Positions 1 to 64,000 of a DNA stretch of 64,000 nt are shown piece after piece. The notes beneath the pieces were generated by a model. It saw only the letters and a program-made list of their open reading frames with translations. It did no database searches and had not been told where the DNA came from. The DNA lies in the NCBI RefSeq assembly GCF_009192995.1, contig NZ_SDID01000001.1, positions 124,001 to 188,000 of the forward strand, in the 5' to 3' direction. How positions within the stretch are numbered: the stretch's first letter is position 1; every line of letters begins with the position of its first letter. A program made the translations under genes and the position numbers. The DNA is from Sulfurimonas indica. Its GTDB lineage: Bacteria > Campylobacterota > Campylobacteria > Campylobacterales > Sulfurimonadaceae.

Positions 1-704
1 TGGTGTAAATCATCAATTTCAACGTAATAAACAAGATTATTTATACTCTCTTTGAGTGCTCTTGCATTTTCTATGTATGTTGTTTCATCATCACGACTTA
101 CAAAAAGGTAGCTTGCTGCATGCACATTTTGCATAAACTTTTTCGTTTGGAATTTATATCTTATCATAGCTGCTACATTAATACCAAATTTTTTCGCTGC
201 CAAAGAGGGTATGGAATCAAAAGCACCTACTAAAAAAAGTGCTTTGACATCTACTTTAGAAGCTACATAGGCTGCTACACTTGAGCCTATGGAAAAACCA
301 AGCAGATAAAAGTCTCCATAGTTTTTTTTGATAAGCTGCGCGATTTTAAGACCATCTTGCAAAAGATTTTTCTCATTGGGCACACCTTCGCTTTTTCCAT
401 AAGAGCGGTAGTTAAATGTAATGATTCTCACCTGCGGATAGAGCTTTGCAAATCTATTGATAAGCCCAACTGCATCATGGCTTCTTCCTACAAATACAAG
501 CAGTGTACTATGAGGATACTCTGGTTCATACACTACACCTTCAAGCTCTACCCCGTCATCTGTTGTCATACTCAGCAGCGTACATGCTTCACACAAATGC
601 TCATCTCTATAGTGAAAGGGTGAAAAAACCATAAAGTGTTGCCACTGATAAAAAACAAAAAGTAAAATAAGTAAAGTGAAAATTATAAAAGCTATATAAA
701 TCAT
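1..704 (-). CDS. alpha/beta hydrolase (3' part missing at window edge)
   Basis: The gene starts at ATG 704 and runs off the left edge after 234 codons, so its C-terminus, probably with the catalytic His, is not visible. One N-terminal membrane segment (about residues 2-18) anchors a serine-hydrolase fold. The nucleophile elbow is G-F-S-I-G, and an upstream F-V-G-R-S-H segment probably belongs to the oxyanion-hole loop. The substrate cannot be told; a membrane-anchored esterase or peptidase-like hydrolase is a fair guess. It is divergent from the gene at 750, and the 45-bp gap must hold both promoters. Confidence 0.8.
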   Translation of the reverse strand, partial: MIYIAFIIFTLLILLFVFYQWQHFMVFSPFHYRDEHLCEACTLLSMTTDDGVELEGVVYEPEYPHSTLLVFVGRSHDAVGLINRFAKLYPQVRIITFNYRSYGKSEGVPNEKNLLQDGLKIAQLIKKNYGDFYLLGFSIGSSVAAYVASKVDVKALFLVGAFDSIPSLAAKKFGINVAAMIRYKFQTKKFMQNVHAASYLFVSRDDETTYIENARALKESINNLVYYVEIDDLH

Positions 705-718
705 AGCCAATATTGTAG

Positions 719-724
719 TATAAT
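719..724 (+). promoter_or_regulatory. -10 element for the gene at 750
   Basis: A perfect TATAAT lies 25 bp before the ATG at 750, with an AGGA ribosome-binding site in between. No convincing -35 box is seen, which is usual for Campylobacterota housekeeping promoters. Confidence 0.5.
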
Positions 725-749
725 TCCATCAATTATTATAGGATTTACA

Positions 750-1490
750 ATGCAACTATTTGGAAAATTTTCAACAAATTTCGATATGGATTATCTCGTT
801 GAGCAATATATCTACATCAATGAGAGTGAAGATGAAAAAATCACGCTTGATGATTTAGAGAGAATGCTCAAAAAAAAGCGTAAACATGTAGTGGGAACTA
901 TCTTTTTATATAACCCGGAAGAGTCTCCTACAGGGTATAAAATGAGCCGTTTCTTACAAAAGGATGGGTTTGAGAAGTATGATGAGTATGTAACACTCAA
1001 TGAATCTCCAAGAATGTACGTCCTCAATGCTGCACTCAAAGAGCACTACAAAGGAAAACTTGTAGAGATACGGTATCTCTTTAACTATAATCGTGAAAAT
1101 ATCGAACCGACTCCGATTTTAGAAGAGTTTGATGCAGACTTGGACAAGTTAAACTCAATGCAGCTTACACGTTATGACAGAGCACTGAACTACATCGACA
1201 TTCCAAACATTCGTCTGACTGGAAAATTTGTTTTTTTCGGCATGGGACACAAATATGACAGACACCATAAGAATATTATCGCTTACGCCAGAGCACTCTC
1301 TGAACATGTAAACAAGCTCGATAAAACAGTCGTATTTATGCATGATAACAATTATGATGAAGATGAGTGTCGCCAAATCGCTTACTTCCTCTCACCATTT
1401 GCAACAGGTAAAATGCGTGAGAAGCGTGCAAATGCTCTCAAAGAGGTCTTTAAAACCACTCCACCGCAAGTGGTTAAGATCTCCTCTTAG
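750..1490 (+). CDS. conserved hypothetical protein, 246 aa
   Basis: I do not recognise a family. The protein has no signal peptide or membrane segment, so it is probably cytoplasmic. It has a charged N-terminal third with a Lys-rich stretch (residues 39-45), then alternating hydrophobic and charged segments. A short glycine-containing hydrophobic strand near residue 160 (F-V-F-F-G-M-G-H) is followed by a His/Asp-rich loop. It has its own promoter. Its last 17 bp overlap the convergent oxidoreductase gene. Confidence 0.75.
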   Translation: MQLFGKFSTNFDMDYLVEQYIYINESEDEKITLDDLERMLKKKRKHVVGTIFLYNPEESPTGYKMSRFLQKDGFEKYDEYVTLNESPRMYVLNAALKEHYKGKLVEIRYLFNYNRENIEPTPILEEFDADLDKLNSMQLTRYDRALNYIDIPNIRLTGKFVFFGMGHKYDRHHKNIIAYARALSEHVNKLDKTVVFMHDNNYDEDECRQIAYFLSPFATGKMREKRANALKEVFKTTPPQVVKISS

Positions 1491-2595
1491 CCCAACGGGC
1501 AAAAAATCGTGCAGGAATGATTCGCTCACTTATCTCTTTTGCACTCAAAATATGCTCTTTTAAAATACGAGCAAGATAAGGAGCAAGTACAAAACCATAA
1601 CCCCCGCTTCCATTTATCATAGAGAGCTGCGGATAATACAAAAACTCTTGAAAATCTGGTTTTTTTACACGAATATTTTTCTCACAACACGCCAGTGTCT
1701 CACGTGAGAGTACAAGAGGACCGACAAGTGGCATATAATCAAAGGAACCCGAACGCAGTCCCGTGTAATCTTTGACTATCTCTACATCACTCAGGTTAAT
1801 AGTGCGTGAAGCTTTCTCTAAAAGCTCACGTCTCCCCTCTTCTACATTATAAGGTTCACGTGAGGTTTGGGGATGATAATGCACATTATGCGTGGCACCT
1901 ATTGCCAAGCGATTACCATCACTCGGCGAAATAGAGACAAACTGATGAATGGAGTATGGATTTTGTGTGCTGGTTTGAACATCGATTCTATGTCCCCAAA
2001 CCCCACGCAGTTCAATATAGGACTCATTTAGTAGTGTTTTATAAGCACCTGTTGCCAATACAAGCTCTTTTGCCGCATAGGTATCATCAATAAGCCAATA
2101 TCCATCTTCAAAGACAATATTTTCTACTTTTTGCCTGATAAACTTTGCACCCTCTATCATCGCTTCACACATCTTTTGTGCATCAACGATGCCTGCTTCA
2201 AGGGACACACTCTCTCTTTGCAGTGCGCTCTGCGTGAGCTTTGCTTTTAGACTCTCTTTGGCTTCTTTTAAAGGTAGTGTTGTTTTTTCTTTGAAAATTC
2301 GAAGTGTCTCTTCTTCATCTGCATCTTTGGCAATATGTAAAAGTTGTGCTTTTTTAAAGTGCTCTGCAAAATGTTTTTCATAATATTCCATAGAGTATAT
2401 AAAAGCATCTTCAATGATTGCTTTGAGCTCACCTGCCTTTGAAAACTTCGGAGAGATGAACGCACCTGCTGCCCCACTGCCGCCGCTTGCTACACCCTCT
2501 TTATCAAGGACAAGGACTCTTTTATCCTCTTGCAAAAACTCATAAGCAACACTACAGCCGTTAATACCGGCACCAATAACAGCTATATCATACAT
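1474..2595 (-). CDS. FAD-dependent oxidoreductase, MnmC C-domain-like
   Basis: This is a D-amino-acid-oxidase-fold flavoprotein. The dinucleotide-binding loop G-A-G-I-N-G is at residues 8-13, with an acidic residue ending strand 2 (L-V-L-D, about 35). The following A-S-G-G-S-G-A-A-G-A-F segment and the C-terminal N-G-S-G-G-Y-G-F motif resemble the oxidase half of MnmC, which converts cmnm5s2U34 to nm5s2U34 in tRNA. The methyltransferase half is absent, so this would be a stand-alone MnmC2-like enzyme. Another DAO-family oxidase is possible; the tRNA role is inferred. Confidence 0.75.
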   Translation of the reverse strand: MYDIAVIGAGINGCSVAYEFLQEDKRVLVLDKEGVASGGSGAAGAFISPKFSKAGELKAIIEDAFIYSMEYYEKHFAEHFKKAQLLHIAKDADEEETLRIFKEKTTLPLKEAKESLKAKLTQSALQRESVSLEAGIVDAQKMCEAMIEGAKFIRQKVENIVFEDGYWLIDDTYAAKELVLATGAYKTLLNESYIELRGVWGHRIDVQTSTQNPYSIHQFVSISPSDGNRLAIGATHNVHYHPQTSREPYNVEEGRRELLEKASRTINLSDVEIVKDYTGLRSGSFDYMPLVGPLVLSRETLACCEKNIRVKKPDFQEFLYYPQLSMINGSGGYGFVLAPYLARILKEHILSAKEISERIIPARFFARWAKRRS

Positions 2596-2677
2596 TATAC
2601 CAATCCCTATAAAAAACGAAACATTTAAATTTTTTAGCTAAAATAGTAGTAAGATTATATCGAATTAGTAAGGATAA

Positions 2678-4120
2678 ATGATTAAAACCACAATCAAGAA
2701 GATTTTATACAAAGGCGGACTCAAGCTTAAACTTATCAGTTTTGTATTTATCTCTATTTTTCTCGCTATCTCTGTTCAAAACTATTTTATCATCCCTTTT
2801 ATCAAAGAAAATATTGAAAAAAAAGCCTTTGAAGTGAGTTCTACGACGATTGAGAGAATCTCTGACTTCTCCTCGTTTGCACTCTTAGAGAGAACCTATG
2901 AAAATCGTTTAAGTCTCAATGACGCTATTGAAAGATTAAAAGAGTCCCACATTGACGGACTGCTAGGAATCTCCATCTATCAAAGACAAAAAGAACAAAA
3001 CGGCAGTATATTCCAGTATATTTCAGGATTTGGTAAAAAAGTAGAAAACCTTCCTCTTGAGAAGTCTCTTTTGGAGTATCTTGAAAACACAACAACAGAA
3101 CATGTAACATATGATACCTATACGATTAAAACAGCTAATGAGACGATTGAGACATACCGTTTTATCCGCCCTATTCTCTACCAGTATAAAGGTGAAAATA
3201 TTCTGCTTGGTTTTACACTGCTCTATTATGATAAAAAAGCCATCTCTAAAATTATAGATAAAGTACTTGATTATATCTATATGATTGCTTTTATTATTTT
3301 ACTGCTCTCAACGCTCTATGTCTATTTTATCGGTACGCGTGTCACGCAGCCCATACTGCAAATCACCAAAGCATCTTCGGAAATCACAAAAGGCAATCTT
3401 GATGTCCACCTTGATGTCCATACTAATGATGAGATCCAAAATCTCGCAAATCACTTTAATACGATGGTCGCATGGCTCAGAGAAAAAGACAGACTCCAGA
3501 AGTTTGTCTCCAACTCTACCGTTGATATGATTAAGAACTCTTCCCATGAGCCTGTAGTGCTAGGTGGGGAATATAAGAACATGACCTTTTTGTTTTGTGA
3601 TATTCGTAACTTTACTTCATTAAATGAGAAAAAAACACCTGAAGAGGTTATCAATATTATAAACTTCTACCTCTCTTTGCAGGCTAAGATCATCAAAAAG
3701 AACGGTGGTGATATCGATAAATTTATCGGTGATGAAGTGATGGCATCATTTAGTGGAAAAGATGCTACGGTAAAAGCTATCAAAAGTGCCATAGAGATAC
3801 AACAGAAAATCCAACAAGAGAACTCCCTGCGTCAAAACCAAAATAAAACTATCTGTAATGTCGGCATCGGTATATCTAAAGGTCAAGTTATTGTAGGAAA
3901 TGTTGGCTACAATGAGCATATGGACTATACGGCCATCGGACTGGCTGTAAATATGACTTCACGTCTGTGCTCCTATGCAAAAGAGGGAGAGATTATTATC
4001 GATAAGAAAACTTTTGCAAGTTCTGGATATAAATGTAACTATACATTGACAGAGCCTCTCTCACTCAAAGGGATCAGTAATCATGTTACTGCTTACTCTA
4101 TATCAAGTAAAGAGGCGTAA
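2678..4120 (+). CDS. membrane adenylate cyclase (HAMP, class III cyclase)
   Basis: The protein has a membrane segment (about 18-40), a periplasmic sensor region of about 155 residues, a second membrane segment (about 198-218), a HAMP linker (about 219-272) and a class III nucleotide cyclase domain (about 295-470). Metal-binding Asp308 and Asp352 are present, as are Lys348 and Asp416 for adenine selection and Asn425/Arg429 for the transition state. All catalytic positions look intact, so it should make cAMP in response to a periplasmic cue. The next gene, a TPR lipoprotein, begins one base after the stop and may be its sensory partner. Confidence 0.88.
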   Translation: MIKTTIKKILYKGGLKLKLISFVFISIFLAISVQNYFIIPFIKENIEKKAFEVSSTTIERISDFSSFALLERTYENRLSLNDAIERLKESHIDGLLGISIYQRQKEQNGSIFQYISGFGKKVENLPLEKSLLEYLENTTTEHVTYDTYTIKTANETIETYRFIRPILYQYKGENILLGFTLLYYDKKAISKIIDKVLDYIYMIAFIILLLSTLYVYFIGTRVTQPILQITKASSEITKGNLDVHLDVHTNDEIQNLANHFNTMVAWLREKDRLQKFVSNSTVDMIKNSSHEPVVLGGEYKNMTFLFCDIRNFTSLNEKKTPEEVINIINFYLSLQAKIIKKNGGDIDKFIGDEVMASFSGKDATVKAIKSAIEIQQKIQQENSLRQNQNKTICNVGIGISKGQVIVGNVGYNEHMDYTAIGLAVNMTSRLCSYAKEGEIIIDKKTFASSGYKCNYTLTEPLSLKGISNHVTAYSISSKEA

Positions 4121-4121
4121 T

Positions 4122-5234
4122 ATGTACACCTCTTTACTCTTCGCTATTGCACTTTTGTTCTCTGCCTGTGTAAATCTCAAACAAGAGAGTGTCACACCAA
4201 GCCAAAAAAAAGAGATTCATGTTATCCGACTTAACAAAGAGGTCAAAGAGCTAGACTCTCATGACAAACGTCTTATCTACAAATCTATCAAAAATGAGAT
4301 CAGCCTTTACAGTCAAAAAGGCGATGAAGATTATAAAAACAGTTACTACCATGATGCTATCAATGCCTATGAGCTTGTGAACTTCTATGAAGGCTCCAAT
4401 GCCATCTCTAATAAAAAGATAGAGAAGATGAAAATCCAGGCAAAAGTAAGAGCTAAAATACACTATAAAAATGCACAAAAATATCTCAAATCCGACAATA
4501 AACGAAAAGCGCTCGTAGAACTCAACAGTGTTATGATGAACAACCCAAACTACAAAAATACACAACAGTTGTATCGCAATCTTAAAGATGACAGAGCACT
4601 TAAAATCTACATCAATGCACTTGAAAATGCACTAGAGACAAAGCTCATCAATAATAAGGGAAGTTTCACAGAACTCAAGTCCATACAAAATTCTCTTACA
4701 AACTTGGCAAAATATGATTATAAAAACAGTACTGTGCAAAAAGCCAGAAAACTCTTAAGAGAAGAAAAAAGCCGTTTACTCAGCCAGGCAATAGTGATTT
4801 ATAAAAAAGGAAAACTCAAAGAAGCCAAAAAGAACTTTACTAAAATTCTCTCCATCTACCCATCTGATGAAACTGCTACAAAATATATGAAAGAGATAGC
4901 ATTCAAACAGAGTAAGAAACACACGCTTTTTCTTGCCAACAAAGCACTACAATCAAATGAATACCTCCAAGCCATCGCACATGCAAAAAATGTTCTGCAA
5001 CTGGAACCAAAGAACAAAGAAACAAAACAGATCATAAGAACTGCAAAGAACAAAGCCAAAGAGGCTGTGAACAAATATGTAAGAGATGGAAAGATGTACT
5101 ACAACAATAAAAATCTCGATCAGGCAAAAGAGTGCTTTGAAAAAGCACTCAAAATTGATAAGACAAATAACACTTCACTTATCTATCATAAAAAGATACA
5201 GAGACAGCTCCATACCATTAAAAGTTTGCAGTAG
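4122..5234 (+). CDS. TPR-repeat lipoprotein
   Basis: The start is ATG 4122, preceded by AAGAGG; an in-frame upstream start at 4083 lies inside the cyclase gene and would spoil the signal peptide. The first 17 residues form a lipoprotein signal with lipobox L-F-S-A-C. The remaining about 350 residues are helical, with TPR-like repeats clearest at the C-terminus (about 320-360, Y-Y-N-N-K-N-L-D-Q-A). It is likely an outer- or inner-membrane-tethered periplasmic scaffold. It is co-transcribed with the adenylate cyclase and its stop is one base from the convergent glyS stop. Confidence 0.8.
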   Translation: MYTSLLFAIALLFSACVNLKQESVTPSQKKEIHVIRLNKEVKELDSHDKRLIYKSIKNEISLYSQKGDEDYKNSYYHDAINAYELVNFYEGSNAISNKKIEKMKIQAKVRAKIHYKNAQKYLKSDNKRKALVELNSVMMNNPNYKNTQQLYRNLKDDRALKIYINALENALETKLINNKGSFTELKSIQNSLTNLAKYDYKNSTVQKARKLLREEKSRLLSQAIVIYKKGKLKEAKKNFTKILSIYPSDETATKYMKEIAFKQSKKHTLFLANKALQSNEYLQAIAHAKNVLQLEPKNKETKQIIRTAKNKAKEAVNKYVRDGKMYYNNKNLDQAKECFEKALKIDKTNNTSLIYHKKIQRQLHTIKSLQ

Positions 5235-5235
5235 C

Positions 5236-7257
5236 TTAGATACTTACCTCTTTGATATCTGCAATATTTAAGATAGCTTTATAAATAGAAGCTACAAGTG
5301 CTTTTCTATTGTTCTTAAGTGCTTCATCTTCAGCATTTACCATCACACTGTCAAAGAAAGCATCAAGTTCAGGCTTGAGGCCAAGCAGCGCATCAAGTTC
5401 TTCTTCATATGAAGTATACTCTTGCGCACTGACTTCCTTAAATCTTTTATAAAGCGCTTTTTCTGCATCTTCTTGAAGGAGTGTTTCATTGACACTCAAA
5501 TCCTGCGTGAGGTCGATATCTTTTGTGATGTTTGCAACACGTTTAAATGTAGAACTCACTTCATCAAAACCTTCAGAATTTACAAGAGTGTTCAGTGCTT
5601 CTATCTTTTTACCCATTGCTAAAAGCTCACGCTCACCGGAAGCTAAAACTGCTTCGATGATAGACGGATTTACTTTATAGTAACGTTTGATTCTCTCTAA
5701 GATGAAATTCTCCAACTTCTCTAAATCTATTGTACCCTCATAGTTTTTTGCAAGCTCTTTTATATCTTTTACAATATCAAAAGTAAATCCGTACTCATTC
5801 ACGATGCGGATGATTCCATTTACTGCACGACGCAGAGCAAACGGATCACGTGAGCCTGTTGGAATCTGATTTACAGAGAAAAGTCCAAGCAACGTATCAA
5901 GTTTCATACTCATCGCTACAATAGCACTCAGAGGTGTTGAAGGAAGTGGGCTATCTTCACCTTCTGGGAGATACTGCTCTTTGATAGAAAGTGCCACTGC
6001 CTCGTTTTCACCTGCTTTTAAAGCATAGTAGTAACCCATAAGTCCCTGAAGTTCAGTAAACTCATAAACCATCTCACTCATAAGGTCTGCTTTTGCAAGC
6101 TGCATCGCTCTTTTTAGGTCCTCTTTTGAAGCATTGATGCTGTACTTGTCAAAAAGTTCCTCAGCTATCTTTGTCTCACGCACAATCTTATCAGCAACAG
6201 ATCCTAGTCCTTTAAAGAAAGCAACTTTTTCAAGTCCTTTCGTGCTGAGACCGTTTTTTAAGTCATTTTCCCAGAAGAAAAGTCCATCAGCAAGACGAGG
6301 ACGCAGTACTCTCTCATTTCCTGCAATCACTTCAGAGAAGTCATCTGTTAAAGCATTGGAAACTACTACAAACTTATTGATAAGTTTTCCATCTTTAAAG
6401 ACAGGAAAATAACGTTGATGCTCTTTCATAGAGGTGATGATAACCTCAGGTGGCAGTTCTAAGAACTCTTCATCAAATGAGCCAAGCAGTGCAGTAGGAT
6501 TTTCAGTAATCGCTACAACTTCATCCATCAGATCATCATCAATTTCAATAGTGACACCGTTTGTCGTTTCAATAGCTTTAAAATCAGCAAAGATTTTCTC
6601 ACGTCTTTCATCTTGGTAGAGTGTCACCCCACCGACTTTAAGTTTTTCAAAATAATCTTTTGCGCCGTCAATCACAATAGGGTCAAAACTTGCAATGCGA
6701 TGCACTCTTGTTGTTTTTGCACTCTCAACTTCATAAAGTTTCATAGGTACTACTGCATCATCCAAAAGTACATTTACCCAACGAATAGGACGGATGAAAC
6801 TCTCACGCAGACTCCCCCAGCGCATTGATTTTCCAAAATCAAGTGATTTTATCCACTTCTCTACGATCTCAGGAAGAAGCTCAACTGATGGACGTCCTTT
6901 GATATCTTTTTTATAGTAAAGCACCTCTTTACCGCCTTTGTCTGCAGTGCTGAGCTCATCAAGAGAGACACCACATTTTCGAGCAAACCCTTCTGCCGCT
7001 TTTGTCGGTTTACCATCTTTATATGCAACAGCCAAAGGTGCTCCAAAAAACTCTTCAACTGAGTCTTCTTGAGACGATTTAAACTCTCTATGCCACAGTA
7101 CCAGACGACGAGGCGTATAATAAAACTCAAACTCACCTAAAAGTGCATACTCTTCTAATATTTGTACATATTTTTTTTCGATATTCTTTAACTCTTTTAA
7201 AAGTGGAACAGCAGGTAGCTCCTCAACACCTATTTCAATCAGTAGTGGTTTTAACAT
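5236..7257 (-). CDS. glyS: glycyl-tRNA synthetase beta subunit
   Basis: At 673 aa this is close to the usual length of the beta subunit of the alpha2-beta2 glycyl-tRNA synthetase. It begins L-L-I-E-I-G-V-E-E-L-P, diagnostic of GlyS, and contains the R-W-G-S-L-R-E-S-F-I-R-P-I-R-W region and the P-T-G-S-R-D-P-F-A-L-R-R segment. The beta subunit binds tRNA-Gly, while the catalytic alpha subunit (GlyQ) is encoded outside this window. It stands alone, convergent with the TPR lipoprotein gene. Confidence 0.97.
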   Translation of the reverse strand: MLKPLLIEIGVEELPAVPLLKELKNIEKKYVQILEEYALLGEFEFYYTPRRLVLWHREFKSSQEDSVEEFFGAPLAVAYKDGKPTKAAEGFARKCGVSLDELSTADKGGKEVLYYKKDIKGRPSVELLPEIVEKWIKSLDFGKSMRWGSLRESFIRPIRWVNVLLDDAVVPMKLYEVESAKTTRVHRIASFDPIVIDGAKDYFEKLKVGGVTLYQDERREKIFADFKAIETTNGVTIEIDDDLMDEVVAITENPTALLGSFDEEFLELPPEVIITSMKEHQRYFPVFKDGKLINKFVVVSNALTDDFSEVIAGNERVLRPRLADGLFFWENDLKNGLSTKGLEKVAFFKGLGSVADKIVRETKIAEELFDKYSINASKEDLKRAMQLAKADLMSEMVYEFTELQGLMGYYYALKAGENEAVALSIKEQYLPEGEDSPLPSTPLSAIVAMSMKLDTLLGLFSVNQIPTGSRDPFALRRAVNGIIRIVNEYGFTFDIVKDIKELAKNYEGTIDLEKLENFILERIKRYYKVNPSIIEAVLASGERELLAMGKKIEALNTLVNSEGFDEVSSTFKRVANITKDIDLTQDLSVNETLLQEDAEKALYKRFKEVSAQEYTSYEEELDALLGLKPELDAFFDSVMVNAEDEALKNNRKALVASIYKAILNIADIKEVSI

Positions 7258-7345
7258 ATGAATACTCTTTTATCTTTATAATTGTGGCGATTTTATCCAT
7301 TTGTTGGTTAAAATCTCGTTAAAATACAGAAGATAAAGGAGAAGT

Positions 7346-7978
7346 ATGAAAAAATTGACATTGACATTACTACTATCTGCAGCTCTTTTTGCTGCGACTA
7401 TACACACAGCAAAAGTTCTTGAGACAATGAACAGTGGTGGATATACCTACATAAAAGTCCAAGATGGCAATCAGAACTATTGGATCGCAATGACACAAAG
7501 AAGTGTAAAAACCGGTGATACAATTAAGTATACAGAACAGGGATGGATGAAAAATTTTCACTCCAAAACACTGAACCGTACTTTTGATAAAATTCTTTTT
7601 GCTGCAGATATTGCCAAGCAACAGAAAAATCCAGCAGAAAAAAAGCCCAATATTATGAACTCTAAGTATCAAGAAAAAGGTACAGTCAGTATCGCAGGAC
7701 TTTTTAAAGAGAGAACACAGTATGCACAAACAAAAGTTACTGTAAAAGGAAAAGTCACAAAAGTTTCCAGTGGAATTATGGGACTAAACTGGATACATAT
7801 CCAAGATGGCAGCAGATTTGAAGGGATGGATGACTTGGTATTTACAACGAAACAAAATCCTCCAAAAATAGGAATGATTGTTTATGCAAAGGGTATTGCT
7901 ATAAAAGATAAAGATTTTGGATATGGGTACTTCTATCCGCTCATTATTCAAGAAGCAACTTTCAGCTCTAAAAATTAA
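7346..7978 (+). CDS. periplasmic tandem OB-fold protein (NrfJ-like)
   Basis: A cleavable signal peptide (residues 1-16) precedes two similar modules: about 20-90 (Y-T-Y-I-K-V-Q-D-G-N-Q-N-Y-W-I-A-M) and about 112-205 (W-I-H-I-Q-D-G-S-R-F). The pattern of a strand ending V/I-Q-D-G after a V-L-E or V-T-K-V strand is typical of the small secreted OB-fold domains next to nitrite reductases (NrfJ) in other Campylobacterota. The ligand is unknown. A good ribosome-binding site (GGAGAAG) precedes ATG 7346, and the gene stands alone. Confidence 0.65.
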   Translation: MKKLTLTLLLSAALFAATIHTAKVLETMNSGGYTYIKVQDGNQNYWIAMTQRSVKTGDTIKYTEQGWMKNFHSKTLNRTFDKILFAADIAKQQKNPAEKKPNIMNSKYQEKGTVSIAGLFKERTQYAQTKVTVKGKVTKVSSGIMGLNWIHIQDGSRFEGMDDLVFTTKQNPPKIGMIVYAKGIAIKDKDFGYGYFYPLIIQEATFSSKN

Positions 7979-8037
7979 AAAAAACTTAATTAAGACAGAA
8001 ATAGTCTCATTTATGTTTAGCTAAAAGATTTTGCAGG

Positions 8038-8043
8038 TACAAT
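8038..8043 (+). promoter_or_regulatory. -10 element for the superoxide reductase-like gene
   Basis: TACAAT lies 32 bp before ATG 8076 in an otherwise gene-free gap of 97 bp. The -35 region is weak. Confidence 0.4.
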
Positions 8044-8075
8044 AATAGTAAATTAATAAAACAAAAGGATTTAAT

Positions 8076-8462
8076 ATGCCAAAGATTAACAAATATGTTG
8101 ATATTGACACAGTAGAAAGAGAAGCAAAAAAAGACCTAATCGATCGTCACTCACCATTCATCACAGTAGAGGGTGTTGCAAAAAAAGGTGAAATGCTTTC
8201 AGTAAACGTTAAAATGGGTAACGAATATACTCACCCAGATGATTTCGATCACTATATCGAATCTATTACTCTTTTTGATGGTGAAACGAAACTTGCAATG
8301 GCTACTTTCGTACCGGGTACACTTGGTAATGAAAAATCTCATGCAGAAGTAACATTCAACATCAGACCAATGAAAAACAAACTAAATCTTGTAGCTCACG
8401 GTTACTGTACTAAACACGGTATCTGGGAATCAACTCCGGTTGTTGTCGAAGTAGCTGAATAA
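8076..8462 (+). CDS. class II superoxide reductase-like protein (neelaredoxin type)
   Basis: At 128 aa this is a one-iron superoxide reductase without the desulforedoxin domain. The Fe(His)4Cys ligands are identifiable: His25 (R-H-S-P), His53 (Y-T-H-P), His59 (D-H-Y-I-E), Cys111 and His114 (Y-C-T-K-H-G-I-W). It lacks a signal peptide and should act in the cytoplasm, reducing superoxide to peroxide. The loop before His25 reads D-R-H where characterised enzymes read E-K-H, so the catalytic Glu and Lys are conservatively replaced. It is monocistronic, with a terminator directly after the stop. Confidence 0.85.
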   Translation: MPKINKYVDIDTVEREAKKDLIDRHSPFITVEGVAKKGEMLSVNVKMGNEYTHPDDFDHYIESITLFDGETKLAMATFVPGTLGNEKSHAEVTFNIRPMKNKLNLVAHGYCTKHGIWESTPVVVEVAE

Positions 8463-8473
8463 TCACTCTTTTT

Positions 8474-8504
8474 AAACTTAAGCCTGCTTAGTAGGCTTAA
8501 GTTT
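8474..8504. terminator. bidirectional terminator
   Basis: A perfect 12-bp inverted repeat (AAACTTAAGCCT) surrounds a 7-nt loop, with T-runs outside both arms. It serves the gene ending at 8462 and overlaps the last codons of the convergent gene ending at 8478. Confidence 0.85.
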
Positions 8505-10067
8505 TACCTCTAAAGAGGGTTCATCAATATAAAACCCTTGCGAATAATCAATTCCCAACTCTTTAACTTTATCCATGACTACACTCGAGTGTACATACTC
8601 AGCAACTGTTTTAATGCCCAGTCGTTTTGCAAACTGTACAATAATATCTACTACAATAAGAGAAGCATCATCAACATCGATATTTTCAATCAGTGTACCG
8701 TCAATTTTAATATAGTCTGCATTGATTTTTGTAAGATATGAGAAGTTTGAATACCCGCTTCCAAAATCATCAATAGCAATCTTAGCACCATAGCGTGAAA
8801 CTTCACCAATGAATCTATCTACTTTTTTAAAGTCTTGAATCGCTTCTGATTCTAAAAGCTCAAATGTCACTCTGTTTGCAGTTGAACGATTGTTTTTTAG
8901 TTTTTGAATGATAAAATTAAATATTTCACTACTCATAATATCTTCGATGGATAGATTGACACTAAACTCATACTCGCTCTCTTTAAAAGTCTCAAAAGCC
9001 TTATTGATAATAATTTTTGTCACTTCATTATATATCTTGATGTTTTTGGCGATAGGAATAAAAAGTGTTGGAGAGAGTATCTTGTCATTTTTATCTATTA
9101 ATCGAGCTAAACATTCATACTTCACTATTTTTGAGTTTGCATTATCCATAATCGCTTGATAGTAAGGAACCACACGTGATTTTTCAACTGCTTCTCTTAC
9201 AATATGAGAGAGGATAAGGTTTCTCCTATACTCATGCTCAAAGTTCATTCTGTCTTCATATATCCAAAATGGTACACCTTTTTTCTTTGCATAAATGAGT
9301 GCCATTGAAACTTTAGAGAAGATACTTGTGTTATCTTTGTTCGATGAAGATGCCAAAGTAAAATCAACATATATCTTTGTATCTTGATAGATTATCTCCA
9401 CATTTTTTATCTTTTCATAAATCTCTGTAAGATAATCTTTAAGTTGGTAAAATCCCATTCTTGTCTCTATCGTTAAAGCATACTCTGCACCTGAGAGTCT
9501 GTAAATCTTGTGCTCTTTTAGAATCTCTTTGAGATATTTTCCGACATACTCTAAAACATAATCACCTACGACAAAACCATAAAAGTTATTGATAGCCTGA
9601 AAGTTATCTATTTTAAGTAGTATGAGCCCTGCATCATCACAGTTTTGCAGATCTTTTCTAAGCTGATAGAGGTTTGGAAGGTTTGTCAGGTGGTCTGTAA
9701 AATAGCGTTTAAAAAGCTGTACTCTATACTCTTCAATGCTCTCTTTTTTATTATAGTTATCGACATAGAGCTCCTTGAGAATCTCATCGCTGATATGCTC
9801 TTCATCATCTGTATCAATTGTAAAGAGTGTTACCGATGTTACAACTTTGTTATCATGTTTGAGTAGAACTATCTGTGCTTGAGGTATCGTTTTTTTCAAC
9901 TCTTTAATGAGATTTTGAACCAACACTGTATTATGGATATAAGAAACAATATGAATTAGAACTTTATTTTTTTTCAGTAGATTTATTTTTTGGACTACCT
10001 CTTCTACCTCTACTGATGATTCTAATTGAAAATTATTTATCTCTAACTTATCACTATCTACAGGCAT
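8478..10067 (-). CDS. degenerate GGDEF / EAL cyclic-di-GMP protein
   Basis: The N-terminal 100 residues resemble a short FIST-like sensor fold. A GGDEF domain follows (about 125-280), but its signature is S-G-A-E-Y (192-196), so diguanylate cyclase activity is unlikely. The EAL domain (about 285-525) keeps the key Glu as E-C-L (318-320), D-D-F-G-S-G-Y-S and V-A-E-Y, so phosphodiesterase activity is plausible, perhaps with GTP-binding control from the GGDEF remnant. No membrane segment is seen. It is a single gene, transcribed towards the shared terminator. Confidence 0.88.
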   Translation of the reverse strand: MPVDSDKLEINNFQLESSVEVEEVVQKINLLKKNKVLIHIVSYIHNTVLVQNLIKELKKTIPQAQIVLLKHDNKVVTSVTLFTIDTDDEEHISDEILKELYVDNYNKKESIEEYRVQLFKRYFTDHLTNLPNLYQLRKDLQNCDDAGLILLKIDNFQAINNFYGFVVGDYVLEYVGKYLKEILKEHKIYRLSGAEYALTIETRMGFYQLKDYLTEIYEKIKNVEIIYQDTKIYVDFTLASSSNKDNTSIFSKVSMALIYAKKKGVPFWIYEDRMNFEHEYRRNLILSHIVREAVEKSRVVPYYQAIMDNANSKIVKYECLARLIDKNDKILSPTLFIPIAKNIKIYNEVTKIIINKAFETFKESEYEFSVNLSIEDIMSSEIFNFIIQKLKNNRSTANRVTFELLESEAIQDFKKVDRFIGEVSRYGAKIAIDDFGSGYSNFSYLTKINADYIKIDGTLIENIDVDDASLIVVDIIVQFAKRLGIKTVAEYVHSSVVMDKVKELGIDYSQGFYIDEPSLEVKLKPTKQA

Positions 10068-10184
10068 TCACATCTCCAACGTTTTCTTATAGTATAGTAT
10101 ACTAACATATTTTTAATATAAAGTAGAGTTTAACAAGATTTCGACTATACTTTCAGTGAATTTATCTGAAGTTGGTGCTTAAAA

Positions 10185-10844
10185 TTGAAATCTTTTCAAA
10201 ATCTTGTTTTACTCCAAAACCTCTATAGACTCAAAGCTATGGGATTTCAATATATTGATCATTTTAATATCAATGAAAAAACAAATTATGAGCAGGCAAA
10301 CTCATTAGATGAGCTCTCTCACAATATTAGAAACTGTCATTTATGTGATTTAAGTAAATCACGCCGACAAAGTATGCATGGCTTTGGAAATACTAATGCC
10401 AAACTTGTTATAATTGACTATCTAGTATCACAGGCTCAAGACAGTACAAACAGTTACTATGCTGGTCGTTCAGGAGAGATCTTAAAAAATATGATTGAGA
10501 ATGTTCTGCATCTAAAGATTGATGATGTTTACATTACACATGCCATCAAATGTAAACCTCTGCAGTCAAACAAACCATCTGAATCAGAGTGGAATTCATG
10601 TAAAGGATATCTCTTTTCTCAATTAGCATTCATTCAGCCAAAAGTCATTGTAACATTGGGTGAGGAAGCTTATGCGCATGTTGCAAATGATAAAGCAGAA
10701 AACTTTGAAAATATACGTGGTCATCTTATTGATTTTAAAGGCTCTAAACTAGTCCCGATATATCACCCACAGTATCTTTTACGAAACCCTGAACTCAAGA
10801 AAATAACATTAAATGATCTACATACTATAAAGAGTTGCTTATGA
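10185..10844 (+). CDS. family 4 uracil-DNA glycosylase-like Fe-S protein with altered motif A
   Basis: The best start is TTG 10185; a later ATG (codon 19) would remove the helix common to Campylobacterota relatives. Four cysteines (C51, C54, C123, C139) match the [4Fe-4S] pattern of family 4 UDGs, and the C-terminal H-P-Q-Y-L-L-R motif (194-200) and G-R-S-G (94-97) are present. The first catalytic motif, normally G-E-A-P-G, is replaced by I-I-D-Y-L-V-S (76-82), and the usual T-N before K-C is T-H. It may therefore not excise uracil. The next gene overlaps it by 4 bp (ATGA). Confidence 0.75.
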   Translation: MKSFQNLVLLQNLYRLKAMGFQYIDHFNINEKTNYEQANSLDELSHNIRNCHLCDLSKSRRQSMHGFGNTNAKLVIIDYLVSQAQDSTNSYYAGRSGEILKNMIENVLHLKIDDVYITHAIKCKPLQSNKPSESEWNSCKGYLFSQLAFIQPKVIVTLGEEAYAHVANDKAENFENIRGHLIDFKGSKLVPIYHPQYLLRNPELKKITLNDLHTIKSCL

Positions 10845-12169
10845 AAAAATTATTACTTTTATCTTTACCTGTTATCATATTTGCACAAAGCTTTATGATA
10901 TCAAATATTCCGCTGCCTAAGACATACATTCAAGACTTAGACCCTTATGAGTGTGACAATGAATGTATGCGAGAGTATTTGGAAAAAGATATGATTTTCT
11001 CTTTTCTTTCACATGCAAATACAAAACTGGCAGATAAAGAGCTGGATGAAGCAAGAAGTATGAATATCGCAATTTTTAATCTTGGAGCATTTAATGCCGG
11101 CGGTCAACTCAAAATTGCTCTGTTACTACCATACAAAAAAATAGGGAAATATGCCTCTTCTACAATAAATGCAACTTTTGCCTATCTTATGACAAAGAGC
11201 AATCCTTTTAGTCTTAAAAGCTATAGAATCGAGAGTGAGAGTATAGAAGATTTAAGCAGTGCTATCAGAAAGATTCAGGATGATGGCTATGACTATGTTA
11301 TCGCACCGGTTACAAAAGAAGGTGCACAAAATATCATTGACTTAAACCCAAACATCAATATCTACTTCCCAACCATTAACAAAAATGACATTGAAGCATC
11401 TTCTTTGTACTTTCTATTTGGAGGTATTGACTATAATGCACAAAGCAGTCTTCTTTTAAAAGAGGCCGTCTCTCCACTTATTATTTTTTCAGATAAATCA
11501 CAAACCGGGAAAAAACTCGCACTCTATCAAGAAGAAGAATTTTTACATCCAAAACAGAGTATCGATGAAAAAGTAGCAGAAGATGGAATCTTTGGTAGCT
11601 TTTTTAACTCTTCATCTGCGAATGATGAGGCAGAGGACCAAGAAGTTGTCAATGCCGACGATGGAAATGTAACTGAAAAAAAGGTTATCAAATACTTTAT
11701 CTCACGCAGAACAACTAACCTTGAACACTATCTCAAAGAGAATGAAGATATTATTAACGGTTCCTTTTTCATAAATACACCTATTATCAAAAGCGGAATG
11801 ATTATGTCGCAACTTACACTCTATGATACAAATGCGACAAATATTCTCTCTACTCAAATCAACTATGACCCACTGTTACTCTCGATGACACAATACATAG
11901 ACAGAGAAAAGATGATTGTTGCAAACTCGATTATAAAGAACAACAGTGTCCTTGTTGAGACGAACTCACTGCTTGGTAATGATATTGTTTATGACTGGAT
12001 TAACTATACAACAACGATTGGTGTAGATTATTTTTATAATCAGATCACCGGAGAAGAGCGAGAGTATGATATCAATATCACAGATAGCCAAATCATCTAT
12101 GACATTGAACTTCTACGACCGGGAAGGACAAAGTTTTTAAAATATGTATCACCCCGTGAAGAGGGATAA
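10841..12169 (+). CDS. periplasmic protein with type I binding-protein-like fold
   Basis: The start is ATG 10841, overlapping the stop of the UDG-like gene; an in-frame TTG 6 bp upstream is less likely. A signal peptide (about 1-17) is followed by a region where K-I-A-L-L-L-P-Y-K-K-I-G-K-Y-A-S-S-T-I resembles the opening of LpoA/periplasmic-binding-like domains, which begin with a similar L-L-L-P-L-S-G strand and helix. Acidic inserts lie near residues 250-280. A role as a cell-wall or ligand-binding factor is inference only. Its 3' end overlaps the convergent thioesterase gene by 21 bp. Confidence 0.6.
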   Translation: MKKLLLLSLPVIIFAQSFMISNIPLPKTYIQDLDPYECDNECMREYLEKDMIFSFLSHANTKLADKELDEARSMNIAIFNLGAFNAGGQLKIALLLPYKKIGKYASSTINATFAYLMTKSNPFSLKSYRIESESIEDLSSAIRKIQDDGYDYVIAPVTKEGAQNIIDLNPNINIYFPTINKNDIEASSLYFLFGGIDYNAQSSLLLKEAVSPLIIFSDKSQTGKKLALYQEEEFLHPKQSIDEKVAEDGIFGSFFNSSSANDEAEDQEVVNADDGNVTEKKVIKYFISRRTTNLEHYLKENEDIINGSFFINTPIIKSGMIMSQLTLYDTNATNILSTQINYDPLLLSMTQYIDREKMIVANSIIKNNSVLVETNSLLGNDIVYDWINYTTTIGVDYFYNQITGEEREYDINITDSQIIYDIELLRPGRTKFLKYVSPREEG

Positions 12170-12529
12170 GACAAGCTCTTTACTCTCTTTATCCAGCTTC
12201 TGAACTTTTCCTTCAAACGTAATATAAACGAGTAAAATTTCCAATTCAAAAACCTTCATATCATCTTTGTAGATTGTCTGTTTGAGAGAAAAAGAGGCTG
12301 CTTTCATCTCTATAAGTTCTGTTTGTATATCAAGCAGATCACCAAGTTTTGCACTTGTATAAAAATCTGCGATGACCTTACGTGCAACAAAATGTCCATT
12401 TTCTAAAACAGGTGTCATGCCACGTGAGAAAAAAGCCTCACTTCGTGCTCTTTCACAAAAGTTTAGATAATTAGAGTGATAGACCACACCACCTGTATCG
12501 GTATCTTCGTAATAAACTCGTATCTTCAT
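12149..12529 (-). CDS. ybgC: YbgC/FadM-type acyl-CoA thioesterase
   Basis: This is a 126-aa single hot-dog domain. It has the family signature Y-Y-E-D-T-D-T-G-G-V-V-Y-H-S-N-Y near residues 5-20, including the catalytic Asp, and the R-A-R-S-E motif. YbgC enzymes hydrolyse acyl-CoA or acyl-ACP thioesters and associate with Tol-Pal and phospholipid synthesis elsewhere. Here no tol genes are adjacent. The start overlaps the stop of the FecR-domain gene by 4 bp, so the two are translationally coupled. Confidence 0.85.
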   Translation of the reverse strand: MKIRVYYEDTDTGGVVYHSNYLNFCERARSEAFFSRGMTPVLENGHFVARKVIADFYTSAKLGDLLDIQTELIEMKAASFSLKQTIYKDDMKVFELEILLVYITFEGKVQKLDKESKELVLSLFTG

Positions 12530-12954
12530 TGTCGCTCCTCTTGAACCCTGACATAAAATTTCGTTCCTCTGATAGAGACCATACCCTCCGGTGTTTCTAA
12601 AATAAACTTATCCGGTGCAAGCTCTCCGATTTTTCCTGACTCAAAAGAGAGATTCCCTTTCTTTAAAAAAAGTTCAAATTCATACTCGTTTTTTATAGGT
12701 TTAAATACGAATTTTTTCAAATCCAATATGCTGTATGGTGCTAAAACAGCTGTTGAGTTATCATTAAAGACAATAACAGCAGAACCATTTTTTGTAATAA
12801 TAACCATTTGACTCTCTAACTCATCTCCCGTATGCAATGCATAGTACTCTGTAGCACTCTTTGCAATGACTTCACCTTTTACATCTTTAATGATTGCTAT
12901 ACTTTTAGCATACAAAGCAGATACAAAAAGCACTATCATAACGATATATCTCAT
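12526..12954 (-). CDS. FecR-domain periplasmic protein
   Basis: A signal peptide (1-16) is followed by a FecR fold: V-K-G-E-V-I-A, L-E-S-Q-M-V-I-I-T-K-N-G-S-A-V-I-V-F and T-P-E-G-M-V-S-I-R-G-T-K-F-Y-V are typical strands. It lacks the anti-sigma and TonB-interaction parts of true FecR. It lies 10 bp after the CHASE2/HD-GYP gene; FecR-like proteins are often encoded beside CHASE2 sensors and may be their periplasmic partners. It is coupled to the downstream thioesterase gene. Confidence 0.82.
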   Translation of the reverse strand: MRYIVMIVLFVSALYAKSIAIIKDVKGEVIAKSATEYYALHTGDELESQMVIITKNGSAVIVFNDNSTAVLAPYSILDLKKFVFKPIKNEYEFELFLKKGNLSFESGKIGELAPDKFILETPEGMVSIRGTKFYVRVQEERQ

Positions 12955-12964
12955 TTTTTCTCCC

Positions 12965-14911
12965 TTAGCTTTCTACTGTATCATCAGAATATTTCTGTGC
13001 TATCTCACGAAAAATCACTTCTATCTCAACAAATCCATCGACCAAAATCGGATCAAAATGCTTTGCTCGTCCCTCTATGATGATCTTGCTTGTCTCTTCA
13101 AAAGTAAAAGCCTCTTTATAGACTCTCCTGCTCACAAGTGCATCATAAACATCAGCAAGTGCCATAAAGCGACTCTCTAGTGGAATCTCCTCACCTTTTA
13201 AACCTTTGGGATACCCCGTACCATCCCATTTTTCATGATGATAGTGTGCAATATTTCTAGCCATAATAAAAAAATCATTCTCTTTGTAAGATGATATCGC
13301 ATTATTGATGATATGACGCCCCAAATCTGTATGTGTTTTCATAACTTCATACTCCATTGGAGTCAGTTTTCCCTCTTTTTTCAAAATTGCATCTTCAATA
13401 CCAACTTTTCCAAGGTCATGTAGCGGTGCTGTTGCATACATCATATCAATCTTCTCAGGAGAGAGTTCTCTTGCATAAAAACCTTTGGAGTAGATATGTT
13501 CAGCAAGTACTTTAATATACTTCTTCGTTCGTACAATATGTGCACCGGTCTCAATATCATGTACTTCTGCCACATGTACCATACTGTCAAGCAGTGCAAC
13601 ATGTGATCTGTTTAACTCTTGCGTGAGGACATGTCTCTCATAGGCATCTATAAAGATATATAAAAAACTTACAATGAAAAAATGAATCAAAAAAGGCAGT
13701 AAAAAGTATGCAATCGAAATATAAATACCCTGAGCAATACAATAGTATGTTGCAGCAAAAGCAAGCAATAAAGTTGCAAAGAAAAGAAAGAGAATAAAGC
13801 TGTTTTTATTTGTAATCAAAAGGAAAAAAAGCAGCAGTGTCACAAACAAAGAAAGCAAAATATTGACTATCTTATAGTGCTCTAGTTGGATAAAATACTC
13901 TCTGTTTAAAATATTGTCTATCATTGTTACGTGCACTTTTGAACCAATGATTTTCTTGCCATCTTTTATAACAACCTGGTCATGCAGACCAACTGCAGAA
14001 GATCCGACAATAACGATCTTTCCACGAATCATCTCTAAGGGTACTGTATCATTGAGTATATCAATAGCTGAGACTTTTTTATACCAGCTCTTATCATAAA
14101 TATTGAGTAAGATATTTGTCTCTTTATCTGTTTGCACTGTTGCACCCAAAATATTGAACTTGGTACTTTCCTCTTGTTGCAAATCGCTGTCTGTATTTAA
14201 GAGTAATGCCAAAGCAAAATTTGGAATGATTGTATTTTTATACTCCTTAAACAGAGAAACCCTTCGCAATACACCATCCTCATCGATCGTACTGTTAACA
14301 AAACCCTGATACTTTGCAGATGAATGCAGTAATGGCATGTTACAAAGAGCGTATTTATATCTTTGCAGTTCTAGGCCTTGTGTATCAATGGCAATAGAGT
14401 TGAGACCTTGGCACTGCTCATTTACAAGATAATCATTACTTAGATACAGGCTCATAGTCGATGCAGTGTGTTCTAAGACCGAAGCAAATATTGTATCGTT
14501 ATTCTGTAGAGCTTGGGGAAGATTTTGCATAATTTTTTCAATACCAAAAAAGTTTTGATAAAACTTGACAATTTCCAAAGGAGAAGTTCTGTCTTTTTCA
14601 GGAAAAATAATATCTAAACCAATAGCTGCTGCATTCAAACTATCTATTTTTGAAACAAGCTCTGCCATGATAACTCTCGGCCAGGGCCACTGTCCAAGAG
14701 CACGAAGACTTCGTTCATCTATATCAACTACAAGCACATGGGATTTTTTAAGAAGATGACTCTTTTCATAAACAGAAGAAGAGAGAGCATCATAAATCTT
14801 ATAATCGGTAAATTTTACAAAATCACTTTTAAAAAGAAAGTAGTGGTTTGCAAAGATAAAGAGTGAGACTAAGATATATAAAAATATTGTTTGTAATCTT
14901 AATGTATAAAT
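12965..14911 (-). CDS. CHASE2 / HD-GYP cyclic-di-GMP phosphodiesterase, probable ATT start
   Basis: Reading from the first good start codon (GTG 14737) gives 590 aa but removes the first membrane helix and the beginning of CHASE2. The same frame continues upstream for 58 clearly protein-like codons (L-Y-I-L-V-S-L-F-I-F helix, then D-Y-K-I-Y-D) with no ATG, GTG or TTG. ATT 14911 lies 7 nt after AAGGG, so I place the start there (648 aa). CHASE2 (about 35-345) is followed by membrane helices (about 354-426) and an HD-GYP domain with L-H-D-L-G-K and D-G-T-G-Y-P motifs, both intact. It overlaps the OmpA-like gene by 13 bp. Confidence 0.82.
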   Translation of the reverse strand: MYTLRLQTIFLYILVSLFIFANHYFLFKSDFVKFTDYKIYDALSSSVYEKSHLLKKSHVLVVDIDERSLRALGQWPWPRVIMAELVSKIDSLNAAAIGLDIIFPEKDRTSPLEIVKFYQNFFGIEKIMQNLPQALQNNDTIFASVLEHTASTMSLYLSNDYLVNEQCQGLNSIAIDTQGLELQRYKYALCNMPLLHSSAKYQGFVNSTIDEDGVLRRVSLFKEYKNTIIPNFALALLLNTDSDLQQEESTKFNILGATVQTDKETNILLNIYDKSWYKKVSAIDILNDTVPLEMIRGKIVIVGSSAVGLHDQVVIKDGKKIIGSKVHVTMIDNILNREYFIQLEHYKIVNILLSLFVTLLLFFLLITNKNSFILFLFFATLLLAFAATYYCIAQGIYISIAYFLLPFLIHFFIVSFLYIFIDAYERHVLTQELNRSHVALLDSMVHVAEVHDIETGAHIVRTKKYIKVLAEHIYSKGFYARELSPEKIDMMYATAPLHDLGKVGIEDAILKKEGKLTPMEYEVMKTHTDLGRHIINNAISSYKENDFFIMARNIAHYHHEKWDGTGYPKGLKGEEIPLESRFMALADVYDALVSRRVYKEAFTFEETSKIIIEGRAKHFDPILVDGFVEIEVIFREIAQKYSDDTVES

Positions 14912-15984
14912 ACTTCTACCCTTCGATTAAGTTTCTCATCTACATTATCAGCAGTCTTTACAGCCAGGTTTTTCTCACCATATGAGAGTGCATCAATTTT
15001 CAGTGCTTTAATTTTTGATTTCAGTATAAACTTTTTAATCTCATTGGCACGCTTTAATCCAAGTACTACATTATATCTACTGCTTCCAACCGTATCGGTA
15101 TGACCAATAATTTTAATGATAGGATCTTTGATTTTTGCAATCTCTATGATCATATTGTTTAACTCTTTTTTTGAGTTTTCAAGCAGATTGATATCATCAA
15201 AGTAAAAAATATAATGCTTATAAATAACATCTACACCGACAAGATCAGCAAAAGCTCTCTCAAGCTTTTTTTGTGAGATTTTTTTAGGTGGGGTTGGAGC
15301 ACTCTTTTTGGAGTTCATCAGTGTAAGTTCATTAAATGTATCTATCGTTACACTTCCTGCATCATTAGATACTATGATCTTTGCCCCTTTTTTATGCCCT
15401 TCAACCAAGACGACAATATTTTTGGCATTACATCCATTTGCATCGACGATTGCATCTTGTGGAGAGTTTGGACACTTATCTTTATCGGAGTACACACCAT
15501 CTTTATCTTCATCACTCAAATAACTCAGGTAAAGATTTATATTCACCCAATTTGAGAGTGCATTGGACTCCTCTGTCTCATCACTATAAAGCATAACATC
15601 GTCTGCTTGAGCATATGTATAGATACTACTTTTATCAACTCCACCCGCAAGGAGTTTTTTATAAACACGTTCAATATACTGCTTACTTGCTTGAAGAGCC
15701 TCTTCTTGAGAGTTTCTATGCTCTGAATAGCCAACTATAGAAACTTTGAGGCTTGCGTGAGGATTTGCAAGTTCTTCTTTGATTTTTTGAATAATTGGAT
15801 GTAATTTCTTTGACAAATGTTCATCGGCAAAACTGTTTGAAAAATAGATTACATCAAAACGAACTATTTTGTCAAATTTTCCTTTATAAAAATCAGTTTC
15901 AGCATAATTATACGTATATTCCAAAGCAAAAAGTAAATTTGTAGAGAGTATCAAAAAATAGAAAATATTAGATAGTTTTTTCAT
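14899..15984 (-). CDS. OmpA-family protein with a thrombospondin-type-3 calcium motif
   Basis: A signal peptide (1-20) is followed by an N-terminal module that itself resembles an OmpA-like fold (I-V-G-Y-S-E-H-R-N at about 103-111), then an Asp-rich D-K-D-G-V-Y-S-D-K-D-K-C-P type-3 repeat (about 159-171). A C-terminal OmpA peptidoglycan-binding domain (about 265-361) contains I-G-H-T-D-T-V-G and ends R-R-V-E-V-F-I-H. It should tie to peptidoglycan in the periplasm. It heads the OmpA-CHASE2/HD-GYP-FecR-thioesterase gene chain, whose overlaps suggest one transcript. Confidence 0.85.
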   Translation of the reverse strand: MKKLSNIFYFLILSTNLLFALEYTYNYAETDFYKGKFDKIVRFDVIYFSNSFADEHLSKKLHPIIQKIKEELANPHASLKVSIVGYSEHRNSQEEALQASKQYIERVYKKLLAGGVDKSSIYTYAQADDVMLYSDETEESNALSNWVNINLYLSYLSDEDKDGVYSDKDKCPNSPQDAIVDANGCNAKNIVVLVEGHKKGAKIIVSNDAGSVTIDTFNELTLMNSKKSAPTPPKKISQKKLERAFADLVGVDVIYKHYIFYFDDINLLENSKKELNNMIIEIAKIKDPIIKIIGHTDTVGSSRYNVVLGLKRANEIKKFILKSKIKALKIDALSYGEKNLAVKTADNVDEKLNRRVEVFIH

Positions 15985-16020
15985 GTTAGGATTTTAACAT
16001 ATACTCACTTATAAACGAGC

Positions 16021-17235
16021 TTAATCATCAAGCTGCGTATAACCTTTTTGCAGCTGTGCTTTTTTGGCCATCATCTTGACACTTTCTGTGATATTTTCAT
16101 GTGTCTTATTATAATGTTGATCGAGTTTTTCCAAAAAATCCTCAAGCATCTCTTTTATCTCTTCACTACTTTGCTCTTTCGCCTTTTGTAGCGCGCTCGA
16201 AAGCTGTGTGAGCTGTGATTGTGCTTTGACATAGTCTGCTTTGATCTTTTCAATATCCTGTACTAAAGTTTCCATATCACCATAAACATTGACCAAGCTT
16301 GTATTTTTTTTCTCAAGTTCATCCATCTGATTTGCTGAGAGTCGCATCTGTTTCATTATCATTTCACTCTGTGTGCGAATCCCACTGAGTACATTTTCAT
16401 CTTCATAGAGTGCAGTTTTAATACCTTCAGCATGCAGCTTGAGTGATACTATCTGACCTTCAAACTCTTGCGTGAGAGATGTAAGTTTTGCAGCAGTTTT
16501 TTCCACTATTGTTTTTGAGACACTCTCTGAGAGCTGTTTCATCGATTCTAACATTGACTTGAGACTCTCTATATCTTCTGCTATATCATATCTACTTTCA
16601 CCTGCTTTTTTGAGTAAATCAGTAAGTTTATTGTAATGGTCTTGTTCTGTTACACGTAAGAGCTCTATATGCTTATTTAAACGCTCATTGAGTTCAGGCA
16701 TCTCTACTTCACTGAAGTATGAAAACGCTTTATTGACGTTTTCATTATAAGCTTCAATCTTTTCAAACTTTTTCGTAAACTCTATCTGATTGGCTTGAAT
16801 TACATCCAGAGCTTTGATATCATTTTGGAACTTCTCTTGAATCTCCTGCTGAATTTTTCTGTCTTCTTCTGAGTACTCTGTCATACGAGACTCAAGCTCT
16901 AAAATGAACTCTTTTAATTGCGTAATCTCACGCACAAGAATTTTTGTAAACTCATCATGCAATTTTGCACTTTGTGACTCTTTGGTCTGATTTAAAATGT
17001 TCATCACAATGTAGAGTATCATAGCGACTAAAAGAGGCATAAAAGATTCACGTACCAATAAAATCACATTGAAAGGGTCAGGATGGATAATAAAATGAAT
17101 CAAACTTGCAATAGTACCTATTGCAATCATTAAAGGGGCATAGTTTATTTTGTTTGGTTTCTTTAAAATAGCGACATGTCTCAAGAAAAGAAGTGCCATA
17201 AAGCCAAGAGAAATTAATAAATCTATATCAAACAT
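16021..17235 (-). CDS. membrane protein with long coiled coil
   Basis: Three membrane segments (about 5-20, 32-50, 64-84) are followed by about 300 residues of Glu/Lys/Gln-rich heptad-like helix (Y-S-E-E-D-R-K-I-Q-Q-E-I-Q-E-K and similar). I do not recognise a family; the layout resembles MotA-less coiled-coil scaffolds and RmuC-type proteins but without their domains. The long cytoplasmic coil suggests a structural or tethering role. It lies 22 bp upstream of the phosphatase gene on the same strand. Confidence 0.72.
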   Translation of the reverse strand: MFDIDLLISLGFMALLFLRHVAILKKPNKINYAPLMIAIGTIASLIHFIIHPDPFNVILLVRESFMPLLVAMILYIVMNILNQTKESQSAKLHDEFTKILVREITQLKEFILELESRMTEYSEEDRKIQQEIQEKFQNDIKALDVIQANQIEFTKKFEKIEAYNENVNKAFSYFSEVEMPELNERLNKHIELLRVTEQDHYNKLTDLLKKAGESRYDIAEDIESLKSMLESMKQLSESVSKTIVEKTAAKLTSLTQEFEGQIVSLKLHAEGIKTALYEDENVLSGIRTQSEMIMKQMRLSANQMDELEKKNTSLVNVYGDMETLVQDIEKIKADYVKAQSQLTQLSSALQKAKEQSSEEIKEMLEDFLEKLDQHYNKTHENITESVKMMAKKAQLQKGYTQLDD

Positions 17236-17257
17236 AGAGATATTCTATCATAAATAT

Positions 17258-17893
17258 TTATAAAATGATATCTAAAATCTCTTTTGGCTCTTTTACTACG
17301 ACACTATGCTCACCACTTGCAGAAAATCCCCATGTAGCAAATATAGCTGCAATACCTGCTCGTTTTGCACTCTCAATATCTTTGGAGTTATCGCCTATCA
17401 TCCAGGCTTTGTCACTCTCTTTGTTGTAGTTGTAAAAATCAAGAATAGTATGGATCATATCTGGATGGGGTTTTGAGGCTTTTACTCTGTCTGCTCCAAC
17501 AATCATATCAAAGAGATTTGCCACATCCAAATGCTCTAACATTGTTTTTGCAAAGAGTGTGGGAGCATTGGTCGCTACCGACATCTTTACACCATTTTCT
17601 TTTAAAGTATGCAGCATTGTTTCTATACCATCATAAAGATAGGGATGTTCTATACACTGCTCTTTATAATGTTTCTCAAAAAGTTCTCTGTCTCTCTCTT
17701 CATAAAGTTCAGTATTATAAAAAAGTTTTGCCAGGTTTCTCTGATGTTTATTGATAGCTTCTACAATAAACTCTTCTGAGAGTGGTGGGAGATTATGATA
17801 TTTCTCTCTTACATAATTAACAGAAACTGTGATATCTTTTTTTGAGTCAATCAGTGTCCCGTCCATATCAAAGATAACTATTCTTTGCATCAC
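17258..17893 (-). CDS. HAD-family phosphatase, phosphoglycolate phosphatase-like
   Basis: At 211 aa with all four HAD motifs: F-D-M-D-G-T-L-I-D (8-16), S-V-A-T-N-A near 110-115, K-P near 147, and M-I-G-D-N-S-K-D-I (about 170). The helical cap between motif I and II is of the Gph/PGMB type. The substrate is uncertain; removal of 2-phosphoglycolate is the default assignment. Its start overlaps the hemH stop by 4 bp (ATGA). Confidence 0.85.
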   Translation of the reverse strand: MMQRIVIFDMDGTLIDSKKDITVSVNYVREKYHNLPPLSEEFIVEAINKHQRNLAKLFYNTELYEERDRELFEKHYKEQCIEHPYLYDGIETMLHTLKENGVKMSVATNAPTLFAKTMLEHLDVANLFDMIVGADRVKASKPHPDMIHTILDFYNYNKESDKAWMIGDNSKDIESAKRAGIAAIFATWGFSASGEHSVVVKEPKEILDIIL

Positions 17894-18840
17894 TTCATCT
17901 TTTCATAAATCTCTTGAAGGGCATCAACAAAGAGCTCGCTGTCATTAGGACATTTTGCCACGCGGTACTCTTTAAAACCAAGCTCCTCTGCAATCTCACG
18001 GTACTCAACATCGAGCTCAAAATCCGTCTCTGAATTATCTATCGTAAAAGCAATAGGAAAGATAATCACTCCACGATTACGTACAGTCTTAAGCTTATCT
18101 TCAAGCGAAGGTGTCAACCACTCCATACGCCCTACTTTTGACTGATATGCAAGATGTACTTCATGAAAGTCCATTCCCTCACGTAGCATCATCTCTTGAA
18201 GAATTGCCACATGACGGTTTATATGCTTCTCATACACATCACCGGCATCTACTATCTTTTTAGGCAGACCATGTGCAGAGAAAATGATGTCAAAATCTCT
18301 GTATGTTGCATCATGCATACTCTCTTTGATTCGCTCTAAAATAGCCTTGTTATATTTTTCATTTTCAAAGAAATGTTTTATCTCAACCAGTAGAGCATCT
18401 ACACCTTTATCATGGTAACATGCTTCAAAATCTTCAAGTGATGATTTTGTTGTTGTTGTAGAGTATTGCGGATAGAGTGGAATCAAGTAAATCTTATCTA
18501 TATCTTCACTGTTAAGTCGCTCTACTACTTCACAAGCAAAAGGCGGAGTATAACGCATAGCAAAATCTACAATAACATTCTCACCAAGGCGTTCTTGCAG
18601 TTTTACGACAAGTTTTTTGGTATGGCCTACTATGGGAGATTTTCCACCTAGTTGTCTATAAATCTCCTGAGAGCTTTCTGTACGGGTAAAGACTATCATA
18701 CCTCCGATAAATTTACGCAGCACTCTACTCTTCATCGTCAATATGTTTTTATCTGCAAACATATTTTTTAAAAAAACTTCAACCTCTTCAAGATTGTTTG
18801 GTCCACCCATATTGAGTAGAATTACCGCTTCTTTTGCCAT
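17890..18840 (-). CDS. hemH: ferrochelatase
   Basis: This 316-aa protein begins A-V-I-L-L-N-M-G-G-P, the HemH signature, and contains L-I-P-L-Y-P-Q-Y-S, the catalytic-His motif F-S-A-H-G-L-P, and Y-Q-S-K-V-G-R-M-E-W-L-T-P. It inserts Fe2+ into protoporphyrin IX to make haem. This fits a neighbourhood rich in cytochrome c and cytochrome-maturation genes. It is one base from the DUF2461 gene and overlaps the phosphatase gene, so these three form one unit. Confidence 0.96.
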   Translation of the reverse strand: MAKEAVILLNMGGPNNLEEVEVFLKNMFADKNILTMKSRVLRKFIGGMIVFTRTESSQEIYRQLGGKSPIVGHTKKLVVKLQERLGENVIVDFAMRYTPPFACEVVERLNSEDIDKIYLIPLYPQYSTTTTKSSLEDFEACYHDKGVDALLVEIKHFFENEKYNKAILERIKESMHDATYRDFDIIFSAHGLPKKIVDAGDVYEKHINRHVAILQEMMLREGMDFHEVHLAYQSKVGRMEWLTPSLEDKLKTVRNRGVIIFPIAFTIDNSETDFELDVEYREIAEELGFKEYRVAKCPNDSELFVDALQEIYEKMK

Positions 18841-19539
18841 TTAATCCTCTTTAACCCGTAGACTTACATCATACATTAATTGCTGCAATGGTAGCATATC
18901 TTCATAAATTTTAAAGAGAGTATCTATCAATTTCTCGCCATTTTCTATCAAATGCGGATCTAAGACCTTGTACGTTGCCATTCCCTTGTAAAGACTCAAC
19001 TCTGCATTTTGCATCTCTTTGTCAAATCCTCTCGGATAGCGTTTATACCCTTTTTCTATTATCTTATAACCTTTGGCAGTGATACTCTCCAATACCTCAC
19101 GCAGGTATGCTCGACGTTCATCATCTGCAATATACTCACGATAGGCATCAAGCATTGGCTTTTCAAACCAACGTACACCTACTGCAACAAAAAGCTCTTC
19201 AGGAGAAAAATGCAGATAAAATGACGAGCTCTGCATCCGCTTACCAGAGCCTTGCCAAAATATAATACCAATTCGATGTTTAATAGGCACTGCAATTGCA
19301 TCCGGACGTCTTGTATCGCGATAGATTCTAAAGAGTGATTTGTTTATCTTTGGAGAAAAATTAACGGTAGGCTCAAGCGCCTGGAGATGTTCTCCAAACT
19401 CTTCAACGAAAGCCCGTGAAGGCTCGAGGATAAGTGTTTCATACTTCTTTTTATGAAGTTCAAACCACTCTTTATTATTATTTTCGCGGATTAAGGCTAA
19501 AAAAGGAAGTGTCTCTTTAGAAAAGCCTTGAAACTCCAC
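18841..19539 (-). CDS. DUF2461 / TIGR02453 family protein
   Basis: At 232 aa the protein opens with L-P-F-L-A-L-I-R-E-N-N-N-K-E-W-F, the usual start of the family, followed by the conserved R-I-Y-R-D-T-R-R and F-Y-L-H-F-S-P-E-E segments and R-Y-P-R-G-F-D. No enzymatic function is established. It is cytoplasmic. It immediately precedes hemH and lies 9 bp after ccsBA, so it belongs to a haem and cytochrome operon by position only. Confidence 0.88.
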   Translation of the reverse strand: MEFQGFSKETLPFLALIRENNNKEWFELHKKKYETLILEPSRAFVEEFGEHLQALEPTVNFSPKINKSLFRIYRDTRRPDAIAVPIKHRIGIIFWQGSGKRMQSSSFYLHFSPEELFVAVGVRWFEKPMLDAYREYIADDERRAYLREVLESITAKGYKIIEKGYKRYPRGFDKEMQNAELSLYKGMATYKVLDPHLIENGEKLIDTLFKIYEDMLPLQQLMYDVSLRVKED

Positions 19540-19548
19540 ACGCAGCCT

Positions 19549-22500
19549 CTATGCTATCTTTCTGTTTCTATATGCCAATATAATGATGATAAAAACTATC
19601 GCATAGGTTACCGGTACAAAATCAGGAATCGGAACCGGGTCACCTTTTGCATATGAGTGCATACCTGCAAGATAGTAGTTTACACCAAAATATGTCATCA
19701 GTACTGATGTAAATGCCAGAAGTGAAATAACACTGTAGTTAAACTGATTGTAAATTGATTTGATAAATCGTAAATGCACAACAACAGCATAAACCAGAAT
19801 CGTTACAAGTGCCCATGTCTCTTTCGGGTCCCATCCCCAGTAGCGTCCCCAAGACTCATTTGCCCAGACACCACCTAAAAAGTTACCAACCGTAAGCAAT
19901 ACAAGACCGATAAGTAGACTCATCTCATTGATAGCATTAAGCTCTTTAATAGAGCGCGCTATCTGTTCACGGTTTGCTCCATTTCCAAAAATATAAAGCA
20001 GGAGTGTAATAAAGCCAAGCAGTGCACCAAGTCCTAAGAAACCATAAGATGCTGTAATCATACTCACGTGAATACTCAGCCAATAAGAGTTAAGCACCGG
20101 TACAAGATTCGTAATCTGCGGATTCATCCAGTTCAAGTGTGCAACAAAGAGAATAAGTCCAGCTAAAATAGATGTTGAAGCCAATGTGATTGGTGATTGT
20201 TTTGAAAAGATAAAGCCGGCTAAAACTGTTGCCCAAGCGATATATGTCATCGACTCAAATCCATTTGACCATGGAGCATGTCCTGAAATATACCAGCGAA
20301 GCGCCAGACCAGCAGTATGTACAATAAAGAAGATTGCCAGCAGTCCCAATGAGAGCTTTGTAATTGTATCCATCTGGAATTTCGGTTTTACAATTTTGAT
20401 AAAACTCAAAATCAACAATACAAAACCAACAACAAAGTAAAGCGGCCAAAGAATTTCAAAAACATTGGAGTGATTGTAAAAAATCTCTGCTTTTATCTTG
20501 CCTTCCGGTGGATAAACAGCTGCACCGTAAAATTTTTGATACTGTGCTATCTTTGCAACACCTGCATCACTTTTACTCCAATCTCCGCTTTGCAAAGATG
20601 CATCAATCGCTGTGAAATAATTCAGTGCCAAAGCTCTGATCTGCAGAGACTCTTTTTGCGGGAAGCTCTCTAAGGCATCTATTGTTGCATACCACTTATT
20701 ATTTATGTCATTTGGTTTTGGCCAGATTTTAAGCAGTGAGCCTGTAAAAACCATATAGACAACATTGACTTTTTCATCAATTTCCAAAGCTTTTTTATCG
20801 AGCTTGTTTCTGTCTTTTGGTGCTTTTCTGCTTGCTTCATCAACCAAAGTCGCGATTTTATACCCACGCATACCAACAGAGTCTTGGAAAAACTGCGAAA
20901 AGGAGACATATTTCGCATCTTTTTGTGCACCTATTGCCATATTGATTTTAGGGTCACCTGTACGGATAAGCTTTACCTCTTTGTAGATATCAGGACGTAT
21001 CATCATTCCTAAAATCACCTGATTTGGAGTTAGCTTTTCTCCACCAACCTTAAGTGATGCACTTCTATGGATTTTTGCTAAAATCTCGGTTGACAGTGTA
21101 TCAATTGGTTTCATTCTTCCTTTTGTATCTTGAACAATTAAAGTTCCAAACTTCTCAGCATGCGCTTTGTCAAAAGCTAAAATAGTCTTGATGGCCGGAT
21201 CTAGTTCAGCAGCTTTTGCAGGTGTAAAACTCAAAAGAATTCCAACTGCTAAAAATGCAGGTACAATTTTACACTCTGCAGCCTTTTTTGCTTTTGCTGA
21301 GAGTTGACCAAATCTAAACTTGCGTGAGAAGAGTACCCAGAACATTCCAAGTGCCATCAATGCATAACCAATGTACGTAGGCAACGTGCCAGGATCATGG
21401 TTTACTGAAAGTACAGTCCCTTTCTCATCTCTGTCATATGACGCTTGAAAAAATCTGTAGTTTTGATAGTCTAAAATATGGTTCATATAGATTCTATATG
21501 GCATATGTACTCCATTTTTCTCATCAATTAGTTCCACTTCACTCGCATATGAAGCCGGGCTCATAGAACCAGGATAGCGATCAAGTTGAAAATCAAGGAG
21601 TTTGAGTTTAAATGGCAACGCTATCCCTTTTGAGCCATAGGCTACACTCACATTCACACCACCAAGCGTCAGTGTTGTTGGACGACTTTGCATACCTTTT
21701 TGTCCATATACTAAGAACTCTTTGCTTTTTGGACCAACTGTTATGCTAAATTTCAGAGCATCAACACCAGAATTTCTCAGCAGTGCTGAACTGTTTGTGA
21801 CAACCTTTTTCTTTGCATGCAGCATAAAATCACGTAGAACAAAACCGCCAAGATCTGTTGAATATAGCATTCTTTTATTGACTGGTTCATTATCATTCGC
21901 TTCTAAGTTACCTTTTGAGCGGTCTGCCATTTTAAGGTATGATAGTTTCATATCGTGCTTCATAAAGAGTTTTCCATCTTTTAAAAACAGAGCTATAACT
22001 GGCTTGTTAAACTGCATACCTGAGTTAAAATCTAATACAAAGTTACCAGCATCAAAGTATTTTCCCTCTTCAAGAGCTACAGGTTTTCCTTGCCCACCTC
22101 CGGTAATCATCATCTTTGCAATAGCTTTCCCGTTTTTATCAGCAACAAGTGTCTCAACAGCATTAGGAATATACTCTACAAGTTTTACAGCAACTTTTTT
22201 ATCACCCAACTCTAAAGTATGTTCAAAATCATTATCTCCTCTCTTTGAGAGATATAAAATCTTGTCAAATTCCGCTTTATTATGCAAATCTTGCGCTTTT
22301 ATAATAATGTAAGGGTCTGAGCTTAACATTGAATTTTCCGTCATTCCCTCACGGATATGCATCGTACCTTCATAACCAACATATCTTGTAATTGCCGCAC
22401 CGACCAAAACAACTAAAAATGCAACATGGAAGATAAGTATAGGAGCTTTTTTCAGTGTGTACATTTTATAGTGAAAAATATTATAGATTAGATTGATAGC

Positions 22501-22671
22501 GAGTAATCCAAGCAGCACCTCAAACCATCGTGCATTATATATCTCTGCTTTTGCTGTCATCGTTCCAAAATCATTTTCGACAATAGTCGCATATCCAATA
22601 GCAAATGCAAAGAGAAGCATTAAAACTGCCATTGTTTTCATGGAACCTATAAAAGAGAGGAGTTTATTCAT
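19549..22671 (-). CDS. ccsBA: cytochrome c biogenesis protein CcsBA (ResB-ResC fusion)
   Basis: At 1040 aa this is the fused System II haem exporter and cytochrome c synthase typical of Campylobacterota. The N-terminal ResB half has helices near 10-30, 45-65 and 75-95 and a large periplasmic loop. A long periplasmic section (about 480-700) precedes the CcsA half, which carries the haem-handling motif W-G-R-Y-W-G-W-D-P-K-E (WWD domain, near 945-955). It attaches haem to the CXXCH cytochromes encoded nearby: SoxX, SoxA, the peroxidase and the seven-haem protein. Confidence 0.96.
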   Translation of the reverse strand: MNKLLSFIGSMKTMAVLMLLFAFAIGYATIVENDFGTMTAKAEIYNARWFEVLLGLLAINLIYNIFHYKMYTLKKAPILIFHVAFLVVLVGAAITRYVGYEGTMHIREGMTENSMLSSDPYIIIKAQDLHNKAEFDKILYLSKRGDNDFEHTLELGDKKVAVKLVEYIPNAVETLVADKNGKAIAKMMITGGGQGKPVALEEGKYFDAGNFVLDFNSGMQFNKPVIALFLKDGKLFMKHDMKLSYLKMADRSKGNLEANDNEPVNKRMLYSTDLGGFVLRDFMLHAKKKVVTNSSALLRNSGVDALKFSITVGPKSKEFLVYGQKGMQSRPTTLTLGGVNVSVAYGSKGIALPFKLKLLDFQLDRYPGSMSPASYASEVELIDEKNGVHMPYRIYMNHILDYQNYRFFQASYDRDEKGTVLSVNHDPGTLPTYIGYALMALGMFWVLFSRKFRFGQLSAKAKKAAECKIVPAFLAVGILLSFTPAKAAELDPAIKTILAFDKAHAEKFGTLIVQDTKGRMKPIDTLSTEILAKIHRSASLKVGGEKLTPNQVILGMMIRPDIYKEVKLIRTGDPKINMAIGAQKDAKYVSFSQFFQDSVGMRGYKIATLVDEASRKAPKDRNKLDKKALEIDEKVNVVYMVFTGSLLKIWPKPNDINNKWYATIDALESFPQKESLQIRALALNYFTAIDASLQSGDWSKSDAGVAKIAQYQKFYGAAVYPPEGKIKAEIFYNHSNVFEILWPLYFVVGFVLLILSFIKIVKPKFQMDTITKLSLGLLAIFFIVHTAGLALRWYISGHAPWSNGFESMTYIAWATVLAGFIFSKQSPITLASTSILAGLILFVAHLNWMNPQITNLVPVLNSYWLSIHVSMITASYGFLGLGALLGFITLLLYIFGNGANREQIARSIKELNAINEMSLLIGLVLLTVGNFLGGVWANESWGRYWGWDPKETWALVTILVYAVVVHLRFIKSIYNQFNYSVISLLAFTSVLMTYFGVNYYLAGMHSYAKGDPVPIPDFVPVTYAIVFIIIILAYRNRKIA

Positions 22672-22751
22672 ATTTATTTCCTTAGTTTTGTAAAAAAAAT
22701 TATTTTAGTCAATATTAGCTAATAAAAAGTATATAAAAAGATATTTTGATA

Positions 22752-23432
22752 CTATTTAGGTTTTTTAGGAGAAAAATCGATACTATTTATCATAATATCC
22801 GATGTCTCTTTTTTTGCCAGTATCTCTTTCATAACATTGACAGGTCTATCCATCTTGAAAAGTTCTCTTTTGACAATATTTCCTTGAGAGTCATACCACT
22901 TCTGTTCACCCTCTTTATAGTTGTTTTTATATAGCACTTCACTATAAAGTTTCCCCTCAAAGGTGTACTCTTTTTGAATACCCTCTTTTTTATTGTTTTT
23001 ATAAGGCACAACTAAAGCGAGAACTCCATTGTCATAATACTCTTTTTGTAGTCCCTCTTTTTTATCATTAACATAATTCACTCTATACTTTACTTTTCCA
23101 TTTTGAAAATATGCTGTCTCAGGTCCTTCAAGTTTTCCATTTTTATAAAACATCTCTGCGATTTTTCTGCCTTTTTTATCATACCAAGTCAGTTTTCCGT
23201 CACGTTTGTTGTTGATATAGTTGACACTGTATGCAAGACCACCCTCTATATAGTATATCTTCTCCAAACCATTTTTTATGCCCTCTTTTATATCTGTATT
23301 TGTTCCATCCACATAGTTTGTTTCAGCTTTGAGTTCACCCGTATTAAAATAACTTTTCACAAGCTCTGCATTCACTGTTGTAGCGGAAAGAAACGATAGT
23401 AATACAAAAGATTTAAAATAGATTTTTGTCAT
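22752..23432 (-). CDS. exported MORN-variant repeat protein (YwqK-like)
   Basis: A signal peptide (about 1-22) is followed by about seven copies of a 20-23-residue repeat of the form Y-F-x-N-G-x-x-x-Y-x-V-x-Y-x-N-x-K-x-E-G (residues 25-200), the MORN-variant seen in YwqK-type proteins. Some relatives are annotated as antitoxins, but no toxin gene lies next to this one, so I would not assign that role. A structural or binding function in the periplasm or at the surface is more likely. Confidence 0.8.
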   Translation of the reverse strand: MTKIYFKSFVLLSFLSATTVNAELVKSYFNTGELKAETNYVDGTNTDIKEGIKNGLEKIYYIEGGLAYSVNYINNKRDGKLTWYDKKGRKIAEMFYKNGKLEGPETAYFQNGKVKYRVNYVNDKKEGLQKEYYDNGVLALVVPYKNNKKEGIQKEYTFEGKLYSEVLYKNNYKEGEQKWYDSQGNIVKRELFKMDRPVNVMKEILAKKETSDIMINSIDFSPKKPK

Positions 23433-23509
23433 GAAATTTCCTTGATTTTTTATCTGAAGATTATTTTAGTAAAAATATACTTGTATATACTTTGAGCAAA
23501 ATAATAATG

Positions 23510-23533
23510 CTTCCCTTAAGAAAAAGGGAAGCA
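23510..23533 (-). terminator. terminator after the seven-haem cytochrome gene
   Basis: A perfect 9-bp stem (GCTTCCCTT) with a 6-nt loop lies 12 bp past the stop; the minus-strand continuation is T-rich. Confidence 0.8.
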
Positions 23534-23544
23534 AAAAGGAGGAA

Positions 23545-25926
23545 TTATTTCCATCCTTTTTTAACGATATTAGAAGATTTTTTGTACGGATATTTTTTCA
23601 CCAACTCTTTTACTGAAAGTTTTTGATCTCCACTTCTCATAAAGTGCGCCAATGTTACTGAAGCCCAGTAGTCATTTGCATACTCTGTATCTTTAAGTTG
23701 TAATGGAACACCTTTTTTATTTACTGTGTGACATGCTGAACATGTTACAGGACCTGCATATTTTCCATCAGGTGAGTATTGTAATGCTTGTTCATGTGTT
23801 GTCACATCAACTGAACGCTCTTTACCGTCATATCTTGTAGAGTAAAGTCCGTGTGTTGACTCATGACATGTTTGACATGCAATATCTCCATGACCTTTTG
23901 AGTATCTGTAGAGAGAGTATTTGTTTGGCAGGTCAATTGGGAAATATTTTCCACCTGTTTCACTTTCTACAAACGGAGCCAAGTGACAATCCGCACAGTG
24001 TGGCTCAGAAGCTGCCAACCACCAGTCATTTCCACCAGATGCTGCTGCATATGGTACTTTTCCACCTTTTGGATGATTCCAAGGTTTCAAGTCAAGCTTA
24101 CCATCTTTACCAACATTTTTAACAAGTGTTGCAGATTTATGCTCAGTATAGTACTTCATAACCTCATTTTTACCTGTTGTTTTAGGGTCAGCAAGTTCTG
24201 CAAATCTTTTCTTATTACCATTTGCAATCACTTCAATCATCTCTTTAAGTGTTTTGTTTCTTAAAGTTTTCCCTTCTTGTGTACTGTCATGCTGAATGTC
24301 ATCATAGTTCTGGAAAGCTTGTGCCACTTTTGTATGACAGTTTGTACAGTAAAGTCCACGAAGTTCTCCTGCATCTTTTCCATGCTCATCTTTAAGAGAG
24401 ACATTTTTGTATTGCCATTTTCCATAAGCATTTAAGAAGAAAGGCGGTTTCGCATTTGGATTTGAGTGTGCGTCACGTCTTACATAACATCCACCACCAG
24501 ATTTTCTAATATCACCTTTGTTAAATCTACCTTCACCATATCTGTCTGTAACTCTAAATGGGTTAGAGTCATCGTTCATATTTGGATTTTGGAAGTGTGT
24601 TGGGTGACATGATTGACAAGATTGACTTCTACCGGCACCATCAGGCATAGGTACCATACCCAAGTGAAAGCCATGAATCGCTTCTGAGAGCGGTTTTGCT
24701 TTAACAGCTTTGTAACCTGTTGCCGTTGGACGTGGCTCTTGCAAGTTACCTGAAACATTATCACCATGACAGTCTGCACAGTTTACCATACCTACTTTTC
24801 CAAGTCTGTTACCAGAAGCATCTGCTTGATAATCACGTAAAAAGTTTGTTTTATGGTGTGCATCATGCAGAGAAAGAATATTGATCGATGCTTCTGCTAA
24901 ACGAGCCATATATTCACTTTCATCCGGATAAGATTTCCAGTATTTATACTCTTTATCAGAGTAATCCAGACCTTCATCTCTTGCCATTTGAGCAGCTTTA
25001 CCGTTTCTTGAGTGACATGCATAACAGTTTGGAATATCAACTGGGTTTGTACCAAAATATGAAACACTGCTACCATCCGCATTTTTCATACTTTTACCTG
25101 TTCTGTCATGCATCTCAACAGTTGAGTATTGGAACGGTTGAAAATCCTTCTCTGTTACAGAACGAATTGTTCCTTTTCTTGTTGAATCATTAAATGCAGT
25201 AAGTGGAAGACCGAGTGCATCCCAAAGATGTGAAGCGGTAAGCACCAGTTTTACATTTTTAACAGGTGGAACCAGTGTATCTGTCATTACAACATTACCA
25301 CCATTTTTTCCTGCATACTCTAAGTAACCTCCAGACATCGGTTTACCAGAAGGCCCAGCATCAATTCTAACAGGCACTTGACGACCAATGCGTAATCTGT
25401 CTTTATCTCCGGCACCTGCAGGAATAGTCCCCTCTAGATCTTTATAGATAAATAGGTGTGTCCAAACATAGTTTGCAACATTATCACCGGCAGAATCCAG
25501 GTGCCCATCACCATCAGCATCTTTTCGTACTGTCCAGTACTTCATTTTGTTACCTTCACTATACGAATTGTCCTTCGTATAATAGTAAAGCTTCACATCA
25601 TCATCCGGTGATAAAAGCTTTGGTAACTTACCACTTTTTCCACTTGCAACAGCCTGAGCTTGAATCGAGTTATATGGTGGAATCACACAACAATAATCCA
25701 TAGAAAAACCAACACAGTGCATACCAAGTTCATAGTTGATAAAAACATTGTATTCATTTTTTGGTTCATATCCAATACTCTTTTTTCCATTTGCATCTAC
25801 TTCCGTGTACTTCTTCAGCTTATTTAACGAAAACGGTGGATTTTTGTCATAAGCCAAAGCAGCAGTCGCCGTCATAGACATAAATGCAACTGATGCAGCC
25901 ATAGAAACTAATATATTTTTTGTCAT
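23545..25926 (-). CDS. periplasmic seven-haem c-type cytochrome, function unknown
   Basis: A signal peptide (1-25, ending A-L-A-Y) is followed by a 275-residue haem-free region with a conserved-looking N-Y-E-L-G-M-H-C segment and a C-C pair (about 65-80). Seven CXXCH motifs follow, starting near residues 301, 383, 437, 527, 644, 684 and 729. Many scattered His residues could be distal ligands. The layout does not match NrfA, octahaem tetrathionate reductase or Hao as far as I can tell. It is a single gene with its own terminator and a long upstream region, so it is probably regulated on its own. Confidence 0.85.
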   Translation of the reverse strand: MTKNILVSMAASVAFMSMTATAALAYDKNPPFSLNKLKKYTEVDANGKKSIGYEPKNEYNVFINYELGMHCVGFSMDYCCVIPPYNSIQAQAVASGKSGKLPKLLSPDDDVKLYYYTKDNSYSEGNKMKYWTVRKDADGDGHLDSAGDNVANYVWTHLFIYKDLEGTIPAGAGDKDRLRIGRQVPVRIDAGPSGKPMSGGYLEYAGKNGGNVVMTDTLVPPVKNVKLVLTASHLWDALGLPLTAFNDSTRKGTIRSVTEKDFQPFQYSTVEMHDRTGKSMKNADGSSVSYFGTNPVDIPNCYACHSRNGKAAQMARDEGLDYSDKEYKYWKSYPDESEYMARLAEASINILSLHDAHHKTNFLRDYQADASGNRLGKVGMVNCADCHGDNVSGNLQEPRPTATGYKAVKAKPLSEAIHGFHLGMVPMPDGAGRSQSCQSCHPTHFQNPNMNDDSNPFRVTDRYGEGRFNKGDIRKSGGGCYVRRDAHSNPNAKPPFFLNAYGKWQYKNVSLKDEHGKDAGELRGLYCTNCHTKVAQAFQNYDDIQHDSTQEGKTLRNKTLKEMIEVIANGNKKRFAELADPKTTGKNEVMKYYTEHKSATLVKNVGKDGKLDLKPWNHPKGGKVPYAAASGGNDWWLAASEPHCADCHLAPFVESETGGKYFPIDLPNKYSLYRYSKGHGDIACQTCHESTHGLYSTRYDGKERSVDVTTHEQALQYSPDGKYAGPVTCSACHTVNKKGVPLQLKDTEYANDYWASVTLAHFMRSGDQKLSVKELVKKYPYKKSSNIVKKGWK

Positions 25927-26011
25927 AGTCTCTCTCCCCTTTGTTGTAAATTCACGCTTAGTATCACATTTTATAATTTAATTGAAGATTAAATAAAAAA
26001 GAAAAACTTAT

Positions 26012-26031
26012 ATTTGTATAAAATTTGTATA
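26012..26031. promoter_or_regulatory. 11-bp-spaced direct repeat upstream of the cytochrome gene
   Basis: ATTTGTATA occurs at 26012-26020 and again at 26023-26031, an 11-bp period as in sites of OmpR/PhoB-type regulators. It lies about 86-105 bp before the cytochrome start. The rest of the 246-bp gap (25927-26172) shows only AT-rich sequence. Confidence 0.4.
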
Positions 26032-26172
26032 TAAATAATACTTATGTGATAATTTTGTGACAAGTTTATTTAAAGTGGCTTATAGAAGTGATTTAGAAAG
26101 CTTATAACTTAAAATATACTTCTAGATTTTGTATGATTTTCAGGTAAAGTTTTCTTTTAAATTAGTAGGGTT

Positions 26173-26457
26173 TTAAAGTTTCTTAAAGGTGATTTTGTAA
26201 TCACCATTTTCCAACTCTTTGGCTTCGTATGAAAAGAACTGCGCTATCTTTGCATAAAGCGGTGTCGGCTCATGGAAAAATCTTCCGACAAGCCTTTGGT
26301 TTTCATTTTGAATCATTCTTAGAGCATTCATAGTATTTACCATAGGTTCAGGTGGAGAGCATTCTGTAGCATCAAACTCATAGTACGTTATTCCATCTTC
26401 TTCATATTTATAAAAATCCAATGTAGTCATTGGAATCGCTACTTTTTCTTTCTTCAC
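26173..26457 (-). CDS. DUF2249-like small protein
   Basis: This 94-aa protein contains the P-P-E-P-M (residues 35-39) helix-start typical of DUF2249/TusA-like folds, followed by a helix and F-F-H-E-P-T-P-L-Y-A-K-I, which matches the second half of the family. TusA-like folds carry sulfur or bind small ligands, but the family's own role is unknown. The catalytic Cys of TusA is not clearly present; C33 lies just before the P-P-E-P loop. It is the last gene of the kinase operon. Confidence 0.6.
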   Translation of the reverse strand: MKKEKVAIPMTTLDFYKYEEDGITYYEFDATECSPPEPMVNTMNALRMIQNENQRLVGRFFHEPTPLYAKIAQFFSYEAKELENGDYKITFKKL

Positions 26458-26466
26458 TGTTCTACC

Positions 26467-26793
26467 TTAGTTACAGATATATTTCTGCTTTTGTTGATTC
26501 CAAATAAAATTGTTTGAAACCTGCTTAAAAGCTTTGAGCACAATCGTCTCTTTACACTCTTTACCATATATGACTATAGGGGTATGATAGTACCTGTTAT
26601 ATGATTTTATCGGATGGAACAGAATCTCTTTCCATGTTAAAACAATTTTTCCATCATATGGTTCAAAAGCAACTGCAGAAACAATGCTGTTGTTTGTTTC
26701 AGGGCATTTAAAGTGACACACAACAGTTGAGGCGTCAATCGTTACATGGTCTAAAAGAGTAATAATATTTTCATGTGTCATTAACATTTTCAT
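26467..26793 (-). CDS. hypothetical protein, 108 aa
   Basis: I do not recognise a family. The protein is soluble, beta-rich, and has three cysteines (C26, C30 in C-H-F-K-C and C76), plus C107 near the end. Its start overlaps the histidine-kinase stop by 4 bp, and the DUF2249-like gene follows 9 bp later, so it is translationally coupled within this operon. The C-x3-C spacing is not a standard zinc or haem motif. Confidence 0.65.
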   Translation of the reverse strand: MKMLMTHENIITLLDHVTIDASTVVCHFKCPETNNSIVSAVAFEPYDGKIVLTWKEILFHPIKSYNRYYHTPIVIYGKECKETIVLKAFKQVSNNFIWNQQKQKYICN

Positions 26794-27788
26794 CCCTCCT
26801 CTTCTACTGGAATAGTGATTTTAAAACATTTATCTAAACCATCACAAAGCTCCACACTACCCTTATGCACTTCAGCAATCTGTTTCGAAAGTACTAAGCC
26901 TAAGCCATTTCCTTTAAGTTTTGTACTCTTAAATGCTTCAAAAAGATCCCCTTTCTTCTCAATGGCAATCCCACTGTCATAAATGGTAAAGATATGCTTT
27001 TTATCTTCTACCTTATGCTCTATTTCTACAACACCGTATTCTTTTTCATCAGCTTCTATCGCATCGATAGCATTTGTGATGAAATTGGAAAAAAGCATCT
27101 CCAATAAGTCTTTATCTCCAAAAATCTTAAAATCATTCTGAGGAAATATAAATGTAATATCTTTCGAGTATCCATAGTAATCTATCGACATATCAAGTGA
27201 TTCTTTTAACTCACTCCATAAAAACTCTTTTTTTTGTGCCTCAACACCTTTGGAGAACATCAATGTCGCTTTGATAATACGCTCTATGCGATGTACAGAT
27301 TTTTGTATCTCTTCAACAATAGGAATATTTTCTGGAATTACTCTTTTTTTAAGTGTTGAGCTCATCAAAGAGATAGCTCCTATAGGATTACGAATCTCAT
27401 GTGAGAGATGTGCTGCCATCTGTCCCATCGTAGCTAAGTTCTCTTTTCTCTTTTGTTCTGTAATGTCTGTCGCAGAGAGCATCACTTTGTCTTTATAACT
27501 GGAGCTTTTTATAAGGTAGGAGTGGTTGTTATGCTTTACCTCATAATCTTCTTCTTTATATTCCAAAAGCTTTAAAAGCTGCCATAGCTCTCTTGCGTGA
27601 GAATTTTGTAGAAATACCGTTGAATCCTCACTGTTAAGTATCCATATAGCATTTGGTAAAAACTCCACAACTTTCTCAACGGTATCTTGCAGATGTGCAT
27701 ACGAGGCTTTAAGCTCATTAAACTCGTTTTCTACTTTATAGGTCTGCTCGATTAAAAGATTAAGCTCTTCTGGAGTGATTGTTGCCAT
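26790..27788 (-). CDS. flgS: cytoplasmic histidine kinase, FlgS-like
   Basis: At 332 aa it has a helical N-terminus, a small PAS-like region (L-P-N-A-I-W-I-L-N-S-E-D, about 44-55), a HisKA box A-H-L-S-H-E-I-R-N-P (about 130-140) and a HATPase domain (N-F-I-T-N-A-I-D-A-I; G-L-G-L-V-L-S). It lacks membrane segments. The start and PAS region resemble FlgS, the Campylobacterota kinase that activates sigma-54 flagellar genes through FlgR. FlgR is not in the window, so the assignment rests on family resemblance. Confidence 0.75.
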   Translation of the reverse strand: MATITPEELNLLIEQTYKVENEFNELKASYAHLQDTVEKVVEFLPNAIWILNSEDSTVFLQNSHARELWQLLKLLEYKEEDYEVKHNNHSYLIKSSSYKDKVMLSATDITEQKRKENLATMGQMAAHLSHEIRNPIGAISLMSSTLKKRVIPENIPIVEEIQKSVHRIERIIKATLMFSKGVEAQKKEFLWSELKESLDMSIDYYGYSKDITFIFPQNDFKIFGDKDLLEMLFSNFITNAIDAIEADEKEYGVVEIEHKVEDKKHIFTIYDSGIAIEKKGDLFEAFKSTKLKGNGLGLVLSKQIAEVHKGSVELCDGLDKCFKITIPVEEEG

Positions 27789-29051
27789 CTAGAGTGAAAA
27801 CCCTACCAAAATTTTATAGAGTGAATGTGCATCATCGCTGCCTGCAAGCTCACGGATAGAATGCATTGCAAGTGTCGGCAGTCCCACATCAATGGTCTCA
27901 ATACCGATGCGTGTTGCCGTGATTGGTCCGATTGTAGAGCCACATCCCATATCTGAGCGTGTTACAAACTTTTGTACATTCTGACCTAATTCCTCTGCAA
28001 CTTTTAAAAACTTTGCCATTGTCTCACTGTTTGTTGCATAACGCTGATTTGCATTGATTTTAATAACTACACCTGCGTTCATATATGGAGCATGTTCTTT
28101 GTCATGTTTGCTTGGATAGTTTGGATGGATTGCGTGAGCATTGTCTGCACTGATCATCATCGAACTTCGGGTCAGTTCCACATACTCTTCATAATCATCA
28201 AAGAGACGTCGCAATGTGTTTTCAAGGAAGCTTCCCCCTGCTCCACTTGTCGTCTCACTGCCAACTTCTTCATGGTCACTTGCAATAAAAAGCATTGGCT
28301 TGCTCGCATCAACACTGCAAAGTGCCAACATCCCCACATAACAAGAGAGCAGATTATCAAGTCTTGCACTGCTGATAAAATCATCACGAAGTCCTACAAA
28401 AGAGGCTTTTTGCGTATCATAAAAACTAAGCTCATGTGCATAGATCTCTTTTACACTCTTTACACCTATCTTATCAAGCTGCCACAGTATAAAATCATTA
28501 AAATCGAAATCTTCATTTGTTGTCAAAATAGGGCATACATCAGTCTGTTTGTTTACAGTTCTTTCTTTGTTTGCCTTATCATCCAGATGAATTGCCAAAG
28601 AGGGAATCGTTGCTATCTTTTTTTCTATATTGATAAGACTGCTTTGCACACTGCCGTCTGCATCTAAGTAGCTAACTCTTCCCGCAATTGAAAGATCTCT
28701 GTCAAACCAAGGGTTTAAAAGCAGTCCCCCATAACTCTCAACACCAAACTTTACAACTCCATGCTCTTTGATTACAGGGTTTGGCTTGAGTTTTAGGTTT
28801 GGTGAATCTGTATGTGCACCAATCATCAAATAGTTTTTTTCTTCTTTTGGATAGGTAAAAGCAATGATACTGGAATCATTGCGTGTTACATAGTATTTCT
28901 CTCCAGCCGTAAGCTTCCATTTTTCATCCTCACGCAACTCTTTAAAGCCGGCATTACTAAACATTGCAGCCATATTTTGTGTTGCATGAAAAGGCGTAGG
29001 AGAAGCATCTAAAAATCCTAAAAGTCCTTCGTTAAAATCTTGCTTGTTCAT
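27789..29051 (-). CDS. apeB: M18 family aminopeptidase
   Basis: At 420 aa it has the M18 metal and catalytic motifs: H-T-D-S-P-N (about 79-84), N-P-W-F-D-R-D-L (about 113-120), S-A-R-L-D-N-L (about 226-232), A-S-D-H-E-E-V-G-S (about 258-266) and the C-terminal A-M-H-S-I-R-E-L. It is a cytoplasmic zinc aminopeptidase that releases N-terminal residues, acidic or aliphatic in characterised relatives. It is one base downstream of dnaE and directly abuts the kinase gene, so it probably shares their transcript. Confidence 0.94.
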   Translation of the reverse strand: MNKQDFNEGLLGFLDASPTPFHATQNMAAMFSNAGFKELREDEKWKLTAGEKYYVTRNDSSIIAFTYPKEEKNYLMIGAHTDSPNLKLKPNPVIKEHGVVKFGVESYGGLLLNPWFDRDLSIAGRVSYLDADGSVQSSLINIEKKIATIPSLAIHLDDKANKERTVNKQTDVCPILTTNEDFDFNDFILWQLDKIGVKSVKEIYAHELSFYDTQKASFVGLRDDFISSARLDNLLSCYVGMLALCSVDASKPMLFIASDHEEVGSETTSGAGGSFLENTLRRLFDDYEEYVELTRSSMMISADNAHAIHPNYPSKHDKEHAPYMNAGVVIKINANQRYATNSETMAKFLKVAEELGQNVQKFVTRSDMGCGSTIGPITATRIGIETIDVGLPTLAMHSIRELAGSDDAHSLYKILVGFSL

Positions 29052-29052
29052 T

Positions 29053-32000
29053 CTAAGCTCCTAAAATATCCACATATTCATTACCATCAAGTGCACTAAT
29101 GAGACTCGGTCCCACGCGAATAGCTGAATCGATGACAACATTATGCAGTTTTGAAACAATGGTAACTTTAAGTGGTCTGTTACCTGGATGTTGGCGAATT
29201 ATGCTGTAAAGATTTTCTAAGACATCAAAATCACTAGAGAGTCTCACGGCAAGATTGACCGGCTCAGGCGGAGCTTCCTGGATCTCTGTTTTTACCTTTT
29301 TTGTCTCTCTTTTTGCATCTTTGAGCGTCATGATTTTCGTTACATTCAAACGCGGACCAAAGTCTGTATGGGTAATGCGTGCTTTAAAAGCAACCGGCTC
29401 TTCAAGGTCCATCGCTTCGAGTTGCTCTAACTTGTCTGAAAAGAGCATAATATCAATATTTCCATGGAAGTCCATCAGATTCACTATACCAAACTGATTT
29501 CCTTTTTTGGATATCTTTCTCTGAATCTCTTCGACTTTACCGATAAATATCGCAAATGAACCATCTTTAATGCTCTCTAATTCGGATGAGAGTGTATAGT
29601 TTAACTCATCTAATATCTCACGGTACTCATCCATCGGGTGACCCGATACATAAAAACCAAGTGTGTCTTTTTCAAACTCTAAAATCTCTTTGAGTTCATA
29701 CTCATCTGAGTTAGTGAGTTCTAGTTTTACCGTTGTGATCTCCGCATCATCACCAAAGAGAGAACCCATGGCATTTTTCTTTGCCTCGCTCGCTTTTTTC
29801 GCAGTCTCAATGATGAGTTCTATCTGATCTAAGAGTGCCTTACGTGAGTAGCCGTATCTATCAAATCCACCGGCTTTAATGATAGACTCTATAACACGCT
29901 TGTTTACTTTAGAAGGCTCGATTCTGTTTACAAAATCTTCCAAACTGACATAGTCACCATTCTCTTCACGTTCTTCGAGCATCGCTTCAACGGCAGCCTC
30001 ACCGACTCCCTTGATAGCACCAAGTCCAAATAAAATGACCTCTTGTCCATCTTTGTTAATTGCAGAAAATTCTAATTGTGAATCACAGATATCTGGAGGG
30101 GAAAGCTCAATCCCCATACGTTTTACTTCATCGATGTATCGGACAACTTTGTCTGTATTGTCCTTATCAGATGTTAAAAGTGCCGCCATAAACTCATTTG
30201 AATAGTATGTTTTGAGCCATGCTGTCTGAAAGGTAACCATCGCATATGCTGCTGAGTGAGATTTGTTAAAACCATAACCCGCGAACTTCTCAATCAAATC
30301 AAAAAGCTTACTCGCTTTTTCATAATCATACCCCTGTTTTGCAGCACCCTCAGAGAACTCGGCATTGTAGACGGCCATATCTTTTTTCTTACCCATAGCA
30401 CGACGGATAATGTCAGAATACCCAAGAGAAAAACCACCAATGGTCTGAACGATCTGCATAACCTGTTCTTGATAAACGATGACCCCGTAGGTATTTTTAA
30501 GGATCGGCTCCATAGAGTCAAAGGTATACTCTATCTTCTCACGACCATGCTTACGTTCAACGAAACTGTCAAGCATTCCTGACTCCATCGGTCCCGGACG
30601 ATAAAGTGCCAATACCGCGATCAAATCCTCAAAGCTGTCAGGTTTCAAACGACGGTTTAGGTCTTGCATACCGGAAGATTCTATCTGGAACATCCCGACA
30701 GTATCACCGCTTCGGATAATCTCATACACTTTTGGATCATTCTCATCAATCGTATGCCAGTTAACATCTACATCATATCGACGTTTAATAAGTTTGACAG
30801 CATTTTGAATAACATCGAGTGTTTTGAGTCCCAAGAAGTCAAACTTGATCAGATCAACATCCTCTAAATAGTTCAGTGAATATTGTGTTACAAAAGTATC
30901 TTCCCCGCTTGGCTTATAGATCGGTGTCTTTTTCCAAAGCTCTTCATTACTTATAACAACACCTGCTGCATGCATTCCCGAGTTACGTTTTAGACCTTCG
31001 AGTTTTTTAGCAAACTCCCAAACACGCTTGGCTTGAGGGTCTGACTCTACCAGCTCTTGAAGCTTTGGCTCTTTTTGAAAAGCACCCTCAATAAACTCAC
31101 CTTTTTTAGTCTTTCCATTAAGCGTGATTCCAAGCTCATCAGGGATGAGTTTTGCCATTTTGTCTGCTTGAGAGAGCGGCATATCAAGAACACGGGCGAC
31201 ATCGCGGATAACCCCTTTTGCAAGAAGCGAACCAAAAGTAATGATTTGTGCTACTTGATTACGTCCATACTTTTTTACAACATAGTCAATCACCTCGCCA
31301 CGGCGTGCCTGCATAAAGTCCATATCGATATCGGGCATACTTACACGTTCAGGATTTAAAAAACGCTCAAAGAGCAGATCATACTTCATCGGGTCAATGT
31401 CTGTAATCTCTAAGGCATAGGCAACAAGACTTCCTGCTGCACTCCCTCGACCAGGTCCAACAGCGATTCCCATCTTTTTGGCCTCTTTAACAAAGTCCCA
31501 AACGATCATCATATAACCCGGAAATTTCATTGAGTTGATGATATCCATCTCAAAATCAAGCCGTTTTCTGTACTCTTCATGACGCTCTGGTGGTACGATT
31601 TTAAGACGCTCTTCAAGTCCCTCTTTACATTTGTAGACAAAGTACGCGGCATCATTTTTATCAGCCGCACTCATCCACTTTTTCTTCTCCTCTTCACTTG
31701 CATCATCAGGTAGTGGAGCATCATCTTCATTGTTAATATCAAGTCCCTCTGCCTTCGCATACTCTTGCGTGAATTTAAAGTGTGGCGGTGTAGGAGTCTT
31801 TACAATAGGGACAAAATCTTCACACTTATCTACAATCTCTTGCGTATGCAGTAGTGCTTCTGGGATATCGGCAAAAAGGCGTGCCATCTCATCAGGAGAT
31901 TTGATGTAGAACTCATGGACTGAGTGACGCATTCTGTTTGGGTCATCATAGAGTTTATTCATCCCGATACACATAAATGCCTCATGATACTGTGCATCAT

Positions 32001-32667
32001 CAGGATATGTATAGTGTGTATCATTTGTTGCTACGACTTTGATGCCCGTCTCACGTGATATCTTTAAGATCTGTTCATCAATGTAGAGCTGGTCTCCGAT
32101 ACCGTGACGCATAAGCTCAAGATAAAAATCATCTCCAAAGATATCCTGATACTCACGTGCAACTTCAAGTGCACCCTCATAGCCGAGTGCTCCATTTTTG
32201 ACATTTCTCTCATTTTGCAAGTTAAGATGCCAGTTTACTTCGCCTTGCAGACAAGCAGATGTACAGATAAGCCCTTCACTATGCTCACGCAACTCTTTTT
32301 TATTGATACGAGGAAAGTAGTAAAATCCCTCTATAAAAGCTTTTGAAGAGAGATACATCAGGTTCTCATAACCCTTTTTATTTTTAGCGTACAAGCAGAT
32401 ATGAAAACGCTGTTTTGTAGACTTGTCACCCAGAGTCTCACCGTTATGGATGTAGCCTTCCATCCCGATAATGGGCTTAAGACCTGCATCTTTCATCTGC
32501 TTGTAAAAATCAATGGCACCAAACATATTTCCATGGTCTGTCATTGCTACAGAAGTCATACCAAGCTCTTTTACACGGCTTACCAGATTTGAGAGTTTGT
32601 TGGCACCGTCTAAGAGTGAATATTCTGTATGTAAATGTAAATGTGTAAAAGGAAGTTGTGCGCTCAA
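29053..32667 (-). CDS. dnaE: DNA polymerase III alpha subunit
   Basis: At 1204 aa this is the replicative polymerase. The PHP domain opens with T-H-L-H-L-H-T-E-Y-S-L-L-D-G and has M-T-D-H-G-N. The catalytic Asp motif is P-D-I-D-M-D-F, with G-P-G-R-G-S-A-A-G-S and Y-R-P-G-P-M-E-S-G also present. An OB-fold follows near residue 1000. The start is TTG 32667, preceded by AGGA with a 7-nt gap. The fold-back element begins only 27 bp upstream, so the promoter must lie in or next to that element. Confidence 0.97.
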   Translation of the reverse strand: MSAQLPFTHLHLHTEYSLLDGANKLSNLVSRVKELGMTSVAMTDHGNMFGAIDFYKQMKDAGLKPIIGMEGYIHNGETLGDKSTKQRFHICLYAKNKKGYENLMYLSSKAFIEGFYYFPRINKKELREHSEGLICTSACLQGEVNWHLNLQNERNVKNGALGYEGALEVAREYQDIFGDDFYLELMRHGIGDQLYIDEQILKISRETGIKVVATNDTHYTYPDDAQYHEAFMCIGMNKLYDDPNRMRHSVHEFYIKSPDEMARLFADIPEALLHTQEIVDKCEDFVPIVKTPTPPHFKFTQEYAKAEGLDINNEDDAPLPDDASEEEKKKWMSAADKNDAAYFVYKCKEGLEERLKIVPPERHEEYRKRLDFEMDIINSMKFPGYMMIVWDFVKEAKKMGIAVGPGRGSAAGSLVAYALEITDIDPMKYDLLFERFLNPERVSMPDIDMDFMQARRGEVIDYVVKKYGRNQVAQIITFGSLLAKGVIRDVARVLDMPLSQADKMAKLIPDELGITLNGKTKKGEFIEGAFQKEPKLQELVESDPQAKRVWEFAKKLEGLKRNSGMHAAGVVISNEELWKKTPIYKPSGEDTFVTQYSLNYLEDVDLIKFDFLGLKTLDVIQNAVKLIKRRYDVDVNWHTIDENDPKVYEIIRSGDTVGMFQIESSGMQDLNRRLKPDSFEDLIAVLALYRPGPMESGMLDSFVERKHGREKIEYTFDSMEPILKNTYGVIVYQEQVMQIVQTIGGFSLGYSDIIRRAMGKKKDMAVYNAEFSEGAAKQGYDYEKASKLFDLIEKFAGYGFNKSHSAAYAMVTFQTAWLKTYYSNEFMAALLTSDKDNTDKVVRYIDEVKRMGIELSPPDICDSQLEFSAINKDGQEVILFGLGAIKGVGEAAVEAMLEEREENGDYVSLEDFVNRIEPSKVNKRVIESIIKAGGFDRYGYSRKALLDQIELIIETAKKASEAKKNAMGSLFGDDAEITTVKLELTNSDEYELKEILEFEKDTLGFYVSGHPMDEYREILDELNYTLSSELESIKDGSFAIFIGKVEEIQRKISKKGNQFGIVNLMDFHGNIDIMLFSDKLEQLEAMDLEEPVAFKARITHTDFGPRLNVTKIMTLKDAKRETKKVKTEIQEAPPEPVNLAVRLSSDFDVLENLYSIIRQHPGNRPLKVTIVSKLHNVVIDSAIRVGPSLISALDGNEYVDILGA

Positions 32668-32693
32668 TTTTTATCCTAAAAATCTTAAATTTT

Positions 32694-32965
32694 ATAGACT
32701 TCTTGTATAATTTCTATATGTCTCAAGGAGCTAAGAAGTAGTAAGATTGTGCAAAACAAATTTTTCAGCCTAGCTATAGCTAAAGTGAAAATATTTTTTT
32801 GTGCAAGGTTGCTGCTTCTTAGCTCTCCCTATGGGCATATTATAGAGAGCTTTACTCTGCGTTAGATAACCCCAACCGTAGCTTTGGCTACGCTTGAGAA
32901 CATCTGCCTTGATTAAAACTCTCTATAATATGTTGAGACATATAGAAATTATACAAGAAGTCTAT
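32694..32965. repeat. 272-bp fold-back element with a three-armed structure
   Basis: A perfect 33-bp inverted repeat (32694-32726 with 32933-32965) encloses two further inverted repeats. Arm 1 spans 728-744 with 809-825 (17 bp including two G-T pairs) around the palindrome TAGCTATAGCTA (32771-32782). Arm 2 is a perfect 14-bp pair (32836-32849 with 32919-32932) enclosing an inner stem CGTAGC/GCTACG (32877-32892). A tiny CCC-TAT-GGG hairpin sits between the arms. Nearly every base is accounted for. There is no ORF. The wobble pairs form only in plus-strand RNA. A MITE-like mobile element or structured RNA is possible; no clear target duplication is seen. Confidence 0.85.
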
Positions 32966-33016
32966 TGCTGATTATAGTAAATTTTGCTTAATGTGGAGTA
33001 AGAATTTTAAAGAAGT

Positions 33017-33035
33017 TCCCACACAGAATGTGGGA
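33017..33035 (-). terminator. terminator after the helix-hairpin-helix ORF
   Basis: A 7-bp perfect stem (TCCCACA) with a 5-nt loop lies 14 bp past the stop at 33049; the minus-strand continuation is ACTTCTTTAAAA. Confidence 0.65.
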
Positions 33036-33048
33036 GGAAAAAAGAGAG

Positions 33049-33195
33049 TTATTTAAGAAGTTTTTTCCAAGCTTTTTCTATTCTTTTAACAAGTTTTGAA
33101 GTGATACCTTTTACCTCTTCGAGTATTGATGGATTTTGATGGATAACACCAACAACATCATCAACACTTCCAAAGTGTTCAACGATTTTTTTCAC
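33049..33195 (-). CDS. small helix-hairpin-helix protein or fragment, 48 aa
   Basis: The reading frame from GTG 33195, with AAGG 10 nt upstream, gives 48 codons. The sequence I-V-E-H-F-G-S-V-D-D-V-V followed by I-L-E-E-V-K-G-I-T-S-K-L-V-K-R-I resembles a helix-hairpin-helix DNA-binding module like those in RecD2, UvrC or ComEA. It could be a real mini-protein or the tail of a decayed larger gene, because a disrupted reading frame lies immediately upstream. A terminator follows it. Confidence 0.45.
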   Translation of the reverse strand: MKKIVEHFGSVDDVVGVIHQNPSILEEVKGITSKLVKRIEKAWKKLLK

Positions 33196-33202
33196 TTTTT
33201 TC

Positions 33203-33480
33203 TTACCTTATAGTAAGTGATGGGATGAAGCGTACATGAGGAAGCTCACGTGCAATCTCACGAAATGTCTCATATGCAGTTGCAGGAATGTTTCCGATGA
33301 AAACATCAATCTTCTTACGTTTAACCTCTTTGATAAAACGATCTTTATCATTTTTCCAGTGATATGTTACCGTCTCTATCTTGTTTGGCCACCCTTTAAA
33401 GTTAGAGTGGTCAAAAAAACGCAGTACATAATCTAAATATAAAAATCCTAATTTTGGCAGTTCTTTGTTGCTAAGTACAT
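33203..33480 (-). pseudogene. disrupted gene between efp and the fold-back element
   Basis: An ATG at 33480 has a good ribosome-binding site (AGGG, 9 nt upstream) but its frame closes after 10 codons. The overlapping frame is open for 92 codons to the stop at 33203 and reads like a genuine protein (G-F-L-Y-L-D-Y-V-L-R-F-F, then I-D-V-F-I-G-N-I-P-A-T-A-Y-E-T-F-R-E-I-A), yet it has no ATG, GTG or TTG. A one-base shift near 33455-33470 would join the two. I do not recognise the family. It may be a true pseudogene or a sequencing error in the A-run. Confidence 0.5.
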
Positions 33481-33516
33481 TTTATTTTTCCCTAAAATTC
33501 AGTAAAATAACTCTTA

Positions 33517-34083
33517 TTATTTTACTTTTTCTAAATACTCACCATCAACCGTATTTACTTTGACAGTATCACCCTCTAAAACATGGTATGGTACTTGAAT
33601 GACCGCACCACTCTCCAGTGTTGCCGGTTTTTTACTTCCGCTTGAAGTATCCCCTTTGAAGTTTGGTGGAGTTTCTGTGATAACAAACTCCATAATTTCT
33701 GGTGCTGCAACAGAGATAGCATCACCTTTATAGAAGATGATATCCACATTGATTCCATCTTTGAACCATTTTGCAGCATCATCACACTGCTCGTAAGAGA
33801 GACCAAGCTGATCATATGTTTCATTGTCCATAAACTGATACATCTCACCATCATCATAAAGATATTGCATCGTTTTGTACGTGATCTCAGGTACTTCAAA
33901 TTTATCACCTGCGTGAACAGTCTTCTCAACAACTTTACCATTTAAAAAACTCTTGATTTTCATACGAACAAATGCAGCACCTTTACCTGGTTTTACATGT
34001 TGAAACTCTACAACTTTATAAGGAACTCCGTTTACTATTAAACGAACGTTCTTTTTGATATCGCCCATACCGATAGTTGCCAT
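33517..34083 (-). CDS. efp: translation elongation factor P
   Basis: At 188 aa with three EF-P beta-barrel domains. The KOW-like domain carries the modifiable loop P-G-K-G-A-A-F (Lys near residue 34), where beta-lysylation occurs in species with EpmA. The family signature I-V-E-T-P-P-type segment appears here as V-I-T-E-T-P-P-N-F-K-G-D-T, and the C-terminus has V-P-Y-H-V-L-E-G-D. It relieves ribosome stalling at polyproline. It is divergent from tgt. Confidence 0.96.
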   Translation of the reverse strand: MATIGMGDIKKNVRLIVNGVPYKVVEFQHVKPGKGAAFVRMKIKSFLNGKVVEKTVHAGDKFEVPEITYKTMQYLYDDGEMYQFMDNETYDQLGLSYEQCDDAAKWFKDGINVDIIFYKGDAISVAAPEIMEFVITETPPNFKGDTSSGSKKPATLESGAVIQVPYHVLEGDTVKVNTVDGEYLEKVK

Positions 34084-34167
34084 TTATACACCTTTAAAAA
34101 ATATTTTAATAGATTTTACAATAAAAGTGCTTAGAATGTTATAATTGCACCATTATTTAAAAAATAG

Positions 34168-36485
<2,318 letters not shown>

Positions 36486-36540
36486 TGCAGTACACCTTCG
36501 ATATAATTACAGCATTATAAATGATTAAGGCTTAAAACTC

Positions 36541-37593
36541 ATGAAAATTCTTGTATCCGCACTTGAACACTCAGCAAATGTTCATCTCAAATCTTTAAAA
36601 AATGAGTTGCGTGAGGATACAGAACTCATGGGTATATTTGACAGTGATCTTGGCAAGCCTATCGTAGATTTAAGAAGTTTGGCCATTATGGGCATCGTTG
36701 ATGCACTCAAAAAACTGCGCTTCTTTTTCAAGCTTGCAGATGAAATGGTAGAGCTCTCTCGTGAAGCTGACAAAGTCCTGCTTATTGACTCATCAGGATT
36801 TAATCTCCCCCTTGCAAAAAAGATAAAAAAGAGATATCCGGACAAAGAGATTATCTACTACATTTTGCCTCAGGCCTGGGCATGGAAGAAAAAACGCATC
36901 CCTGTCTTAACACATACCATAGACCACCTCTGCTCTATTTTACCGTTTGAGCCTTCTTACTATCCAAAAGATGCACCGATTGAGTATGTAGGGCATCCTC
37001 TGCTTGACCAGATTAAAGAGTTTAAAGAGGAAAATGTAAAAGAAATAGAACATATTACCTTTATGCCAGGAAGCCGTAAGGGTGAGATTAAACGATTGAT
37101 GCCGATATTTCAAGAGTTACGTAAAGAGCTGCGTGAGATAAAAAAAGCTACAGTTATCATTCCTGAATATTTTTCAGATGAAGATATTAAAGAGCTTTAT
37201 GGAGATCTCTCAAACTTTGAAGTACGTCATGGCGCACACCAAACCCTGCGTGAGGCTGATTTTGCATTTATCTGCAGTGGTACTGCAACGCTTGAAGCTG
37301 CTCTTATCGGTACACCTTTTATCTTGGCTTATAAAGCAAAACCTTTGGATTATTTCATCGGGAGTCGTGTTGTAAAGCTCTCTCACGTAGGACTTGCAAA
37401 TATTATGTTTGAGAAGTTTAAAGGGGTGGAGATTCATCCGGAGTTTTTACAAGATGCGGTAACTGTAGAGAATCTTCTAAAAAGTTATAAAGAGTATGAC
37501 ACTACACACTTTTTACAAAACTCTAAAGCTCTGCGTAAGTATTTGCAACATGGCAGTTCAAAAAGAGTTGTTCAAGTTATCGAAGAAGCTTAG
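36541..37593 (+). CDS. lpxB: lipid-A-disaccharide synthase
   Basis: At 350 aa it shows LpxB motifs: S-A-L-E-H-S-A-N at the N-terminus in place of the common G-E-x-S-G-D, Y-I-L-P-Q-A-W-A-W, Y-V-G-H-P-L-L-D, M-P-G-S-R-K-G-E-I and C-S-G-T-A-T-L-E-A. It joins UDP-diacylglucosamine and lipid X at the inner membrane to make the lipid A backbone. It is a single gene whose TAG stop shares TTAG with the convergent helicase-C-like gene. Confidence 0.93.
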   Translation: MKILVSALEHSANVHLKSLKNELREDTELMGIFDSDLGKPIVDLRSLAIMGIVDALKKLRFFFKLADEMVELSREADKVLLIDSSGFNLPLAKKIKKRYPDKEIIYYILPQAWAWKKKRIPVLTHTIDHLCSILPFEPSYYPKDAPIEYVGHPLLDQIKEFKEENVKEIEHITFMPGSRKGEIKRLMPIFQELRKELREIKKATVIIPEYFSDEDIKELYGDLSNFEVRHGAHQTLREADFAFICSGTATLEAALIGTPFILAYKAKPLDYFIGSRVVKLSHVGLANIMFEKFKGVEIHPEFLQDAVTVENLLKSYKEYDTTHFLQNSKALRKYLQHGSSKRVVQVIEEA

Positions 37594-38249
37594 TCCTCTT
37601 TTGGTTTACGAGCTTTAATACTAATCTTTTTACCTATAACTTTAGGTGCTTTTTTCTTTTTTGCCCATTTGTCATCTTTTTTATCATCACTTTGAAACTC
37701 ACGCTTTGGTTTTTCAAACTGTGGCTTGTCAAATTTTGGTTTTTCCTGCGTAGACTTTTCATAACGTTTCTTCGCAACTTCTTTGATCTCATCTTTTGAG
37801 AGTTTTTTTCTTACGGGCTTATCTGATGATAAAGAAGTTTTTTGAGGATATTCAAATCCTGTAACCTGTTCTTGTTTAATTGCACGTCCAAGCAGTCTCT
37901 CTATATTATGCAGTGCTTTTTGTTCACGCTCATCTAAGAGCATTACAGCTCTCTTTATAGCTTTTGAAACTCTTGCCATATAAACAATCGCTTCTATCGG
38001 CATATCATAACTGATTAAAAAGTCACATTTGAGATCTTTGTTTTTTACGAGTCCTCTGTCTTCGATCACTCTGATATTTTGATTTTGTAACTTTGCTTTT
38101 AAAGCTTCAGGCTTAGCTGAGCAGACAACTAAAATATCTTCATTACTATTTTCTTCTATGATCTTATTTAAAAGATCTTCTTTTTTATCTTGTGGACATT
38201 GATAAATACGATGGTTATTTGGTTTGATTGAAATTGTAGCAGCAGGCAT
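37590..38249 (-). CDS. free-standing degenerate helicase C-terminal (RecA2)-like protein
   Basis: Residues about 20-130 resemble only the second RecA domain of DEAD-box RNA helicases: a strand I-L-V-V-C-S-A, then C-D-F-L-I-S-Y-D-M-P-I-E-A-I-V-Y-M-A-R where active enzymes have D-x-P-x-x-Y-x-H-R-x-G-R. The segment L-L-D-E-R-E-Q-K-A-L-H-N-I-E-R-L-L-G matches the helicase end. The ATPase half and arginine fingers are absent. A very basic tail (about 145-219) with K-P-x-F and K-K-K-K runs suggests RNA binding. It is likely a non-catalytic RNA-associated protein. Confidence 0.6.
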   Translation of the reverse strand: MPAATISIKPNNHRIYQCPQDKKEDLLNKIIEENSNEDILVVCSAKPEALKAKLQNQNIRVIEDRGLVKNKDLKCDFLISYDMPIEAIVYMARVSKAIKRAVMLLDEREQKALHNIERLLGRAIKQEQVTGFEYPQKTSLSSDKPVRKKLSKDEIKEVAKKRYEKSTQEKPKFDKPQFEKPKREFQSDDKKDDKWAKKKKAPKVIGKKISIKARKPKED

Positions 38250-38258
38250 TTAGCTTCC

Positions 38259-38291
38259 TATATGGGTATATTTTGAAATTATACCCATATA
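38259..38291 (-). terminator. perfect 12-bp inverted repeat between DUF302 and helicase-like genes
   Basis: TATATGGGTATA and its exact complement are separated by 9 nt in the 51-bp gap. It lies 10 bp after the DUF302 stop and 9 bp before the next start, so it may terminate or attenuate, or be an operator; no long T-run follows. Confidence 0.5.
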
Positions 38292-38300
38292 TGCCATAAA

Positions 38301-39212
38301 TTATTCAGTAAGCTCTTTTAAAATTGACTCAAAATCACTCTGTGCTTTTAAAAGCTCTTTTTTCGCAGCTTTGTCTTCTACTCTTGCAGAGCTCATCCAG
38401 TTGTAAACCGATGGAAAACCTACTACGATTTTATCTTCATCTTTTTTCTTATAGACCATTGTTGTACATGGTGCAAATGCCGAAGCTTCCGGACGTGATT
38501 TTGCTACTGTGTAGATAACTTTTAATTTACAGATAGAGTATGTATCGTAAAAATCATACACTTCTTCAATCTTATCATCCAAGAATGTCAAATCCTGTGT
38601 TGCTGCCGTCACAAAACCATACGGTTTGAAAGACTCTTCAAGACTCATCTCAAACTCATCTTTTGCATCTTCCCAATCTTCCCCATCAAGGTCTAGTTCA
38701 TATGTTGTCACTAAATCATGTGCTGTTTTGAGTGAATCTTCACTCTCTTTCATTATAGCACCCGGCAGTGCGATTTTAAGTGCTTTGATAAGATCATTAT
38801 CAATAGCATCAAGGATTTTAGAGTCAATTCCTAAGATTTTTCTCTGCGCATCCGCTGTTAAAATAGAGACATAGAGAATATTGTCGCCCTTTTTTTGGTA
38901 AATTCCTACACCCATTGGTGTAAGTGCTCCGGCTTGTGGATACTTCACAAGCAGATCAGCTGCTAGTTTAGTGTGATGCACTGTCATCAATGTAAAGATC
39001 GTAAAGTCAGTTTGTTTAAACTGAATCTTAAATGGTCCGTTCATCTTACTGATAAGATCAATCCCAAAACCATTCTTCTCTAAAGTTTTGGCAATCGTAT
39101 CAGATGTAATTTTTCCTTTAGCATTATCAACACTAAAAATATTCAAATCACCCTTTGCGTGGAGTGAAACAGCACAAAGGAGTGCAACTGCAAATAGTAA
39201 TATCTTTTTCAT
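38301..39212 (-). CDS. periplasmic tandem DUF302 protein
   Basis: A signal peptide (1-19) is followed by two halves that each look like a DUF302 domain (about 25-160 and 170-290). The first has F-T-I-F-T-L-M-T-V and Y-P-Q-A-G-A-L-T-P-M-G-V-G-I-Y; the second has Y-S-I-C-K-L-K-V-I-Y and F-A-P-C-T-T-M-V-Y, with matching positions. DUF302 function is unknown, but the family recurs beside sulfur-oxidation genes. Cysteines C234 and C254 (approximate) occur only in the second copy. It is the fourth gene after the porin in the sox accessory run. Confidence 0.75.
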   Translation of the reverse strand: MKKILLFAVALLCAVSLHAKGDLNIFSVDNAKGKITSDTIAKTLEKNGFGIDLISKMNGPFKIQFKQTDFTIFTLMTVHHTKLAADLLVKYPQAGALTPMGVGIYQKKGDNILYVSILTADAQRKILGIDSKILDAIDNDLIKALKIALPGAIMKESEDSLKTAHDLVTTYELDLDGEDWEDAKDEFEMSLEESFKPYGFVTAATQDLTFLDDKIEEVYDFYDTYSICKLKVIYTVAKSRPEASAFAPCTTMVYKKKDEDKIVVGFPSVYNWMSSARVEDKAAKKELLKAQSDFESILKELTE

Positions 39213-39223
39213 ATCTGTTATCC

Positions 39224-39661
39224 TTATGGTTTAATATAAATCCAACCTGCTTTTACACTCTCTAAAAGTTCAACTACACCAGCTGTCACAATTACAGAGC
39301 CCTCTATCAGGTCTTCTTCTTTTACTTTGAGTGTTCGCATCGTATTACCACAGGCAACGAACTCTACATCGTACTGCATTAAAGCATCTACACGTATAGC
39401 AGTTGTCCGGTTACGTTTGTACAGCAGTGCAAGACCTTTGGAATAAGCAACGATTTTCATCTCTACTTTTTCCGGTCCGTAAAACTTCAGTACATTGTTT
39501 GCGACACTCAGTATATGATCAAGAGCATGCGGAGAATCTTCTGTGACAGAAAAGACAATTTGTCTTGGATTGTCAATCGAAGGCTTTGGGTCTGCATACT
39601 CTGTATCTGCAAATAAGAGAATACAAAAGCTAAGTAAAATGAGTGTAAATTTTTTCATCAA
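39224..39661 (-). CDS. exported DsrE-family protein
   Basis: A signal peptide (1-18) precedes a DsrE/DsrF-like fold: I-V-F-S-V-T-E-D-S-P-H-A-L-D-H-I, V-E-M-K-I-V-A-Y-S-K-G-L and V-E-F-V-A-C-G-N-T-M. Cys105 (approximate) in A-C-G-N-T-M sits where DsrE proteins carry the sulfur-binding Cys. It probably handles a persulfide or binds a small sulfur species in the periplasm, which fits its location among sox genes; this is inference. It is 8 bp from the thioredoxin gene and 11 bp from the DUF302 gene. Confidence 0.8.
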   Translation of the reverse strand: MMKKFTLILLSFCILLFADTEYADPKPSIDNPRQIVFSVTEDSPHALDHILSVANNVLKFYGPEKVEMKIVAYSKGLALLYKRNRTTAIRVDALMQYDVEFVACGNTMRTLKVKEEDLIEGSVIVTAGVVELLESVKAGWIYIKP

Positions 39662-39669
39662 ATGTGCCT

Positions 39670-40044
39670 TTATTTTATATTTTTTGTCAAATCTTTAAAA
39701 TCTTGAATGTTCCAAGAACCCGGAATCTTCTTAATGATTTGTTGATCCGAATCTACAAAGAAAAATGTTGGTGTAAAGTAAACATGAATACCCAGTGGCA
39801 GCTCATCAAAATCAAGATTGAGCTTTACAGGAATAAAACGTTTCTCTAACCATGTAGACATCTCTTTGTTATCAAAAACTTCTCTTTGCATATCCTTACA
39901 ATAATGACAATCACTTCGTACCACATCAATCATAATGAGTTTAGCGTTTTTTTTCTGTAGTTTCAGAGCCTCTTCGTATGTATGAAACTCCAATGCAAAC
40001 AGTGATATAAATCCGCTTATTAAAATTAAAAATATTTTATTCAC
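39670..40044 (-). CDS. periplasmic thioredoxin-like protein (SoxW type)
   Basis: At 124 aa with a short signal peptide (1-18) and one thioredoxin domain with active site C-H-Y-C (about 48-51) and the cis-Pro loop T-P-T-F. The C-x-x-C with His/Tyr inside resembles SoxW and DUF953-like reductases, which keep SoxY's C-terminal Cys reduced. The likely electron donor is the DsbD protein encoded at 49260. It overlaps the metallo-beta-lactamase gene by 8 bp. Confidence 0.8.
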   Translation of the reverse strand: MNKIFLILISGFISLFALEFHTYEEALKLQKKNAKLIMIDVVRSDCHYCKDMQREVFDNKEMSTWLEKRFIPVKLNLDFDELPLGIHVYFTPTFFFVDSDQQIIKKIPGSWNIQDFKDLTKNIK

Positions 40045-40942
40045 TTTCCCACTCCAATGTTCTATAAACTGTCTCTACATTCTGTCTGTGAATAGAGTCA
40101 TAAAAAGGAACCCCTTTATACTCCGGCATAACAACTGCATTAACAACATCACCGATATCCTCACCGTCATCGAGCAGTTTTTTTACCTGCTTGCGCAACG
40201 TAACAAGATAATTATAAGTAAAATCAATGGCCTTTTTGTTTACCATTTCACCATGCCCACCAATCACATAAACAACATCCAAAGAGCGTAGCTCTTTCAA
40301 AGCTTTTATCCAGCCGTTAATGTCCCCGTCACGCAGAGATGGCAACCTCTCATTAAAAACTAAATCACCTGCAAAAATAACTTTTTTACTTGGAATGTAA
40401 ACGTAAAGATCATTCTCTGTATGAGCTTTATTATTTACACTTTTTATAAAAACTTTTTCTCCATCAATCTTTAGAACTTTTTCATTATCTACAAATAGAC
40501 CTGGATATTCTTGTGTAGTACCTTGAAATGCTTCTGCAGAGATTCTTCTTTGCATTCTTGTTTGTTCTTCTTTTGCTAACTCTTTAAAACTGCTTGGTCC
40601 TATAATAGTAACATTTTGTTTCTTGTAAAAACTGTTACCAAGCCAATGATCATCATGAATATGTGTATTTATAACGTAAGAGATAGGAAGATTTTTTATT
40701 TTTTGCATTTTTTTATATGCTTGCTCGGCATATTGGTATGTGGGACCACTATCTATCACAAGATAGCTGCTCCCCATAGTAACAAAACATGAATTAACCA
40801 TGTTTCCATTGTTATGCTTATCCATCACTTCTGGTAGCCCGAAGAAGCAGAACACATCACTGCTAACCTCTTTGGGCTGAAGTTTGTAATCAAAGGAGAG
40901 AAGAGAATTTACAAGTACAATACTTAACAAAAATGACTTCAA
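40037..40942 (-). CDS. periplasmic metallo-beta-lactamase-fold hydrolase (SoxH-like)
   Basis: A signal peptide (1-16) precedes a complete MBL fold. The zinc motif is H-I-H-D-D-H-W-L-G-N (about 94-103), further ligands are N-K-A-H-T (about 172) and F-A-G-D (about 191), and G-G-H-G-E (about 231) ends the site. SoxH proteins of this kind lie in many sox clusters but are not needed for thiosulfate oxidation in vitro; glyoxalase- or persulfide-dioxygenase-like activity is possible. It lies 28 bp after the porin gene, in the same direction. Confidence 0.82.
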   Translation of the reverse strand: MKSFLLSIVLVNSLLSFDYKLQPKEVSSDVFCFFGLPEVMDKHNNGNMVNSCFVTMGSSYLVIDSGPTYQYAEQAYKKMQKIKNLPISYVINTHIHDDHWLGNSFYKKQNVTIIGPSSFKELAKEEQTRMQRRISAEAFQGTTQEYPGLFVDNEKVLKIDGEKVFIKSVNNKAHTENDLYVYIPSKKVIFAGDLVFNERLPSLRDGDINGWIKALKELRSLDVVYVIGGHGEMVNKKAIDFTYNYLVTLRKQVKKLLDDGEDIGDVVNAVVMPEYKGVPFYDSIHRQNVETVYRTLEWESE

Positions 40943-40970
40943 AGCATAACTCCTTTTTTATCACACTATT

Positions 40971-42185
40971 TTAGAATTTAAACTGGTACTGAGCGATAAA
41001 TGCATCGTCTCTATAACCACTTAAACCACTCCATTTACTTGTAGCATCCTCAGTTGCACCTGAACCACTTGCTAGGATATAGTTAAATACAACTTTATGT
41101 TGATTTCTTGCACGTTTTGCTTTACGAGAGAAATCAGAGTATGGTTGTGATAGGAAAAGGTTGAAACCTAAATACGTATTTCCTAATTTAGTAGTATTTG
41201 CTGTTGCACCTTTTTGTGCAGAACCTTGAAGATGTTTTGCAACCAACTCTAGTTTTGGTGTTACGAAATATCCTGCAGTTGCAGTATACACTGTTTCATC
41301 ATAATCTTTTGTACCTAAAATATTTTTAGCATCAAAAAATTCAGCTTTTAAACTTAACTTACCAAGATTTGAATCAATACCAACATTGATATTTGAATAA
41401 TCTTCCCCATTTGTAGTTAATGCATCATTACCATCTGCATTTTCACTTACTGCATATGAAGCTTCCATATGAAACTTTTCTGTCCAGTCAAACATACCAC
41501 GGACTGCATAAGAGTTTCCACCAAACTCTGTACTGTTCACGGCAGAACTTCTGTTTGCTTGGTTAGCTATCATAATATCATAACCAAAACCTTTCCATGG
41601 ACGCTCATGCCCCATTTCAAAACCATCTACCTTATTCCCTGCATAACCAATACCACGACCAGAGATCATCAAACCAGTATTTCTCTCTAATGCTAAAGAT
41701 TTATCAAAACCACGCTCAGCAATATCGAGGTTCCATCCTGGCATTGTAAAACTCATACCATTTGGCATTTTAATAAGACCGGCTTTAATAACAAAAGCAG
41801 GATCAGCTACATAAGAGATAAATGCATCTTTAATCATTTTAGGCATTGCTGCACCATCTGTTGCATCACCACCATTAGCACTACTATGATCTTGATTAAA
41901 ATCTAAAAAGACTTTACCACGAACTTTACCGGCTACATATTTCCAACCAAGGCGAATACGCTGTGCACGAAATGCAATATCAGAGCTTGCTTTATCTACA
42001 GAACCAGCTTCTTTGATTTGCATACCTTTTCCACCAACAGCCTCAAGCTGAGCAAAACCAAAGAAAGTCAGTTTTGTATCAACATCACCTACTTTTTTCT
42101 TCATTGTATAACCAGCTTCTGCTGAAGTCGCCATTAAAAGTACTGCTGCAGCACCTGCAGCTAATTTAACCATATTCTTTTTCAT
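40971..42185 (-). CDS. outer-membrane porin
   Basis: At 404 aa with a signal peptide (1-24, ending S-A-E-A) and amphipathic beta strands throughout. It ends in F-I-A-Q-Y-Q-F-K-F with a terminal Phe, the usual outer-membrane insertion signal. The opening L-T-F-F-G-F-A-Q-L-E-A and the A-F-I-S-Y strand resemble phosphate-selective-porin-like (OprO/P) barrels. Its place straight after soxB suggests a role in thiosulfate or sulfate passage, which is untested. A large palindrome overlaps its promoter region. Confidence 0.85.
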   Translation of the reverse strand: MKKNMVKLAAGAAAVLLMATSAEAGYTMKKKVGDVDTKLTFFGFAQLEAVGGKGMQIKEAGSVDKASSDIAFRAQRIRLGWKYVAGKVRGKVFLDFNQDHSSANGGDATDGAAMPKMIKDAFISYVADPAFVIKAGLIKMPNGMSFTMPGWNLDIAERGFDKSLALERNTGLMISGRGIGYAGNKVDGFEMGHERPWKGFGYDIMIANQANRSSAVNSTEFGGNSYAVRGMFDWTEKFHMEASYAVSENADGNDALTTNGEDYSNINVGIDSNLGKLSLKAEFFDAKNILGTKDYDETVYTATAGYFVTPKLELVAKHLQGSAQKGATANTTKLGNTYLGFNLFLSQPYSDFSRKAKRARNQHKVVFNYILASGSGATEDATSKWSGLSGYRDDAFIAQYQFKF

Positions 42186-42209
42186 TATAAACCCTTATTT
42201 TTAAATAAA

Positions 42210-42252
42210 GAATATGTTATAATTAAACCGCTTGTTTATGTATAACATATTC
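42210..42252. promoter_or_regulatory. 12-bp inverted repeat at the porin promoter
   Basis: GAATATGTTATA and its exact complement are separated by 19 nt, between the soxB terminator and the porin start. On the minus strand the porin-proximal arm contains TATAAC, a possible -10. It looks like an operator for a dimeric regulator. Confidence 0.5.
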
Positions 42253-42259
42253 AACAAAA

Positions 42260-42281
42260 GATGGCAGCCCCAACTGCCATC
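42260..42281 (-). terminator. terminator of the soxXYZAB operon
   Basis: An 8-bp GC-rich perfect stem (GATGGCAG) with a 6-nt loop lies 9 bp after soxB, followed on the minus strand by TTTTGTTG. Confidence 0.8.
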
Positions 42282-42290
42282 TCCCAATCC

Positions 42291-44054
42291 TTAACAGCCC
42301 ATAGAGCCTTTTGTAGGACAACCACAACTGTAATCAAGCAGAGTAACATTACCTTTATTACTCACATCAACCACTTTTTCTCTTTTGATATAGTCACGAA
42401 CTACATCGTATACAGGACGGATCTTATCTTTTTGCAGATTCTCACCTGCTTTTTGTAAGTTTCCACCCCATGATGAGACAACATATGTTTTATTTAAGTC
42501 TATCGGCTTACCTCCAATTTTAAGATTTGATATACGTTCACCGGCTTTGTTCGATACAGCGATACTGTATGTTACACCACCCAAGCGACTCATATCCCCA
42601 CCTTGTTGGTAGAGCGGATTTTCATTAAATACATTATCTGCGATATCTTCAAGCAGTTGTGCTATTTTTTCACCTTTTAACTCAAATGTATAAACATTCG
42701 GGTATGTGATGCCACACATCTCATAAACATTATCCATCAGTATGTCATCACCTGCAAGAACTGTTGTTCCCCATCTGTACCCTGGAGTAAAAGAGACATC
42801 ACACTGCATCTCATCCATAATCGCATCATTGATGAGTTGGTCAAATGTTGAAAAGAATGTATCACGTTTGTAAAGCATACCTTTTGTCTGACCAAGTACT
42901 TCATTGAACTCTTTTGCAAATGGAGCATACAGTTCATGAACAAGTTTCTCGCCTTCAGGATCAGCCGGAATAAGATTTGAAGCGATTGGAATGAGTTTAT
43001 ACTCATACCCTTTTACTTTTCCATCTTTTGCATCAACATCCAAACGTCCGATGTACTTACCATGACTACCAGCAATAACGATTACCGTATCATTGATAGT
43101 TATTGGTTGTGGTGAAGGGTCATGTGTATGTCCACTCAAGATAAAGTCAATACCATTTACCTGACGAGCAACCTCTTGGTCAACACTGAATCCATCATGT
43201 GAAAGAACAACAACACAGTCCACTTTTTTCTCATTTCTAAGTTCATCAACATACTCTTGAAGCGTTTCAAGTCTTAGACCAAAACTCCAACCCTCTGTAA
43301 ACTCTTTCGGGTTTGCTGTTGAAGTAAATGGGAATGACTGACCGATGATACCAATCTTGGCACCACCTCTCTCTTCGATAGTATATGGCTCAAAAATAAG
43401 CTCTTCATACTCATCTGCAAATGGATCATCACCCACAATATTTTGAGAGATAAACTTCGCATCTAACATATCAATGAGCTCTTTAACTCTCTCTTTACCG
43501 TAAGTAAACTCCCAGTGACCTACCATTACATCAATACCAAGATAGTTCTGTGCTTTTACAATCGCTTCACCACCGGTTTTTAGTGCTACACCAGTTCCCT
43601 GCCATGTATCACCAGAATCTAAGAAAAGTACATTCTCAGCTCCACGCTCTTTAATAATATGGTTCGTCAAAGTTTTCATATGAGCGATACCACCCATTTT
43701 TCCAAACTTTTTCGCAAGCTCTTCAAAATTGATGTATGTATCAAAATATGCATCAAGTGAACTAGGCTCTAGTCCATAATGCTTTGCAAATGCTTCACCA
43801 CATAAAAATCCCGGTGTTCCAACCAGATTTGGAGCAGAGATCAGTGTTGATGGCTCTCTCCAGTAAAGTGGCTTGATATGTGCATGCAAGTCACACATAT
43901 GAAGCAGTGTAAAATTCCCTTTTGCTTTAAAATCATATATATCTTTTAAAGATATCTGTGCAGGAGATTTCACTCCGGTATTACAGCCACCGGCTGCCAT
44001 ACCGAGACCAAAAATCGCTGCAATATGCATAAAGTCTCTTCTTGAAATTTCCAT
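42291..44054 (-). CDS. soxB: thiosulfohydrolase SoxB
   Basis: At 587 aa it has a twin-arginine-type start (S-R-R-D-F-M, residues 4-9) and a lipobox-like G-G-C, then a 5'-nucleotidase-like metallophosphoesterase domain. L-H-M-C-D-L-H-A-H holds the first metal ligands, followed by F-L-D-S-G-D-T-W-Q-G, G-H-W-E-F-T-Y-G and L-S-G-H-T-H-D-P. SoxB hydrolyses the sulfate group off SoxY-bound cysteine S-sulfonate in the periplasm using two Mn ions. A Cys-rich C-G-C-P-T...G-C tail ends the protein. It is the last gene of the core sox operon. Confidence 0.96.
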   Translation of the reverse strand: MEISRRDFMHIAAIFGLGMAAGGCNTGVKSPAQISLKDIYDFKAKGNFTLLHMCDLHAHIKPLYWREPSTLISAPNLVGTPGFLCGEAFAKHYGLEPSSLDAYFDTYINFEELAKKFGKMGGIAHMKTLTNHIIKERGAENVLFLDSGDTWQGTGVALKTGGEAIVKAQNYLGIDVMVGHWEFTYGKERVKELIDMLDAKFISQNIVGDDPFADEYEELIFEPYTIEERGGAKIGIIGQSFPFTSTANPKEFTEGWSFGLRLETLQEYVDELRNEKKVDCVVVLSHDGFSVDQEVARQVNGIDFILSGHTHDPSPQPITINDTVIVIAGSHGKYIGRLDVDAKDGKVKGYEYKLIPIASNLIPADPEGEKLVHELYAPFAKEFNEVLGQTKGMLYKRDTFFSTFDQLINDAIMDEMQCDVSFTPGYRWGTTVLAGDDILMDNVYEMCGITYPNVYTFELKGEKIAQLLEDIADNVFNENPLYQQGGDMSRLGGVTYSIAVSNKAGERISNLKIGGKPIDLNKTYVVSSWGGNLQKAGENLQKDKIRPVYDVVRDYIKREKVVDVSNKGNVTLLDYSCGCPTKGSMGC

Positions 44055-44064
44055 TATAGACCTT

Positions 44065-44835
44065 TTATCTTTTTAAACCAGGAATAGCAATCTCACTACC
44101 CTTAGCCTTATCAGTAAGATAAATTTCAAGTGCTACCATCTCTTTTGAACCTAAAGGAATCACTTTAAGAAGTGCATTTTTCATACATCCTTGAAAACGG
44201 CGTTGAAAAGTTCTCAGTGATGACTTTGTCATTCTGTATGCAGGCCACGTTGCAGCAGCTTTTACACCTTTTGAGCTCAAATCTGGAAGAGGTTGTGTTC
44301 TTAAAACTCTTCCGATTACATCAGGAGAGTGACAAGAGTTACATGAAAGACCACGTCCACCACGTTTTGTCATAAATGTTTTCTCACCAAGAGCATACAT
44401 CTCTTTCATTTGAGGGTTTGCATTTACATCAATGTTGATTGGCTCATCATTTGCAATAGATTTCACATATGCGACCATTGCGAACATATTTCCACTTTTA
44501 AGTTTGAGTGGTTTATGCCCACCGTCTGCCATCATTGCTTGTAGCACTTGATCAAGTCCTACAACCATATCAAACTTTTTAATATAACGCGGGAAACCTG
44601 CGATATATGAAGGAAGTTCATCTTCACTTACACCAAGATATTTTGCAAGACCTTCGTCTCCACCCATATAACTTAGTAACTCTTCACCATCTGCAATCAT
44701 AATATCTGCTGGATTGTTTTCTGACATTTCAGCATACATTGCACGGTCTGCATCGCTCATTGCAAATTGTTCACCACCAAATGATAATGAAGCAAGCATT
44801 GCAACTGATAGAGCTATTTTAATACCTGTTTTCAT
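44065..44835 (-). CDS. soxA: sox cytochrome c subunit SoxA (monohaem)
   Basis: The start is ATG 44835 after AAAAGGA; a longer reading to 44925 would run into soxZ and bury the signal peptide. The mature protein has one C-N-S-C-H haem site (165-169) and Cys217 in F-Q-G-C-M, the haem ligand that becomes a persulfide in SoxA. The first haem of di-haem SoxA proteins is absent. With SoxX it joins thiosulfate to the SoxY cysteine. It lies 4 bp after soxZ. Confidence 0.95.
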   Translation of the reverse strand: MKTGIKIALSVAMLASLSFGGEQFAMSDADRAMYAEMSENNPADIMIADGEELLSYMGGDEGLAKYLGVSEDELPSYIAGFPRYIKKFDMVVGLDQVLQAMMADGGHKPLKLKSGNMFAMVAYVKSIANDEPINIDVNANPQMKEMYALGEKTFMTKRGGRGLSCNSCHSPDVIGRVLRTQPLPDLSSKGVKAAATWPAYRMTKSSLRTFQRRFQGCMKNALLKVIPLGSKEMVALEIYLTDKAKGSEIAIPGLKR

Positions 44836-44839
44836 CTGA

Positions 44840-45178
44840 TTATCCTTTTGGTTTAATCTTTTTACTTTTCTCGTGTACTTCACCAGTGTTGTCTGTATAT
44901 GTAACTGTAAGTTTCCCTTTACCATTTACTTTCATATAGATAGTAAATACCGGATTTACAGATAATGATTCCCAAACTGTCATCGTCGTGATATCTTTAC
45001 CGTTATAGTTAAACTTCACACTGTTGATGTATTTTGCAGGGATGATTTTTTTCGTTTTCTTATCTTTCCCCATACCTGTATCCATTGGGTGCATTACCAT
45101 GAAACTTACTTTTACAATTTCACCGTCTTTATATCTTTTTGGTTTGATCTTAATCAGTGATTTTCTTTCTTCTGCCAT
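44840..45178 (-). CDS. soxZ: SoxZ, sulfur-carrier complex subunit
   Basis: I place the start at the second ATG (45178), which is 8 nt from AGAGGA; the first ATG at 45184 is too close to that site. The 112-aa protein has no signal peptide, as is usual because SoxZ is exported bound to SoxY. The conserved V-M-H-P-M-D-T-G motif is near residues 29-36, and the immunoglobulin-like strands follow. It pairs with SoxY encoded just upstream. Confidence 0.95.
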   Translation of the reverse strand: MAEERKSLIKIKPKRYKDGEIVKVSFMVMHPMDTGMGKDKKTKKIIPAKYINSVKFNYNGKDITTMTVWESLSVNPVFTIYMKVNGKGKLTVTYTDNTGEVHEKSKKIKPKG

Positions 45179-45227
45179 TTTCATATCCTCTTTATTTATT
45201 TTTTATCTTGTTTCTCTGATTGAAATA

Positions 45228-45698
45228 TCAACCACATCCACCAATAGTTACTTTTACACTTTGAGAAGCGATTAAAAACTCACCATTGCTAAGTTCTACA
45301 AGACCAACAACCTCTTGCGTTCCACCAAGTTTGATACGCGTTGAGAAGTAAGCTTTTCCATTTGCAGGTGTAAGATTCACATCAATACAACGTGCATTTG
45401 AATTTTTTGTAGAGAGTACGTGGATTGCTTTTACATAGTCTGAATCTGTCATAGGAGAATCAACTTCAACAGTTACAGGAACAACTGCACCATTCTCAGC
45501 GATTTCTGGAACTTTAAGTTTTACTTTGCTTGATTTAACAGGAGCTTTCCCACCTGTAATAGCATCAACAGCTACTTTATAGTCCATCTTGTTTGGACTT
45601 ACCGGTTTTGGCGCATCTGCTGCGAAACTCATAACAGGGATAACTGCACCTACAGCTGCCACTGAACCTATTTTTTTAAAAAAATCTCTTCTTTGCAT
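45228..45698 (-). CDS. soxY: SoxY, thiosulfate-carrier subunit
   Basis: At 156 aa with a twin-arginine signal (Q-R-R-D-F-F, residues 2-7) and a C-terminus ending I-G-G-C-G, where Cys155 carries the sulfur intermediates. The usual family end is G-G-C-G-G; here one final Gly is missing, as in some other Campylobacterota copies to my knowledge. SoxYZ presents the substrate to SoxXA and SoxB. It sits between soxX and soxZ. Confidence 0.95.
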   Translation of the reverse strand: MQRRDFFKKIGSVAAVGAVIPVMSFAADAPKPVSPNKMDYKVAVDAITGGKAPVKSSKVKLKVPEIAENGAVVPVTVEVDSPMTDSDYVKAIHVLSTKNSNARCIDVNLTPANGKAYFSTRIKLGGTQEVVGLVELSNGEFLIASQSVKVTIGGCG

Positions 45699-45717
45699 TG
45701 TTTACTTTCCTTTAGTC

Positions 45718-46272
45718 TTATTTTGGAGCTACGACAAATGACGTAATGTCACATATCTCTCTTGGAGTAAATAGCTTCGTTGTTAAATTGATAGTCATAT
45801 GTGTATCTGGATTGTCAATACGAGCATCGGCAATTTTTTGGAAAACAAACTGATAATCTCTTGCACCACTGTCGATGAAGTTCTCTTTATAGTCTGTTAA
45901 ATCAGGACCGATATTACCAGCACCACGTGCGCCTTCAATATTATGACAAGCTACACAGTTTCCATACTGTTTTGGTGGGATTTTATCGCCAGACATATAT
46001 GTTTTACCCGGTTTCATTTGTTTACGAGATAAACCTTTTGGAGGGTTTTTCTTCGCTTTTTTCCCATTTAGATTATTAAAGATATACTCACCTCTAGCAA
46101 TCGCAGCCGGATCACTTGTTATACAACCTGCTGGCATTGTAAATACCTTTGGTGGTGCCAACAGATCTTTTTCTATCATCTTACTTGCATCTGGATGCTC
46201 TATAACTTTGCTGTAATCTGTAGCAAATAGTGAAGCTCCTACAAGCAATGACATCATTACTGTTTTGTTCAT
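45718..46272 (-). CDS. soxX: sox cytochrome c subunit SoxX
   Basis: A signal peptide (1-18) precedes a class I cytochrome c with haem motif C-V-A-C-H (106-110) and a G-P-D-L-T-D-Y segment after it. The C-terminal I-C-D-I-T-S-F-V contains the extra Cys found in several SoxX proteins. It partners SoxA in forming the SoxY-thiosulfate adduct and passes electrons onward. It is first in soxXYZAB, with a strong ribosome-binding site (GGAGG, 7 nt before ATG) that is partly enclosed in an inverted repeat. Confidence 0.94.
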   Translation of the reverse strand: MNKTVMMSLLVGASLFATDYSKVIEHPDASKMIEKDLLAPPKVFTMPAGCITSDPAAIARGEYIFNNLNGKKAKKNPPKGLSRKQMKPGKTYMSGDKIPPKQYGNCVACHNIEGARGAGNIGPDLTDYKENFIDSGARDYQFVFQKIADARIDNPDTHMTINLTTKLFTPREICDITSFVVAPK

Positions 46273-46273
46273 T

Positions 46274-46304
46274 CTTGTTCCTCCTATATATTTTCAGGAA
46301 CAAG
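46274..46304 (-). promoter_or_regulatory. inverted repeat covering the soxX ribosome-binding site
   Basis: CTTGTTCCT and AGGAACAAG pair perfectly across a 13-nt loop. In soxX mRNA the second arm includes part of the GGAGG site and ends one base before ATG, so it could block translation; as DNA it could equally be an operator. Confidence 0.55.
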
Positions 46305-46313
46305 TTTAACTAC

Positions 46314-46335
46314 TGAATGTAAAATGAATGTAAAA
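46314..46335 (-). promoter_or_regulatory. perfect 11-bp tandem repeat upstream of soxX
   Basis: TTTTACATTCA (minus strand) occurs twice head to tail. Two half-sites at an 11-bp period are the standard target of OmpR/PhoB-family regulators, and such a regulator is encoded 1.2 kb upstream on the same strand. Confidence 0.6.
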
Positions 46336-46351
46336 TCAGATTTTTTTATAG

Positions 46352-47509
46352 TTATTTATTTGAAGTATGTGGAAAGATATAGAGAAACAGGCTTCCCTGC
46401 TTTAAGTTTGACTCGATTTTAAGTTCAATATTCTCACTGTTAATGATGGATTTTACAATATTTAGCCCTATTCCAAAACCACCTTTTGATGTATCTTCAC
46501 GATAATAGCGAGAAAATATCTTCTCAACTTTCTCAATTCCTACACCATAATCTTTAAAAGAGAGATGACATCTCTCATCTTTCATATAGAGTGCTATATC
46601 AATTTCTGAGTTTTCATACGAATACTTAATCGCATTGGAGATATTATTATCAATAAGACGCTGCAGTTGTTTTTCATTCATATGTACACTGCCACAATTG
46701 GAGATATCTGCATTTATCTTAATGTTTTTCATTGCCGCAACTTCAGAAAAGTACTCTACCCTCTCATTTAAGAACTTAGCAATATCAACATCTTTTTTTT
46801 CATGTTCAAGTCTCTCATGCTTGATGAGATAGTCCATATCATTATAGATATTTGAGAGTACTTTTGCAGCTGCCTTCATTCTCTGCATATATTTATTTGG
46901 TTCATTTTTACGATTATAGAGATCTATGTTAACGTTGATAATAGAGAGTGGTGTATTAATCTCATGCATCGAGTCTTTTATGAAATTATCAAGCTGCTTG
47001 TTCATTTTTTGAAATGGTTTGGCAAAGGTCTTAAGAAAGTAAACACTCAAGATAAATACCAAAATAACTATGCTAAATAAAATAAGAAGTACTTTTTCAT
47101 AAACAGAAGCATACGAAATCGTATTATGTACGACAAGATAACTTGCACCGAAATATCTCTCTTTTGGAAGCTTTACAACCAAATAGGCATCGTTACCATC
47201 CAAATAGTAACCATTTTTAAAATACTTTACAGGATGTTCTATCAAAGTAAAAATTGCCTGAAATTTCTCATCATAAAGACCTGATTCAAAAGTCTTAAAT
47301 CGGGGATACTCAAAAAATTCGTCATTTTGGTCATACGCTTGCATCGCTTTAATAAGCAGCAGAGACTTCTCTTTTAAAAGCAGTTCATTTTGAATGGCAT
47401 GAATATTTTTCATATAGACCATATAGTAAAAAAGCGGCGTGAGCAGTATTATACTAATAAGTGCCGAATAGATAAGTGCATATTTTGTAGAGTACTGATT
47501 ATCTTTCAA
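46352..47509 (-). CDS. sensor histidine kinase next to the sox operon
   Basis: Membrane segments at about 11-33 and 139-159 enclose a 105-residue periplasmic sensor. The HisKA box is D-S-M-H-E-I-N-T-P-L-S-I with His182; the HATPase has N-N-I-S-N-A-I-K-Y-S-Y and G-G-F-G-I-G-L. All catalytic motifs are present. The gene overlaps the response regulator by 11 bp and ends 79 bp before soxX on the same strand. Sensing thiosulfate or a periplasmic redox state is a reasonable guess, not shown. Confidence 0.92.
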   Translation of the reverse strand: MKDNQYSTKYALIYSALISIILLTPLFYYMVYMKNIHAIQNELLLKEKSLLLIKAMQAYDQNDEFFEYPRFKTFESGLYDEKFQAIFTLIEHPVKYFKNGYYLDGNDAYLVVKLPKERYFGASYLVVHNTISYASVYEKVLLILFSIVILVFILSVYFLKTFAKPFQKMNKQLDNFIKDSMHEINTPLSIINVNIDLYNRKNEPNKYMQRMKAAAKVLSNIYNDMDYLIKHERLEHEKKDVDIAKFLNERVEYFSEVAAMKNIKINADISNCGSVHMNEKQLQRLIDNNISNAIKYSYENSEIDIALYMKDERCHLSFKDYGVGIEKVEKIFSRYYREDTSKGGFGIGLNIVKSIINSENIELKIESNLKQGSLFLYIFPHTSNK

Positions 47510-48152
47510 TAATGTATCCTAAGCCACGTCTATTTTGTATGATATCATCCGGCAGTTTCTTTTTGAGATTGTTGAGCTGTACACGAATGGTTGCCGGTTC
47601 AACATACTCTCCCCACACCTCATCTTGAAACATCTGTGTTGATACTATGGAGTTTTTATTTTTGATGAGTACTTCTAGCAGCTCTTTTTCTGTCTTTCGA
47701 AGCACTATCTCTTCACCATCCTGCGTGAGCTTGCTCTTTTTAAGGTCATACACTACACCAGAGCCAAGTTCTACTATCGAGCCATCATTTTGTAAATGCG
47801 ATGCCAAAGCCTGATCTATTCGAAGTTCTAACTCTTCAAGATCAAAAGGTTTTCTGATATAGTCACAACAGCCACGCTTGTAGCCCTCTTTAAGATCTTC
47901 CATCTCTGTCATCGATGTTAAAAAGATTGCAGGAATTTTTATGCCGTCTTCTCTAAGCTTGCGTAAAAACTCAAAACCGTTCATCGAAGGTACATTGACA
48001 TCTAGAAGTAAAATATCATAGCTTTTATCATATACGGCATCATACGCTTCTGCTCCGTCCATATAGCCATCGACTTCATATCCGATATCATTCAAAAACT
48101 CTTCGATGCTGATTCGCAGTGAATATTCATCTTCTAAGAGCAGTACTTTCAT
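47499..48152 (-). CDS. OmpR-family response regulator
   Basis: At 217 aa with a receiver domain (acidic pair E-D near 7-8, phospho-acceptor Asp51 in L-L-L-D-V-N-V-P, Thr near 79, Lys in R-K-P-F-D) and a winged-helix DNA-binding domain (about 125-215) ending R-R-G-L-G-Y-I. Such regulators bind 11-bp direct repeats, which are present before soxX. It overlaps the Cache gene by 4 bp and the kinase gene by 11 bp. Confidence 0.94.
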   Translation of the reverse strand: MKVLLLEDEYSLRISIEEFLNDIGYEVDGYMDGAEAYDAVYDKSYDILLLDVNVPSMNGFEFLRKLREDGIKIPAIFLTSMTEMEDLKEGYKRGCCDYIRKPFDLEELELRIDQALASHLQNDGSIVELGSGVVYDLKKSKLTQDGEEIVLRKTEKELLEVLIKNKNSIVSTQMFQDEVWGEYVEPATIRVQLNNLKKKLPDDIIQNRRGLGYIIER

Positions 48153-49243
48153 TTTATCTTCCCATCTATTTTTTTTACTATTTTACGATTAAGCATCATC
48201 TGTATCAGCTCATCTTTGGAGTATTTGTCAAATTTTTCATAGGCCTCATCAAAAAAGACCTCTCTGTCCTCTTTATCTATAACATCCTGCAGATAGACAA
48301 GAGAAGATGCCGAATAGTTCTCATAGACATTGTTCTCATACCTCTGCTGTTTTACTATATCATACAAAGAGCTTCTTGTAATATTGATTAAAAAGGAGAT
48401 ATCATCTTCGGGATTTCTAAAGTAGTTAAGATAACGCTCTGGTAGAACAAACACAAAACCGCCAATGATCTTTCCATCACCATCACGCATATTTTCATAA
48501 AAGATATACTTCCCATCCTTATAAACAACACCACTGAGCTTTAACTCTTTAAAGTCAATCGTGTGTAGTGTTTGCAGATGCGCATAGTTATAGTTTCTGT
48601 TTGCCAGTATATACTTGTCAATACTAAGGTTTTGCATCATAAGCACTGCTGTATCTGTATGCTTTACATCTAGCAGTACATACAGGTCCACCCCGATAGA
48701 ACTAAAAAAATCGGTGATGGACTTAAAAAAGGAGATAGACTCTATAAAACCCAAAAAATTTCCCTCTTTATAAACAGGAACTGTTGCTTTAATGCCAAGT
48801 CTGCGCCCCACTTCTATAGAAGTACGTGGTGCTTTATGGGTATCAAAGTACTTTAGGTCTGTTCTATAATCTCCAATTGGCATACCTGCATAGATATCAT
48901 CCCAGCTTCTTGCAAAGATATTGAGCTCTTTTGTGATAACCTGCGTACGGATTCTAGAGCCTGTATTTTGTTGGATACTTTTGGCAATATCAGAGATGAT
49001 TTTATAGCCTAAATCTTCATCATCATTTTCCAGTGCATCAATTAAGCCTTTGTTTTTTGAGAGCATCAAAGCAATACGCAGATCTTCCATCTTGTGTGTT
49101 TTTAACTGACTCTCCAAAGTCAAACGCATCTGATCCATAATATGGTATATCTTCTGTTCTTTGACCTCATTTTTATAGTAATAGGTTGAGAGTAAAATAA
49201 TGACAATTAAAACAGAGAAGATAAGCACTATTTTCTTTAACAA
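48149..49243 (-). CDS. stand-alone double-Cache sensor protein
   Basis: An N-terminal membrane helix (about 4-22) is followed by a long periplasmic region (about 25-300) with Cache-like features: V-G-R-R-L-G-I-K-A-T-V-P-V-Y-K-E-G-N-F-L-G in the first half and K-L-S-G-V-V-Y-K-D-G-K-Y-I-F-Y at a matching place further on. No second membrane helix, HAMP, kinase or cyclase follows; the C-terminus (about 310-364) is charged helix. It probably acts as a ligand sensor for the kinase encoded downstream, being translationally coupled to that system. Confidence 0.78.
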   Translation of the reverse strand: MLKKIVLIFSVLIVIILLSTYYYKNEVKEQKIYHIMDQMRLTLESQLKTHKMEDLRIALMLSKNKGLIDALENDDEDLGYKIISDIAKSIQQNTGSRIRTQVITKELNIFARSWDDIYAGMPIGDYRTDLKYFDTHKAPRTSIEVGRRLGIKATVPVYKEGNFLGFIESISFFKSITDFFSSIGVDLYVLLDVKHTDTAVLMMQNLSIDKYILANRNYNYAHLQTLHTIDFKELKLSGVVYKDGKYIFYENMRDGDGKIIGGFVFVLPERYLNYFRNPEDDISFLINITRSSLYDIVKQQRYENNVYENYSASSLVYLQDVIDKEDREVFFDEAYEKFDKYSKDELIQMMLNRKIVKKIDGKIK

Positions 49244-49259
49244 ACTTTTTACTACCTCA

Positions 49260-51032
49260 TTAAAGATAATTTAGATGTTTTAAAAAAACATCCGGTTCGA
49301 CAAAACCAATAAGCGTTTTTGCCTTGATAACTTTTCCGTCTTTATCAAAAAAGATAAGAGCAGGTGGTCCAAAAACACCATATGCTTTTGAGAGCGCCTT
49401 CTCTTTTTCACCATTCTGTGTTACATCAGCACGAATCAGTACAAACTCACGCAACTTCTCCTCTACACGAGAATCTGCAAAAGTCACCTCTTCAAGTTCC
49501 TTACATGCACTGCACCAATCAGCTGCAAAATCCAGAAGTATCTTTTTACCTCTATTCTTCTCTAAAAGTCTATTGAGCTCATCCAAAGAAGTTACCCTTG
49601 TAAACTTGAGCGCTTCTTTTCTCTCTACTGTAGAGCTCATTGCAACACTTTTTACTTTTAAAAATCCAAGCGGTTGTGTCATACTTGGTGCACCTGCAAG
49701 TACTCCGATAAAGAGTGCAAGTGAATAAAGAAACATCAATAGTGCAACAGTGCGTTTAAAAATATGCCCCTCTTTATCAAATACACCAAGATAGAGTGCA
49801 AAACCAAGACCAAGCATTGCATAAAGCAATGTTGTTATATCTGATGATACAACTTTTTCAAGCATCCATACTGCAACACCGAGCATAAGCACACCAAAGA
49901 TAGCGTTGATCATTGTCATCCATGCGCCCGGTTTTGGCATAAATTTACCGGCACTCACCCCAACTAAAATAAGTGGTATACCCATACCAAGACTCATTGC
50001 AAAAAGAGCTGCTCCACCCAAGAGTGCATCACCTGTTTGACCAATATAGACTAAAGCACCTGCAAGTGGCGCTGCTACACAAGGCCCAACAATCAGAGCT
50101 GAGAAAAAGCCCATAATCGCAACACCAATAAATCCACTGCGATTTGAGTTTTGAGAAACACGCGATACAAGTACATCTGGAAGTTTTAGTTCATAAAAAC
50201 CGAACATAGAAAAAGCAAGTGCAACAAAAACAGCTGCAAAACTGTACACAACCCATGGTGTTTGTAATGCAGCTTGAAGATTTGAGCCAAAAAGCCCAGC
50301 AAAAACTCCCGCTATTGTATATGCTACTGCCATTGCAAGTACGTAAACAAGTGAAAGTCCAAACGCTTTTTTCGTTGTCAATCCCTCACCTTGAGAGATA
50401 ATAACACCGGAGATGATAGGAATCATAGGAAAAACACACGGTGTCAATGAAAGAAGCAGTCCAAAAATAAAAAATGTTGCAAGCACAACTAAAAAACCAC
50501 TAGATTTGATCGTATCTGCTATGAGGTCTGTTTCTGATTTATTTTGTAGACCCTGTTCACTCTCATTCTTTTGTGTTCCTGCAGGAGCCACAACTCCCTT
50601 ATTTGACAACTTTGCACTGTCAACTTGAAGTGTAAAAACCTTTTCACTGGGCTCATAACACAGACCCTGTTCTGAACATCCCTGATACTCGACTTTAACT
50701 TTAACATCCTGCATACCTGCAAGAGCTTTCTCTTTTTGAAGTGTGAGTACAAATTCAGGTGATTTCAGATAAACAGCATCACCCATATGTTCAACCGATT
50801 CCGGTGCAACTATCTTTTTAATCGAGATACCATTAGCTTCTAAAAGAGATACATTAAGTTTATCTTTGTAAAGATATATCTCCGGTGCTATCTCTATGCC
50901 AACGAGTATTTGCGACTTTTCATCCACTTTGGCATAGGGTTTAAATGCTTCATTTGGCATGAGAAAATCTGCTGCGTGAAGCGTGAAAAGAGTTGCTAAC
51001 AACAATGTCAACACTTTTGTAAATATCTTCAT
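49260..51032 (-). CDS. dsbD: thiol:disulfide interchange protein DsbD
   Basis: At 590 aa with three parts: a signal peptide and periplasmic alpha domain (C-S-E-Q-G-L-C, about 114-120), eight membrane helices (about 175-450) with L-T-P-C-V-F-P-M and V-G-P-C-V-A-A-P reactive cysteines, and a C-terminal thioredoxin domain with C-S-A-C (about 508-511). It carries electrons from cytoplasmic thioredoxin to the periplasm. Its position 16 bp before the Cache gene and upstream of sox suggests it supplies reductant to the SoxW-like thioredoxin and SoxY. Confidence 0.95.
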   Translation of the reverse strand: MKIFTKVLTLLLATLFTLHAADFLMPNEAFKPYAKVDEKSQILVGIEIAPEIYLYKDKLNVSLLEANGISIKKIVAPESVEHMGDAVYLKSPEFVLTLQKEKALAGMQDVKVKVEYQGCSEQGLCYEPSEKVFTLQVDSAKLSNKGVVAPAGTQKNESEQGLQNKSETDLIADTIKSSGFLVVLATFFIFGLLLSLTPCVFPMIPIISGVIISQGEGLTTKKAFGLSLVYVLAMAVAYTIAGVFAGLFGSNLQAALQTPWVVYSFAAVFVALAFSMFGFYELKLPDVLVSRVSQNSNRSGFIGVAIMGFFSALIVGPCVAAPLAGALVYIGQTGDALLGGAALFAMSLGMGIPLILVGVSAGKFMPKPGAWMTMINAIFGVLMLGVAVWMLEKVVSSDITTLLYAMLGLGFALYLGVFDKEGHIFKRTVALLMFLYSLALFIGVLAGAPSMTQPLGFLKVKSVAMSSTVERKEALKFTRVTSLDELNRLLEKNRGKKILLDFAADWCSACKELEEVTFADSRVEEKLREFVLIRADVTQNGEKEKALSKAYGVFGPPALIFFDKDGKVIKAKTLIGFVEPDVFLKHLNYL

Positions 51033-51101
51033 AGAATGACCTTTAGTAATTTTAAGTAAGAACTATACAATCTTTTTGTGTATATTTTGTGTAACTTGTA
51101 T

Positions 51102-51107
51102 TATAAT
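51102..51107 (+). promoter_or_regulatory. -10 element for the BFD-like gene
   Basis: A perfect TATAAT lies 26 bp before ATG 51134 in the divergent gap between dsbD and the small ferredoxin gene. Confidence 0.45.
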
Positions 51108-51133
51108 GTCAAAAAATAAAATAAGAGTAAATT

Positions 51134-51358
51134 ATGAATATAGATTTAGATACTGAGATATGCGTGTGTAATTCACTCACTATTAAAGATATAGCAGAGT
51201 GTATCAAACAAAATAATCTTTCAACGCTCCAGGAGGTCTTGGATAATACAGAGATGCCAATCGGTGACAAGTGTGAAGCGTGTCATGACGAAGGATATCA
51301 TAATGACGGGCTCAATATTCCAATGGTTCTTGCTATGGTCAAGAGTGGACGCGCTTAG
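51134..51358 (+). CDS. BFD-like [2Fe-2S] protein
   Basis: This 74-aa protein has Cys10, Cys12, Cys47 and Cys50 in the C-x-C...C-x-x-C spacing of bacterioferritin-associated-ferredoxin domains, which bind a [2Fe-2S] cluster. The helical segment between them (I-K-D-I-A-E-C-I-K) also fits. C-E-A-C-H at 47-51 looks like a haem site, but there is no signal peptide. It is divergent from dsbD and its last 20 bp overlap the convergent kinase gene. Confidence 0.8.
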   Translation: MNIDLDTEICVCNSLTIKDIAECIKQNNLSTLQEVLDNTEMPIGDKCEACHDEGYHNDGLNIPMVLAMVKSGRA

Positions 51359-53924
51359 GAACTTCAATTATAAATGTACTCTGGTTATCAGATGACTCAA
51401 CATCTATCTTACCGTTAAACTGTTTCTCAATTATCATTTTGGACATATACAGACCCAATCCTGTACCATTTTTTCCTTTGGTACTAAAATATGGTTCAAA
51501 AATTTTCTGGAAATTCTCTTTTTTAATACCACCTGCATTGTCACTGATCTTAATTATTATCTTATCTTCTTTACTCTCTATTTCTATGATTATGTATCTG
51601 TTTTTTGAGCTTCCTGTTTCATAGGCATCTATGGCATTGTTTAAAATGTTTAAAAAGACCTGTATCAGCTCATTTGCGTAAACATGCACTTTTATCTGCA
51701 TATTTCCCTGCAGTTCCAGTGATATCTCATCTTTTTTGAGTCTTGGTTCAATAAAACTGACACACTTCATAATAAGCTCACCGATTTGTATTTCAACGGC
51801 CTCTTTTGCCGGATGAAAGTAGGTTTTAAAATCATCAATAGTATTGGAGAGATATATTATGGAGTTACTTATCTCATCAAGTATCTTTAAAAGCTCCTCT
51901 TTTGTAATCTTTTCACCTATCATCTCTTTGAGCTGAATACTTGATATTTGCAGAGTGATTGTGTTAAGTGGTTGTCGCCACTGGTGTGCTATCATAGAGA
52001 TCATCTCCCCCATAACGGCCTGCTTGGACTGAATCGTTAAGATCTCATCTTTTTGTATCAGCTCCTCAATCTTCTCTTGTACAGTAGCCTCGAGCGATTC
52101 ATTAATCTCACGCAGCTCTTTTGTTTTTTCATAGACCTGTCTCTCAAGCTCTTTATTGAAGTTTTTAAGTTTACGTTGATAGTAGATCATGATAAGAACT
52201 ATAACACCCATGAAAAAAAGAGTTTTGAGTGCCAGAGAATAATCGATTGTTGTTTGATACCTGCTTATTCGCCAGGAGTTTCGAATCGATTCAATTTTCT
52301 CTTTTGAAATATGCTTGAGAGCTTTGTTGATGATGGAGTAAAGAGTCTTCTCATCTTTTTGTATACCGATACTTCCCTGTATTGGTCTATCTTTTGCCAA
52401 AAAACCACTTATTTTGAGTTTACCGTAACCATATTTGTCAATAAAATAATCAGCTTGTTCATCCAATGTAACAATTGCGTATGCCTTGTTATATAAAACA
52501 TCCCGTACCATCTTGTTCTTATCATACTCAACTTTTATACGTAAATATGGATAGAGGTATTTGAGATATGCTCTAAAAGAGTCCTTTTGAACTATTAGGA
52601 CCTTATCTTTTAGCAGTGTCGGGTCATCCACAAAAGAGCGTTCCAACTTACTCAAAAGAGCAAAACTTGTAGCACTGAATGGAGGTGTTACTTGGATAGT
52701 TGTAAACTCTTTGTTTGCCGTTGCGACAACCGAAAGCATCTTACATTTTTTATTTTGGAGATTCTCCATCAAATCTTTTTCAGAAGCAGATGCGACAGGA
52801 GTAAACTCAAGTGAGGTCAGATTTGAAATGATTGAAAATATATCTCCCATCTCTCCGGTAAGCTTGTCATTTTTAATCCCATCGAGTGGAAAAAGATCAT
52901 AGTTTATACAGATATCTATCTTTTTATTATTATTGATGTAGTTGAGCTCTTTATCGCTAAACTGTAGCGCAGCTGTATCTGTTTTTGGATGAAAGAGGTA
53001 ATCATCCAAGCTTTTTTCATTTTGTATATGATACTCTTTTAAAAAGAGCTCTTTTTGTTTTTTCAAAAAACTTCTGTCAATGGAACCAAGCTCATAGGTA
53101 TAGGGTAAAATTAGTTTTTGAACACCAAGGGCCTCTTTTTTTATACTCTCTTTTGAGAGTTTTATCTGATATTTTTTTTTGATAATATCAACCAACTCAT
53201 CTTTATGAGAGAGTGCATACTGCCACCCTTTTAATGAAGCATCACGAAAAGCTTTTGTTCGCCCGGGATGTTTTGTCGCTTCTTCTTTGGATGTAATGAG
53301 TTCAAGCTGTAAGATATAGAGATTATCATCACTTGGGTCAAGTACATTGTAGTGCACTCCCAGATCATCAAGTTTATAAAGCTCATTCGAGACAAAAGCG
53401 GTCATTGCATCAACTTTTCCCTGAGCAAAATCATCAACACTGTAACTGTGAGGAACAAGCTCTACATCATCAACACTGACACCATAACCACGCAGATAGA
53501 GACCAAAGTTGAGCATAAAATCATCTTTTGTTGTTGCCATAATCCGTTTAGTTACTAAATCCTTGGGAGATTTAATCTCCGGTTTTGCTACCAAAACCAA
53601 AGCAGCCCGTTTGAAGTACGATGAAAGCAGGACCAAAGATTTACCGCGCAGATACTCTAAAAGTGCCAAGGAGTTGTAGATGCCGTATGTTGCCTTGCCA
53701 CATAAAACATCATCTTCAATATCTATGCCATCTTCATATTCACGCAGCTCAACATCAAGCCCTACATCTTTATAAAACCCTTTCTCCTTCGCAGCTATAA
53801 AACCGGCAAACTCAAACTGATATTTCCAATGCAGTTGCAGTGAGACTTTTTGAAGCTCTTCCCTGTTATGATGATTGGCAAAAAGCGTTGTTACAAAAAG
53901 GGAAAGTAAAAGTAAAAATTTCAT
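51339..53924 (-). CDS. histidine kinase with two periplasmic binding-protein domains
   Basis: A signal peptide (1-16) is followed by an NMT1/THI5-like substrate-binding domain (about 25-250; W-K-Y-Q-F-E-F-A-G-F-I-A-A-K-E-K-G-F-Y), a second binding domain of SBP_bac_3 type (about 330-560), a membrane helix (about 575-593), a coiled coil, a HisKA box I-A-H-Q-W-R-Q-P-L-N (about 655) and a HATPase domain with N-N-A-I-D-A-Y and G-T-G-L-G-L-Y. It probably senses two small molecules at the periplasmic face. No response regulator is adjacent. Confidence 0.9.
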   Translation of the reverse strand: MKFLLLLSLFVTTLFANHHNREELQKVSLQLHWKYQFEFAGFIAAKEKGFYKDVGLDVELREYEDGIDIEDDVLCGKATYGIYNSLALLEYLRGKSLVLLSSYFKRAALVLVAKPEIKSPKDLVTKRIMATTKDDFMLNFGLYLRGYGVSVDDVELVPHSYSVDDFAQGKVDAMTAFVSNELYKLDDLGVHYNVLDPSDDNLYILQLELITSKEEATKHPGRTKAFRDASLKGWQYALSHKDELVDIIKKKYQIKLSKESIKKEALGVQKLILPYTYELGSIDRSFLKKQKELFLKEYHIQNEKSLDDYLFHPKTDTAALQFSDKELNYINNNKKIDICINYDLFPLDGIKNDKLTGEMGDIFSIISNLTSLEFTPVASASEKDLMENLQNKKCKMLSVVATANKEFTTIQVTPPFSATSFALLSKLERSFVDDPTLLKDKVLIVQKDSFRAYLKYLYPYLRIKVEYDKNKMVRDVLYNKAYAIVTLDEQADYFIDKYGYGKLKISGFLAKDRPIQGSIGIQKDEKTLYSIINKALKHISKEKIESIRNSWRISRYQTTIDYSLALKTLFFMGVIVLIMIYYQRKLKNFNKELERQVYEKTKELREINESLEATVQEKIEELIQKDEILTIQSKQAVMGEMISMIAHQWRQPLNTITLQISSIQLKEMIGEKITKEELLKILDEISNSIIYLSNTIDDFKTYFHPAKEAVEIQIGELIMKCVSFIEPRLKKDEISLELQGNMQIKVHVYANELIQVFLNILNNAIDAYETGSSKNRYIIIEIESKEDKIIIKISDNAGGIKKENFQKIFEPYFSTKGKNGTGLGLYMSKMIIEKQFNGKIDVESSDNQSTFIIEVPKRVHS

Positions 53925-53932
53925 TGAAAAAA

Positions 53933-54430
53933 CTACTTTTGTATACTTTTTAGGACATCTTCAAAACTGCCACGCACTATCTCTTTAACTGCGCAGGATA
54001 TCATTAGGTTGAGAGGGTATGCAAAGTCCTCTATAGCTCTGTTTTCATTATCTACATAGTAACCGTTGACTAAATTTTTTTCATCATCATCAAAGCATTC
54101 TATGTAATCTCCAGTATCTTGCATATATACATAGACCTCCTTACCAAGTCCATACGCATATCCACACTCCCATATTGTCCCACTGTCTGGCTCTTTTCCA
54201 CGAAACGGGTTTACATTTGCTATAACAATATCCGCTTCTTGAATCATTGCTTGATTTGCTTGAAATATATCCTGTGCTATTTTTTGTTTCGGCTGAGAAA
54301 AATTAACTACATTATCAAGTGGATAAAGTCCTTCATAGCCATACTCTTTACATAATGCAATCAGTCTTTTTCCTATCTCTATGGAATCTTTTTCAAAAAC
54401 ATCAGGACCTGCAATATAAATTTTTTTCAT
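53933..54430 (-). CDS. nucleoside 2-deoxyribosyltransferase family protein
   Basis: I start at ATG 54430, giving M-K-K-I-Y-I-A-G-P-D-V-F, the usual family opening; an upstream start at 54469 adds 13 atypical residues. The 165-aa protein has A-D-I-V-I-A-N-V-N-P-F-R-G and D-S-G-T-I-W-E-C-G-Y-A-Y-G, with the catalytic Glu in W-E-C-G. It transfers or hydrolyses deoxyribose from nucleosides or nucleotides. It lies 8 bp upstream of the kinase gene on the same strand. Confidence 0.88.
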   Translation of the reverse strand: MKKIYIAGPDVFEKDSIEIGKRLIALCKEYGYEGLYPLDNVVNFSQPKQKIAQDIFQANQAMIQEADIVIANVNPFRGKEPDSGTIWECGYAYGLGKEVYVYMQDTGDYIECFDDDEKNLVNGYYVDNENRAIEDFAYPLNLMISCAVKEIVRGSFEDVLKSIQK

Positions 54431-54576
54431 TTTTAAACACTCTCTAATATAATGCAACAATAATATCATATTTTTAATAAAGACGACTCAAAATATAAAT
54501 AAATTTTTAACTTCAATAACTTAAGCGTAAAATTAGTCCTTTTTGCATATTCTACATTTAAAAAAGAGAAACAACT

Positions 54577-54636
54577 ATGCCAAACAGATTAGCAAATGCA
54601 GACTCTATGCCAAACAGATTAGCAAATGCAGACTCT
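54577..54636 (+). repeat. perfect 30-bp tandem duplication at a start codon
   Basis: The 30 bp from ATG 54577 are repeated exactly at 54607, giving two ATGs and two copies of [10 protein letters not shown] in frame. Confidence 0.97.
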
Positions 54637-56541
54637 CCATATCTGCAACAACACAAAGACAATCCGGTAGATTGGTGGCCATGGTGTGACGAAGCCTTTG
54701 AGACTGCAAAAAAAGAGAACAAAGCCATCTTTATCAGCATCGGCTACTCTTCATGCCACTGGTGTCACGTTATGGAAGAGAAAGTCTTTGAAAATGAGGA
54801 GTGCGCAAAGATTTTAAACGAGAGCTTTATCTCCATAAAAGTTGACCGTGAAGAGCGCCCTGACATCGATAAATATTATCAAGAGGTCTATATACTTCTA
54901 AATCGCCGTGCAGGTGGTTGGCCGACTTCAATTTTTTGTACACCCCAGAACAAACCGTTCTTTGCAGGAACATACATCCCGCCTGAGTCACAACAAGGTA
55001 GTATTGAGGGAATGGGATTTATCGAACTTACCAAACTTATTGCACGCAAAGTAAAAGAGCGTGATCCTAAACTCTTACAAAATGCAGATGAGATAGAAAA
55101 CTTCATCAAACAGCCTGAGCATCCAAAAGAGGCAACAGTACTAAAAGAGGAGTTTTACAAACCATTCCTCACACAGGCAAAAAGCAACTACGACACACGT
55201 AACGGTGGTTTTTCAAGATCTCCAAAGTTTCCACATGTATCAACGCTTTACGCTCTGTTAACAATTGATAGAATCTATGAAGAGAAAAGTGTTAAAGCAA
55301 TGGTAACAAATACTTTGGACAATATGACAAAAGGCGGCATGTACGACCTCATTGATGGAGGATTTTGTCGTTACAGTGTTGATGAGCGATGGCTTGTACC
55401 TCACTTTGAGAAGATGCTCTATGATAACGGACTGTTGTGTGGAGTCTATACAGATGCATACTTGTTATATGAAGATGAAAAGTATCTCAAAACTGCCAAA
55501 GAGATAGCTGACTTTTGGTATAACTATATGAATGAAGAGAATCTTTTCTATTCAGCAAGTGATGCAGACAGTGAAGGCCAAGAAGGTACATACTTTGTTT
55601 ACAGCTATGAGGAGGTCTTTAGTGCACTTCAAGAGGCAGGATACAATAATGCCGAGCAGATGTGTCAAGAGATGGACATTTCACATCATGGTAACTTTGA
55701 AAATGCTAAAAGTATCGTACGTTTTGAAAATGGCATACCGGAGTGGTTTGATGATGTTAAGATCATCCTCCAAAAACTTCGTGCCGAGAGGGAGTATCCA
55801 TTTATTGACAAAAAGGTACAAACCTCATGGTCTGCAATGCTTATCAACTCACTTTTCAAGCTTGGAGCGATTGACAGTAAGTACCATACAAAAGCCAAAG
55901 ATTCACTTGATGCTCTTCTTGCTACTATGTATAAAGAGGAGAGACTCTACCATACAACACTCATTCATAAAGAGCCAAAAGTCGAAGCTTTCTTGGAAGA
56001 TTATGCCTTCTTGGCACAAGCACTTCTTACTGCTTACAAATATACACAAGATGAAATGTATCTCATCACTGCGCACAGACTTGTAAACAAAGCACTGGAG
56101 AGATTTTATGACAAAGGTCTATGGAATTTCAGTGACGGTGAATTCAGTGTCAAAGCTGAAACTACAGATAACACATATACATCTTCAGTCTCTATTATGA
56201 TTGATTGTATGCTTACGCTCTCTACCCTTTTAGAAGATGAGAAGTATGCTCATTTTGCCTTTAAAACGATGGAGTACAACTCTTATGATCTAGGCAGACG
56301 CCCTATCTATTATCCATATATGCTCACGCAGGCACTGCGATATTTAAAAGAGGACAGAATGATAAAAAGCTCGTTAAATAATTTTACAAACAATGCTTAC
56401 GAGTTGGCAAAAATCCGCTTTCCTTTTGTACTTTTTAAAGCAGATGAGAGTGATGCATATATGATTTGTGGTAAAACAAGCTGTTTTGCCAACACTAATG
56501 ATGTAAAAGAGATAGATAGGCTCATTAAAAACTCTTTTTAA
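54577..56541 (+). CDS. DUF255 thioredoxin-fold / six-hairpin protein (YyaL-like)
   Basis: At 654 aa this matches the spermatogenesis-associated-protein-20/YyaL family. [17 protein letters not shown] opens a thioredoxin-like domain with the family motif S-S-C-H-W-C-H-V-M (about 59-67), then a glycosidase-like alpha/alpha barrel with [11 protein letters not shown] and [11 protein letters not shown]. The function is unsettled. The first ten codons are duplicated, so translation can begin at 54577 or 54607; the second gives the ordinary family N-terminus, the first has the better-placed AGAG site. Confidence 0.93.
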
Positions 56542-56603
56542 CCCAAATTATGTCATAAAAATTTCTAAAATTTAGCTATGTTTGTGCATAAGGGATATTT
56601 AGT

Positions 56604-56641
56604 AAAAATACTAAGCTACCTTATTGGTAGTATGTATTTTT
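56604..56641 (+). terminator. terminator after the DUF255 gene
   Basis: Nested stems AAAAATAC/GTATTTTT and CTACC/GGTAG form one hairpin 62 bp past the stop. The rest of the 204-bp gap up to 56745 contains no ORF. Confidence 0.5.
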
Positions 56642-56745
56642 AATGAATGTTCATTATGTGCAATGATAGTTGAAGTTTTTAATTTCATATGGCATAACTT
56701 GGGTTTAATCTTGAAAGTTTTATAATTGAGTGAAGGGGTCCACTT

Positions 56746-57591
56746 ATGAATAAAACAAAAGAGAAACAGATAAAACATGTCAAAGGTGACAGAGTAGCTG
56801 TCTGGAAGAAAAAAGAGACCATAGCGTATGAGAATGAACTCAAACGTCTTCAGATTGAGCTGCTAAAGATGCAAAACTATGTAAAAGATACAGGTAAAAA
56901 AGTACTGATGATTTTTGAAGGGCGTGATGCCGCAGGAAAAGGTGGAACGATAAAGCGCATTACCGAGCATCTTAATCCTCGTGGTGCCCGTGTAGTTGCA
57001 CTTGACAAACCAAGTGATATCGAAAAGACACAGTGGTATTTTCAGCGTTATGTACAGCATCTCCCAGCTGCTGGTGAAATCGTACTCTTTGACAGGAGTT
57101 GGTACAACCGTGCGGGAGTTGAGCCTGTTATGGGATTTTGTACACAAGAGGAACATAAAGAGTTTTTACATGAAGTACCCGAGTTTGAAAAGATGCTTGT
57201 AAACTCAGATATAAACATCTTTAAATTTTACTTTTCAGTCAGTAAAGATGAGCAAAAAAGACGTTTTGAAAAACGTCGTACAGACCCACTCAAACAGTAC
57301 AAACTTTCTTCTGTTGATGAAAAGTCGCAGGGATTATGGGACAAATATACTATTGCAAAATACTCTATGCTCTTAGCATCCCATACAGAACATGCTCCAT
57401 GGACTGTTATTCGTTCCAATGACAAAAAAAAGGCACGCATCAATACAATCAAACATATTTTAAACCATTTTGACTACCCAGATAAGATAGATAGGAAAAA
57501 ACTCAAAGCCGATGAAAAAATCCGCATCCATGCAGATGATGAGATACGTATTATGGAGACAGAGATGACATTGAAAAAGACAAAGAGCTAA
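56746..57591 (+). CDS. ppk2: polyphosphate kinase 2
   Basis: At 281 aa this is a single-domain PPK2. It has Walker A E-G-R-D-A-A-G-K-G-G (about 55-64), P-R-G-A-R-V-V-A-L, F-Q-R-Y-V-Q-H-L-P, Walker B F-D-R-S-W-Y-N-R-A-G (about 116-125) and the lid R-R-T-D-P-L-K. It transfers phosphate between polyphosphate and nucleotides, usually forming ATP or GTP from NDP. GAAGGGG before ATG 56746 is a strong ribosome-binding site. It is followed closely by plsC. Confidence 0.94.
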   Translation: MNKTKEKQIKHVKGDRVAVWKKKETIAYENELKRLQIELLKMQNYVKDTGKKVLMIFEGRDAAGKGGTIKRITEHLNPRGARVVALDKPSDIEKTQWYFQRYVQHLPAAGEIVLFDRSWYNRAGVEPVMGFCTQEEHKEFLHEVPEFEKMLVNSDINIFKFYFSVSKDEQKRRFEKRRTDPLKQYKLSSVDEKSQGLWDKYTIAKYSMLLASHTEHAPWTVIRSNDKKKARINTIKHILNHFDYPDKIDRKKLKADEKIRIHADDEIRIMETEMTLKKTKS

Positions 57592-57648
57592 ATCAGCAGA
57601 GTGTTAAATTATTTTAGCTATAATCCTCTTTTTACAAAGAGGGTTTAT

Positions 57649-58365
57649 ATGTTAGAAATGTTCAAAGATTTAGGCAAATATATATTTATGATTGAGCTTG
57701 GCCTCAAATACAAAAAAATCTTCAAACAAACTTTTTTTCATCCATTTATTACTCTGAAATATGGTTATAAAGAGCTTTCGCGTGCACGTGGCCAATACTC
57801 TAACAAAGTGCTTGACTTTTTAAATATAAACGTAAAACTCATAGGCGAACTGCCAAAAAAAGACAAAATCCTTTATGCTATCAACCACCGTTCACTTCTT
57901 GATATCATTGTTATGGAAAATATCTTCTCACGTTATAAGAAAAACGGTACATGGATAGCAAAACAGGAACTTTTTGAAGACCCGATTTATGGCAAATTTT
58001 TTGAATACAGCGGATGTATAGCAGTTGATTTGGAAAACAAACGCGGACTTCTCAACTTCTTTAAAACAATCAAGAAAATATTTTCCAAAGTCGATGATAT
58101 GAATCTCTATATCTTTCCTGAAGGGGAACGTTTTAAAGGTGATGGTATCCATAAGTTCCAAAGCGGTGCCCAAAAGATTGCAAAAGCAAACAATCTTGAT
58201 ATCGTTCCTGTCTATATCAAAGGGAAAAATGAAGAGGTCTTTAAAAATGCTCCCTATGAAGAACCTTATAGTGTTGAAGTTTATGTAGGTGAGATTATCA
58301 GCCATGAAAATCTTGAAGAGAAATATTTGAAATTTTATAACAACATTGAAAAGAGTGCTTCATGA
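57649..58365 (+). CDS. plsC: 1-acyl-sn-glycerol-3-phosphate acyltransferase
   Basis: The start is ATG 57649 with AAGAGGG 5 nt upstream; an in-frame GTG at 57601 has no such site. The 238-aa protein shows the acyltransferase motifs N-H-R-S-L-L-D (H-x4-D) and F-P-E-G-E-R-F-K-G, and one hydrophobic N-terminal segment for membrane association. It adds the second acyl chain to make phosphatidic acid. Its stop overlaps the pdxJ start by 4 bp. Confidence 0.88.
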   Translation: MLEMFKDLGKYIFMIELGLKYKKIFKQTFFHPFITLKYGYKELSRARGQYSNKVLDFLNINVKLIGELPKKDKILYAINHRSLLDIIVMENIFSRYKKNGTWIAKQELFEDPIYGKFFEYSGCIAVDLENKRGLLNFFKTIKKIFSKVDDMNLYIFPEGERFKGDGIHKFQSGAQKIAKANNLDIVPVYIKGKNEEVFKNAPYEEPYSVEVYVGEIISHENLEEKYLKFYNNIEKSAS

Positions 58366-59153
58366 GTAAAATGACCTTAGGTGTAAATATAGACCATGTT
58401 GCAGTATTGCGTGAAGCACGCCGTGTTAATGACCCGGATATCCTTCAAGCTCTCTATGTAGCATGTGAAAATGGAGCAGATCAGATAACAATCCATCTGC
58501 GTGAGGATCGCCGGCATATTCAAGACAGTGATGTAAAAAATATCTTATCACACTCAAAATTACCGGTAAACTTGGAGTGTTCTATCAATAAAGATATTTT
58601 AGACATTGTAGCATCACTACGTCCACATCGTGCCACACTTGTACCTGAAAAACGGGAGGAAGTGACAACAGAAGGTGGTCTTGATGTTTTGACATACAGT
58701 GATGAAATTCATTATGCTATAGAGCAACTCCATGATGCACTCATCCCTGTTTCACTCTTTGTGGACCCGACAGTTGAGGCGATGGAGAAGTCAAAAGAGT
58801 TGGGTGCTGAAATGGTTGAGCTCCATACCGGTCTCTACTCCAACCTTTTTGCAATGCTGCACTCAAATCTTGCACACTCAAACCACTCCGTAAAAGAGTT
58901 GGAACTTCCTCGATATGAGCTAGAAACTAGGCTTGAAAAATCACTCCAAGATATTAAAATAGCAGCCCTACATGCAAAAAAGATAGGCCTTGAAGTCGCT
59001 GCAGGACATGGACTGAACTATCATAATGTCGATGCTATTATGAACATTGATGCCATTACAGAACTCAACATTGGTCAAAGTATTATTGCTCGTTCAGTAT
59101 TTAGCGGTTTGGCTGAAGCTGTAAAAGAGATGAAACGCCTTACTACACGATGA
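58362..59153 (+). CDS. pdxJ: pyridoxine 5'-phosphate synthase
   Basis: At 263 aa with the opening L-G-V-N-I-D-H-V-A-V-L-R-E-A-R, I-H-L-R-E-D-R-R-H-I-Q-D and G-L-E-V-A-A-G-H-G-L-N-Y, all PdxJ signatures. It condenses 1-deoxyxylulose 5-phosphate with 3-amino-1-hydroxyacetone phosphate to give pyridoxine 5'-phosphate. The gene overlaps plsC and pdxA by 4 bp each, so vitamin B6 synthesis is translationally coupled to the acyltransferase. Confidence 0.97.
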   Translation: MSKMTLGVNIDHVAVLREARRVNDPDILQALYVACENGADQITIHLREDRRHIQDSDVKNILSHSKLPVNLECSINKDILDIVASLRPHRATLVPEKREEVTTEGGLDVLTYSDEIHYAIEQLHDALIPVSLFVDPTVEAMEKSKELGAEMVELHTGLYSNLFAMLHSNLAHSNHSVKELELPRYELETRLEKSLQDIKIAALHAKKIGLEVAAGHGLNYHNVDAIMNIDAITELNIGQSIIARSVFSGLAEAVKEMKRLTTR

Positions 59154-60070
59154 GTCAGCAAACCATAGCTGTCAGTGTCGGAGACCTAAATGGTATCGGC
59201 ATTGAGATAGCACTCAAAGCTCACGCAGAGATATCAAAGCTCTGCCACCCAGTTTACTGCATAAACAGAGAACTTCTTACGCAAGCTGCAAAGCTGCTTG
59301 ATACTGCCATTCCAAATGATATGCAACTCTATGAAGTAGCAGGCAACTTTAGTATAGAAGCAGGAAAAGTCACTCAAAAGAGCGGCAGATACTCGTATGA
59401 CTCTTTTATGACAGCAGTAGAGCTTTGTGAGACAGATAAAGCTGATGCGGTTGTTACACTCCCGATCCATAAAGAGGCATGGATGAAAGCAGACTTAGAG
59501 TATAAAGGTCATACAGACCTGCTTCGTAAACATTTTGGCAAAGAAGCTATTATGATGCTTGGTTGCCCTCAGATGTTTGTAGCACTCTTTAGTGAACATA
59601 TTCCACTCAAAGAGGTTGCATCTGCACTGAGCTATGAAAAGCTCAAAACTTTTTTACTGGACCTACACAACTCTATCCAAAAAGAAAAAATAGCAGTTCT
59701 CGGACTCAACCCTCACGCAGGAGATAATGGTGTACTTGGTAATGAAGAAGAGATTATCACAAAAGCCATTGAAGATGTGAACCAAGAAGTAGCTTTTGAG
59801 CAGTTTATCGGACCTGTTGTACCTGATGTAGCCTTTGCACCCTACTTTCGAAAGAACTACAACTATTTTGTAGCGATGTATCATGACCAAGGCTTGGCAC
59901 CACTCAAAGCACTCTACTTTGATGAGAGTATCAATATCTCTCTCAATCTGCCCATTATCCGCACATCGGTAGATCACGGTACGGCCTTTGATATTGCTTA
60001 TAAAAACAGAGCAAATACTCTCAGCTATATCAATGCTGTAAAAAGTGCTATAGAGTTTACAAATAACTAA
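59150..60070 (+). CDS. pdxA: 4-hydroxythreonine-4-phosphate dehydrogenase
   Basis: At 306 aa with S-V-G-D-L-N-G-I-G near the start, Y-K-G-H-T-D-L-L (metal-binding His), L-N-P-H-A-G-D-N-G and M-Y-H-D-Q-G-L-A-P-L-K, the PdxA signatures. It oxidises 4-phosphohydroxythreonine with NAD to the substrate used by PdxJ. It is slightly shorter than the enterobacterial enzyme (about 330), typical of Campylobacterota. It is the last gene of the plsC-pdxJ-pdxA unit. Confidence 0.96.
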   Translation: MSQQTIAVSVGDLNGIGIEIALKAHAEISKLCHPVYCINRELLTQAAKLLDTAIPNDMQLYEVAGNFSIEAGKVTQKSGRYSYDSFMTAVELCETDKADAVVTLPIHKEAWMKADLEYKGHTDLLRKHFGKEAIMMLGCPQMFVALFSEHIPLKEVASALSYEKLKTFLLDLHNSIQKEKIAVLGLNPHAGDNGVLGNEEEIITKAIEDVNQEVAFEQFIGPVVPDVAFAPYFRKNYNYFVAMYHDQGLAPLKALYFDESINISLNLPIIRTSVDHGTAFDIAYKNRANTLSYINAVKSAIEFTNN

Positions 60071-60100
60071 AAGATAATTATTTTCCTTTAAGATTTTTTT

Positions 60101-60140
60101 TGTTATACTTTTGTAACACAAAAGACAATATACTTGTCTT
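60101..60140 (+). promoter_or_regulatory. two inverted repeats upstream of the cytochrome c peroxidase gene
   Basis: TGTTA-N8-TAACA (60101-60118) resembles a CRP/FNR-type site, and AAGACAA-TATAC-TTGTCTT (60122-60140) follows, 27 bp before the start. Confidence 0.35.
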
Positions 60141-60167
60141 GAAAGTTAAAAAAAGAAGGAAAATAAA

Positions 60168-61181
60168 ATGAAAAAAATCGTAGTACTCGCTTTTACAGCC
60201 GCTTCACTGATGGCAGGATCACTTATTGATGATGCAAAAAACGCTGGTCTAAAAGCTATTCCAGAGTCTCCAAGTGAGCTTTTAAAGCTTATAGACAACC
60301 CTAAAAACCCTATAACAAAAGCAAAAGTTGAACTTGGTAAGAAGCTTTACTTTGACCCACGCCTTTCAAAAAGCGGTCTTATCTCATGTAACTTCTGTCA
60401 TAATCTCTCTAAAGGTGGAGATGATGGTATGCAAGCTGCAATTGGTCATAAATGGACAGCAAATCCTCACCATTTAAGCTCACCTACTGTATATAACTCA
60501 GTATTTAATGAGAAACAATTCTGGGATGGTAGAAGTCCAGATCTAGAAGACCAGGCTCAAGGTCCTATTCAAGCAGCACCTGAAATGGCAGCAACACCAC
60601 AGCACGTTGTAAAAACTGTGACTTCTATGCCAGAATATGTAAAAGAGTTTAAAAAAGCATATGGTGATGATGTAAAAATTACTTTCAAAAAAGTTGCAGA
60701 TACGATTGCGACATTTGAGCGTACACTTGTAACACCTTCACCATTTGATGCATTTATGAATGGTCATGAAGATGCTATGACAAAAGAGCAAAAAGAGGGT
60801 CTTAAAACTTTCATCCAAGTAGGTTGTACAACGTGTCATAACGGTGTAGGTATCGGTGGTGGCATGAATGCATTTAATGTTACAGCTACATACAAATATA
60901 TGAACGTTGGTGACTTTAAAGGTGATAAAAACGGGATGGTTAAAGTACCAACTCTTAGAAACGTGACAGAGACCGGACCATATTTTCACAATGGTATGAT
61001 TCCAACATTAAAAGATGCTATCAAAGAGATGGGACGCATTCAACTTGGTGTAAAAATCAGTGACAAACAAGCAAAATCGATCGAAGCTTTCCTTGGTGCT
61101 CTTGATGGTAAAAAACCATATATCAAAGTGCCAATGCTTCCGGCAACAAATGACAACACACCAAAACCAGTTGTAAAATAA
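60168..61181 (+). CDS. di-haem cytochrome c peroxidase
   Basis: At 337 aa with a signal peptide (1-17) and two haem motifs, C-N-F-C-H (74-78) and C-T-T-C-H (220-224). It has the family segments Y-F-D-P-R-L-S-K-S-G, F-W-D-G-R-S-P-D-L-E-D-Q-A-Q-G-P, and the calcium-binding/peroxidatic-loop region. It reduces periplasmic hydrogen peroxide with electrons from cytochrome c. With the superoxide reductase-like protein at 8076 it suggests steady oxidative stress. A strong terminator follows. Confidence 0.95.
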   Translation: MKKIVVLAFTAASLMAGSLIDDAKNAGLKAIPESPSELLKLIDNPKNPITKAKVELGKKLYFDPRLSKSGLISCNFCHNLSKGGDDGMQAAIGHKWTANPHHLSSPTVYNSVFNEKQFWDGRSPDLEDQAQGPIQAAPEMAATPQHVVKTVTSMPEYVKEFKKAYGDDVKITFKKVADTIATFERTLVTPSPFDAFMNGHEDAMTKEQKEGLKTFIQVGCTTCHNGVGIGGGMNAFNVTATYKYMNVGDFKGDKNGMVKVPTLRNVTETGPYFHNGMIPTLKDAIKEMGRIQLGVKISDKQAKSIEAFLGALDGKKPYIKVPMLPATNDNTPKPVVK

Positions 61182-61185
61182 CTTC

Positions 61186-61213
61186 TTCATAGTAGCTTGA
61201 AAGCTACTATGAA
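61186..61213 (+). terminator. terminator after the peroxidase gene
   Basis: A perfect 13-bp inverted repeat with a 2-nt centre starts 5 bp past the stop and is followed about 25 bp later by a T-run. Confidence 0.85.
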
Positions 61214-61297
61214 ACTCCTTTCTCCTTATCTGTTTTTTTCCATATTTTATAAAAATGATGTATAATCACTCTATATACTTAAAATATGGAGGGAAAC

Positions 61298-61840
61298 ATG
61301 TTTACTCTCACAGATGAAGAAAAAAAAGAGCTCAAAGAGATAGCTAAGCTGGCACTTTATGAAGCGGTACTGCAAAATAAGAGACTCCAACTCGACACAA
61401 GCAAACTCCCTCAAAAATTCAAAGAACATCTTGGTGCTTTTGTCACACTTAATGAAAATGGACAACTTCGTGGCTGTATCGGGCGTTTTGAACCAGACCA
61501 ACCACTCTATGAGGTTATCATTGAGATGGCGATCTCTGCTTCACGCTACGACAACCGCTTTACACCCGTTACACCGGAGGAGTTGTCAAGCATTGACATT
61601 GAAATTTCAGTTTTAACGCCAAGGGTACGTGTCAATTCTGTTGATGATATTATTGTTGGTAAACATGGCATCTATATCTCCTATGGAGGCAGAAATGGTA
61701 CCTATCTACCACAGGTGGCTACTGATATGGGATGGGATAAGGAGCAGTTTGTTCGTAGTTGCTGTATAGAAAAAGCAGGAATACCACCCCAGCACTGCAA
61801 AGATGCAGAGCTTTATGTCTATGAGGCTATCGTCTTTTAG
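61298..61840 (+). CDS. amrA: AmmeMemoRadiSam system protein A (AMMECR1 domain)
   Basis: The start is ATG 61298, 5 nt after GGAGGG; an ATG at 61286 is itself part of that ribosome-binding region. The 180-aa protein has the AMMECR1 motifs L-R-G-C-I-G (core) and S-A-x-x-D-x-R-F near 85-92, plus P-Q-V-A-T-D-M-G-W. The family usually occurs with AmrB (Memo-like) and a radical-SAM protein; neither is adjacent. Its biochemical role is unknown. The stop overlaps the convergent DsrE-like stop in TTAG. Confidence 0.9.
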   Translation: MFTLTDEEKKELKEIAKLALYEAVLQNKRLQLDTSKLPQKFKEHLGAFVTLNENGQLRGCIGRFEPDQPLYEVIIEMAISASRYDNRFTPVTPEELSSIDIEISVLTPRVRVNSVDDIIVGKHGIYISYGGRNGTYLPQVATDMGWDKEQFVRSCCIEKAGIPPQHCKDAELYVYEAIVF

Positions 61841-62307
61841 TCTCTGACAGGTATATAGGCAAAACCTTCATTTTGCTTATCAATCAGACCGATTGTAGAG
61901 TTTGGAACGATTTTCACAAACTCTACTATGTCTTTCTTTTCTAGTTTATTTCTCTTCATAGCAGCACCACACATAATAAACTCAACCTCATATGTATCGC
62001 TCATAGAAGCTATTCTTTTTTTCAACTCTTTATAGTTTTGCACCAACTTTTTGTCATCTTTAAATAGTGTGCTTTTTATATCTTTTACAAAAAATCTGTA
62101 TGCACCGCCATGAATGACAACAGCTACTTCAAGCTCTTTTAGATTACTTTCATAATGGCTCTTATTGTAAGTAATACCTTTGAGTATATTTTTTTCAAAT
62201 TTAGCCATATTACTCGTAGTTAAATCATAGACAACTTTTGGATTTTCCTCATCGCCAAAGGCTGCACCAATAATAAGCACTAAAAATATCAATATTTTTT
62301 TCATCAA
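61837..62307 (-). CDS. second exported DsrE-like protein
   Basis: A signal peptide (1-18) precedes a DsrE-type fold: V-V-Y-D-L-T, V-A-V-V-I-H-G-G-A-Y-R-F-F and V-E-F-I-M-C-G-A-A-M. The Cys in M-C-G-A-A-M is at the same place as in the sox-linked copy at 39224, but the overall sequences are not close. It probably works on a periplasmic sulfur compound. It is a single gene, distant from the sox operon. Confidence 0.75.
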   Translation of the reverse strand: MMKKILIFLVLIIGAAFGDEENPKVVYDLTTSNMAKFEKNILKGITYNKSHYESNLKELEVAVVIHGGAYRFFVKDIKSTLFKDDKKLVQNYKELKKRIASMSDTYEVEFIMCGAAMKRNKLEKKDIVEFVKIVPNSTIGLIDKQNEGFAYIPVRD

Positions 62308-62414
62308 ACACTTCCTTAATAAAATTTAAAAAGTGTAGCATCTATTTGTAAAATAAATATAAAAGAAAAAAGTTATGAAGTATTTAAAGTGAGCCAAAAG
62401 GCTCACGCAAGGTT

Positions 62415-62675
62415 TTATAGAGTCTCTGGAGTAAGTCCAACTTCTTCTAAATAGTGACGCAGTTCGACAATAGCATCTTTTGAAAGTGTATTTCCCTGAT
62501 GTGGCAATGGCATAGAAAACATTTTACCATTTACATGAATCTTTGCATGATGTTCTTTTGTTAAGTCAATCTCTGCTCCATAATGCTCTAACGCATGTAA
62601 TAGTTTCTTTGAATCAATATTTCCAGAGATTGGATGATCAAAAATTTTTTTGATTTTTTCTTTGTGTTTACTCAT
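62415..62675 (-). CDS. HicA-like small protein without HicB
   Basis: The start is ATG 62675, 8 nt after AAGGAG; a TTG two codons earlier is less likely. The 86-aa protein matches the HicA (double-stranded-RNA-binding fold) pattern in its second half: E-H-H-A-K-I-H-V-N-G (catalytic-His region), S-M-P-L-P-H-Q-G and L-S-K-D-A-I-V-E-L-R-H-Y-L-E-E-V-G-L. No HicB antitoxin gene lies on either side. It may be a domesticated or non-toxic relative. Confidence 0.7.
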   Translation of the reverse strand: MSKHKEKIKKIFDHPISGNIDSKKLLHALEHYGAEIDLTKEHHAKIHVNGKMFSMPLPHQGNTLSKDAIVELRHYLEEVGLTPETL

Positions 62676-62706
62676 ATGCAAAACTCCTTCTTTGTATATA
62701 TTATAA

Positions 62707-63390
62707 TTATCGCTTTTTAAAGATTAAAAGCGTCTTATCTTCCGTATCATAGAGAGAAAATGTCTGTTTATCTACCAGTTTTAATCCACTTAGTTTTTGA
62801 AAAAATTGAATTTTATGAAAATACTGCACAATCGTATCTTGATACTTAGTATATCTGCCATCTTCACCCTTTTCAAAAAGAGTAAATTTCGTATGGAGCT
62901 CATTGTTTTCAAACACTGCATCTACACTTAAGAACTCACTTTCACTATCACTGCTCATTGTACCCTCAGCGACATCAGAAAAACCATAGAGTGTATTGAT
63001 ATCTGCAATGAAGATACCATCATCATTCAGTTTATCAGCCATTGCTTCTAAGAATTCTAAGAGCTCCTCTTTTGACATAAAGTTCAGTACATCAAAAATG
63101 CTGACAATCGCATCATACTTCCCCTTTACATCTTTTGCATCAACAGACTCAGCATCAAGTCCTTTTGCCTTGCACTCTTCAACCATCAGAGTACTTAAAT
63201 CAACTCCCTTACACTCTACACCATCACTTATCATACGCTCCATAAAGCCACCACGACCACAGCCAACATCAAGCAGTGTTTTTACATTGTAGTCATCAAG
63301 TTCTGAGCGATAGAGGTCATAAAGCGCTTCAGTTGCTTCTTCTATGCCTAAAAGATGTTCTGCTTTTGCATAAAGGTCTAAGTTTGTCAT
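62707..63390 (-). CDS. class I SAM-dependent methyltransferase
   Basis: At 227 aa with motif I L-L-D-V-G-C-G-R-G-G-F (about 40-50), acidic V-D-L-S, motif post-I V-D-A-K-D-V and I-V-S-I-F-D-V-L. It is a soluble Methyltransf_25-type domain with a beta-rich C-terminal part (about 150-227). The substrate cannot be inferred. It starts one base after hisG stops, so the two are likely co-transcribed, but no link to histidine synthesis is known. Confidence 0.85.
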   Translation of the reverse strand: MTNLDLYAKAEHLLGIEEATEALYDLYRSELDDYNVKTLLDVGCGRGGFMERMISDGVECKGVDLSTLMVEECKAKGLDAESVDAKDVKGKYDAIVSIFDVLNFMSKEELLEFLEAMADKLNDDGIFIADINTLYGFSDVAEGTMSSDSESEFLSVDAVFENNELHTKFTLFEKGEDGRYTKYQDTIVQYFHKIQFFQKLSGLKLVDKQTFSLYDTEDKTLLIFKKR

Positions 63391-64000
63391 CTATGCTTTA
63401 TTCTCTTCTTGAATAACATCACGGATTTTCTCATAGATATCAAGCACTTCATCTTTTTTTGCGATATAGGAATTTTTATTTGCTATGAGGTATGTTGAAC
63501 TTGTCATAATATCTTCTACAACTTCTAAACCGTTTTGCTTCATCGTTGTACCAGTTTCGACAATATCAACGATCATATCAGCAAGTCCAATAAGAGGAGC
63601 AAGTTCAATGGAACCATAAAGCTTAATAATCTCAACACTAACAGCTCTCTCTTCAAAGTAACGTTTTGTGATATTTACCATTTTAGAAGCAACTTTAAGT
63701 TCAGGTTTTGTCAGGTCAAGCTTTTCACCTTTTTTCATCCCGATAGCTACTTTACAGATACCACGACGAAGATCTAAAAGACGCACTACATCAAGGCCCT
63801 GCTCTTCTAAAGTATCAAGCCCTACGACACCGATATCTGCTGCTTGATGATAAACATAGGTTGCGACATCCTGATTACGTACAAGTAAAAAACGAAACTT
63901 TGGCGTCTCTAAAATCAATTTTCTATCATCAAATTTAAAACTATCACCAAAGATAGTCTCAAAAATCTCTAAAGTCTCCTTGGCAATACGACCTTTAGGA
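63391..64000 (-). CDS. hisG: ATP phosphoribosyltransferase, short form (5' end missing)
   Basis: The frame is open to the right edge and begins P-K-G-R-I-A, so only about six N-terminal residues are missing. Typical motifs are F-L-L-V-R-N-Q-D-V-A-T-Y-V, G-V-V-G-L-D and D-M-I-V-D-I-V-E-T-G-T-T-M (phosphoribosyl-pyrophosphate loop). The C-terminal regulatory domain is absent, so this is the short form that needs a HisZ partner. It catalyses the first step of histidine synthesis. Confidence 0.95.
   Translation of the reverse strand, partial: PKGRIAKETLEIFETIFGDSFKFDDRKLILETPKFRFLLVRNQDVATYVYHQAADIGVVGLDTLEEQGLDVVRLLDLRRGICKVAIGMKKGEKLDLTKPELKVASKMVNITKRYFEERAVSVEIIKLYGSIELAPLIGLADMIVDIVETGTTMKQNGLEVVEDIMTSSTYLIANKNSYIAKKDEVLDIYEKIRDVIQEENKA

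Follow-up and report, generated by a model that had tools for sequence, protein, structure and literature searches.

The window analysed here, a stretch of 64,000 nucleotides of a Sulfurimonas genome, carries a compact, strongly structured element directly upstream of an ORF that we take, from its sequence, to be dnaE. To the right of the element, between it and efp, lies a gene remnant (33067-33207, minus strand), whose 47 codons match the C-terminus of a 286-aa ORF with 85% identity; in the relative G013 this ORF adjoins dnaE. The gene debris noted earlier is therefore real. The features of the locus are listed below.

29053-32667, minus strand: dnaE, DNA polymerase III alpha subunit, with a TTG start, transcribed away from the element (from the ORF list)
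32691-32696, minus strand: TATAAA spanning the left junction, a possible -10 box of dnaE, also seen in the empty site of G020
32693-32695, no strand: left side of the ANT duplication, which reads TAT in this copy and is not intact (from the sequence and the ANT rule)
32696-32963, plus strand, 268 bp: complete copy of the mobile element, a MITE, with arm A on the left, arm B on the right and ends as in 69 copies from other genomes
32696-32726, plus strand: left terminal inverted repeat, beginning AGACTTCTTG, a perfect match to the right repeat, its outer part as in IS5-family elements
32728-32825, minus strand: arm A, a palindromic hairpin unit (self-complementary match), its CGTT-like sense on the minus strand
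32827-32835, plus strand: junction mini-hairpin CCC-TAT-GGG (from the fold; related elements have CCC-loop-GGG)
32836-32932, plus strand: arm B, a palindromic hairpin unit (self-complementary match)
32860-32863, plus strand: conserved internal-loop side CGTT of arm B, GTT being invariant in 28 units
32906-32911, plus strand: conserved internal-loop side GCCTTG of arm B, with G, C and T invariant in 28 units
32924-32929, plus strand: TATAAT in the foot of arm B, pointing outward to the right, a possible -10 box that a scan did not class as a consensus sigma-70 promoter
32933-32963, minus strand: right terminal inverted repeat (self-match to the left repeat)
32964-32966, no strand: right side of the ANT duplication, which reads ATT in this copy (from the sequence and the ANT rule)

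The perfect 33-bp terminal repeat of the preliminary description is an exact match (32694-32726 with 32933-32965), of which the outermost two bases on each side belong to the flank. The limits of the element, 32696-32963 (AGACTT...AAGTCT), were set from the ends common to other copies, so that the structure first described stands while its size is corrected from 272 to 268 bp. Likewise, the element does adjoin dnaE, and its corrected edge lies 28 bp, rather than 27 bp, from the TTG start at 32667. The RNA fold of 32684-32975 has an energy of -132.2 kcal/mol, compared with -60.0 +/- 4.6 for shuffled sequences (z -15.7; none of 200 shuffles was as good), and gives a terminal stem, two arms and a small junction hairpin, the same architecture as had been drawn before. 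According to the ORF list, no ORF of at least 50 aa lies inside 32696-32963.

The region upstream of dnaE is found without the element in two relatives, G020, where the flank is 93% identical and the flanks rejoin within a few bases, and G022, where it is 84% identical. The earlier suggestion was that the element may carry dnaE's promoter. Because the TATAAA of the empty site is retained at the junction, the native dnaE -10 box, and with it the predicted promoter core, may survive the insertion.

Copies, target duplications and probable IS5-family partners

Sequence searches of the same Sulfurimonas genome gave 15 matches to a model of the hairpin unit, read as about 10 elements, and BLAST revealed two large copies besides the one in the window, one of them cut by a contig end, together with partial pieces and others that consist of the terminal inverted repeat (TIR) only. 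Sulfurimonas OB5 (G106) has 69 unit matches and several dozen elements. In many OB5 contigs the sequence stops 80-100 bp from a terminal repeat, which looks like breakage of the assembly by the repeated element. The element was matched in 49 of the 199 genomes searched, its own included, and a 21-base core pattern was present in 109 stretches from named genomes, mostly Sulfurimonas with one Sulfurospirillum. Those matches to the pattern that were listed outside Campylobacterota are chance hits in unrelated sequence, as are the four in IMG/VR, and plasmid records gave no match to the element.

The ends of the copies are of the AGACTTCTTGCA type, and the target sequence duplicated is the 3-bp ANT. 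A perfect ANT duplication flanks 48 of 69 copies with intact ends, compared with a mean of 21 and a maximum of 32 for shuffled flanks, and the preferred target is TANTA; the duplication of the window copy is degenerate (TAT and ATT). The structure in the window is a copy of a mobile MITE and not a one-off, as it is short, has terminal inverted repeats and no transposase gene, and occurs in multiple copies with target duplications and empty sites. A miniature mobile element had already been proposed, with BLASTN for second copies as the check, and the further copies in its own genome, homologues in relatives, ANT duplications, two empty sites and IS5-family insertion sequences with the same ends and duplications all bear this out.

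Two kinds of variant copy were also seen. TIR-only mini-hairpins of 38-61 bp without a core (G000:C3:37855-37907, G000:C50:99660-99720 and G000:C52:57631-57668) are probably collapsed copies. AGAC-type copies of 294, 309 or 334 bp occur in L083, L085, L101, L113, L114, L138 and L174, and in the long copies displayed (L083, L085, L114 and L138) it is arm A that contains the additional sequence.

The AGACTTCTTGCA-type ends and ANT duplications of the element recur in IS5-family insertion sequences of relatives. An initial search for pairs of such ends gave convincing pairs only in L199 and L207, the remainder being loose. The L207 insertion sequence, retrieved from the PF01609 transposase loci, is 896 bp long with AGACTTCTTGCATAACC ends and an ATT duplication. 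At L207 1077-1972 an IS5-type transposase is split between two frames that overlap at an A7 run, an arrangement suggestive of programmed frameshifting. The transposase belongs to the IS5 family, with a DDE domain. It matches PF13613, PF13359 and PF01609, the last two above cut-off, and also NF033581, where the division of the gene into two parts keeps the score below the curated cut-off. A protein search placed L207-type transposases in 13 of 199 genomes, with no match in the genome of the window copy or in OB5. The ends of elements in transposase-bearing genomes are AGACTTCTTTCATAACC (L302, L303), AGACATCTTGCAAAACTC (G138) and AGACTTCTCCTAAAAC (G084), identical ANT duplications flank nearly all of the insertion sequences displayed, and AGACTTCTTGCATAACC and AGACTTCTTTCATAACC ends also define MITE subfamilies. 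Ends common to MITEs and autonomous transposons are thus found in L301-L303 and the G138 elements (not in the genome of the window). Because these insertion sequences have the same ends and duplications as the element, we infer that IS5-family transposases of this kind act in trans to move it, as they would a MITE.

The hairpin-unit core and its exchanged ends

The core consists of two homologous hairpin units in opposite orientation, with a CCC-loop-GGG mini-hairpin between them and CTCAG/CTGAG borders. Unit model R1 matches arm B on the plus strand (32838-32931, 98.5 bits, this copy having been in the training set) and arm A on the minus strand (32732-32820, 26.3 bits, E 0.003). Arm-B-type units also occur twice, facing opposite ways, in several elements. 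The core is therefore made of two homologous units, one inverted relative to the other. RNAalifold performed poorly on the full 282-column alignment, with the arms misaligned, and the units were therefore aligned separately. Among 28 diverse arm-B-type units, both-sided changes occur in 18 of 19 consensus pairs, so that the covarying pairs looked for at the suggestion of the preliminary description do exist. Within stems that covary freely lies an internal loop (CGTT/GCCT) that is non-complementary and nearly fixed; in or beside it C, GTT, G, C and T are invariant, although the units have a mean identity of 58%. Variants of the core with inserts and deletions exist.

A search with the unit model detected units in 59 of 397 Campylobacterota genomes, representing 21 of 68 genera. 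A search of 45 transposase loci, each extended by up to 1.5 kb of flanking sequence, gave no unit, so the core is not derived from those insertion sequences. Every complete element examined is about 264-277 bp long, and there are at least six unrelated kinds of ends. Elements of the same architecture with other ends, reached through partial matches to the core, include those with GGGCACCTCTAAAAACCC, TAACTGACCTTACGCA, TAAGTCCTTAGTCAAG, TAAGTACCTTCCCATAA, ATTACTCCACTGAC and TATTACCGCACC. The GGGCACC type has complete elements of 264-269 bp, and in 8 of 13 the flanking bases are TA, placed as a TA duplication would be; GGGCACC-like ends are also those of insertion sequences in L183 and L185. The core of L046 is 88.8% identical over 215 bp to that of the AGAC-type L031 but has GGGCACC ends, and contig L138 carries both types. 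For these close cores (L046, L138) a change of ends among transposon types is shown directly, and for the remaining element types we infer it. The recurrence of the core across genera with exchanged ends suggests that the core itself is under selection.

Strand preference and neighbouring genes

When 66 copies were scored symmetrically, the left arm (A) had 250 G-T against 101 A-C pairs, and the right arm (B) 222 A-C against 87 G-T, that is, a minus-strand wobble. Reading 37 non-redundant units in the sense of CGTT gave 45 A-C against 15 G-T among the isolated wobbles (p 1.3e-4, a value that treats positions as independent, which is true only in part). It is thus on the strand opposite CGTT that the hairpin is favoured: the plus strand in arm A, the minus strand in arm B. 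Wobble pairs that work only on the plus strand, as reported earlier for the window copy, are thus not general, and the single functional plus-strand RNA that they hinted at is disfavoured, because the wobbles favour opposite strands in the two arms; Rfam gave only matches below the gathering score. The bias is compatible with strand-specific hairpins in single-stranded DNA and also with a pair of separate RNAs. The covariation, the loop invariance and the strand bias together support selection on the hairpins, and for the covariation alone palindrome correction stays a rival.

As judged from mechanical ORF calls, with copies in one genome not independent of each other, no ORF contains any of the 64 copies that have sufficient flanking sequence. 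The neighbouring genes are divergent for 28 copies, tandem for 29 and convergent for 6, and a start codon is a median of 31 bp away; where the genes are in tandem, 23 of 29 cores are codirectional with them. With the same reservations, an RBS and start codon follow within 70 bp at 43 of the 68 B ends, compared with 24 of 68 for A ends. A general rule by which insertion rebuilds a -10 box at the junction was considered and rejected, such boxes being equally common at ends that do not face a start. In Sulfurimonas the element is often inserted just upstream of start codons, and this may matter for gene regulation.

Interpretation and comparison with known systems

It is probable, in our assessment, that IS5-family transposases move this MITE in trans, that its core has been kept through changes of ends and that its hairpins are under selection. 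The transposases would recognise the AGACTTCTTGCA-type ends, cut and paste the element in trans and duplicate an ANT target. The core, which does not stem from the insertion sequences examined, has kept its architecture and near-constant size as the ends changed. Each unit would be selected as a strand-specific hairpin, with a sequence-specific internal loop read by a putative factor, probably of the host; such reading would help the element to persist or move, and copies just upstream of start codons may influence neighbouring genes. On the likeliest reading the element is a parasite that swaps its ends, and selection acts on its hairpins as single-stranded structures. It is more tentative, and in our view somewhat short of an even chance, that the two-hairpin core is the lasting unit of selection, a passenger that takes the ends of different transposons and is read by a common host factor. 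Against the main reading as a whole stand the lack of a match to L207-type transposases in its own genome and OB5, the degenerate duplication of the window copy, the TIR-only mini-hairpins that persist without a core, and the fact that stem covariation can also come from replication errors that perfect a palindrome.

The last point is central to a different explanation, in which this is an ordinary MITE with an inert interior and the arms are ancient inverted duplications, kept near-perfect by hairpin replication errors that copy one arm from the other. Such correction would give both-sided changes like those observed, and both TIR-only derivatives and core variants with inserts or deletions exist. 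But correction or drift would change the loop, and this non-complementary loop hardly varies among units of 58% mean identity; architecture and size are kept even in complete elements whose ends are unrelated, and the wobble pairs favour one strand of the unit. We regard an inert interior as unlikely. The hairpins could instead act as RNA, as one structured molecule or as two inward RNAs, one per arm, and the very stable fold, the covariation and the wobbles on the strand read inward from each end are all in favour of this. However, the wobble strands of the two arms cannot both serve a single RNA, no Rfam family was matched at threshold, and G-T is the milder mismatch in single-stranded DNA too, which together make a functional non-coding RNA distinctly doubtful.

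A role as a mobile promoter or regulator, with the core kept since copies supply or tune transcription beside the arm-B end, would suit the excess of RBS and start codons at B ends, the outward TATAAT at 32924, the absence of copies from ORFs, the scarcity of convergent (6) relative to divergent (28) contexts and the codirectional tandem copies. This too seems improbable, as TATAAT is absent from many related cores, the promoter scan was near chance level, -10-like boxes at junctions are as common where no start is faced, and a preference for TANTA alone would favour A+T-rich upstream regions. A REP/REPIN-like module mobilised by Y1 (RAYT) transposases, to which the IS5-type ends are secondary, would account for the inverted pair of hairpins, and Y1_Tnp genes occur in 124 of 397 genomes, including about 37 of the 59 that bear units (counted from the rows listed), among which they are thus enriched. 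It is nonetheless very unlikely: about 22 unit-bearing genomes, G111 and G093 included, have no Y1_Tnp match, and inverted ends of transposon type bound every complete element examined. Of the 397 genomes, 37 have NF033581 transposases, and few of the 59 unit-bearing genomes are among these, so that neither a Y1_Tnp nor an NF033581 transposase is needed for carrying units.

MITEs are usually explained by their ends alone, whereas here a folded core remains recognisable while the ends are exchanged. The role of the inside of a MITE becomes testable, since elements that naturally combine one core with various ends can be compared. To our knowledge no other MITE, NEMIS, ERIC, RUP and Nezha included, has a core conserved across several unrelated end types. 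An IS5-type MITE is already a known kind of element; the inverted pair of hairpin units that survives the exchange of ends is new as far as the tools show. A literature search, with subscription journals and preprints outside its scope, found no paper on MITEs in Sulfurimonas and none that combines MITEs, covariation and non-coding RNA, which is weak evidence of novelty.

The insertion sequences with matching ends presumably belong to the ISL2 group of the IS5 family, which is defined by the ANT duplication. They resemble the element in their AGACTTCTTGCA-type terminal repeat and ANT duplication, and differ in carrying a transposase and no hairpin unit, where the element has the reverse. Integron attC sites are similar in having a hairpin with a GTTRRR motif and in possible single-strand recognition. 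The order of boxes in attC is RYYYAAC ... GTTRRRY, and an attC site was rejected on inspection of the unit alignment by eye, because GTTRRR there lies 5' in the hairpin, so that the attC order is reversed. Among bacterial MITEs, NEMIS, ERIC, RUP and Nezha are alike in being 70-300 bp long, non-coding and gene-adjacent, with terminal inverted repeats and strong secondary structure (PMC3733652). REP sequences and REPINs share the inverted pair of imperfect hairpins (PMC3116915, PMC3733652), and the two inverted hairpins of a REPIN are indeed present here, R1 matching both arms on opposite strands. The element differs from these in its units of about 90 nt, set in elements of 264-277 bp with transposon-type ends and target duplications.

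Follow-up and report, generated by a model that had tools for sequence, protein, structure and literature searches.

The published layout of the PHO box consists of two 11-nt units, each with seven conserved and four loose bases (PMC4415409), and head-to-tail binding by PhoB is established (PMC3348028). In Sulfurospirillum, the OmpR-type regulator PceP has been reported to activate transcription from repeats that overlap the -35 region (PMC7755780). Known regulators of sox genes are of other kinds, for example SoxR of Alphaproteobacteria (PMC10451225). The dominant sulfur oxidisers of vents and redoxclines include Sulfurimonas and Sulfurovum. A review calls metabolic regulation in Campylobacterota an enigma (PMC6682613).

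To this background we add a soxX upstream region from Sulfurimonas indica (GCF_009192995.1; genome 2.09 Mb). The DNA analysed comprises positions 124,001-188,000 of the forward strand of contig NZ_SDID01000001.1, a stretch of 64,000 nt hereafter called the window. On comparative grounds we consider it very likely that a tandem repeat before soxX is the site of the adjacently encoded regulator, which would activate soxXYZAB and linked genes on a sulfur signal; binding by this regulator, activation, the transcription start and the signal are the parts of this reading that we infer.

Architecture and conservation of the soxX upstream region

A minus-strand gap of 79 nt (46273-46351) separates the stop of a histidine-kinase gene (46352) from the soxX ATG (46272). 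Read along that strand it contains two copies of TTTTACATTCA, GTAGT, TAAACT, a pyrimidine-rich stretch and a purine-rich stretch with AGGAGG, followed by the soxX ATG (Table 1). An earlier note on this DNA had described a tandem repeat and a perfect 9-bp inverted repeat in the gap, the second arm lying over the ribosome-binding site, and the coordinates bear out both. A tandem 11-mer appeared in 1 of 50,000 dinucleotide shuffles of the gap, and the exact tandem, with zero mismatches, occurs a single time in the 2.09-Mb genome.

Table 1. Features of the sox region and of a second predicted target, with positions in the window
Feature	Position	Strand	Remark
Second copy of the promoter architecture, TTTTATATTTATTTTACAAATAGATGCTACACT	62332..62364	-	Matrix score 27.0; ATG 27 nt downstream
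DsrE-like protein, predicted second target	61837..62307	-	ATG probably at 62304
Separate dCache_3 sensor protein, probable input subunit	48149..49243	-	PF14827
OmpR/PhoB-family response regulator, proposed tandem-site binder	47499..48152	-	PF00072 and PF00486, both over cut-off
Sensor histidine kinase, HisKA and HATPase_c	46352..47509	-	Conserved beside sox
Upstream half-site TTTTACATTCA of predicted tandem operator	46325..46335	-	Kept in 79 of 81 soxX loci
Downstream half-site TTTTACATTCA	46314..46324	-	11 bp from the first, about one helical turn
Predicted -10 element TAAACT	46303..46308	-	Column conservation; 9 nt past second TTTACA
Inverted repeat arm 1, CTTGTTCCT	46296..46304	-	Overlaps last two -10 bases and discriminator; not conserved
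Predicted transcription start region	46294..46296	-	From distance to -10; leader about 22-24 nt
soxX ribosome-binding site AGGAGG	46280..46285	-	
Inverted repeat arm 2, AGGAACAAG	46274..46282	-	Overlaps 3' half of soxX ribosome-binding site
soxX, cytochrome c subunit	45718..46272	-	First in soxXYZAB
soxY	45228..45698	-	PF13501
soxZ	44840..45184	-	PF08770
soxA	44065..44925	-	PF21342; true start probably inside ORF
soxB	42291..44054	-	PF02872, PF00149

To investigate the conservation of these elements, soxX loci were gathered from a search of relatives of the window together with named genomes (Sulfurimonas, Sulfuricurvum, Sulfurovum, Nitratiruptor, Hydrogenimonas and Arcobacter records); no SoxX relatives were found in viral contigs. 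Across 81 soxX upstream regions, many of them from metagenome-assembled genomes and some pairs near-duplicates, at least 10 of the 12 positions of TTTACA-N5-TTTACA are kept in 79 and all 12 in 65, whereas shuffled and coding controls peak at 8 positions and rarely reach 10. Identity to the window is 97% in the half-site columns, 39% in the linker and 45-50% in the flanks, and the second half-site mostly lies 41-50 nt from the start codon. Conservation upstream of soxX in relatives had been proposed as a check on both repeats, and the tandem passes it. Judged from these comparisons, the tandem of TTTTACATTCA is a regulatory site conserved across sulfur-oxidising Campylobacterota. The region is AT-rich, as would suit a mere AT-rich promoter feature or a chance duplication; the rarity of the tandem among shuffles and its cross-genus conservation at near-fixed spacing leave that explanation with a negligible probability. 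Two loci (L053, L065) carry three tandem TTTTACA half-sites before soxX, with the same 11-bp period, rather than two.

The two exceptions differ in kind. L085 lacks the regulator, the kinase and the promoter: soxX comes after about 20 regulator codons (5943-6003), and no regulator above 35% identity is left. This looks like one deletion, which may be a genuine loss of control or an artefact of assembly. In L074, at a contig edge, the soxX ribosome-binding site is immediately preceded by the end of a group II intron (RF00029, 57 bits; 24-125), apparently inserted in the sox promoter region; no regulator exceeding 38% identity was found. Both cases are compatible with an operator, and neither is independent proof of one, since the first is a single event and the second lies at a contig edge. 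A separate locus (L244:3367-3450) has the sox promoter site after the kinase gene with soxX absent downstream within the locus, which suggests an insertion between promoter and soxX.

Downstream of the tandem, the T, A and final T of a TAnnnT motif are conserved, plus a G two bases earlier; one extra nucleotide separates the second half-site from this predicted -10 element in L062, L084, L087 and L096. The element is usually about 30 nt from the soxX start codon. Given its conserved position, the tandem ends 5 nt before it and spans approximately -39 to -18. Inspection revealed no recognisable -35 hexamer 16-18 nt from the -10 element, and promoter prediction listed no promoter in the gap; promoters of Campylobacterota often lack a -35 hexamer. 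The arrangement shares with PHO-box-like class II sites two direct repeats of 11-bp period, seven conserved and four loose bases, and a near-fixed position in place of the -35 element close to the -10, and the best reading of the tandem is therefore a predicted PhoB-like class II activator site.

Repression is also possible from sites that overlap -35, and the same regulator might act here as a repressor, keeping RNA polymerase off the promoter until a signal arrives. The position, spanning the -35 region and ending just short of the -10, would be able to block polymerase. We nevertheless regard repression as unlikely: the promoter has no recognisable -35 hexamer for unaided transcription (a point softened by how often the phylum does without one), and the geometry equals that of PhoB-type activation. 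In addition, PceP, whose sites likewise overlap -35, is reported to be an activator (PMC7755780). Because of the class II activator geometry and the PceP precedent, activation appears more likely than repression.

The inverted repeat gives a different picture. It consists of a perfect 9-bp stem with a 13-nt loop (RNA fold -19.5 kcal/mol, z = -4.33), and the earlier note had suggested that it might mask the ribosome-binding site as an RNA switch or act as an operator. A perfect stem over the ribosome-binding site, and a read-through transcript from the kinase gene that would contain the hairpin, speak for translational control of soxX. The stem, however, is nearly perfect in L046 and L056 and broken in most other loci; L044, L045 and L048 retain 5 of 9 pairs plus one G-U. 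When 14 close relatives were aligned, 75.0% of cells paired versus 75.1% in shuffles, with no compensatory change. Nine-bp inverted repeats with loops of 3-40 nt occurred in 1,402 of 50,000 dinucleotide shuffles of the gap (2.8%), and the window yielded no Rfam match. Furthermore, the transcription start predicted from the -10 element falls at the end of arm 1. Since arm 1 covers the last bases of the -10 and the discriminator, little or none of it would be included in a transcript from the soxX promoter, and both arms would be present only in the read-through transcript. The same check in relatives that the tandem passes thus fails for the inverted repeat, and its loss in sister species, the lack of covariation, the frequency among shuffles and the position of arm 1 at or before the predicted start lead us to reject a role as RNA switch or operator, which we rate as very improbable. 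The repeat looks like an incidental, chance feature of one lineage, in which the pyrimidine-rich discriminator would happen to complement the purine-rich ribosome-binding site.

As the hairpin layer is not supported, the two control layers on thiosulfate oxidation that the earlier note had considered new for this lineage become one. The novelty of the remaining layer agrees with what we found: the open-access papers searched describe no sox regulator for Campylobacterota, which is no proof because subscription papers were mostly outside the scope of the search.

The two-component genes beside sox

An OmpR/PhoB-type regulator had been placed immediately upstream of the gap. It is indeed present, but the gene adjoining the gap encodes the histidine kinase and the regulator lies one gene further. 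Its product has the architecture of the OmpR/PhoB family, a receiver domain followed by a winged-helix Trans_reg_C domain, and can be aligned over its whole length with 1kgs, the solved structure of a full-length DNA-binding response regulator. The phospho-acceptor Asp of its LLLDV motif is conserved in 60 regulator orthologues, and the adjacent HisKA/HATPase_c gene encodes the predicted phosphotransfer partner. A gene for a DsbD-like thiol-disulfide protein (49260-51032) ends 16 nt before the dCache sensor gene and probably shares a transcription unit with the genes of the sox regulators.

Almost every locus whose upstream sequence reaches far enough has the order dCache_3 sensor, OmpR-type regulator and histidine kinase before soxXYZAB. 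Within the genus, all 15 genomes that carry soxX have a dCache orthologue, compared with 1 of the 22 that lack soxX. This sole exception, the small genome G020, has soxZAB (soxB 98% identical) on a contig whose sequence starts just ahead of soxZ, so the absence of soxX is probably a matter of assembly. On another contig (C40; L236:1-260) unrelated sequence without the tandem site comes after the kinase gene, and no tandem site was found in the assembly, where soxX is likewise missing; the regulator genes and sox may therefore have parted in this genome. A search that started from the regulator (that of L061 as query) returned 30 loci, of which 28, the window included, carry the site after the kinase gene with scores of 28.8-45.1, some genomes overlapping the training set of the matrix described below.

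Linkage can mislead, as regulator genes beside a promoter can be co-conserved for other reasons. The site might be bound by a different, unlinked OmpR-family regulator, with the adjacent two-component system controlling other functions; OmpR-type regulators are numerous in genomes of this group, and similar tandem sites are used by related families. Three observations make this quite improbable. The first is the genus-wide co-occurrence of soxX and the dCache gene. Second, where the genes have moved apart (L075, L088 and L116), the tandem site is kept and an orthologue of the regulator is found elsewhere, at 54-64% identity. Third, the recognition-helix region is highly conserved in the 60 regulators, and only in L061 does RAQ replace RV[QH]; only in L061, too, are both half-sites TTTCACA in place of TTTTACA. 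This parallel change of regulator helix and promoter half-sites is suggestive as a single case, and a search for further L061-like regulators found none close enough for repeating the co-change test. The regulator encoded just upstream very probably docks at the tandem site, and the proposal that the tandem is its operator has gained strong support from the comparative evidence.

Further predicted targets

Loose tandem sites with 2-3 mismatches were no more frequent genome-wide than in a reversed control, so only matches to a matrix with a null were retained. The matrix was built from 67 unique soxX sites and gave 0 matches scoring at least 17 in 2 Mb of third-order Markov sequence. It identified a second copy of the promoter architecture in the window, before a DsrE-like gene whose orthologue in other species stands directly beside the dCache gene. 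Matrix sites also precede the DsrE-like gene in L120, L111, L115, L077, L112, L122, L105, L109, L101 and others; the DsrE orthologues in L173-L176 have no site. Other sites precede a SoxH-like metallo-hydrolase gene (L089, with weaker scores in L051, L052, L057 and L060) and, in L114, the dCache gene itself.

The soxCD locus shows no site in 3.3 kb. Sulfurovum indicum has more soxABXY1Z1 transcript in the presence of thiosulfate, and soxCDY2Z2 follows another pattern (PMC10045233); this result, which the lack of a site at soxCD fits, is consistent with the operator model and no test of it. In the window, genes for a SoxH-like hydrolase, a thioredoxin-like protein and a second DsrE-like protein (39224-40942) lie downstream of soxB and of a putative outer-membrane protein, and resemble the soxH-soxW-dsrE set reported as up on thiosulfate in Sulfurovum indicum.

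Other matches are less consistent. A site scoring 16.9 is associated with a rhodanese gene (C50:23138-23106), most genus orthologues of which show no site; one scoring 21.5 (C52:108888-108856) is separated by about 340 nt from the next ORF, which encodes a putative outer-membrane protein. Matches inside signal-peptide codons (around 39650 in the window, and C51:107203) were judged to be chance coding matches. Elsewhere, a weak site (L127:1501-1533; 16.9) precedes a rhodanese-like gene by 25 nt, and an ArsR-like regulator gene lies upstream on the opposite strand; rhodanese and DsrE-like genes are adjacent in several relatives.

A proposed sox switch and its relation to known systems

We propose that two head-to-tail monomers of the regulator would bind the tandem TTTTACA-N4 repeat. 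The promoter has a predicted -10 element and no recognisable -35; much like PhoB at pho boxes, the bound regulator would take the place of the -35 and bring in RNA polymerase. On detection of a signal by the dCache sensor protein and the histidine kinase, the phosphorylated regulator would switch on soxXYZAB and some linked genes (DsrE-like and SoxH-like). The signal is probably a reduced sulfur compound, thiosulfate for instance, which is a natural guess from the targets. We count against this model a review in which the electron-donor complexes of Sulfurimonas denitrificans are described as seemingly constitutive for the most part (PMC6682613).

More tentatively, and with less than even confidence, we raise the possibility of a phylum-wide three-part sulfur sensor, in which a separate dCache protein would signal to a histidine kinase and an OmpR-type regulator that set the expression of soxXYZAB and DsrE-like genes, with the DsrE-like protein perhaps itself carrying the sulfur signal. 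If true, this sensor would supply the regulator of thiosulfate oxidation that is missing for the dominant Campylobacterota of vents, whose donor genes have been described as mostly constitutive. A named regulator, a DNA site and a short target list make the regulation of thiosulfate oxidation in the phylum directly testable, and the matrix can be used to find further targets. The comparative data also remove the proposed RNA switch from consideration.

SoxR, an ArsR-type regulator of Alphaproteobacteria, resembles the predicted system in controlling sox genes and itself responds to sulfur compounds. It is, however, a one-component, sulfane-sulfur-sensing repressor, whereas the genes described here encode a two-component system of an unrelated family. 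Control by a SoxR-like protein was set aside as the regulator beside sox is OmpR-type, and inspection of the ORFs listed for positions 38000-54000 of the window revealed no ArsR-like product. RsrS-RsrR of Acidithiobacillus caldus likewise exerts two-component control over thiosulfate metabolism, but it belongs to another phylum and regulates the tetrathionate pathway rather than soxXYZAB. ThsS/ThsR of Shewanella is likewise a two-component system, one that senses thiosulfate; in the window, a separate dCache_3 protein would provide the input.

Closer likenesses are found in PceP/PceS and PhoB. PceP/PceS, which governs organohalide respiration in Sulfurospirillum, comes from the same phylum and family and activates a respiratory pathway from direct repeats over the -35; its site is CTATW-N17-CTATW as opposed to TTTACA-N5-TTTACA, and its inducer is tetrachloroethene. 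The PHO box and PhoB of E. coli share with the sox site the 11-nt direct repeats of seven plus four bases, the position in place of the -35 near the -10 and an OmpR/PhoB-family regulator. The PHO-box half-site, in contrast, is CTGTCAT rather than TTTTACA, and the sox system differs from the Pho regulon in targeting sulfur oxidation and in having a separate dCache sensor protein in its regulator operon. With this half-site, and with sox, DsrE-like and SoxH-like genes as targets, the system was not assigned to the Pho regulon of PhoB itself. The sox switch would thus be a known kind of regulatory system with a broad reach.
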